From a virus, in the IMG/VR virus record IMGVR_UViG_3300046007_007262, positions 1-37,016 of that record: 37,016 bases of DNA; one strand, 5' to 3'. Positions 1 to 37,016 of this stretch are shown here, piece after piece. Each line of letters begins with the position of its first letter. Within the stretch, counting starts at the first letter, position 1. A model generated the notes under the pieces. That model saw nothing but the letters and a program-made list of their open reading frames with translations. It had not been told where the DNA came from and did no database searches. Position numbers and translations under genes: made by a program.

Positions 1-2495
1 GGAGTTCCAGTTTCTCCAGAAGTACCAGATTCTCCAGACGATCCAGAAGTACCAGATTCTCCAGACGATCCGTCAGAGCCAGAAGTTCCGCCTTCTCCAG
101 ATGATCCAGAAGTGCCATCAGATCCAGAAGTTCCGTCTTCTCCAGATGATCCAGAAGTTCCAGAAGTTCCAGTTTCTCCAGAAGTACCAGATGATGCAGA
201 AGATCCAGAAGTTCCTGATGAACCAGACGATCCAGAAGTTCCGCCTTCTCCAGATGATCCAGAAGTGCCATCAGACCCAGAAGTTCCATCTTCCCCAGAT
301 GAACCAGAAGTGCCATCAGACCCAGAAGTTCCATCTTCTCCAGATGAACCAGAAGTTCCAGTTTCTCCAGAAGTACCAGATGATGCAGAAGATCCAGATG
401 TCCCAGATTCTCCAGATGATCCAGAAGTTCCGTCTTCTCCAGATGATCCAGAAGTGCCATCAGACCCAGAAGTTCCATCTTCCCCAGATGAACCAGAAGT
501 GCCATCAGACCCAGAAGTTCCGTCTTCTCCAGATGATCCAGAAGTGCCATCAGATCCAGAAGTTCCTGATGATGCCGATGATCCAGAAGTTCCTGATGAT
601 GCAGAAGATCCAGAAGTTCCAGATTCTCCAGAAGAACCAGAAGTTCCGTCTTCTCCAGATGAACCAGAAGTGCCATCAGATCCAGAAGTTCCTGATGATG
701 CAGAAGATCCAGAAGTTCCGTCTTCTCCAGATGAGCCAGAAGTGCCATCAGATCCAGAAGTTCCTGATGATGCAGAAGATCCAGAAGTTCCTGATGATGC
801 AGAAGATCCAGAAGTTCCGTCTTCTCCAGATGAACCAGAAGTGCCATCAGATCCAGAAGTTCCATCTTCTCCAGAAGAACCAGAAGTGCCAGAAGTTCCG
901 TCTTCTCCAGATGATCCAGATGATCCAGAAGTTCCTGATGATGCAGAAGATCCAGAAGTTCCTGATGATGCCGATGATCCAGAAGTTCCGTCTTCTCCAG
1001 ATGAACCAGAAGTCCCATCAGATCCAGAAGTTCCATCTTCTCCAGAAGAACCAGAAGTTCCGTCTTCTCCAGATGAAGAGAATGAACCAGATGATCCAGA
1101 TGATCCAGAAGTTCCTGATTCTCCAGATGAACCAGACGTTCCAGTTTCTCCAGAAGTACCAGATGATGCAGAAGATCCAGAAGTTCCGTCTTCTCCAGAT
1201 GAACCAGATGATCCAGATGATCCAGAAGTTCCTGATGATGCAGAAGATCCAGAAGTTCCTGATGATGCAGAAGATCCAGAAGTTCCATCTTCTCCAGAAG
1301 AACCAGAAGTGCCAGAAGTTCCGTCTTCTCCAGATGAACCAGAAGTGCCAGAAGTTCCGTCTTCTCCAGATGAACCAGATGATCCAGATGATCCAGAAGT
1401 TCCTGATTCTCCAGATGAACCAGACGTTCCAGTTTCTCCAGAAGTACCAGATGATGCAGAAGATCCAGAAGTTCCGTCTTCTCCAGATGAACCAGAAGTC
1501 CCATCATCTCCAGATGATCCAGAAGTTCCAGATTCGCCAGATGTTCCAGATGTGCCATATGTTTGGCCAGAAGTTCCAGATGTTCCAATGTTAAATAATG
1601 CTAGTGAAGATGATATGTATGATGGGCTTATGTATGATGCGCTTATACTATTATATGCATAAGACGATGTTCCTACTAAATTACCCGTTATATCATTATC
1701 TACACGCAATCCACCAGATATAAAAACACTTCCGCTAAATATGTGTTTATCATCACCACTATCCCCAAATATAGTAGATCCCGATGATTGAACAAATTGA
1801 TTGTATGTTACAGAAGATGAAACAATATAACTTCTAGCAGTTAATGTTCCGCCTATAACCATATTACCATCTATATTTGCATTTGTGGCATAAACATTTG
1901 CAAACCTAGGAGAATCAGATTCCCCTAATCCTATGAACCCCCTTTGTCCAGATCCAGATATTATATTATTTGGCTTATCAAGCACATAATCCCAATATAT
2001 GCTAGATGTTAAGAATCCATAGTCTATGAATTGTTGTGATGAGGAGATAACCCCTTCAAAAGTTCCTATGAATATAGGAGCAGTTATGGGGCTGGTTGCG
2101 ACCAATCCACCTGATACTGAAACCGATCCTGTAAATTGATGTTTATCGTCTTGAGTATTACCGAATATAGTTGAACCGCTACTGTATGATTGCGTTACAT
2201 TTATAACTGATGATGATACTATAAATTCACTTGCAACTAATTTACCCCTAACGGTTAAATTTTGAATATCCCCAGATATATTATTAGATAAATAAGATGC
2301 TGTTACGTTAGTTAGTCCTGAACCCTCACCTTTTATACGAAATACATCCACTGTACCAGAAACAGCTAGTGCGGTTACTAATGATCCTGTTCCATCTATT
2401 AATGTTTTATCATCAATAGGATCGGTTTGCATCAACCTCCAAAATGATTCTGATATCGGTAATGCTGATAGGTTTCTATCTTGATACGATGACAA
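1..2495 (-). CDS. Collagen-like tail fibre protein (3' end beyond window)
   Basis: This minus-strand frame is open from a stop at 2508-2510 to the left edge, so its C-terminus is missing. I chose a TTG start at 2493-2495 because GGAG lies seven bases upstream and the protein then begins MSSYQDRNLSALPISESF. An in-frame ATG at 2430-2432 is the alternative. The first ~300 residues are typical of phage fibre shafts. They hold two copies of a segment reading SGSTIFG(N/D) then DDKH, GSV and SGGL, at about 2110-2200 and 1700-1790. From 1586 leftward the protein is collagen-like Gly-X-Y, rich in GTS, GSS and GES triplets. By family knowledge such repeats form trimeric fibre rods; host binding is inferred. 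It is the last gene of the minus-strand set in the window and follows a second fibre-like gene. Confidence 0.85.
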   Translation of the reverse strand, partial: MSSYQDRNLSALPISESFWRLMQTDPIDDKTLIDGTGSLVTALAVSGTVDVFRIKGEGSGLTNVTASYLSNNISGDIQNLTVRGKLVASEFIVSSSVINVTQSYSSGSTIFGNTQDDKHQFTGSVSVSGGLVATSPITAPIFIGTFEGVISSSQQFIDYGFLTSSIYWDYVLDKPNNIISGSGQRGFIGLGESDSPRFANVYATNANIDGNMVIGGTLTARSYIVSSSVTYNQFVQSSGSTIFGDSGDDKHIFSGSVFISGGLRVDNDITGNLVGTSSYAYNSISASYISPSYISSSLALFNIGTSGTSGQTYGTSGTSGESGTSGSSGDDGTSGSSGEDGTSGSSASSGTSGETGTSGSSGESGTSGSSGSSGSSGEDGTSGTSGSSGEDGTSGTSGSSGEDGTSGSSASSGTSGSSASSGTSGSSGSSGSSGEDGTSGSSASSGTSGETGTSGSSGESGTSGSSGSSGSFSSSGEDGTSGSSGEDGTSGSDGTSGSSGEDGTSGSSASSGTSGSSASSGTSGSSGSSGEDGTSGTSGSSGEDGTSGSDGTSGSSGEDGTSGSSASSGTSGSSASSGTSGSDGTSGSSGEDGTSGSSASSGTSGSDGTSGSSGEDGTSGSSGESGTSGSSASSGTSGSSASSGTSGSDGTSGSSGEDGTSGSDGTSGSSGEDGTSGSDGTSGSSGEDGTSGSSGESGTSGSSASSGTSGETGTSGSSGEDGTSGSDGTSGSSGEDGTSGSDGTSGSSGEGGTSGSSGSSGTSGSSASSGTSGETGTSGTSGSSGEDGTSGSDGTSGSSGEGGTSGSDGSSGESGTSGSSGESGTSGETGT
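3..1586 (-). repeat. Collagen-like Gly-X-Y repeat, 176 triplet positions
   Basis: Read on the minus strand, nearly every third codon is a glycine codon, mostly GGA, giving units such as GTS, GSS, GES, GSD and GED. Thirteen triplets carry Ala (GCA) at the Gly position, always as GSSASSGTSG. One interruption near 1068-1088 reads GSFSSSG. The DNA is a patchwork of 9-base units in higher-order blocks. The plus strand is open across the same stretch only as a by-product of the repeat. Confidence 0.9.
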
Positions 2496-2521
2496 TCCAC
2501 ATCTCCATTATATTCTCAACA

Positions 2522-2541
2522 ATTACATATAAATATGTAAT
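2522..2541. promoter_or_regulatory. Quasi-palindrome upstream of the tail fibre gene
   Basis: Nine-base arms (attacatat / atatgtaat) flank a central AA in the 71-base gap between two fibre genes. On the minus-strand RNA this could fold as a 7 bp stem with a 6-base loop. A TATAAT hexamer (minus strand, 2555-2550) lies just upstream, so a transcript starting about seven bases after it would begin at this hairpin. No convincing -35 box is present, so the promoter reading is inference. Confidence 0.4.
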
Positions 2542-2549
2542 CGAATACA

Positions 2550-2555
2550 ATTATA
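2550..2555 (-). promoter_or_regulatory. Possible -10 box (TATAAT)
   Basis: A perfect TATAAT on the minus strand sits about 55 bases before the TTG start of the tail fibre gene. The best -35 candidates upstream (TTGTAA or TTGTTG) are spaced at 19 and 22 bases, which is poor. In such AT-rich DNA a lone hexamer is weak evidence. Confidence 0.3.
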
Positions 2556-2566
2556 ACATAGATAAT

Positions 2567-5500
2567 TTAAATTTTTACAACAAGAGTTCTTGAGTTGTTC
2601 ATCCATTTATGACGGGTTAAATTTGTATCTGCTCCCATCCATTTTGATTCAGAAGCTGCCCATGATGCCGAACATATTTCCATAGTTTCTAGGTAAATAT
2701 TTCTACCAGTTAAAGGGTTTAGTACTTCTTCTTCATCGGATTTTAAAGCAGAATTATCGGCAGATGATGAAACTGCTGGTACTTTATAACCAAACTCATT
2801 TACACCATCAAACTGATAATATGTTTTATTTGGTCTTTCATCATATACGTATAATACTGCTGGATCTTGGTCGTCATCGAGTTGATCCTTTAGATATTGA
2901 TAGCATCCACAAATTTGTGGTTGTTCTGCTGGTGCTAGATATCTAACAGAAACGTCATTTGCTGAATATGGTGATATTACTATGGATTGATCCGCTAAAA
3001 GTTGTGGAAACTCCCCTGTTAAAACATAGACCCTATTACGAGGATCAACGTTCCCACCATCCCATTCTGCTATCAATTGTGAAATTGGAAACCAGTCGTC
3101 TTTATTATGCTTATGTCTTATCAATGCACCACCCCCTGGTGCATCTTTAGGTGCATGATTAAATACTGATGTTCTAAAATTAAACGGTACTAGAGATTCC
3201 CATTTTTCACCAGTCCACAACAATGGTAATTTTGTTTTAGTATCATAAAACATCGATCCTACAGATGCCGTTAATGCTGGGGTAGCTCCGTTTATTACAG
3301 AATTATTATTATCAACTATATTAATAAGATTACCAGTAGGCATTGTCAGTACATTCGAAACGAAATTTGTATTTGAAGGGATACTATTAAATCTAAATCC
3401 AGCCCGTTTTAATTCTGTATAATCTTCCAATCTGGTCAAGGACACATACGGGTCTCCTGTGGAATTCGTTGCATTATCTATTTCGATTTTACACCCATTC
3501 CATCGTATGAAAGAATTTCCACAATCTGATGGTATTAGTGATCCACCTTCTCCGAACCCTGAAAGCGATTGACTACTCCCTATTAATAGTCTAGATGTGT
3601 TCCCTATTAAATATAAATTAAATAATTGACTGTTATCATTTGCATTTGAACCAGTTTCAGATACAAATACGAATGATGAACCGACTCTATTTATCATATC
3701 TATTCGAGATAATGCCTCGTAATTTATGGAATTATATGGATTTCCGTATGTCAGTCCCCAACCAAATCCATCTTTACTTAATTTACTACTCTCTAAACCC
3801 AAATAGTTGTTAGATTTTATGGTGGATCCATGTACACTGGATGCCATATTTATTCCACTACCCGTCTGTGATGATAAAAAAGTAGATCCGCTTATCAGAT
3901 TATCACTACCGAATATGTAAGTATTTCCCCCTCTAAATAATACATTATTTAAAAGTAGTCTAGTAGTGGATTGTTTTCCAGTATTATTTAAAAATTCTAT
4001 TTTAAAATCTAGGTATTCGTTTTTATGATCCAATCGTATTGGGATATACAATCTTGTTCTGTTTGGGGTGAATCCTATATCAACTTGTTCTAATATTCTT
4101 ATATTTGAGAGTTTAACACCATCTGTTATTTTAAATCGTATTACAGCATCTCCAGTGTTATCGGGTTTTATTGGTACCGAAAAGTTTGATCTCAAACGTA
4201 TTTGGTTATTGTCTTCCGATATTCTTCCCAAGAATTTACCAATAGATGTTGTATTTACAAATGCACTACCAGATACATATACTTCCAATATAGGGTTCCT
4301 ATAATCATACTGATTATTTTCTATAAAATAATCTAATTTTAAAGAATACTCCGTGTCTTTATAAAATATTGTTTTATACGTATCCTTTTGTTGTAATAAT
4401 ATGAATTGTGGATCACTTAAAGTATAATCGGGCACATATGATATAGAATTGAATGAATACCCAGAATAAGTAACTGGTGTTGCTGGTGGGGCATTGTTGT
4501 ATGAAACTGCTTCCCAATAAGATGCGGGTGATAAACTTGCAGATTGATTTGTTCCAAAAATATTTACAGTAACATCTGTGTCGAACATACCGATTGGATT
4601 ATCTATTAGTAGTGCTTGTGGTGATGTATCCACAAAAACATTTCTAGGCTCAACTTCACCATCGTATAATGTCTCATATTCCGATTTTGGTCTCGATGAG
4701 CTTTTTGCAAAAACTTTTATTCTCGAAACGTCTCCAGTTGTTGGTGTTAAGTTGTCTATATCAAGTACTGCATATGTTTTTCTATTTTGTGTTATATTTT
4801 TTTCAGAAGCATCTTTATTATATTTTATGTAATATGTCTGATCATAAGCTCTGGATACCTTAGTCCGTTGTCCTTGTGGTCCTTGCAAAAATAATTCTTT
4901 TGATAGCTCTATTTCTAGTGGCGTTTTTATCCTAGCTATACTAGAACTGTAAAAAAATTTTATAGGGGTATATGTTATTTTCGGAGTTATATTATCCGAT
5001 GGTTGCTGAAATACAATAGTTCCATTTGTAACATTTTTTGGAAAAAAATTGCCGTTAGTTGCAGTCAATTTTGGTCTACCATCGATGTTTGTGTATATCC
5101 CCGTCCCAGTTATTGATATACCCTTTTGTGTTGTAAATTTTTCTTCAACTATAGGATATATCGTTTCGCGCATCCTCGCAACTGGAGCATTTGTGTATAT
5201 TATGTCGCTTTCATTTTCTTTAGTATTATCTATGGTTATATTATGAATATACTTATAATTGTTTTGGTTTAAAAATCTTTTTGGTATTCTTACTTTACCC
5301 TTAGTATACAAAATAGATGCAATGAAAAATATTGTACATTTACCCGACGGTATTGTGTTATTTATTTCTACTGAAACAACTCTAGTTCCATCTATTTCTT
5401 TATAGTTTAATATTTGTGTTAATATTGGATTTTGTCCTTTATCCAGTATTTCTATTAGTATTTGTTCTTTTGTTGAAACAAATTCTGTTGGTTTGAATTT

Positions 5501-5635
5501 AAAAGTGTTTACTCCAGCAGTAAAGACCGTCGGTATTTGAGTTATATTCAAATACAGTGGTGATTTATTATCTATATCAACATATTTTGAATTTATAGAA
5601 TCTAAGTTTCTTTTAACGGGTCTATTTGCTGTCAT
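2567..5635 (-). CDS. Large virion appendage / fibre-type structural protein (1,022 aa)
   Basis: No enzyme family is recognised. The protein is rich in Asn, Ser, Thr and short beta-type segments, as in phage fibre and appendage proteins. Near residue 800 there is a stretch typical of fibre tips (SMFYDTKTKLPLLWTGEKW), a pattern common in proteins that end in small beta-rich binding modules. The last ~150 residues hold a cysteine pair (CGC) and many aromatic residues. The start at 5635 has GGTGAG five bases upstream. It lies 17 bases after the SbcDC gene and just before the collagen-like fibre gene, so it may attach or cap that fibre; this is inference from position. Confidence 0.75.
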   Translation of the reverse strand: MTANRPVKRNLDSINSKYVDIDNKSPLYLNITQIPTVFTAGVNTFKFKPTEFVSTKEQILIEILDKGQNPILTQILNYKEIDGTRVVSVEINNTIPSGKCTIFFIASILYTKGKVRIPKRFLNQNNYKYIHNITIDNTKENESDIIYTNAPVARMRETIYPIVEEKFTTQKGISITGTGIYTNIDGRPKLTATNGNFFPKNVTNGTIVFQQPSDNITPKITYTPIKFFYSSSIARIKTPLEIELSKELFLQGPQGQRTKVSRAYDQTYYIKYNKDASEKNITQNRKTYAVLDIDNLTPTTGDVSRIKVFAKSSSRPKSEYETLYDGEVEPRNVFVDTSPQALLIDNPIGMFDTDVTVNIFGTNQSASLSPASYWEAVSYNNAPPATPVTYSGYSFNSISYVPDYTLSDPQFILLQQKDTYKTIFYKDTEYSLKLDYFIENNQYDYRNPILEVYVSGSAFVNTTSIGKFLGRISEDNNQIRLRSNFSVPIKPDNTGDAVIRFKITDGVKLSNIRILEQVDIGFTPNRTRLYIPIRLDHKNEYLDFKIEFLNNTGKQSTTRLLLNNVLFRGGNTYIFGSDNLISGSTFLSSQTGSGINMASSVHGSTIKSNNYLGLESSKLSKDGFGWGLTYGNPYNSINYEALSRIDMINRVGSSFVFVSETGSNANDNSQLFNLYLIGNTSRLLIGSSQSLSGFGEGGSLIPSDCGNSFIRWNGCKIEIDNATNSTGDPYVSLTRLEDYTELKRAGFRFNSIPSNTNFVSNVLTMPTGNLINIVDNNNSVINGATPALTASVGSMFYDTKTKLPLLWTGEKWESLVPFNFRTSVFNHAPKDAPGGGALIRHKHNKDDWFPISQLIAEWDGGNVDPRNRVYVLTGEFPQLLADQSIVISPYSANDVSVRYLAPAEQPQICGCYQYLKDQLDDDQDPAVLYVYDERPNKTYYQFDGVNEFGYKVPAVSSSADNSALKSDEEEVLNPLTGRNIYLETMEICSASWAASESKWMGADTNLTRHKWMNNSRTLVVKI

Positions 5636-5652
5636 ATTTTCTCACCAATAAT

Positions 5653-8600
5653 TTACATTTCTATTTTAGAAAAACCATTTTCTTTCTTAATCTCAATCTG
5701 ATAATCAACTATATCCTTAACAACATCGATGTGTGATATAAGAATAACAAATTCAAATTGAGTTTTTAAATAATCTAAAAATGATGAAAAATTATTCAAT
5801 ACGGATGGGTCTAATGTCCCCAATCCCTCATCTATTGCCATAAAATTTGGTCTAGGTAGTGATGATACGTTTATAACCGCAGTTCGTATTGCTATAGATG
5901 ATATAAATCGTTCCATACCACTTGACATTTCTAATGGCCAAAATCTTTCATCGTCATACACAATATAAGTATTAATACTTTTACCATCCGTGTCAAATAA
6001 TACTTGAAAATCTACAATTTCTGATAAAATACTATTAGCTTCGGATTGTATTTTTGGTAATGCTTCACTAATCAATTCATATGGGACACCATTTCTATTC
6101 ACCGCTTTCAAATAATAATCATATGCATAAAATCTTTTCTCCAATTCTTGCAGTTTTTCTATAGATAATGAGCATTCATTTATTATTTGTTCGTGTATTT
6201 TTACTTCCCCGCTATATTCTAATATGTTAGTTTCTAATGCTTTTATATTTATAGTTTTTATTTCGTTTCTTTTTAATTCTAATTGCTGTAATTTTCGATA
6301 TATTTCGGTATTTGTTCTTATAGCTTGTTCATTTTCTTTGTATTTATTCAAAGAAATTTCTATTAAATTTAATTCCTTGTTTAAATTTGCTATAGATTCA
6401 TTTATGGAAAATATTTCTCGTTCTGTGGAGTATATTTTTTTCTGATAAACGAATGTATCATTTTCATATTTATGCATCAAATTTAATTTGTCATATACTC
6501 GTTTTCCATTTGAAAATTCTGTATTTAATTTTTGTAAATCATCCTGTGTTTTTGTTTTTTCCACAATTAATTCTTTTAATTTTTCTTCTGCTCTTTTTGC
6601 ATCTTTAACAAAAACATTATTATTGCAAAATTTACAATTTGGATCGTATTCGTGTGTGCTTAAATTATCTAGTTTCGATTGACAATGTTGTATTTGCAGA
6701 TTTATTTCTCGTAAATCAGAATCTAGGTCACGTATTGTTACTCGTATTTTTTCTAGTTCATTTTCTTTTGATTTAAGATCTTCTTTATCAAAATTTTTCA
6801 GTAGCTCAGAGTATCTGTCATGTTCTTTTTGAAATTCATTCAATTCAATATCTAGTAATGAGAGGCTATCATTTTTTTCTTGTATTTTTCTTTTAATAGT
6901 TAATGATTTGTTATCCAATGATTCTATGGATTCTAATTCAATATTACTATCTATATTTATTATGCCCTTGTTTAATTCTACTATTTCGATATTTAATGCA
7001 TCATATTCTTCTTGTAATTTATTTTTTTCATCTAATGCCTCATCTAACATCATATTATACTTTTTATATTTTATATTAGAATCTGCTATTTTTGTAGAAT
7101 AGTCCTGCTTACTGAATTCTTTTATAAGTGTTTGAACCCCTTTTATCTCATCAGATGCCAGTGCATTTAATTCTTCAAAAATATTTAAATCTAAGAACTG
7201 TGCTAATAAATCTTTTCTGTCTTTTTGCGTTTTATCTATAAAATTTGCATTATTTCCTTGAACAGACATTGCTGTTAAAATAAAATCATCATATGTTCCT
7301 AAATATCTTCTTATTATTTGATTTGTAGAATCTCTATCATCACCATTTAAAAATGTTTTATCATCATCATCACCTGTCCAAAAATCAACGTTTACTTTTA
7401 CATTTCCTTTTTTATCTCTAACACCAACCCTTTCTATTGCATACTCTTTTCCAGATATTTTAAATGAAAATTTACATTTAAATTCATTTTTAGTATTATT
7501 TAATACTTGACCAGCTTTAAATGTTCTAGTACACTTATCGAAAATACAAAACATTAATGCATCTAAAATGGAAGACTTGCCAGTTGCATTTGGTGCAAAC
7601 AAGCCGTATATCCCATTCATATCATCGAATTGTATTTTGTTATTTTCTGCATATGAGAACATATTATCAAATTCAAATTTTATAGGTTCCCATATAACAT
7701 TTCGAACTACATCATTATCTACTATTTTTTTATTGGTTTCGATGTTTATATTTTTAATAGTGTTCAGGATATCATCTGTTACATTAAAACGATTTTTTAT
7801 GTAATCAATTATTAATGTGTTTTGATGATCAACATTTCTAACATCCCCCTTTATAACTGGTGTTATTTGTGTTTGTGCTGTTATTTTATTGCTAATTCTC
7901 TGAATTTTTATATCTGAAACTGTTATATTTGATTTTAGTTTTGTTATTATTTTAAATAGATCGGCATTTGACGTATTGGATACTTTCAATCTAATACAGT
8001 TGAATTTTGAAAATTCAGAGGGTAGTAATTTTATTTTACCGTCTTCTATTTCTATTGTATGGTATGTCCAATCATTATGTATTTTTATAAATTTAGATTT
8101 ATCGTTCTCTATATCCCACTCTATTATGCCGTGAGTAAGACCTTCTCCAAAATTCTGTTGTATTAATGAGCCAGCATATGCAAATTTACTATTGGAGTCT
8201 AAATATTGGAATTTGTGTATATCCCCGAACATACCGTAATCATATCCATCAAACGTATCAATTGTTATGTATTTATTTTTCATAGTTGTTCCAATATCAG
8301 TTGATGCCATATCAACTGATCCGTGGAATAATACTATTTTGGTATTATCGCCTGGGACATCTTTTGCTAAAATAAAGTTTTCTGGTTGTTCGTATACGGA
8401 GTTTAATACGAAATCGATATTATGTATGGTATAGATCCCTGTCTGTTTTAGATAATATAAATTGTTAAAATCACTATCAATTAAATTGACTATGGGTGAT
8501 AATGCATCCATTCTATTTAGATTGTTTAAATTACAATCGTGATTTCCTGCTATTAGAACAGTTGGTGCTATTCTCGATAATGTGTCTAAAAATTCAGTTA

Positions 8601-8832
8601 CTATGGATACCAATTCGGGTGTCATGTCTGTTTTAGCATGCACAATATCGCCTGCAAGGTAAATTAAAGTATTAGGATTTTCTGTTACTTTTTCTCTGCA
8701 AATCGAATAAAGTTTCTCGAATACAGTTCTATACTCATCATGTCTTTTTAATGTGCGTATATGCACATCTGCAATATGTAATATTCTATCTACTCTAGTA
8801 ATTGCTGAAGTATTTATGTATTCTTTATGCAT
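5653..8832 (-). CDS. Fused SbcD-SbcC (Mre11-Rad50; T4 gp47-gp46) nuclease-ATPase
   Basis: One 1,059-residue chain carries both halves of the Mre11-Rad50 complex, which processes DNA ends and, in T4, supports recombination-dependent replication. The first ~330 residues are an Mre11-type phosphoesterase: IADVHI, AGDIVH, AGNHD, FHGS and FGDIHKF (the family usually has GHxH at the last site). From about residue 400 comes a Rad50/SbcC ATPase: P-loop APNATGKSS near residue 418, long coiled coil, zinc hook CKFC near residue 732, return coil, signature SSGMERF, and Walker B FMAIDEGLGTLD near residue 1000. T4 and most bacteria encode the two as separate genes. The start at 8832 has AAGG six bases upstream and overlaps the primase gene by eight bases. 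Confidence 0.93.
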   Translation of the reverse strand: MHKEYINTSAITRVDRILHIADVHIRTLKRHDEYRTVFEKLYSICREKVTENPNTLIYLAGDIVHAKTDMTPELVSIVTEFLDTLSRIAPTVLIAGNHDCNLNNLNRMDALSPIVNLIDSDFNNLYYLKQTGIYTIHNIDFVLNSVYEQPENFILAKDVPGDNTKIVLFHGSVDMASTDIGTTMKNKYITIDTFDGYDYGMFGDIHKFQYLDSNSKFAYAGSLIQQNFGEGLTHGIIEWDIENDKSKFIKIHNDWTYHTIEIEDGKIKLLPSEFSKFNCIRLKVSNTSNADLFKIITKLKSNITVSDIKIQRISNKITAQTQITPVIKGDVRNVDHQNTLIIDYIKNRFNVTDDILNTIKNINIETNKKIVDNDVVRNVIWEPIKFEFDNMFSYAENNKIQFDDMNGIYGLFAPNATGKSSILDALMFCIFDKCTRTFKAGQVLNNTKNEFKCKFSFKISGKEYAIERVGVRDKKGNVKVNVDFWTGDDDDKTFLNGDDRDSTNQIIRRYLGTYDDFILTAMSVQGNNANFIDKTQKDRKDLLAQFLDLNIFEELNALASDEIKGVQTLIKEFSKQDYSTKIADSNIKYKKYNMMLDEALDEKNKLQEEYDALNIEIVELNKGIINIDSNIELESIESLDNKSLTIKRKIQEKNDSLSLLDIELNEFQKEHDRYSELLKNFDKEDLKSKENELEKIRVTIRDLDSDLREINLQIQHCQSKLDNLSTHEYDPNCKFCNNNVFVKDAKRAEEKLKELIVEKTKTQDDLQKLNTEFSNGKRVYDKLNLMHKYENDTFVYQKKIYSTEREIFSINESIANLNKELNLIEISLNKYKENEQAIRTNTEIYRKLQQLELKRNEIKTINIKALETNILEYSGEVKIHEQIINECSLSIEKLQELEKRFYAYDYYLKAVNRNGVPYELISEALPKIQSEANSILSEIVDFQVLFDTDGKSINTYIVYDDERFWPLEMSSGMERFISSIAIRTAVINVSSLPRPNFMAIDEGLGTLDPSVLNNFSSFLDYLKTQFEFVILISHIDVVKDIVDYQIEIKKENGFSKIEM

Positions 8833-9784
8833 GTTTTACCTTATATTTTATAATATCATACATGTCTATTTCTTTTGTATTTTTTTTCTCTGAGTGAAAC
8901 CTATCAAATCCCATTTCATTTACATCTTTTTTATTTAAATCCATTAACGCAACATTTAATCCTTCTGACGATAGATATGATGCCAATTTTATAGACTCGG
9001 ATCTAGCATCATTATCCAATGCAACCGTTATTAGCTTAGGTCTTCGTAATAACAGTTTTTCTTTCAATTTATTTGATATGGTTTTACCAAATAATGGGAT
9101 CGCATTGCATCTGGCGGATATTGCATCAAATATGCCTTCAACAAGAGTTACGGGTTGATTCCAATTTATCAACGATTCAAGTCCTATTAAATTCTTTCCT
9201 ATGTTTGGATTTTTATATTTCATAGTGTCTTCATCGAAAATAGATCGTCCTATAAAAAAATTTAAATTCAAATTTTCATCATATGATGGTATTATCACTC
9301 TACCCGAATATTGGCCACTAGCACAATATCCTATTTCATATCTTAAAATATCTTCTCTAGTTATTGATCTACGTTTAAGATAATTTACAGCTTGTGTTAA
9401 TTGTAGTTTTAGAGCCACATCATCGATCGCTGGGTAATCGCATAATTTTACGAATTCTTTAGGTAGTATTAATTTTTCTTGTTCTTTTTTTGAAGACATG
9501 TTATACTGATATAGCTTCTTTGTTCCTATTATTTTGTATAACTCATCAAAATATTGTTTAGAAACCCCTATCTTTTTAAATAAAGACACAATGTCTCGGC
9601 CTTTATTATCGCTTATCCAACAGTGCCATAAATTTCTTCTTTTTTCATTTATACCGAAATCCACTTCCAATTTAGGCTTATAGTGATTTTTAAATGGTGA
9701 GAAGAATGCATAATCGTTACCAGAAGTTTTTCTACCCTTACCTAAAACTTTTTCAACTAAATTTAATAGATCATAGTTTATCAT
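8825..9784 (-). CDS. DNA primase, DnaG/T4 gp61-like with Toprim domain
   Basis: The protein (319 residues from the ATG at 9784; a GTG at 9790 would add two) would make RNA primers for lagging-strand synthesis. The Toprim core is clear: VEGIFDAISA near residue 215 with its catalytic Glu, then ALDNDA near residue 258. Upstream, the GRVIIPSYD and FIGRSI segments match the RNA-polymerase core of DnaG. The N-terminus aligns with the CHC2 zinc domain in layout (FFSPFKNHYKPKLEV, then LWHCWISDNKGRDIVSLF), but only one of the expected Cys ligands remains. There is no helicase domain. It is followed with overlap by SbcDC and preceded by endonuclease I, forming a DNA-metabolism cluster. Confidence 0.88.
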   Translation of the reverse strand: MINYDLLNLVEKVLGKGRKTSGNDYAFFSPFKNHYKPKLEVDFGINEKRRNLWHCWISDNKGRDIVSLFKKIGVSKQYFDELYKIIGTKKLYQYNMSSKKEQEKLILPKEFVKLCDYPAIDDVALKLQLTQAVNYLKRRSITREDILRYEIGYCASGQYSGRVIIPSYDENLNLNFFIGRSIFDEDTMKYKNPNIGKNLIGLESLINWNQPVTLVEGIFDAISARCNAIPLFGKTISNKLKEKLLLRRPKLITVALDNDARSESIKLASYLSSEGLNVALMDLNKKDVNEMGFDRFHSEKKNTKEIDMYDIIKYKVKHA

Positions 9785-9799
9785 ATACACACTTTATGG

Positions 9800-9833
9800 A
9801 AATTAATATTCTATAAAATATAGTAAATATTTA
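9800..9833. promoter_or_regulatory. AT-rich gap upstream of primase with palindromes
   Basis: The 95-base gap between endonuclease I and primase holds CTATA-AAA-TATAG (9811-9823), immediately followed by the perfect palindrome TAAATATTTA (9824-9833). The 11-mer aaattaatatt occurs at both ends of the gap (9800-9810 and 9871-9881). On the minus strand CATAAATA, one base off the T4 late promoter TATAAATA, lies about 45 bases before the primase start. A promoter or terminator here is plausible but unproven. Confidence 0.3.
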
Positions 9834-9879
9834 TGAGATAACCAAATTTATTTTTATTCACCATTAATAAAAATTAATA

Positions 9880-10287
9880 TTAGACACATTCATCCAACCA
9901 TTCTTTTGGTATTTCTTTTTTAGCCCATTTCCATCCTTTTTTATCACAATACTGCGAATACGAAGTCTTACTACCTTTGTATAGTTTTGCGTTTGGGTTC
10001 TGGAAAACGAATCTAATATCTATATTTGGATATTGTTTAAATATCAAGTCAAATTTTAATCTATCAGCTTTAACCCATCGTCCTTTTGTTTCTATGTATA
10101 ATTTGTTTCCAGATTCTTTGTTTAAAATAAAATCTGGTGTGTAAGTATGTTTTGTTTCGGGTTGAGTGTAATTTATTTTTTCAGATTCGTAACTAAATAT
10201 TTTTTTTGCTTGTTTTAGTAGAGTATTTATCGTATCTTCCAATCCGCTACGAAATCCATGCTTTATTGCAATTTTATTTTTTTTCAT
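9880..10287 (-). CDS. T7-type endonuclease I (Holliday junction resolvase)
   Basis: This 135-residue protein matches phage T7 gp3 along its length. It should cut branched DNA such as four-way junctions. The conserved blocks are FRSGLED, SYE, HTYTPDFIL, IETKGRW, DIRFVF, LYKGSKTSY and IPKEWL. Residues corresponding to the T7 catalytic set E20, E35, D55, E65 and K67 are all present here as E17, E34, D52, E66 and K68. I chose the ATG at 10285-10287, which overlaps the TGA of the previous gene as TGATG; a GTG one codon upstream is possible. No good Shine-Dalgarno is seen, so translation is probably coupled to the structural gene before it. Its place among late genes fits a role in resolving DNA before packaging (inference). 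Confidence 0.93.
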   Translation of the reverse strand: MKKNKIAIKHGFRSGLEDTINTLLKQAKKIFSYESEKINYTQPETKHTYTPDFILNKESGNKLYIETKGRWVKADRLKFDLIFKQYPNIDIRFVFQNPNAKLYKGSKTSYSQYCDKKGWKWAKKEIPKEWLDECV

Positions 10288-12014
10288 CACATATCAAATC
10301 TTATTATAAAATTCATATCAACATCATCTCTTTTGTTTGTTGGATTTGCTAATTTTGCAATTGCTACTAATTCAAAATCACTGTTGTACAAACCAATTGT
10401 CGTTATGTATGGGTTGAAATAAGAACTAGTGACATAATCGGCTAACATATTAGATTCCACATCATTGTTTTTTCTAACTGTATAGTTCTGAGTAAAATTA
10501 AACTCATTTTTCTTTATCTTGCATATTATTTCATACTCATATAAAGTCATAGTATTTTTAAATTCCAAATCAAAACCATCATTTGTATAATAATCATAAT
10601 TTCCACTTCTACCTAATAATGCATTTTTATATTTTGGCCTAGGGTCTGATACTGTTATAAACCCTTGTTTGTAAAAAACATTACCAACTCTAGCGGTCTG
10701 ATATGCATATCCAGTTTCTAATGAATTATTATACAGATGTTGTATTTCATTCGATGTTAAATAGTCTTTATAGATACGGATCTCATCCATAGATCCAGAG
10801 AATGCATAATCATTTGATCCATTACTGGCTATAAACACAAAATCATCGTTATAGACTTGCTGTGGGATATTTACAGTTAAGCTAGAATCCAATACCCCAT
10901 TTAACCATATTTGATATGCACTAGAACTTTTTTGACAAACAACATGTGTCCATGTTCCAACAGATAATTGACTGGATGTAACTTCCGCAGTTGTTAATCC
11001 AGAACTCTGTTTGAACACTATTCGTCTTGGATTTGGATCTGTTGAATTTGTTAGATATATGTTAAATGGATATTGTTTTCCATTTTTTTCTTTTTTATAA
11101 ACTACAACATTGTAATATTCATCCAATTTACTGTCTAATTCTAAACCATTTTTACTAAATAATGTATTGTATTTATGCACTTCGGATTTTTGTGTACTTG
11201 GTGTGTTTATCCAAAAACTAAATGCAAAATTATCTGTATTTCTAAAATTAAATAGTTTATGATTGGTAACATCAAAATATCCACCGTGTAAATCTATAGC
11301 AACTCCAGTTGCTTCTCCAGTATCGGTTGTTGGTATGCCTGGTCTATATGATACTTCTTTATAATTTACTATATTTACAGAATTTCTATGTGTAGATCCG
11401 TCTATTACAAAATTATTTTTTCTAGTTCTGAAACCGTAGTCTCTATAATTCTCATTGAATCCCAGATACATCAATAATTTTGAATCGTTTATAAAATTGG
11501 ATTGGTTAAAATCGCTATCTATTAGATTGCCATATCCATCATCATACAGATAATATGTGTGTGTCGAACTAGTGCTATACATATTTATCTTCACACTTTC
11601 TTTTTTTATACCCTCACCAAACATATTAACTGGTAATGCTACTATTGATGACGATTCTGCTAAATATGTTTTTGTATTATAATCTATATTTTCTAGTGAT
11701 AGTTTATCTTTACTATAATCATTGTAAAACATATTATCCACCCAATACCATAGTAATTTAGGATCTATACTCTGGGTAGTAAATACCCTCTGATATAATG
11801 ATGATGAAATATTTACAACATTCCCAAAATATTTATGGTTTTCTGGGTAAAATGCTCTGTATATTGAGATTTTATCATTCTCGTAAAAAGAATTATTTAT
11901 AGACGTACTATCGAATTTCCACCGTTTATTTATCTCAAATGGTGTTATTGTATAGTCTCCCGATTTTAACGGCTTGTATACTAAACTAATTTCGTTATTT
12001 ATTTGAAATGCCAT
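10287..12014 (-). CDS. Structural protein with LamG-like domain and family C-terminal module (575 aa)
   Basis: The N-terminal ~190 residues have no recognised family. A LamG/concanavalin-like fold lies around residues 240-420, judged from FAFSFWINT, the segment around GTWTHVVCQKSSSAYQIWLNG, and SGSMDEIRIYKDYLTSNEI. Such domains usually bind carbohydrate or make protein contacts. The last ~95 residues (FNFTQNYTV, then PYITTIGLYNSDFELVAIAK) match the C-terminus shared by the four neighbouring structural proteins, making this a divergent member of that array. Its stop overlaps the endonuclease I start. A virion role is inferred from context. Confidence 0.75.
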   Translation of the reverse strand: MAFQINNEISLVYKPLKSGDYTITPFEINKRWKFDSTSINNSFYENDKISIYRAFYPENHKYFGNVVNISSSLYQRVFTTQSIDPKLLWYWVDNMFYNDYSKDKLSLENIDYNTKTYLAESSSIVALPVNMFGEGIKKESVKINMYSTSSTHTYYLYDDGYGNLIDSDFNQSNFINDSKLLMYLGFNENYRDYGFRTRKNNFVIDGSTHRNSVNIVNYKEVSYRPGIPTTDTGEATGVAIDLHGGYFDVTNHKLFNFRNTDNFAFSFWINTPSTQKSEVHKYNTLFSKNGLELDSKLDEYYNVVVYKKEKNGKQYPFNIYLTNSTDPNPRRIVFKQSSGLTTAEVTSSQLSVGTWTHVVCQKSSSAYQIWLNGVLDSSLTVNIPQQVYNDDFVFIASNGSNDYAFSGSMDEIRIYKDYLTSNEIQHLYNNSLETGYAYQTARVGNVFYKQGFITVSDPRPKYKNALLGRSGNYDYYTNDGFDLEFKNTMTLYEYEIICKIKKNEFNFTQNYTVRKNNDVESNMLADYVTSSYFNPYITTIGLYNSDFELVAIAKLANPTNKRDDVDMNFIIRFDM

Positions 12015-12016
12015 TG

Positions 12017-13348
12017 TTAATTTATCCTTACTCTAACTTGAATTACATATTCGGTATTAGAATCCTTTAACATAGGATTTCTGGTTTTCCCAACTGCTAT
12101 CAACTCCCCTTGTGTATCATATAATCCTATTGTTGTCATATATGTTTTTGGTTTATCTATAAAAGAGAAAAATCGTAATTGTGAATCGCTACCAGATAAA
12201 TATGTCGGGTTATTTGTGTAGTTAAATTCATCCTTTCCTAATCTACAAAAATATGTTTCGGTCAAGTATTCCTCAGATGATCTGCAGAACAATGCTTCAG
12301 TATTTTGTCTATCAAATCTTGGTGTAAATGCCCCGCTTATAGAAAAGAACAATCTATGAGTATTATTCTCGAATAAAGAACCAGTTCCAGTTTGAAATGA
12401 ACACGACGCATCCAATACATCCGCATCCAACATAACTATACCCATTTTTGGTAAAAGTACGCCCCACGCATTTGATGTGGGTTCATCATAAATACCATCT
12501 TTTAATGAACCAGATACCAAATAATAATAATCTTTAACACCTTCGGTGTATTTTATTTTTTCTTTATCATCATAGCTATCATCTATTAGAGTATAGATTC
12601 TACTAGCAGATACACGCGCATCTCCTGTTGGATTATATGGTGGGCTTCCTATAGATTCTGATACAAAATGGCACAATGATAATTGTAAATTTCCTGGATC
12701 TATGAGATCTTTGAAATGATTTCTATTAAACTCTATGACGTATAGGTGATTTATTTTTTTCTCATTTTTGAATGAGAAAAACGGTTTTTGATCATCATTA
12801 CACAACACATTATATTTTGCATACATTATTTTTGATGGATATAATGTACCACCATTCTCTTGTAGAAATGATCCAGATCCAGAAATATGACAATATGCTA
12901 TATCAAAAACTTTATTATCGTTAGAAAATATGGTATTATTGTATACCGACATATAATATTGTTTTATGTTGGATGTCAATGATTGTGTGTAAAACTGATA
13001 TACCCGCTCATTATTTGATGGAAATGCTCCAAAACTCCTGTGTCTTTTTACAGGTGCTCTATAATCCCTATCCTTCAATATTTGTTTGAATACATTACTA
13101 CTAAAGGTTGGTGTCTGTATTTGTTGTTTTTGCTTATTTGTCAGTAAAATCATGCTGGATAACGGCAACGTTCCAGCATTTGGTCCTTCTGTTACGGTTG
13201 CAATAGATCCATTTGTAGATACAGCTCCATCATATTTCGTATTATCAACTATATCTATCATATTCCGTTGTGGGAACTGATTTTCTATTTGCCATTGAAC
13301 ATATGCTTTCAACAGATCTAAGACATATTTGTTTATTTCTAAACTCAT
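12017..13348 (-). CDS. Paralogous structural protein, family member of 443 aa
   Basis: Residues ~100 to 443 carry the module shared across this array: aromatic segment (QYYMSVYNN), GSGS strand, YVIEFNRNHFKDLIDPGN, a Ser-rich stretch ending TLIDDS, GVLLPKMGIVMLDADVLDAS, SGAFTPRFDRQ, YFCRLGKDEFNYTNNPTY, and the terminal TYMTTIGLYDTQGELIAVGK. The first ~100 residues are specific to this copy and may anchor it. It overlaps the end of the 109-residue gene by four bases and sits two bases from the next gene. Function is not known; a baseplate or tail-decoration subunit is the likely role. Confidence 0.75.
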   Translation of the reverse strand: MSLEINKYVLDLLKAYVQWQIENQFPQRNMIDIVDNTKYDGAVSTNGSIATVTEGPNAGTLPLSSMILLTNKQKQQIQTPTFSSNVFKQILKDRDYRAPVKRHRSFGAFPSNNERVYQFYTQSLTSNIKQYYMSVYNNTIFSNDNKVFDIAYCHISGSGSFLQENGGTLYPSKIMYAKYNVLCNDDQKPFFSFKNEKKINHLYVIEFNRNHFKDLIDPGNLQLSLCHFVSESIGSPPYNPTGDARVSASRIYTLIDDSYDDKEKIKYTEGVKDYYYLVSGSLKDGIYDEPTSNAWGVLLPKMGIVMLDADVLDASCSFQTGTGSLFENNTHRLFFSISGAFTPRFDRQNTEALFCRSSEEYLTETYFCRLGKDEFNYTNNPTYLSGSDSQLRFFSFIDKPKTYMTTIGLYDTQGELIAVGKTRNPMLKDSNTEYVIQVRVRIN

Positions 13349-13674
13349 TTCTTCACATCTTCTCTAAAGGTTGAATCTATAATCACTTGCGGTGTAGACT
13401 GTGCTAATACTTGATTTTGATCTAATTCTATTATTTGTTCTTGTCTCATTTTTATCATATCATTATATTGCTTAATTGCAGAATTTATCATATTTAGCTT
13501 TTGAGCAGCATTTTGTTTATTTACATGGAAACGTAACCCAGAAACAATATCTAAAAAAATAGATGCAGATATAACTCTTTTTGTATAATCCGCATCTGCT
13601 TCTGATGTATAATCCTGTAATTCAACTACCATGAAATTTGATAGTCGTTCTAATATTTCTGATTCACTTAACAT
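13345..13674 (-). CDS. Small helical protein of unknown function (109 aa)
   Basis: No family is recognised. The sequence is predicted by eye to be mostly helical, with a heptad-like stretch over residues ~55-95 (NAAQKLNMINSAIKQYNDMI and on to QEQIIELDQN). It is the only gene in the array that does not share the C-terminal module. It starts one base after the stop of the 1,329-residue gene and overlaps the following gene by four bases, so it is co-translated with the array and may be an assembly or interface protein. Confidence 0.65.
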   Translation of the reverse strand: MLSESEILERLSNFMVVELQDYTSEADADYTKRVISASIFLDIVSGLRFHVNKQNAAQKLNMINSAIKQYNDMIKMRQEQIIELDQNQVLAQSTPQVIIDSTFREDVKK

Positions 13675-13675
13675 A

Positions 13676-16600
13676 TTACCAGTTTAATCTAATTTTTATT
13701 AAAATATCTGTTTGTGGTGTTTTTTTAACAGGTTTACTTAGTTTTGCAATCGCTAATAATTCCTTTGCACTATTATACAAACCAACAGATGTTATGTATG
13801 TTACTGGGTTATCCACAAAACATTCATAAATAATTCTACCTTCTTCTGCACCATCATCCACTGTAAATGTTGGATTTGATGTGTAGTTGGCATGATTTGT
13901 TGGTATTCTTACAAAATAATGGTTTGTAGAAACTTTTTTAACATTTCTCGCCTTCATTGGTTTATTTAAAACCGCAGCACCACTTATGGCTGTGAATAAT
14001 TTATACGAATTATCCCCACTTATATTACTACCAGTTACAGAATTAAATGATGAGGATACGTTTAATTTCTTACCATCCAAGATTATCACACCAAGATTTG
14101 GATAGACTAGTCCATATGTAGTAAATCCTGTATTTGTTGCTTCTGTTCCAGCTCCAGTAAAATGTACTCCATTTTGTAGTGTACCACTGACAATATGATA
14201 ATATACATACGGGCTTTCTACACAAAATTCTGTCTCACTGAAATCGTTTGAATTATCTATTAAAGATATAACTCGTTTGGATGCACTTACCGCTACATTA
14301 CTTCCAGTATACACAGAGTTTGCATATGATTTGCCGTTTAATTCTGCTAAGTTTATTTCAAAATTTCCTGGGTCTATTCTATCATTTAATACGTTTCTAT
14401 TGAAGTTTATTACGTATATCTCATTTGATGCGGTTAATATTCCATTATCATAAAATTCAAATTGCTTATTTGGCGGTTCTATTGCCATTAATCTATATTG
14501 CGAATATACTGCTCTAGAAGGTGTATCATTTACTTCACCCCCATTATTGACTGAACCAGATCCATCATTGTTACCATATGCCACTGAAAAATACGGTGCA
14601 GTTGTGCAGTTTTTGCAATCAGCAATTCCATAATAATATGCTTTTGATGCAGTATTTTGTGTTGAACTAGTGAAATAGGAACTCAATGATTGTGATGTAT
14701 TAAATAATCCCTTTATTACTTCCTTATTAACACCCGTTAAAACATCCTTTCCATACATAAATGGGTGATATATTCGTATTGGTGGATCTATGCAATCTTC
14801 TTTTATTACACGACCACCTGTTGTTGTTCCTAGTTTAATATCCCCTGGTGGAATAGTTACGGTTGTTACTTCACCAGATGTGTGTGTATATTTAAATTCT
14901 GGATTGTTTTGGTCATATGATACGAATGTTGTGTACTCATCAAATTCTGTACAGCCACAGCTATCTGTTGGGTCTAATTTTTTTTCTATAGAGACACGTT
15001 TAGATCCACAATCTACGTTTCCGTTAAATTGAATTTCTACATAATCAAAATATCCAGCGTTTCCATTCAAATCTATTAATGGATATTTAAAAGGCATTCC
15101 AGATGCATCATTTGAGATCAATGTATGTAATGCTTTATCAGTTCCTGGTGTATTATCTGCATTATCCACAAAAGATCCAGGTTCTAATTCTATTTTTGAA
15201 CCATTGTAATGGACTATTACTTTTGTAGGCCCAGTATATCCATTTGGCCCCAATGCCCTACCGTATAGATACTCTCTTAGCCAAAGTTTTCTAGATTTGA
15301 AAACCGATGAATTTGTATATGCGAGACCGAATCTACCCGCTTCTCCCAAATAATCTATAGGTATGAATGTTCCGCCATTATTACATCTTATAGAAAATAC
15401 ATATTTTAAATCATATCTAATAAATCTATTATATTGTACCTGACGACCTCGCAAACATCTACTTTGTGGTATGTCTATAAAATTGGTTATAGTATCCCTG
15501 TTTTGTTCATCTATAACATATTTTTTATACAATTCTCTATTTTCTAATTTTAGCAAACCATTGTCAATAAATTGATATGAATTGGTTCCTGTTGGTAATT
15601 TTGTTACCAAGTTTGCTATTTCATTTGGAATATAAAAATCGGAAATATTTTGCGATGCATTATCTACTTCTAAGAAAACTTCCCAATTTGCTTCATTAAG
15701 ACATGGACCTGTAACTATAATTGGTGCTTCTGTACAATCTCGTATTTCACCAAAAATTTGTTTAGATCGCAATGCTCCTTCAAAATCCAATAGACTCGGA
15801 CTCCAATATTCTCCAGCTAAATCGGATGGTGATAGTATAACTTCATTAAAGGTATATTTTGCACTTTTTACCGCATGTTCAAGCATACCCATTGCCATCG
15901 ATTGCTCTATATCAGAAACCCATGTTGGTTTGGTTCCTGTTAAAACGGAGTTAGATGACACTATTCTATATCGTTCTTCATTTTTTCTTATTAAGGATAA
16001 ATAACTACCTATTTGTCCTTTGGATTCCCCCATTGTATTATCGCATATATTCGTCATATCCATTGCGAATATTCTAGTTCCTGCCTGTAATGCTTCAGAA
16101 ATATATTGCTTTAAGTATATTCCACCTGGATACACATTTTGCGGAGTTACAGTTGAACCTAAGAAATCATCTAAATTTTTTACAATATCTTTTATATCAT
16201 AATAATACGAATATGAAAATATAGTTCCCTTAGATGGGTAAAAACAGCTTTTTTGACCATATGATAATTTTCCAACTCCTAGGGAAAATGCAGAACCTAT
16301 TTGTATTTGGGATCCTTTATCATCACACCAAAATAATGTTCCTACTAAACTGGGCGAAGATGGTATAGAATATTTTTTATCTGTTACTTCTATTTTAGGT
16401 GGTGCTGTTGGGTTTGTGATATCGTATGACTTTTCTTCCACCATGAGATAAAATTTTCTACCAGATAGATTGGATCGTTGTGTATCTGTAGTTGTGGTTG
16501 TTACGCCAGTAGTTGTCCCTGTTACATCTGCTGTAATTGATTCCGTTCCTTGCACGACCCAAACTCTAACATTTTGCCGTCTTATGGATTGTGGAACAAA

Positions 16601-17665
16601 TCCAGCTTGACCAGAAGAACCAGGTGTTGGTTCTCTTAAAACCCCCCATTCTTTATCAGAATCTTCTAAAGTATCATGTTTCCCATAATCTAATTCGTTC
16701 GTCTTGTATAACCATGTGTCTTCTGGGTCATAATTTGGATCTAACGGATCTAACATTGTTTTATAAAGTTCTTCTATATCAGGAGTCCCACTAAAAATAC
16801 TTCTATTCAGTATTATTGAGTCCCATCGTTGATATCCAGATTTTATGGTAGATGATGTGAAGCTCTTTAATATTAGCGAATATGTTGTGTTTCTATTGTT
16901 TTCGTTTGGTTGTGGAACGGATACTCTATTCCCTGGTGCTTTCGATAACTCATATCTATATCCAGCTATTGCTAACTCTGTGTCAACTATACCAGTTCTA
17001 GATTTTCTAGGTATTGCTGCTTGCAGTCCAGTATCCCTTCCTACAAAATATATTGGTATTAGCGCATATAATATTTTTAAGTAATCTACATCCCCTCTAA
17101 ATAATCTAGTGTTCCCATCTCCAGAATATACTGGCTCATTTTGTTCAACAGTTTCTGCCAAAAAGTCCATATATGTTTTATTACTAGATGAATCCCGTAT
17201 TGCTGTAGTTGCCCAGGATTCAAATGTAGTTCCAACATAATCTGGATCATCTACAAATGCTCTATATGCATCGAATACATTTTTTATCTTTGTAAATTGG
17301 TTGAGTATATCCTGCCTTTCTTGTAAAATTCTTTTAGATACTCTCTGCTCTATTCCGTCATGGACTAATTGTTCTATCTCAAAATAGTATTGACCAAATC
17401 CTGGCATACTTGTGTTTTCTATAACACCAAAACCAGTATTATTTAAAAAAGACGCATTGTCTTTATTCTTCATATTTTCTAATATTGACGCTATTGCAAA
17501 TTCATACCCGATTAAACCTGACGGCATTTGTATATTTGGATAAAATGTTACAAGATTACCATCTCTATCATAATATCTATAATCTCCAAGTTTTCGTATA
17601 GCGTCTTGGGTTGTTAGAACTCTATAGCTAGGTCCTAAATTCGCGTATCTTAGATAATCAGCCAT
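13676..17665 (-). CDS. Giant paralogous structural protein (1,329 aa) with shared C-terminal module
   Basis: The first ~980 residues are unique to this copy. They begin MADYLRYANLGPSYRVL and contain helical and beta-rich stretches, a Thr-rich run (VTGTTTGVTTTTTDT) near residue 385, and several cysteines in the second half including CGC. No known domain is recognised there. From about residue 985 onward (13679-14710) it carries the family module: EIYVINFNRN, DPGNFEINLAELNG, VISLIDNS, GLVYPNLGVIILDG, SGAAVLNKPMKARNV, HYFVRIPTNHANYTSNPTF and TYITSVGLYNSAKELLAIAK. It is most similar to the 378-residue member. The size suggests a major baseplate, tail-tip or fibre-anchor component; this is inference. 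Confidence 0.75.
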   Translation of the reverse strand: MADYLRYANLGPSYRVLTTQDAIRKLGDYRYYDRDGNLVTFYPNIQMPSGLIGYEFAIASILENMKNKDNASFLNNTGFGVIENTSMPGFGQYYFEIEQLVHDGIEQRVSKRILQERQDILNQFTKIKNVFDAYRAFVDDPDYVGTTFESWATTAIRDSSSNKTYMDFLAETVEQNEPVYSGDGNTRLFRGDVDYLKILYALIPIYFVGRDTGLQAAIPRKSRTGIVDTELAIAGYRYELSKAPGNRVSVPQPNENNRNTTYSLILKSFTSSTIKSGYQRWDSIILNRSIFSGTPDIEELYKTMLDPLDPNYDPEDTWLYKTNELDYGKHDTLEDSDKEWGVLREPTPGSSGQAGFVPQSIRRQNVRVWVVQGTESITADVTGTTTGVTTTTTDTQRSNLSGRKFYLMVEEKSYDITNPTAPPKIEVTDKKYSIPSSPSLVGTLFWCDDKGSQIQIGSAFSLGVGKLSYGQKSCFYPSKGTIFSYSYYYDIKDIVKNLDDFLGSTVTPQNVYPGGIYLKQYISEALQAGTRIFAMDMTNICDNTMGESKGQIGSYLSLIRKNEERYRIVSSNSVLTGTKPTWVSDIEQSMAMGMLEHAVKSAKYTFNEVILSPSDLAGEYWSPSLLDFEGALRSKQIFGEIRDCTEAPIIVTGPCLNEANWEVFLEVDNASQNISDFYIPNEIANLVTKLPTGTNSYQFIDNGLLKLENRELYKKYVIDEQNRDTITNFIDIPQSRCLRGRQVQYNRFIRYDLKYVFSIRCNNGGTFIPIDYLGEAGRFGLAYTNSSVFKSRKLWLREYLYGRALGPNGYTGPTKVIVHYNGSKIELEPGSFVDNADNTPGTDKALHTLISNDASGMPFKYPLIDLNGNAGYFDYVEIQFNGNVDCGSKRVSIEKKLDPTDSCGCTEFDEYTTFVSYDQNNPEFKYTHTSGEVTTVTIPPGDIKLGTTTGGRVIKEDCIDPPIRIYHPFMYGKDVLTGVNKEVIKGLFNTSQSLSSYFTSSTQNTASKAYYYGIADCKNCTTAPYFSVAYGNNDGSGSVNNGGEVNDTPSRAVYSQYRLMAIEPPNKQFEFYDNGILTASNEIYVINFNRNVLNDRIDPGNFEINLAELNGKSYANSVYTGSNVAVSASKRVISLIDNSNDFSETEFCVESPYVYYHIVSGTLQNGVHFTGAGTEATNTGFTTYGLVYPNLGVIILDGKKLNVSSSFNSVTGSNISGDNSYKLFTAISGAAVLNKPMKARNVKKVSTNHYFVRIPTNHANYTSNPTFTVDDGAEEGRIIYECFVDNPVTYITSVGLYNSAKELLAIAKLSKPVKKTPQTDILIKIRLNW

Positions 17666-17669
17666 TTAT

Positions 17670-18719
17670 TTAATAGTCCAATTTAACTTTTAAAACAACT
17701 TCTCTATCAAATGTTTTTTTGATAGGTTTACTTATTTTTGCAACTGCCAATAGATTTAAATCATCATCATACATTCCTATTGATGTGATGTAAACTTGTG
17801 GGTCATCATACATTGACGTATTTTTTATTATATTCAAACTTCCAGTAAAAAAGCTAACATTATTCGTATAATTAAATTCATCATTTAATAGTCTAACAAA
17901 ATAGTATCTAGAACTTATAACTTCGCTAGTTCTTGCTTGAAATGCATACGCGGAATTATTAGCCATTGCCCCACTTATAGATGTAAATAATTTTAATGCA
18001 GAAAAATCGCCACTTGCCGTAACTGGGCTTCTTCTTGTGACAAACGATGCAGATGCGTCTAATGCTTTTCCGTTTAAAACTATTATACCATTATCTGGGT
18101 AGAATAACCCCCATGGTGTACTATCGCTGGTGTATACTCCATCGGCAATTGTTCCACTACGAATATTAAATACCCTGCCACCTTGTTGTGCATATTCTAT
18201 AGTAGATCTAGTGGAATCATCTATTAAATTTATAATTTCTCCACCAGCCGATACACCAGTTCCGCTGGCATTTAGTTTTGCTAGATTTAATTGCCAGGTG
18301 TTTGTATCAACCCTATCTCTAAATCTTGATCGGTTTATATCTATTATGTATACATAATCTGAAACCTCATCATTTCTAAATGTAAATAGATTTTGACTGT
18401 TAGGTAATAGTAGTTGTCTATATTGTGTATAGATTGCTTTGGTAGGATAATGGTATAGATTTTGTCCATATGACCCTGTAGATGATCCACTACCAACTAA
18501 ATCTCCAAATGAAACTACGAATTGAACCTCGCTACCAACCGCATTTGATTGACTATTATACAAATCATAATAATATTCTTTTTGACTTACAGATTGTTCA
18601 GAGCTAGTATAAAGGTTAGTTAATGTGGCAGTTGAATTTGTCCACATGGGTGCCGTAACCAATTCTCTTTGAACCGATGTAATAGCATCTGATTCAAATT
18701 TTTTAAAAGATCCTACCAT
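17670..18719 (-). CDS. Paralogous structural protein, family member of 349 aa
   Basis: Almost the whole protein is the shared module, so this copy and the 378-residue one define its extent. Visible blocks are SQKEYYYDLYN, YVYIIDINRSRFRDRVD, EIINLIDDS, WGLFYPDNGIIVLNGKALDA, SGAMANNSAYAFQARTSEV, RYYFVRLLNDEFNYTNNVSF and VYITSIGMYDDDLNLLAVAK. The ends alternate hydrophobic residues as in a beta-sandwich. It starts two bases after the stop of the preceding member and ends four bases before the next gene. No catalytic motif is seen; a repeated virion building block is the best reading. Confidence 0.75.
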   Translation of the reverse strand: MVGSFKKFESDAITSVQRELVTAPMWTNSTATLTNLYTSSEQSVSQKEYYYDLYNSQSNAVGSEVQFVVSFGDLVGSGSSTGSYGQNLYHYPTKAIYTQYRQLLLPNSQNLFTFRNDEVSDYVYIIDINRSRFRDRVDTNTWQLNLAKLNASGTGVSAGGEIINLIDDSTRSTIEYAQQGGRVFNIRSGTIADGVYTSDSTPWGLFYPDNGIIVLNGKALDASASFVTRRSPVTASGDFSALKLFTSISGAMANNSAYAFQARTSEVISSRYYFVRLLNDEFNYTNNVSFFTGSLNIIKNTSMYDDPQVYITSIGMYDDDLNLLAVAKISKPIKKTFDREVVLKVKLDY

Positions 18720-18721
18720 AT

Positions 18722-19858
18722 TTAATACTCTAATTTTACAGTTATTGATAATTCGCTACTTAAAGATTTTTGAACGGGTTTGCTCATTTTTGCAACAGCC
18801 AAAAGTTCTAAATCATCGTTATAAAGACCAATTGTTGTTATGTATGTCAATGGTTCATATTGAAATCTATCATATTTTAATTTACCCTTTGTTAAAGATT
18901 CGTGCTCTACATACGTTGGATTTGATGTATAGTTATACCGATCATTTGGTATATTTATGAAATAGTACCCACAATTTTTTGTAGATACCGATCTAGCAGC
19001 AAATCCTTTTGTTGCATTTATAGCAGCCGACCCACTTATGGATTTAAAAAATTTCATAGAATTATCACCAGATATATTGCTACCAGTCACTGTATTAAAA
19101 GATGCTGATAAATTTAGTCCATTAGCATCTATTATAATATACCCTTTGTCTGGATATACCAGTCCATAATAATGTGGAGTTGAAGATGAAAATACTCCAC
19201 TAGAAAGGCTACCGCTTACTAAATTTCTTGGTATGGATGATAATTTTGCATCTTCAATTGTATCGGCTATATCACCAGAATCATCTATTAATGTTATTAT
19301 TTTTTTAGAAGAATTGACCGTTACATTGCTACCCGTATGAACACTATTAATGTAAGATCCACCATTAAGTTCTGCTAAATTTATTTCAAAGTTTCCTGGG
19401 TCTAATTTTTCACCCATTTTATCTCGATTGAAATTAATGACATAAAAATCAGTAATTACTTTTCCATTTCCTAAAACAAAATTTTCATTGTTATCCAAAC
19501 ATAGTAAACGGAATTGAGAATATATTGCTCTCGTTGGCGTGTCGTCAACTTCCCCACCATTATTCAACGAGCCAGAACCACGTATATGACCATATGAAAT
19601 CGAAAACATATTATCATCATTTGATAAAATGGAAGAAGACCCCCATACTTCATAATGATATGTTTTTGAATCCGATGATTGTGTAGAACTAGTATAGAAT
19701 GTTGTGAGTTCCCCCAATGTATCTTTCCACATACCTTTTACATGTGAAGTCCTGTACAACGGTGTTGTGGATGCGTATAAACTTCTAGGGGTAGACCCAT
19801 CTGGACTAGGTGTTTGTGACGTTGTTCTTCTTAATTCTTGATATATTTCGTTTACCAT
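18722..19858 (-). CDS. Paralogous structural protein, family member of 378 aa
   Basis: This is the first member of the array in transcriptional order. After ~45 unique residues it holds the full module: DSKTYHYEVWG, ISYGHIRGSGSLNNGGEVDD, FYVINFNRDKMGEKLDPGNF, EINLAELNGGSY, IITLIDDSGD, YGLVYPDKGYIIIDANGLN, VTGSNISGDNSMKFF, YYFINIPNDRYNYTSNPTY and TYITTIGLYNDDLELLAVAK. The blocks NNGGEV, EINLAELNG and VTGSNISGDNS are identical or nearly so in the 1,329-residue copy, pointing to fairly recent duplication. AGGA lies seven bases before the ATG. The biochemical role is unknown. Confidence 0.75.
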   Translation of the reverse strand: MVNEIYQELRRTTSQTPSPDGSTPRSLYASTTPLYRTSHVKGMWKDTLGELTTFYTSSTQSSDSKTYHYEVWGSSSILSNDDNMFSISYGHIRGSGSLNNGGEVDDTPTRAIYSQFRLLCLDNNENFVLGNGKVITDFYVINFNRDKMGEKLDPGNFEINLAELNGGSYINSVHTGSNVTVNSSKKIITLIDDSGDIADTIEDAKLSSIPRNLVSGSLSSGVFSSSTPHYYGLVYPDKGYIIIDANGLNLSASFNTVTGSNISGDNSMKFFKSISGSAAINATKGFAARSVSTKNCGYYFINIPNDRYNYTSNPTYVEHESLTKGKLKYDRFQYEPLTYITTIGLYNDDLELLAVAKMSKPVQKSLSSELSITVKLEY

Positions 19859-19904
19859 TTCTCGATCCTATAAAACAGATGAAAAAAAATGAAAAAAGTG
19901 TGTA

Positions 19905-20582
19905 TTAGGAAATTAATGTTCCTTTTGTTACTGTTATTGGTACCACTATTCTAGAACCATATGTAGAATTTGTTATTATCAATTTAGTCATTTTATCAGT
20001 TCCAGCTAAAATTTCTCTAGGTTGACCGTTAACTGATAATGTTACTGATGTGGCAGAAGATATTGTCATGCTATTTCCACTCATACTACTCATACCAGCA
20101 GTTGCTCCAGTAGTTGTCATTACAACGTATGTTGTATCCAACAATGTGAAAGTGTAGTTTTGAAATTGCATAACTTGACCCGTTGCTCTATCCCATTGTT
20201 TTAATACAGGTGTAATGGTTTTTGTGGTTGTATCTGTACTATTTTCACTAGTGTCGGTTGGTGCATATACGCTTAGCGTTATATCTGGTATAGTTTCTAT
20301 GTATGGGATTGAAATTTGACCAGTAGGCAATGAAATTAATTTATATTTCATAGATTGTGTTTCATCTGGAACTGCTTCTGTAACGGGCATGCTTTCTATT
20401 GCTGCTCCAAAATAATTGGTACCAAGCGGATGTGCTGGATCAAAAAGTGAATAGTCTACTCCATCATCTGATAAAGCAAAATGTGTTATATTGAATCTTC
20501 CGCTTCCTTGGGCTAAAAGCTCTCGGCCCCTCTTTGTAAGAATAGCATCAACTGTGAGTACCGAATTATCTAACATTCCCAT
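19905..20582 (-). CDS. Conserved phage structural protein (225 aa)
   Basis: The N-terminus (MGMLDNSVLTVDAILTKRGR, then ELLAQGSGRFNITHFALSDD) resembles conserved hypothetical virion proteins of large phages, though I cannot name the family. The rest is beta-rich with many Thr and Ser residues, including a TTGATAGMSSMSGNSMTISS stretch near residue 160. It has the best ribosome binding site in the window, AAGGAG seven bases before the ATG, and an 89-base gap with two palindromes upstream. This suggests high expression as a structural component and possibly its own transcription start. Confidence 0.7.
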   Translation of the reverse strand: MGMLDNSVLTVDAILTKRGRELLAQGSGRFNITHFALSDDGVDYSLFDPAHPLGTNYFGAAIESMPVTEAVPDETQSMKYKLISLPTGQISIPYIETIPDITLSVYAPTDTSENSTDTTTKTITPVLKQWDRATGQVMQFQNYTFTLLDTTYVVMTTTGATAGMSSMSGNSMTISSATSVTLSVNGQPREILAGTDKMTKLIITNSTYGSRIVVPITVTKGTLIS

Positions 20583-20603
20583 TGTAAAACTCCTTATATT
20601 ATG

Positions 20604-20629
20604 GTAATTAATTACTACTATAAATAGTA
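20604..20629. promoter_or_regulatory. Two abutting palindromes upstream of the 225-aa gene
   Basis: GTAATTAATTAC (20604-20615) is a perfect 12-base palindrome, directly followed by TACTAT-AA-ATAGTA (20616-20629). The second shares with the 2522-2541 element the same core (plus-strand TATAAATA) and the same central AA. The pair sits 22-47 bases upstream of a gene with a strong ribosome binding site. It could be an operator, an mRNA-end structure or a weak terminator for the large gene before it; no U-run follows to make a classical terminator. Confidence 0.35.
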
Positions 20630-20671
20630 TATTTTTATTTTTTAATAAACTATTTTTTTATAAAATAAATA

Positions 20672-23600
20672 TCATTCCTCATCACAATATTCTGGACAAT
20701 CTACTGTACATTCTTGTCTTGAAGAACAATTAACAATAACTTCAACAACAGCACCACCACCAGGTATTTGTGGAATTTCAGAAGGATTATTTATATCTGG
20801 ATCTGTGAGTTTGCATCCATTATATCTATGATTCTGTATACCAGTTGATATATTTTTTGGTGATTGATAAGCAACAGATCCCGTTTCATATGATAATGAT
20901 GCTATTACGCCATTATTAAAATCATCTAAGTTATTATATGTTTTAATAAATTTACTGTAATATTTAAACGCCCTATTGTCTAATATAGTTTCAAATATCC
21001 CTGTGGATTTGTAAGTGTCATTATCAACCCCAACCCAAAATGCACCATATTCACTACTATCGGTTTTAGATGGAACTACATTTACTTTTTTCCATGTAGT
21101 ATTATGCGTCATTGGTAATACTGCGTAATTTTCTGCATATGTTAAATTTGTTGTAACAGTATTTGTTAGTCTTCCTGGTGTAACATTTATCGTTGCAGTG
21201 TATCCGTTATTTTTTGGTATTAAAATTGGTTCATTTTGACCTAACGATGCGGTATATTTAGTGTATTGAAATGTTGGGTTGTTCGTTCTTACGTTTAATG
21301 ATAATTCTTTTTTGGTATTTATTGCTAATGGTGTTAATTCGTAATCATATTCACCGTCTATATCCTCTGTTTCGGATTCGACTTCAACATATATGTCTTG
21401 CTCACCCTCTATATCATTTACAGAACTACCATCGTTTTCATCAAAACCCACATATATTGTTGTGGTTTTGCTATTATTCACTAAAACGGGTGTTGGTATC
21501 TTTCTAAGTTCATTAGTTTCTATTGAGTATTTTTCTGAAGCATCTACTTCAAAAGAATTTGGGGTTTCTATTCTAGATCGTTCCAATACATTTGGTTCAA
21601 CCACAACCCCTAATATCTCGTTTGCTCTTGCTGGTAACACATGGCGTATCTGATCAAATACGCTAAAATCAAACAATGCTATTAGATTTATGTATGCTGT
21701 AAAATCATTTTTATTTTCATATTTTTTCCAATACTCCCGTGAAAATGATTTCAATTTAGAATATTCATTAGAGTATAAACTAGAGTAATCACCCATGTAA
21801 TCATCTAGTGCAACATTTCCTATGGATTCGTATATGTCTTCATTTATTATGCTCTGTGGAGAAAATGCTATCATCAATTTGTTAGAATCCCTAGTTTGTC
21901 TATCAAATAAACTGATTTCCCCAGTTCTATCGATAGATAACGAACTGGCCAGTGAACCAGAATCAATTCTAACTTTTTCTGAAAATACCGTATTTCCACC
22001 TATACTGGAAACTTCCATGTTATAATTTTCTACAGTGGACTCATAATGGTCATTAGAAAATTGTGTTAATGTTGCTACTTTTGAAGAACTATAAAAAGTT
22101 TTTTGTTTTTGATTTGGATGACTACTTTCTATACTACTAGTCGTATCTAAATCCAACTTTTGCCAAAATTTAAACTGTGCATTTAAATCATAGAATGATG
22201 CTGTTGGGTTATTCCCATTATATGATCGTGGTGCTAATACGTGGTTATTGAACGAGGACGTTTGTAATTGTTTAGTCCAATACCTTAGTTCATATATCGA
22301 TCCCGATAATATATTACTAGTTTGTTTATTTGAACCAGAACCTATATGCAAATTACCATTCGATACCCACGCCAAGTTATAGCTAGAACTAACACTACCG
22401 CTAATGACTATACTTGCAGATTTTTCTATAGCAATTTTTCCGTATTTTTCTGTTTTCAATATAAAATCGTATATCTGATTACTACCACTTATATCAGTAC
22501 TGTTGCTTCTACGGATCATTATGTTTAGTGGAACATCGTCATATAAATATTGATCATATATCGATGCCGTTGCATAGGTTGTTCCATTGCCAATATAAAA
22601 ATTCAAACTACCTTTACCTATATCTGTACCATCATGATGTACTGTCACGAACCAGTCTAATCTGCTTCCAGAATTCTTCTGAAGAACAGTTTGTATTGGG
22701 TCCACAGAATACGGATACACCGAATCTGGTTTCATTTTCCATCTGAATGTAACTGTATCTGGGTATTGCCATGAATTATTCGCATTAAGAACTCGTTCCC
22801 ATGGTACTCGTATTGAATTCTTTTTCCCAGTTGTATAGCTACCCAGCAAATTCAGATAATATGTGTGTTTTTCCCATTCTGCTCTTGGTATTAATCCAAT
22901 ATCAGCATTATCTGGTCCTCCAAACTCTCTTATTGTCAATACGGTTTGTGGTATACCATATGCTGCTAAAATTGCTCTTATACTTCTAGAAGTTCCTTTT
23001 GATTTGTAGATGTATGGTAAATTATTTAATAATCGTCTCCATACTTCTTTCGTTCTTTCCTCGTATGTTCTAGATAAATCCTTATTAACTGTAGTTTTTC
23101 CCGTATGTATGGGGTCCCCACTACCACTTATACCTAAAGCATATTCCCATAGATCTTTCGATTGTGAGCCATGTACTGGTTTCCATCCTAAATTTTTTGC
23201 AGCATGGTATACTAGATCTTGAGAAATTCCATCTTTTGGGTGCTCTTCTCTTAAATTTTTCTCCAAAATATGATTCACATAAAGATATATTATATCAAAA
23301 TGTTGCCCTATCATATTAATGAATGATACGTACTTTGAATTTTCTGAATCCTCTCTTATGAAGTCTGGAACGCTATATTGTAATGAATTTCTATTGTTGC
23401 TATCATAAAAACTTGCAGATTCTTGTAGTCCAGTGTACCAACTTTCAACATCATTTGATGCTAGATCATATAATTTATATTTACCTGTAGGAGTTGATAA
23501 GTCGAAATCACTACCCGTTACTTCATATTTTGGATAAGGTATTATAGTTGCTGATGCTTGACTGGTGTAGAAGTTACTGGCTGTTGTTTCATAGTATAGG

Positions 23601-24721
23601 TAACTTTCAAAATCATCAAATTTTGATATAACCTCGTTTAATAATCTGGTTAGTTGTATTTTATTTTCATTCAATGAACCAGTATATTGATTCAATGAAT
23701 CTATTTCGTTTTTATAATATTCTAACAAGCCTATTTTATAATAGAAATTTTGTAATCTATCTGTGGCTGAAGAATAAAAAACAAAGTTTTCAAATTCTCT
23801 ATAATCAATATTTAATTTTACAAATGATGAAGACCCAAAAACATATTTATTTAAAATTTCTTGAGAAGTCTTTGTATTATTCGATAATATATCGGTCATG
23901 GATTTATAATCAGTTTCCGTTATTATTGAATATTCATATTCTGCTTCAAAGTTTGGACCTCGTATTCCTTGTGCCTGTCTATCTTCTTCTTCTGGTAGAA
24001 CTTGGATAGTGTCGATATATGGTTGCATTATTTCTGTACCAAGCCAGCCCTCAAAATACAAGTCCAAATCGGATGGTAATGGTTCAAATAACTTTACATA
24101 AAAAGAATCAGTGCTACCGTCAGATGTTACATTTACAATATCTATTAGTTTGTTTTCACCAAAATTCATAACAACTTTTGGTAAAAACGTAGATCCTTTG
24201 AGATAATCTAAAACAAAGTTAGTCAATGCGTCTACATATAATCTATCTTCATTTGATGTTAATTTTAATTGTAATTCTTTTCTATCATCAGATATTTCAG
24301 ATATAAATAATTTTACAGGACTGGTTGCGCTACCAATAAAATTACGTATAAAATTATAAACTATCTTATATGTAGTTGGTGGTAGATTCAATGATTGAAC
24401 ATCTGTATGAACATCTAAATAGATATTGGTTCCAGCCATTGTCCAAGTGGTTAAATCATATATGGATCTTAAATACGCTCCATTTTGTAAAAAAACATGC
24501 ATTTCTACAGATTCCATCATCAAGGAACCTAATTCATATCTTGCTCTTAAAGCATTACTAGTAGAACCAAATGTTGATGAATTTGCAATTAAATCCAACC
24601 CATCTTTCATTTCAAATTTTGGTATAATTCTAGTAGGATCCGTATTTATAGAAATTCTAGAACCTCTACTGGTAGGATTATTTAATATTTCATCTATATT
24701 TTTATATTCAAAATTTGCCAT
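20672..24721 (-). CDS. Baseplate protein: tail-protein-I-like region plus LamG-like domain (1,349 aa)
   Basis: The central part, about residues 470-600, resembles P2 gpI-type tail proteins, which link baseplate to fibres: GQHFDIIYLYVNHILEKN, then WRRLLNNLPYIYKSKGTSRS, IRAILAAYGIPQTVLTIREF and GG. The NLPYIYKSKGT motif is the clearest marker. A LamG/concanavalin-like beta-sandwich follows at about residues 620-800 (DWFVTVHHDGTDIGKGSLNF and GSIYELRYWTKQL). After that comes an alpha-helical block (YMGDYSSLYSNEYSKLKSFS, FSVFDQIRHVLPARANEILG) and a Cys-rich end (NCSSRQECTVDCPEYCDEE). The N-terminal ~450 residues are unassigned. Its place after gp6-like and gp25-like genes supports a baseplate or fibre-attachment role. 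Confidence 0.8.
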   Translation of the reverse strand: MANFEYKNIDEILNNPTSRGSRISINTDPTRIIPKFEMKDGLDLIANSSTFGSTSNALRARYELGSLMMESVEMHVFLQNGAYLRSIYDLTTWTMAGTNIYLDVHTDVQSLNLPPTTYKIVYNFIRNFIGSATSPVKLFISEISDDRKELQLKLTSNEDRLYVDALTNFVLDYLKGSTFLPKVVMNFGENKLIDIVNVTSDGSTDSFYVKLFEPLPSDLDLYFEGWLGTEIMQPYIDTIQVLPEEEDRQAQGIRGPNFEAEYEYSIITETDYKSMTDILSNNTKTSQEILNKYVFGSSSFVKLNIDYREFENFVFYSSATDRLQNFYYKIGLLEYYKNEIDSLNQYTGSLNENKIQLTRLLNEVISKFDDFESYLYYETTASNFYTSQASATIIPYPKYEVTGSDFDLSTPTGKYKLYDLASNDVESWYTGLQESASFYDSNNRNSLQYSVPDFIREDSENSKYVSFINMIGQHFDIIYLYVNHILEKNLREEHPKDGISQDLVYHAAKNLGWKPVHGSQSKDLWEYALGISGSGDPIHTGKTTVNKDLSRTYEERTKEVWRRLLNNLPYIYKSKGTSRSIRAILAAYGIPQTVLTIREFGGPDNADIGLIPRAEWEKHTYYLNLLGSYTTGKKNSIRVPWERVLNANNSWQYPDTVTFRWKMKPDSVYPYSVDPIQTVLQKNSGSRLDWFVTVHHDGTDIGKGSLNFYIGNGTTYATASIYDQYLYDDVPLNIMIRRSNSTDISGSNQIYDFILKTEKYGKIAIEKSASIVISGSVSSSYNLAWVSNGNLHIGSGSNKQTSNILSGSIYELRYWTKQLQTSSFNNHVLAPRSYNGNNPTASFYDLNAQFKFWQKLDLDTTSSIESSHPNQKQKTFYSSSKVATLTQFSNDHYESTVENYNMEVSSIGGNTVFSEKVRIDSGSLASSLSIDRTGEISLFDRQTRDSNKLMIAFSPQSIINEDIYESIGNVALDDYMGDYSSLYSNEYSKLKSFSREYWKKYENKNDFTAYINLIALFDFSVFDQIRHVLPARANEILGVVVEPNVLERSRIETPNSFEVDASEKYSIETNELRKIPTPVLVNNSKTTTIYVGFDENDGSSVNDIEGEQDIYVEVESETEDIDGEYDYELTPLAINTKKELSLNVRTNNPTFQYTKYTASLGQNEPILIPKNNGYTATINVTPGRLTNTVTTNLTYAENYAVLPMTHNTTWKKVNVVPSKTDSSEYGAFWVGVDNDTYKSTGIFETILDNRAFKYYSKFIKTYNNLDDFNNGVIASLSYETGSVAYQSPKNISTGIQNHRYNGCKLTDPDINNPSEIPQIPGGGAVVEVIVNCSSRQECTVDCPEYCDEE

Positions 24722-24742
24722 TAATTATATGGATTGTGATTA

Positions 24743-25345
24743 TTATAAATCGCCAGTAATATCATTTAAACTACTAGGTGACGTGTTTAATTGTTGAGTT
24801 ACTAAGTTTTCTAACTCTTGTAATTTATTATTTAACTGTTCTGTTAAATTCTGTATAACTTGATCTTTTGCCCTTAATTCCAAATCTTTTCTTATTAAAT
24901 CTTTGGATAATGTATTTATATTATTTTCATTTACTACGTCTATTTCTTCTCTGGATTTTAAAAGCTCATTTTTAGTTTTTATCTGATCTTTTAAAACTAA
25001 GATTTCACTCTTTAACCTGTCTACCGAATTTGTATCCGCATATTTTATATTCGTCATTGAATTAAAAAATGCAAGTTCTTGTTTTTTTAATTCCGTATCA
25101 GTTACTGGTGTGGTGTCGAATCTAGAATCTATGTAATCTTGTATTTTTTTATTTAATGAAACTATAACATTATTTTGTGCTTTTACTGCAGATGGTAAAG
25201 ATTTAAAATTTGAATCCACAATATATCTAAAATCATCAGTACGATATCTATTATCTGATATAAAAACTTCTAACATTCCATTGTTTTTAGACATATCTAT
25301 ACTAGATAGTATAAAACCATTATCATTTCTGTTTAATCCATCCAT
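24743..25345 (-). CDS. Coiled-coil protein of unknown function (200 aa)
   Basis: The first ~75 residues look like a small mixed domain (GFILSSIDMSKNNGMLEVFI). Residues ~100-190 form a long amphipathic helix with heptad spacing (SVDRLKSEILVLKDQIKTKN, then DLELRAKDQVIQNLTEQLNN), predicted as a coiled coil. The start shares bases with the stop of the upstream gene (TAATG). Lying between a DNRLRE-like protein and the large baseplate protein, it may be a trimeric fibre-linker or assembly factor; this is inference only. Confidence 0.7.
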   Translation of the reverse strand: MDGLNRNDNGFILSSIDMSKNNGMLEVFISDNRYRTDDFRYIVDSNFKSLPSAVKAQNNVIVSLNKKIQDYIDSRFDTTPVTDTELKKQELAFFNSMTNIKYADTNSVDRLKSEILVLKDQIKTKNELLKSREEIDVVNENNINTLSKDLIRKDLELRAKDQVIQNLTEQLNNKLQELENLVTQQLNTSPSSLNDITGDL

Positions 25346-26514
25346 TATCTAGTTACCTTGAAATAATAATTATTATCAAAAATTCTGATAGTATCTCCGC
25401 CGTCAGTTTCAGTCTTTACAACTACTCTATAGAACCTTTCTGGTTGAAAAGAGTTCATCCAGAGATTGAAATAATTCCCATTTTCGTCACAACTCATTTT
25501 AGTACCTATCACATCAAACGGTATTATAACTTCGTCAGTATGTGCATCGCGTATTTCATAAAATGATGATGTTGGTAAATAATATTTTTTAGTATAATAT
25601 GATTCGGTTGTATATGTTTTTTCTGGATATCTTTTGTTTGAATCCACTCTTATTTTTGCTTTTTCTCCTTCCGAATAATACTTGTTTAACTTTACGTTTA
25701 TATTAATATTGTCTAAAGTTGACGGCGATAAACTTCCTGTTGAAAAAACAGAATCATCCCATACCACATATAATTTTGGAACATATATCGTATTGCTATC
25801 TACTGAAAAAAACTTTATGCTACTGATGCTATCAAGTTGTCTTTCTAATTGATTGCTAAATTTTATTATCATCCCGTCATTGTCAAACCTACCAGATCCA
25901 GTTATCCATTTTTTTACAATTTGCGTTACATCCATATAAACATCTGTTGTTGCATAAGAAAAGGATTGTGTGCATATTATATTATCATCTTCCCACCAAG
26001 TTCCCCCACCAGATACTGATGTATATCCGTAATGAACTGTTGCTGCCGTATTTATTCCAAATAAACTTTCAGCATCTACCCAAGACTCTGATTGCAAATC
26101 CCACTCGTAATTATCTATTACTGGGTCTGTGTCCCATAACAAGCCTAAATTTTTTGAACTACGATATAACCACGATGCACCATCTGTTGTCTGTGGTTTG
26201 TTGAAGTATTTACCCGTACCATTAGACCAAGATGCGCTAACAGGATGTGCATTAATGGTATATTCCTGTGGTATTTCTGATGCATCAACTGTTTTTAACG
26301 ATAAATAATATTTTGCAGATTGTGAAATTTTTCCAGAATTTACACTCGATTCTACATCAGACACATCGAATTTCATCAATATTCTGCTATTGTATATTGA
26401 TTGTGTTACCGTAGCATCATGCGATAATTCGAGTATTGCATCAAGTCCTGTATTCATTGATGCTGATCGCTCGTATAGTGTGGTATCATATTGTGGGTAA
26501 ATTGAGTATATCAT
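25345..26514 (-). CDS. DNRLRE-like structural protein (389 aa)
   Basis: The first ~260 residues fit the DNRLRE beta-sandwich pattern known from secreted surface proteins: YPQYDTTLYERSASMNTGLD with the expected DTTL and N-x-G, then SRILMKFDVSDV, SASWSNGTGKYFNKPQTTDG, VYMDVTQIVKKWITGSG, NDGMIIKFSN, SISSIKFFSVDS and PKLYVVW. The last ~120 residues look like a separate Ig-like fold (SSFYEIRDAHTDEVIIPFDV, ERFYRVVVKTE). Start and stop overlap its neighbours (ATGA with the gp6-like gene). Its position directly after gp6 suggests a baseplate-associated, perhaps surface-binding, subunit. Confidence 0.75.
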   Translation of the reverse strand: MIYSIYPQYDTTLYERSASMNTGLDAILELSHDATVTQSIYNSRILMKFDVSDVESSVNSGKISQSAKYYLSLKTVDASEIPQEYTINAHPVSASWSNGTGKYFNKPQTTDGASWLYRSSKNLGLLWDTDPVIDNYEWDLQSESWVDAESLFGINTAATVHYGYTSVSGGGTWWEDDNIICTQSFSYATTDVYMDVTQIVKKWITGSGRFDNDGMIIKFSNQLERQLDSISSIKFFSVDSNTIYVPKLYVVWDDSVFSTGSLSPSTLDNININVKLNKYYSEGEKAKIRVDSNKRYPEKTYTTESYYTKKYYLPTSSFYEIRDAHTDEVIIPFDVIGTKMSCDENGNYFNLWMNSFQPERFYRVVVKTETDGGDTIRIFDNNYYFKVTR

Positions 26515-28406
26515 CCTATAGACCTCACTCTTCCTAAAATATCATTATCTGGATATTTTAATTCAAAAATAGAAGGATCCAGTGATGGGAATATTATTCC
26601 GTTTTTAGTCGCCATATTTAAATCATATGCATTTGGCGAATATCCTAGTGTTGTATCAAAGAAATTTTTGAATTTTACACTAACAACAGTTTGTACTCCT
26701 TCCACTTTATCTATTTCAGTATAAACATTACTGATAACAATTGGTTGATTTATTTGCCATTTTCTTATATTGAAGTAGTCTTTTAATTTTTGTATACATC
26801 TCATTACAACCATGTTGCCATTTTGATCGGGCATTGTTATTATATCGAATTCTATGCCTATGTTTATGATATACGCATCTTTTATATTGATGGCATCCGT
26901 TAGCATTCTATGGTGATTTAAATATGTTTTTAGGTTTTCTTTTGTTGCGTTGTTTATCGTAGTTAATTTACTATTCGAATCATAACCTAGAACATAAAAA
27001 TTTAATGCTAATTGATTTTGTAATCTATCCGTATTATAGATTGAGTCTTTTGTCAATTGTGTATCTTTTGTAATGTATGCTTTTGCTATTGATCCATACT
27101 TAGACGGTAAACTATATGCCCGTACAATATAATCCTCTTTTGTAACTGCTCTATTTTGCGAAGAAAAATATGCTAAAGCATTCTGTCTTATTGCATCTAT
27201 ATCTTCTCTTGTGTTTCCGCCACTTGCTGGTTCTGAATTAACTGCTGATAAACTAGCAATGCATTGGTTATACAGTACTGGATCTAGTCCCGTTTCATCT
27301 ACTAAAATATTTCTGTATAATATATTGGTTATAGTATTTGACGGCACATTATCTCGTATTCCTCCCCCTTTTGTATAATAGATAGTTATATCCGTATTGT
27401 TTGGTGCAAGCCCATATGTCTTTGTGTATAAGAAGTTTGATGGATCTATATCCGAAACAACCTCAGTTCCAACTGCAAGTAAAGCACTTCCTATTAAATC
27501 TGGATTAGGTATCAGTAGCTCATCATCCATATTAGAAACACCAGCACCAAATTGTATTTCAAATTTTCCTGGACCAATTTCTCTAGATACAAATCTTCTT
27601 GGTATTTTTCTTAATTTCAGTAAATACGGTGTCTCTGTTCTATATTGTGATAATGATACATCATTTCTGGGTATATTTGGTGTTGTTTCAAAAATAGTAT
27701 CTTGTGCAAGATATGGTGCATGATACCATTTATTTCCATCGGAATCCATTCCATATAATATTTCTATTAAATCTGGTTCATCTAATGTAATTTTTTCGTA
27801 TGGTTTTGGGTCAGTAAATGAATACGTCTGTGTTTCTATCACACCAGACACCGCATTTGTTGTTTTTTTAAGTAGCCAAAATGTTATCTCATTGGTAGAA
27901 TCATCAACTTCAAATGGGGTAACTTCTGTTGGGTCCATACTACTACTGTGTTTAAAATCTATGTAATCTATAGTTCTAAAGTTTGAATTAAAACCGATAG
28001 CGTTTGTTGAGAGTGTCATCCCAGGTTCTATTGCTATTGCGTAGTTATAATCTGGAACTATTTGACCACTCTCTGTTTTAGATGGTACTATTTGAAAAAC
28101 ATCTATTTTTACATTAGATGCTACTAAATTTTTTGGCTTATATCCTAATGACTGTGCTATATTTAAAATATTTTTTTCTTCAGCAGCCTGTAATATCATA
28201 GATTCTTGCAGTGCAACATCGGTATAATATGATAGAACATCCCCAACATATGCGGCCATTTCTAAAAAAACCATCCCAGGTGATGCTTCGTTAAAATCTC
28301 TATATGTTGATGGGAAATAATTTTTTGTAAAATCTATAAGATTCTGTTTTAATGTTGGAAAGTCTTTTCCCAAGTATCTTATATCTTTTTTTACTAAATC
28401 ACTCAT
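26511..28406 (-). CDS. Baseplate wedge protein, T4 gp6 / baseplate J family
   Basis: The protein (631 residues from my chosen start; T4 gp6 is about 660) should form the wedge ring that joins baseplate sectors. The N-terminus is typical: DIRYLGKDFPTLKQNLIDF, YFPSTYRDFNEASPGMVFLE, MAAYVGDVLSYYTDVALQES, then ILNIAQSLGYKP. The middle has the J-like core (GPGKFEIQFGAG, YYTKGGG, NTREDIDAIRQNALAYFSSQ, NRAVTKEDYIVRAYSLPSKY). I chose the ATG at 28404-28406 (MSDLVKKD) because AGAGG lies six bases upstream; it overlaps the gp25-like gene by eight bases. An in-frame ATG at 28430 would add eight residues. Confidence 0.9.
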   Translation of the reverse strand: MSDLVKKDIRYLGKDFPTLKQNLIDFTKNYFPSTYRDFNEASPGMVFLEMAAYVGDVLSYYTDVALQESMILQAAEEKNILNIAQSLGYKPKNLVASNVKIDVFQIVPSKTESGQIVPDYNYAIAIEPGMTLSTNAIGFNSNFRTIDYIDFKHSSSMDPTEVTPFEVDDSTNEITFWLLKKTTNAVSGVIETQTYSFTDPKPYEKITLDEPDLIEILYGMDSDGNKWYHAPYLAQDTIFETTPNIPRNDVSLSQYRTETPYLLKLRKIPRRFVSREIGPGKFEIQFGAGVSNMDDELLIPNPDLIGSALLAVGTEVVSDIDPSNFLYTKTYGLAPNNTDITIYYTKGGGIRDNVPSNTITNILYRNILVDETGLDPVLYNQCIASLSAVNSEPASGGNTREDIDAIRQNALAYFSSQNRAVTKEDYIVRAYSLPSKYGSIAKAYITKDTQLTKDSIYNTDRLQNQLALNFYVLGYDSNSKLTTINNATKENLKTYLNHHRMLTDAINIKDAYIINIGIEFDIITMPDQNGNMVVMRCIQKLKDYFNIRKWQINQPIVISNVYTEIDKVEGVQTVVSVKFKNFFDTTLGYSPNAYDLNMATKNGIIFPSLDPSIFELKYPDNDILGRVRSIG

Positions 28407-28893
28407 TGGTTGCCTCTGTAATGGATACATTACCTGTTTCTGATATAAATAGCTTTACTGGCAAATAAATGTTTAAATATGAGATATAAAGATTCAGATC
28501 CACAAATATAGCATGATCTGGCTCCAATACTCTACCATCGCTAGTTATATTTGTATCTACTTCTATTGATCGTATTCCAACATAGGGCATCCAATATGAT
28601 ATAGCATCAGATATTTCTGCTCTTATTCTAGTATAAATTTCTTCTTCAGATGTTATATTTTCAAATAAAATGAATTTCAATTCCGTACCAAATTCTGGTA
28701 ACATGTATCTGTCACCCTTTGTAGTAGATAATAAATTTTTTAAATTTGCAATAACTTGTTCTCTATCTACATATGTTTTTCGGAAAATACCACTTTCTTC
28801 ATTAAATGGTAAATCCACACCAATAGACTTTTGAAGTCTGGTGTCTGTTGTTTTTGGTGCAAAAAATTCTACTTTATTTCTATATTTTGCCAT
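28399..28893 (-). CDS. Baseplate wedge protein, T4 gp25 / GPW family
   Basis: This 164-residue protein has the gp25 lysozyme-like fold signature: GVDLPFNEESGIFRKTYVDR, VIANLKNLLSTTKGDRYMLP, EFGTELKFILFENIT, then EIYTRIRAEISDAISYWMPY and VGIRSIEVD. The EFG motif after the small helix is a hallmark of the family. It is a core wedge subunit contacting the sheath-tube end; despite the name no lysozyme activity is expected. Its length is slightly above the T4 protein (132), with an extra C-terminal strand pair. It directly precedes and overlaps the gp6-like gene, the order seen in many contractile tail systems. Confidence 0.92.
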   Translation of the reverse strand: MAKYRNKVEFFAPKTTDTRLQKSIGVDLPFNEESGIFRKTYVDREQVIANLKNLLSTTKGDRYMLPEFGTELKFILFENITSEEEIYTRIRAEISDAISYWMPYVGIRSIEVDTNITSDGRVLEPDHAIFVDLNLYISYLNIYLPVKLFISETGNVSITEATNE

Positions 28894-28895
28894 TG

Positions 28896-29294
28896 TTATT
28901 TACCTTTCTTTTCATCTATTTTTTGCATCAACTTAGAATAATCCCTGTTTAATGCGTTCATTATATTTGATGGTATTTCTTCCCCACTCATTCCCGATGG
29001 TACATTATTATAATGAATCGAATCCGTGTTGTATATTCCGCTTAGATTCATATTATCATATTCGGAGTCATAACTTTCTTGTAATGACCGTTTTGTTTCA
29101 TTCAGTATATCTTGAATGCTTGAAAATTCAGATATTTTTTCTTTAGGTTTTTTAAATAGCTTTGTTTCAGATACATCCTTTTTTGGTTTTATATCAAGCT
29201 CTTTTTTTGAATTTTTAATAGATGAATCTAGAGCTATTTCTATTTCTTCGCGTATTATAGATCTTATTTTTTGAAAAAATTTGTCAGAATTCAT
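28896..29294 (-). CDS. Small charged protein of unknown function (132 aa)
   Basis: No family is recognised. It starts with an amphipathic helix (KFFQKIRSIIREEIEIALDS), then a Lys/Glu-rich stretch, a low-complexity Ser/Tyr/Asn segment and a short C-terminal helix. The start at 29294 has AAGGA and AGGA motifs upstream. It lies two bases before the gp25-like gene and 60 bases after the giant protein gene, so it belongs to the baseplate block; a chaperone or small structural subunit is possible. Confidence 0.65.
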   Translation of the reverse strand: MNSDKFFQKIRSIIREEIEIALDSSIKNSKKELDIKPKKDVSETKLFKKPKEKISEFSSIQDILNETKRSLQESYDSEYDNMNLSGIYNTDSIHYNNVPSGMSGEEIPSNIMNALNRDYSKLMQKIDEKKGK

Positions 29295-29334
29295 ATATTC
29301 CTATTCCTTATATGATGTATATTATTTTAATATA

Positions 29335-29340
29335 ATTATA
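29335..29340 (-). promoter_or_regulatory. Possible -10 box before the baseplate block
   Basis: TATAAT on the minus strand lies about 41 bases before the start of the 132-residue gene, in a 60-base AT-rich gap that follows the stop of the giant gene. No -35 element is clear. If used, it would let the baseplate wedge genes be expressed separately from the giant protein. Confidence 0.3.
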
Positions 29341-29354
29341 AAATATTATTATTT

Positions 29355-32300
29355 TTAAGGTTCGGTAAATACTATACTTTGTTCATAAGGCTTTATGTAA
29401 TTTTTAGTAATAGCCTGTTTTATTGCCGAATCTGCAGTAGTTTCCCATTCTATTGACAATTGAATTACATCTGCCAATATTTCACCTAATTGTAAATTAC
29501 CATCATTTATTAAATTTCGTGTTTTTCCTGGGTATTCAGCATTATCTAATGCACCAAATTTAACTGATCCGAAAATAAAATCGTCTTTATTTATACTAGA
29601 AAATATTGTGCTATTTAAATCCCAGGGCGGTGTTTTATCTTTAGACGGTATAACAACACCTAATGCGATAGCGGTGAATACTTCAGCGAGGTTGGGATCT
29701 TCTGAAAATTGTGAAGATCTTCTTGATAGATATTTATCGATTAGTTCTAATTGATCCAGCATATTCATTTGTAGTATTTGATCTGTAGTAATTTTAAATA
29801 TTTTCAGATCACTAGAAGGATCCGTTTCTGGTTTGAACGCAATCAATCCAACTGATCCTGATTTTGGATTTTTGTATTTTAAATTAAAATCAGATAAATA
29901 ATCTATGGTTGCCATGAGATGGGACATTTTTATTGAATATTTTTTACATATATCTTGTATTTTTTGTAATACCTGTTTTAATAGGCCAAGTCCACCTGAT
30001 CTTGTGGATAATTTCTTACCCATTACTAAAAATCTTCTACTATTTATTATTCTTCGTATCTCATCATATCTTGCTGGTCTCTGTCCATCTATTACATAAT
30101 ATGATATACCATATTCTGGTAAGATATTTTCTGCATTATTCATGGTTATTTTACTATAAGTCTTAGTTTGCGCATCATATGCAGATACTCTATTATCATT
30201 TACTATATTCATCATATTCTCCCATCCAGAAAAGTATCTGATCCCGCTTTTAACTTCAGATCTCCATCTAGATGCGTGGCGTTTTGCCCACCTGTGGCTT
30301 AAACAGTTGAATGGTATAAAATCAGGTGCTATCATAGTCTGACATCCCGCAGAATTTGTAGAGTCTAGATCGCCAAAATGTATTAAATTACTACCAAAAG
30401 AACTATACCCACTATCTAATGCACCCAGAGTTGTAAATACAGTATTTGTTCCATATAATCTCACTCTGACATCATCACCAAAAGTAGACATCAATCCCGT
30501 ATCAAAATCTAGTTTGTTCTTTATTTTAAAATTATAAATATTTTTAACTGGCTGACTTTCATCTATTAAAATCACATTTCGATTTCCACTAAAATTATTA
30601 TTATTAAACCCTCCATTATGGGTATCGACTAATGACGTGAATGTTCTACTTAAATCTGAAAACGTATTTTCCTTAGTACATGGTCTGTCGCCATAATTGG
30701 GTCCACACATATCCATACGCCATTTCGGTATACTATTGAACGACTCATATCCAGAATATTGTTGTGATGATATAAACTTCAGCAATGCGTGGTTGTGTGC
30801 CCAGAATGCAATATATTTTATCTTATTAAATTTTCCATCATCCCTTAAACCTATATGCCATGCAAATCCAGCACAATTATCAACTTCTGTGGGGTCATTT
30901 GAGGTGCATTGCTTTCCATTTGCTTCCCCATATTGTATGAACCAACGTGGATGAAATGTATATGCCCCAGGGTATATGATATTGTCTGCGTTTCGACCTG
31001 TAATATAATTTTCATCCGTATTTTGACCCATACCACTTAAAGTAGGATCTAAATTATATCTCCATGAAGACATTCTCAATTTACTTTCAAATAAAAACAT
31101 AGCATCGTCATAGATTCCAATATTATTTTGCCGTTCAACACCCGAGTAATAACCACGTATTGCAACCATACATGGGAAATGTATTTTATACACTTTATCT
31201 AAATCCGAAGTAGCTTTTTTTGAATTTTCATCTTCACATTTAAATTTGAAATTTGCTACTTCTGGTGGATCTGGGTAGTTTTCGCAATTAGTATCTACCC
31301 ATGCGGGTTTTTGATCAGTTCCAGGTCCAGATGTTCCAGGTCCAGATGTTCCAGGTCCAGATGTTCCAGGTCCAGATGTTCCAGGTCCAGATGTTCCAGG
31401 TCCACCAGTTCCAGGTCCACCAGTTCCAGGTCCACCAGTTCCAGGTCCACTAGTTCCAGGTCCACTAGTTCCAGGTCCACTAGTTCCAGGTCCAGATGTT
31501 CCAGGTCCACTAGTTCCAGGTCCACCAGTTCCAGGTCCACTAGTTCCAGGTCCACTAGTTCCAGGTCCACTAGTTCCAGGTCCAGATGTTCCAGGTCCAG
31601 GTTGATCACAATCTTCTGAAAAACTAACTATAGTATCACACTCACCTTCTAATATTACCAATTCAACTCTTCTATTTTTTGGATCATTCGGTGGTATTCC
31701 TGGCAATAGACGAGTAACCCCAAATCCAACTGCTTCTAACCTAGATCCACTGATACCACATCGTATTAATGCCGCCTTTATAGCATCCGCTCTAGCTTGA
31801 CTCAAGCGTAAGTTATATTCATCATTGTCTCCTTCTTTGGATGCATGTGCTTCTATCCTTATCTTTAATGTTGGGCAGTCTTTCAACCACTTACATATTT
31901 TGTCTATTTCAGATTGAGATTGTGGTCTGAGTGTTGGGCTATCGTACTCAAATAAAAGTATCTCCACACATATTTCTTTTTTTGGTGGAGGTGGTGGAGG
32001 TGGTGGAGGGGGTGGTGTATTATTACATTTTCTATTATAAATTGCCACCAAACGATCACGCAAAATTTGCTTTTGTGTGGTTGTACAACCATTACAAAAT
32101 GATTCGTCCCGAAGTATCTGTTCTATTTGAGGGCAGGTGTATAATTCTAATTTTTCATCAGGATCGCCTGGCCAAGGGTAGAGTGATGTATCTAATGGAT
32201 CGTCCCAATTTTGTTCGCTGTCATAGTCATCACTTAAGAAAAACGATGTTCTACCATCAACACCAGTTCCTGTTCCTGTGCCAGTTCCTGTTCCTGTGCC

Positions 32301-35300
32301 AGTTCCTGTTCCTGTTCCTGTGCCAGTTCCTGTTCCAGTTCCTGTTCCAGTTCCTGTTCCAGTTCCTGTGCCAGTTCCTGTTCCTGTGCCAGTTCCTGTT
32401 CCAGTTCCTGTTCCTGTACTAGTTCCTGTACCAGTTCCTGTTCCTGTACCAGTTCCTGTACCAGTTCCTGTTCCTGTACCAGTTCCTGCTCCATCTATAT
32501 TATTATCCTTCACATAGTTGTGGCCAACATATGACCAAACTACTTTTGGTAGTGTGTCAAATTTATAGCCATCAGCTACATGTTGTGCAAAAATATAATT
32601 ATTTTGATCCCAAATTCCTCTACTAGCGTTATATCGCAATGCTCCTTCTTGATCTTTTAACGCATCCGATAAACAATTGCATGGTGTATATTCGAATTGC
32701 TCTCCAGTTAATGGGTCTGTGTATAAAACACCCGATGTATTATTGTAATTATCCTGTAACTCATTTATGGTATTGGTTTTGTTTGTTTCTATTTTTGATT
32801 TATATCTTTCATTGTGTTTATTTTCAGCCTCTAAAAGTATATTATTATATTTATGAAACAATGCTATTCTTTCAGATAATCCAGAATCCCCACCATTCAC
32901 GAATTTAGTAATTCGTGTAACACACTGATTATGTATATCATCAGTTTCTCCCTTATTACCGTAATACTTATTTATTTCCATTAATAGATCCTTACCACCA
33001 GTCTGACCTTTAGAATTTTTCTGTCCTCTAAAAAACCACCCAGCAGCATGAGCACTATAGTCGTATGCAACATAGTCTGGTTTTTCTATAACATTTTTTG
33101 CTATAGGATCATAGTTTAGCTCCTTTTTATGGACAGTCATATAATCGTGAAACCTTTCATAATTATACTTATGCGTTAAATGTATCCACCCCCTACCATG
33201 ATACTTAGATCCACCATTATATGGTTTCCCGCCATATGCCGCAGTGTCTAAGTATTCCATACTACCTACTTCAAAAAAATTAATCCACCCATTTGTTTCA
33301 TGCGCACATTGAGCTAAAAAATGAGCAAGAGTTAATCTGGTATTTATTTCAAAAAAACCTATGATGAAATTTAGCTGTTCAAAAACAGGTATTCTAAGAC
33401 CGAAATCTGGGTTTCTACTTAGTATATTACCTTTATCATCTTTTATTTGTTTGCTTATATTGATCCCATACGACCATTGATGGAGTGGTGGGTTTTTGGT
33501 ATCATCGTCTATATTATCTGTTAATGCTTTATTGTGGAATTGTGTCAATCCCCATGGTATGTATAATTTATTTCTATCAGCAGGACCTTTGTATACGTAA
33601 TCCGATTCTTTAGAAACAATACCTAATGCCTTATCAATATTGTCAATCTTTTGTGGTATTCCAGTTTTAGGATCACGTTCAGCTCGTCGATTTATCCTAG
33701 GTTCTAGTGGATATATTAATCTTTCGTATAAATCCCCTCCTATACTCCATACTGATTTTTTATATGTACTATCTTTGGTTTCACCTACCAGACTACTAAC
33801 AACTTCAAATATATTTCCATTTTGCAATGATTTATATCTACCATATTCTGGTGATCTTGTGTCGAATGGGCTTATTGCTTGTGGGTTTGTAGATGCTACT
33901 TCGTATAATAACCTATCCACATTTTTTTGAAAGTTTAATTCTGCACACAATAAATTTAATATTTGCTCATTCGTAGCTTTTGGATTTTCTCTAGGAAAAA
34001 TCTTATTAGAATCGCCATATACTTCTTGAACATTTTTATTTTGTATACCAGTTTCCCGTCGTATATCTTCCAATTGTTCTTCTGGAGTTTTTTCTGCAGA
34101 TTTTTCTTTAATTGAATTTTTTTCTTGTTTTGGTGCGCAGTTTTCATCTGGTTCATTTTTCAACTTTGCTTCCCTTTTCTTATCATCTTCTGCAGAATCT
34201 ACATTTTCCTTTTCCTTTTTATCATTATTACTCGCTATTAAAGATGATACATCCGTTAAACTCGTTTGTTCTAATTCTGTTTGTAGAGATGCAATCGAAG
34301 ATGTTCCAGATGTAGATATATCGTTTGATGTTAAATTCGAACCATCAGAAACTCCAGTCATATCCACTGCAGTTAAATCCTCATTGCTACATTTAAATCC
34401 AATTATACTACCATACCATCTCTCAGGAACTCCGCTACCGTTTTTATTTCGATCCATGGAGTAATATTTATCCACACCATTGTTTTTATAGTACATAAAT
34501 GTGGATCCCCCACCATCTAATGCCAATGCGTGTTTTATATCTGGTATTAATTTCTTTATAGTATTTGCTAACCCAACATTTAATGGTTGATTAAAAAATG
34601 TCATAAGAACAACTATTCCATTATTTTTGACCCCAAGAACCGTTCTTCTATCCAAATTACCTTCAATTGATGTACCAGTATTTTTACCGTTTATTATCAA
34701 TGCTGGTAAACCATGCATTACTCCGTTTGCATATTTAGACGAATCTGATACTATTGATGAAATGTCATCATAATCTCCATTTGTTTGATATATTCCATAT
34801 CCTTTATCTGTAGAGTCTATGGTCATAAAATCAAATTTATTTGGAATTCTTAAATCCGATATTCCTAATGTTGGATATGATCTAAATGGAGGTTCCTGTT
34901 GATCTCTAGTAGGTTCTCCTTTTGATTTTGGTTTTACGAGTGTTTTTCCCCTAAATGTATTATACGCTGGTCCATAAAATCCACCATTTATAGCACCATC
35001 CATATACCAGGAACTTCCATCTTTCAACTTCAGTCCAGGACTAGTTGTTGCCCCAGTCGTTGTATATCCAAATGCAAATCTTTGTCTATACCAACTGAAT
35101 TTTTGTCTAGCACCGTTTGGGTTATCTACTCCTAAAAATTTAACATTTTCGGGCTTACAAAATGCTAACCAATATGAACTACCATCTGTTTTAATATTTT
35201 TAGAACAACTACTCTGCTGTGGTGTTGATCCAGGCCCAGATGTTCCAGGTCCAGATGTTCCAGGTCCAGATGTTCCAGGTCCAGATGTTCCAGGTCCAGA

Positions 35301-37016
35301 TGTTCCAGGTCCACCACTCCCACCTGTTGCAAAATTCATAGAATATTGTAATTTACAATTTTGATGGACTTCTACTACTACTGAGTTTAATTTTAATTTT
35401 AATACTACAAATCCACCATCATTACTCGCATAGAATGAGCCAACCCCTTTTGATGGATTTGTTCTTTTATTTGCACCACCTGCCCCCGAAACTATACATC
35501 CGAATTTATCTTCTGGGTGTTTTATCAGTTGTATGTTATGTTCATGTCCACATAAATACATGTCTACATTATACTGTTTTAATATATTGCTCAGTTTGTT
35601 TCGCATAACTGGTGCATCATCATTTTGGTATGTGCCGTATGATCGTATTGGGTGGTGTCCCATTACGATCTTCCATCTAGAACCCCTTTCGTTTGATTTT
35701 TGTAATTCTTGTTTTAACCACTGTAGCTGGCTTTCATCGTTTTGGCCTAAAATTGTAGTTGTATCTAATGCAAAAAAATCTACTCTAAACTCTTGATTAT
35801 TTGCACCATTAAATGTACTAGAAAATGTATAATACTTCGATGGCATATACCATCTTTTAGATCCTAATTGTTTAGTACTATACTCTATTTGTGCTTGAAT
35901 GTTTCCACGATGATCGTGGTTTCCTAATATAGAATACCACTTTGGTTTCGTGGTATACATGTCTTCAAATTTTGTTTTCCATTGCGAATCTGTTGTACTA
36001 GTTACGCCACTGTTATAAAAATTATCACCAGTATTCAATATTCCTAAAACTTCACCACCAGCCGTTCCTGTCAATAACTTATAATATAAATCAAAGTATT
36101 TTTTTCTAAGTGGCCACGTTCTATCGCTACCATGCACAACTTCTGTTATACGTCTTCCAGCACTTTCGCCTTGGTCTGCTATTATTCTCAAATCTATACC
36201 ATTAGTTCCACCTATAAAATAAAATGCAGACGCTTCAGCTGCGTATTTGAAAGCAACTGAATCTAAATTTGACATAATATCATCGGATATTCCAAGATTA
36301 CTATTTAAATATTCTTGAAATTTTCTGTAGTTTCTTTCATGGGTTAATTGAATCCAACCCCTACCGTGATATTTACCATAACCTTTTTGATTAAATCGAT
36401 CAATACTACCATATTCGAAAAAACTACGCCAATTATCAGTTTCATGCGCACACTGTGCTAAAAAATGCGCCAATCTAAATGCAGTGTTTATTTGATATTT
36501 TGGTATTATTATAGATTCTATTTTAGAAAAAACATCTATGGGGGTGTCCAATCCTGGATTTCTAGTTAATATTCCAGAATCAGAAATGGGTCCACGACTC
36601 ACTTGTATGCCATCTATCGTTGATTTATTTTCTCTATTCGGTGAATGTATTAATGTCGTTGGTATGTATCCATCCTCGTTTGGACCTAATGTGTTTAGCA
36701 TTTGTATGTTTATATTTTGCGTAGATCCTTCTCTTATCGAGATGTATTCATTTAAACATTTTGCAACTTCTTTTTGTCTGGAATCTCCAGATCCCCAATC
36801 GCCTATCACAACGAATACTTTGGATGGATCAGTATCGGGTGTTCGTCTGTCTTGTGGTCTGAATGGGCCATCATCTGATGGATCTAGTTGCGCTGTTGGG
36901 TCGTTTGGGTCTGGACCTTCACCTGTATCACTAGGTCCAGATGTCCCAGGCCCAGATGTTCCAGGTCCAGATGTTCCAGGTCCAGATGTCCCAGGTCCAG
37001 GTCCTGGTTCATCGCT
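29355..37016 (-). CDS. Giant multi-enzyme tail/virion protein (5' end beyond window)
   Basis: The frame is open to the right edge (2,553 codons in window). A GTG at 36809 is not a believable start, since it would cut off the first beta strand ([10 protein letters not shown]) of a folded domain. In order from the N-terminal side: GPGTS linker; purple-acid-phosphatase-like domain with a GH19 domain nested in it; GPGTS linker; NAGPA-type phosphodiester glycosidase; charged Lys/Glu region; ~190 unassigned residues; second GH19 domain; Gly-Thr repeat; short Cys-bearing segment; poly-Pro; OmpA domain; long GPGTS linker; a C-terminal region with an SAGCQ motif and a transglycosylase-like fold lacking its glutamate. 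It is followed by baseplate genes, so the likely role is a tail-tip or virion-associated machine that opens the host envelope. No signal peptide can be judged because the N-terminus is absent. Confidence 0.88.
29720..29960 (-). other. Domain: transglycosylase-like fold with missing catalytic Glu
   Basis: [31 protein letters not shown] and [15 protein letters not shown] follow the lysozyme-like transglycosylase pattern (LMAxIxxESxF, SGAxGLIQFxPxT, L..M..xxQLxxV.KYf). The expected Glu-Ser at the active site is Leu-Ser here, so catalysis is unlikely and a binding or structural role is inferred. Confidence 0.6.
30270..31240 (-). other. Domain: C-terminal region with SAGCQ motif, function uncertain
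   Basis: Blocks [42 protein letters not shown] and [17 protein letters not shown] recall the His and SxGCQ pattern of phage-associated, YkuD-like wall proteins in which the Cys is the nucleophile. The resemblance is from memory of the motif and is weak. Several other Cys residues occur upstream. Confidence 0.35.
31318..31602 (-). repeat. GPGTS pentapeptide linker, 19 units
   Basis: A 15-base tandem repeat encodes GPGTS with GPGTG variants (units 5 and 11-13 counted from the N-terminal side) and a final GPGTD. It joins the OmpA domain to the C-terminal region. All three frames stay open on both strands over most of it, an effect of the repeat. Confidence 0.92.
31645..31975 (-). other. Domain: OmpA-like peptidoglycan-binding
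   Basis: Beta strand [18 protein letters not shown], then [39 protein letters not shown] and the final NRRVEL give the OmpA C-terminal pattern. The family binds diaminopimelate in peptidoglycan non-covalently. The site that is usually Asp in the GHTD motif is HAS here, as in many homologues with an HASKEG-type loop. It would anchor the enzyme on the cell wall. Confidence 0.85.
31983..32015 (-). repeat. Poly-proline run, 11 residues
   Basis: Eleven consecutive CCN codons (CCA, CCC and CCT) precede the OmpA domain, giving a stiff polyproline-II spacer. On the plus strand it appears as a GGT/GGA-rich tract. Confidence 0.92.
32262..32497 (-). repeat. Gly-Thr dipeptide linker, nearly 40 units
   Basis: A 6-base repeat (GGAACT/GGAACA/GGCACA types) encodes alternating Gly and Thr with a single GTS break. 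It separates the second GH19 half from the OmpA half. The short unit makes it prone to length change by slippage. Confidence 0.92.
32830..33400 (-). other. Domain: second GH19-type glycosidase
   Basis: Motifs repeat those of the nested copy: [39 protein letters not shown] and [10 protein letters not shown]. Both expected glutamates are present. An insertion after the second motif and a longer loop before the last helix set it apart from the first copy. GH19 members cleave chitin or peptidoglycan glycan strands; peptidoglycan is the likely target in a phage. Confidence 0.83.
34383..35200 (-). other. Domain: NAGPA/DUF2233-type phosphodiester glycosidase
   Basis: Recognised from [48 protein letters not shown] and the hallmark [14 protein letters not shown]. 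Family members hydrolyse sugar-phosphodiester bonds, as in mammalian uncovering enzyme, which removes GlcNAc from GlcNAc-1-phospho-mannose. In a virion it could remove phosphodiester-linked sugars from teichoic acid, capsule or LPS; the substrate is inference. Confidence 0.82.
35230..35315 (-). repeat. GPGTS pentapeptide linker, five units plus GPGST
   Basis: The same 15-base unit as at 31318-31602, here between the acid-phosphatase fold and the NAGPA domain. Several units are identical in DNA to those of the other two arrays. Confidence 0.9.
35336..36062 (-). other. Domain: C-terminal portion of the acid-phosphatase-like fold
   Basis: After GDNFY come [13 protein letters not shown] (metal-binding Asn and His), [28 protein letters not shown] (His), [11 protein letters not shown] (two His) and IVSGAGG. 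These match the dinuclear-metal ligand set of purple acid phosphatases in order (D, D/Y, N, H, H, H). The substrate is probably a phosphomonoester; which one is unknown. Confidence 0.85.
36063..36821 (-). other. Domain: purple-acid-phosphatase-like core split by a nested GH19 domain
   Basis: The phosphatase starts at [13 protein letters not shown] (motif I, Asp codon at 36798-36800) and its first helix follows ([10 protein letters not shown]). Motif [12 protein letters not shown], comes only 258 residues later (Asp codon at 36024-36026); in mammalian tartrate-resistant acid phosphatase the corresponding Asp14 and Asp52 are 38 apart. The interval (about 36072-36550) is a GH19 chitinase/lysozyme-like domain: [15 protein letters not shown] with the general acid Glu, FFEYGS with the second Glu, and [18 protein letters not shown]. 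Both active sites look intact. Confidence 0.85.
36933..37007 (-). repeat. GPGTS pentapeptide linker at the window edge
   Basis: Four GPGTS units flanked by GPGP (N-terminal side) and [10 protein letters not shown], directly before an Asp/Pro-rich spacer and the acid-phosphatase domain. Its presence implies at least one more domain upstream of the window edge. Confidence 0.9.

Follow-up and report, generated by a model that had tools for sequence, protein, structure and literature searches.

The giant gene described here probably encodes a virion-associated polylysin that sits in the baseplate hub or spike of a contractile-tailed, T4-like phage, a reading to which we assign a probability of about 0.68. 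It is based on the domain content of the predicted protein and on the position of the gene, in a slot that some relatives fill with lysins, upstream of gp25 and gp6. The gene was found in the window, i.e., the whole stretch of DNA that was analysed, a virus record of 37,016 bases that is probably a genome fragment; the phage is of a freshwater type. The reading frame runs on the minus strand from position 37016 to a stop at 29355-29357 and comprises 2,553 codons; its 5' end is open, being truncated where the contig stops within a GTSGPG array. The true N-terminus of the protein thus lies beyond the window, and an anchor may be located there. At this base composition, an open stretch of such length has a chance probability of ~1e-74, and GC3 along the frame is even (0.17-0.26) and similar to that of the adjoining genes, so that the one unbroken frame of at least 2,553 codons named in the original prediction stands. 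The features of the frame and of the adjoining baseplate genes are as follows, with the supporting evidence in brackets.

29355-37016, minus strand: the giant frame, truncated at its 5' end, with 2,553 codons or more (frame list, open-stretch probability)
36732-36821, minus strand: N-terminal piece of a purple acid phosphatase with beta1, metal motif I (GDWGSGD, residues 72-78) and helix 1 (placed by aligning 30 homologues from bacteria; model pLDDT 87-90)
36063-36731, minus strand: GH19 unit a, inserted between phosphatase motifs I and II; probable catalytic pair Glu192/Glu201 (alignments, PDB match, spacing as in PaGH19Lys)
35322-36062, minus strand: C-terminal piece of the purple acid phosphatase, motifs II-V (GDNFY, GNHD, GHHP, GHEHN) (Pfam Metallophos 1.4e-17; 2bq8 3e-27; Z 36.5 to 2bq8)
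35229-35313, minus strand: GTSGPG linker array 1, 15-bp unit (repeat search)
34377-35204, minus strand: NAGPA-type phosphodiester glycosidase, NGGFY at residues 677-681 and DGGGS at 834-838 (Pfam NAGPA 4e-12 on the segment)
32742-33764, minus strand: GH19 unit b with N-terminal extension; probable catalytic pair Glu1240/Glu1249 (Pfam 2.5e-6 on the segment; phrog_181 endolysin 1.4e-33)
32263-32493, minus strand: Gly-Thr repeat linker (repeat search)
31647-31967, minus strand: OmpA-type domain, preceded by a poly-proline stretch (Pfam OmpA 2.6e-17)
31317-31599, minus strand: GTSGPG/GTGGPG linker array 2, 283 bp (repeat search; join confirmed by the related strain L374)
30057-31274, minus strand: putative L,D-transpeptidase-fold (YkuD-like) domain with an insert of ~200 residues; 14-residue His/Cys stretch at residues 2212-2225 (phrog_3000 match, family fold search)
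29358-30056, minus strand: C-terminal transglycosylase-like domain, catalytic Glu replaced by Leu (IDYLSDFN) (PDB 9udh, phrog_196, L374)
28896-29294, minus strand: conserved 132-aa gene between the slot and gp25 (frame list, relatives)
28399-28893, minus strand: gp25-like baseplate wedge protein (Pfam GPW_gp25 3e-9)
26511-28430, minus strand: gp6-like baseplate wedge protein (70% identical to that of Microcystis phage Mel-JY01)

Domains of the giant protein

An acid-phosphatase-like domain had been predicted from the sequence, and this assignment is borne out by a Pfam Metallophos match above cut-off in the whole-protein search, by a PDB sequence match to human tartrate-resistant acid phosphatase (TRAP, 2bq8), and by intact motifs. 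The seven metal ligands of motifs I-V (GDWG, GDNFY, GNHD, GHHP, GHEH) are all present in an alignment with 30 homologues, which were drawn from a bacterial-genome scan (80 retained of 521 relatives). The best matches of the scan belong to Kapaibacteria, Ignavibacteria and Bacteroidota, with identities of up to 45%; in the alignment, the bacterial homologues share 34-46% identity with the phage domain. The fold and motifs are thus those of TRAP and its bacterial counterparts; unlike these, however, the phage protein carries a GH19 domain of ~220 residues between motif I (residues 72-78) and motif II (GDNFY, 330-334). The distance between the two motifs is 258 residues here, compared with 32-38 in all 33 bacterial homologues measured, a spacing that is a usual rather than a strictly defining feature of TRAP-like enzymes; once the insert is left out, the sequences on either side of it align normally. 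In the alignment, the insertion falls between helix 1 and strand 2 and is the only large disturbance. In an AlphaFold2 model, most of the phosphatase was confidently predicted on both sides of the insert, and the model could be superimposed on TRAP with a Z-score of 36.5 and an rmsd of 2.0 (269 of 304 residues aligned, model residues 5-511, both flanks included). The GH19 part of the model was poor; it had no aligned rows and was not relied on. From alignment and model together, GH19 unit a is predicted to be physically nested inside the phosphatase, a point that is new relative to the original prediction, which had missed it. Because the borders of GH19 unit a carry no repeat, a repeat-mediated false join does not explain the nesting.

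A scan of viral contigs with the phosphatase profile revealed no viral relative of this domain. TRAP-like folds are present in the BFVD for giant viruses and for gp352 of Bacillus phage G. Two records labelled 'Bacteriophage sp.' with phosphatase matches (MT835888 and MT835841) were considered as phage precedents and rejected, as they look bacterial; they contain TonB-receptor-like and exporter genes, and their phosphatase has a signal-like N-terminus.

The two expected GH19 domains were likewise recovered. The family was detected by Pfam above cut-off in the whole protein (1.3e-8). Taken alone, unit a stays below the Pfam cut-off (21.3 versus 25.5 bits); its PDB match is to the PWe2 endolysin (5.5e-8), and the two units match each other with 35% identity over 244 aa (2e-36), including an N-terminal extension common to both. 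Each unit possesses a pair of Glu residues nine positions apart (E192/E201 and E1240/E1249, counted from the AHET positions and the sequence). These are probably the catalytic pairs, since their spacing matches that of E51/E60 in the muramidase PaGH19Lys (PMC12329726).

The NAGPA-type phosphodiester glycosidase is supported by Pfam at 1.5e-10 in the whole protein and 4e-12 on the segment (47.1 bits against a cut-off of 25), with the DGGGS motif kept, and the Pfam score of the OmpA domain (2.6e-17) also agrees with what had been proposed. In OmpA C-terminal domains, an Asp and an Arg form the DAP-binding site. Here, the arginine of LSQARA is present and NRR is kept, and the position of the usual Asp in GHTD reads AHAS.

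The first of the two C-terminal domains (residues 1915-2320) had no Pfam match, no credible PDB match, and no match in the phage records searched by tblastn. A relationship emerged with the phrog_3000 family, which is itself without any Pfam hit. Among phrog_3000 phage proteins fetched by a DNA pattern for the GIYDDA motif of this domain, matches were found in two pieces (best 2.9e-12 within the set so fetched), of which the second, a stretch of 16 residues, is independent of the fetching motif. For a model of one family member (L350, pLDDT 88.8), 49 of the 50 matches listed in a fold search were L,D-transpeptidase-fold proteins, with Z-scores of up to 9.8, this search having been made with the L350 model; a Foldseek search with the same model was weak (best 0.033) and again pointed to an L,D-transpeptidase. 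The catalytic His and Cys within residues 2212-2225 align with the His and Cys of the family and are kept in the related strain L374. These results support the assignment of the first C-terminal domain to a phage family with a predicted L,D-transpeptidase fold, and with it the earlier suggestion of a possible YkuD-like domain.

The last domain (residues 2321-2553) matches a lytic transglycosidase in the PDB (9udh, 4.5e-4) and the 'baseplate hub' family phrog_196 (1e-8). The catalytic Glu of SLT transglycosylases is Leu in both strains, in keeping with the dead transglycosylase-like domain suggested before. The N-terminal extension of GH19 unit b was considered for this role and rejected, the C-terminal domain being the better match.

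The gene slot beside gp25 and gp6

The giant gene lies within the baseplate module, just upstream of the 132-aa gene, gp25 and gp6. The gene order is the same in phage Mel-JY01, in which the slot is occupied by a 343-aa 'putative chitinase' (WWT39505) and a separate 200-aa GH19 gene is located elsewhere; our literature search returned no paper on Mel-JY01. In related contigs, complete slot genes encode proteins of about 80 to 1,388 aa, mostly 200-400 aa, with larger ones in the nearest relatives. Some of these proteins carry GH19, NAGPA, M15 or C39 domains, two carry a VgrG-type DUF2345, and many have no recognisable enzyme. Multi-domain examples include a GH19-M15 combination, NAGPA-bearing proteins and one frame of at least 1,219 aa. 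The slot proteins of Mel-JY01, L010, L013, L015 and L016 share with the giant protein their place upstream of a ~140-aa gene, gp25 and gp6, their GH19, NAGPA or M15 modules and, in some cases, low-complexity linkers. They differ in length (343 to 1,388 aa), and searches revealed in them no phosphatase, OmpA or nested domain and no sequence match for either of the C-terminal domains that end the giant protein. Among the 47 slots scanned, phosphatase and OmpA domains occur only in this phage. The best matches of both domains are in the Bacteroidota/Chlorobi group, and the nearest phage, Mel-JY01, has been reported on Microcystis.

Several further observations were made on the slot proteins and on the genes around them. 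The slot proteins of L009, L010, L011 and L014-L017 have in common a region unknown to Pfam that appears CHAP-like by eye, with IGGNT; those of L010, L015 and L016 also contain a region resembling an alpha/beta hydrolase. In L015, a second NAGPA-like gene (8392-9036) directly follows the 1,388-aa slot protein, which itself ends in NAGPA. In the window, two minus-strand genes (10287-12014 and 25345-26514) encode a Concanavalin-A-like lectin domain (2.3e-17) and a CBM96 match (9.4e-6), and their products are possible receptor-binding parts. A 1,059-aa protein (5653-8832, minus strand) matches SbcD-like phrog_100 and SbcC-like phrog_77 and is possibly a fused SbcCD; in the relatives L375 and L376, a frame of 1,065 aa gives a metallophosphatase match.

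Most phage tail lysins have no more than one or two enzymes. In T4, for example, the peptidoglycan hydrolase gp5 sits on the baseplate hub/spike and contains a single lysozyme domain. The giant protein would resemble gp5 and other virion-associated baseplate lysozymes as a peptidoglycan hydrolase carried by the baseplate hub/spike, and its C-terminus resembles the phrog_196 baseplate hub family; in contrast to gp5, it combines several enzyme folds, and some of these have targets other than the glycan strand. No place covering 80% of the protein was found by tblastn in 50,697 phage records, the best coverage being 15%, via GH19, and a viral contig scan with the whole protein returned only an identical fragment (L003). 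Within the records and contigs searched, the domain combination, as had been anticipated, and the nesting therefore look new. The slot and the idea of virion-borne lysins are already known. Of the 'new type of entry machine' that had been proposed, the multi-enzyme, envelope-attacking character is upheld by the domains and the gp25/gp6 position, but the wording is too strong, as the slot of relatives holds shorter multi-domain lysins. The giant protein is an extreme case within a modular series of probable virion-associated lysins.

Alternatively, the protein might act late, as a lysis or capsule-degrading protein that is released from the cell and not carried in the virion, with the baseplate genes merely adjoining. 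The GH19 units indeed score best against endolysins, and a dedicated endolysin was not seen in the 37,016-base fragment. However, the position upstream of gp25 and gp6 is common to many relatives, Mel-JY01 keeps its stand-alone GH19 gene apart from the slot, and the C-terminus matches a baseplate hub family, which makes this alternative rather unlikely.

Repeat arrays, assembly and strain comparison

The length of the frame raises the question of whether at least two genes with GTSGPG repeats were joined in frame inside identical arrays, so that the gene would be partly an assembly product. The 15-bp GTSGPG unit is present at three places, one of which is the contig end, and a false join there would keep the frame. 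Moreover, the L003 contig, which is identical over 5,616 bases, begins inside array 2, i.e., its assembly breaks at the same array. Against this, a related strain from another sample (L374; 86-93% DNA identity in the two main aligned pieces) covers the region from the OmpA domain across array 2 and the C-terminal domains into the baseplate genes; its giant frame is not broken by any stop, and its array 2 differs in sequence. Because this independent contig crosses array 2 in frame, the array 2 join is real. A single assembly covers the joins at array 1 and at the Gly-Thr array, which lie N-terminal of OmpA; here, array 1 is only 85 bp long, GC3 is even and the nested GH19 unit is bordered by no repeat. 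An assembly break within the arrays, which the original prediction had named among the findings that would refute it, thus did not occur at array 2, and overall a partly artificial gene appears quite improbable.

The two strains also offer a view of how the gene evolves. With dN/dS values of 0.23 and 0.17, the two C-terminal domains are both under purifying selection, yet they change faster than gp25 and gp6, for which dN/dS is 0.01-0.02. Across array 2, dS jumps from 0.19 (49 codons on the OmpA side) to 1.4 beyond the array, which suggests that modules have been exchanged close to it. A polymorphic receptor or adhesion protein, with mostly inactive enzyme folds binding surface sugars and phosphates, would fit this faster evolution, the catalytic residue clearly absent in one domain (the C-terminal transglycosylase-like domain) and the altered OmpA site, but is very unlikely given the intact active-site residues of the phosphatase, GH19 units a and b, the NAGPA motifs and the L,D-transpeptidase-fold domain.

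Elsewhere in the window, a collagen-like gene (3-2495, minus strand) contains Gly-X-Y repeats, owing to which long frames are also open on the opposite strand, and the GTSGPG linkers of the giant protein can likewise be divided into Gly-X-Y triplets. A gene for a prolyl 4-hydroxylase is present in Mel-JY01.

Proposed action at the host envelope

For the baseplate-hub polylysin, the retained active sites are consistent with a multistep action during entry. Points that weigh against this reading are that the OmpA domain is without its usual Asp, that the joins N-terminal of it come from one assembly, and that most slot relatives are only 200-400 aa long, many having no recognisable enzyme. The C-terminal domain, being hub-like and catalytically dead, may dock the protein to the baseplate. 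Once the tail has made contact, the flexible linkers of GTSGPG and GT repeats would let the modules reach different layers of the envelope. On phosphodiester-linked sugars, the NAGPA domain would remove the covering sugar and the phosphatase would then remove the exposed phosphate; OmpA would tether the protein to peptidoglycan, the GH19 units would cut glycan strands, and the L,D-transpeptidase-fold domain would trim or cut stem peptides. Their combined action would open a passage for the tail tube.

The stripping of phosphates and sugars during entry is suggested by the domain families present. In mammals, acid phosphatase 5 acts after NAGPA on GlcNAc-phospho-mannose. The NAGPA uncovering enzyme of mammals is known to act on this substrate (PMC5297682). 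The two enzyme families are the same in the phage, with the difference that both reside on one protein here, and because they act in turn on GlcNAc-phospho-mannose in mammals, a sequential NAGPA/phosphatase pair is plausible by analogy. A literature search for work joining phosphodiester glycosidase, phage and peptidoglycan returned no paper. More specifically, the protein could combine two-step removal of phosphate-linked surface sugars with peptidoglycan cutting on the same chain, the wall cutter inserted in the phosphatase coupling the activities; this proposal is tentative, and we consider it possible rather than probable.

The layout suggests an unusually elaborate tool for passing the host envelope. 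The insertion of a wall hydrolase at an otherwise constant phosphatase loop is an unusual enzyme-in-enzyme arrangement and provides a ready test case for coupled activities, and the gene and its relatives are a source of candidate cell-wall and glycan-phosphate enzymes. Together, they point to a hypervariable slot beside gp25 and gp6 where phages assemble enzyme chains. Therefore, host envelope chemistry, such as phosphodiester-linked glycans and the type of cross-link, might be readable from the modules that occupy this slot.
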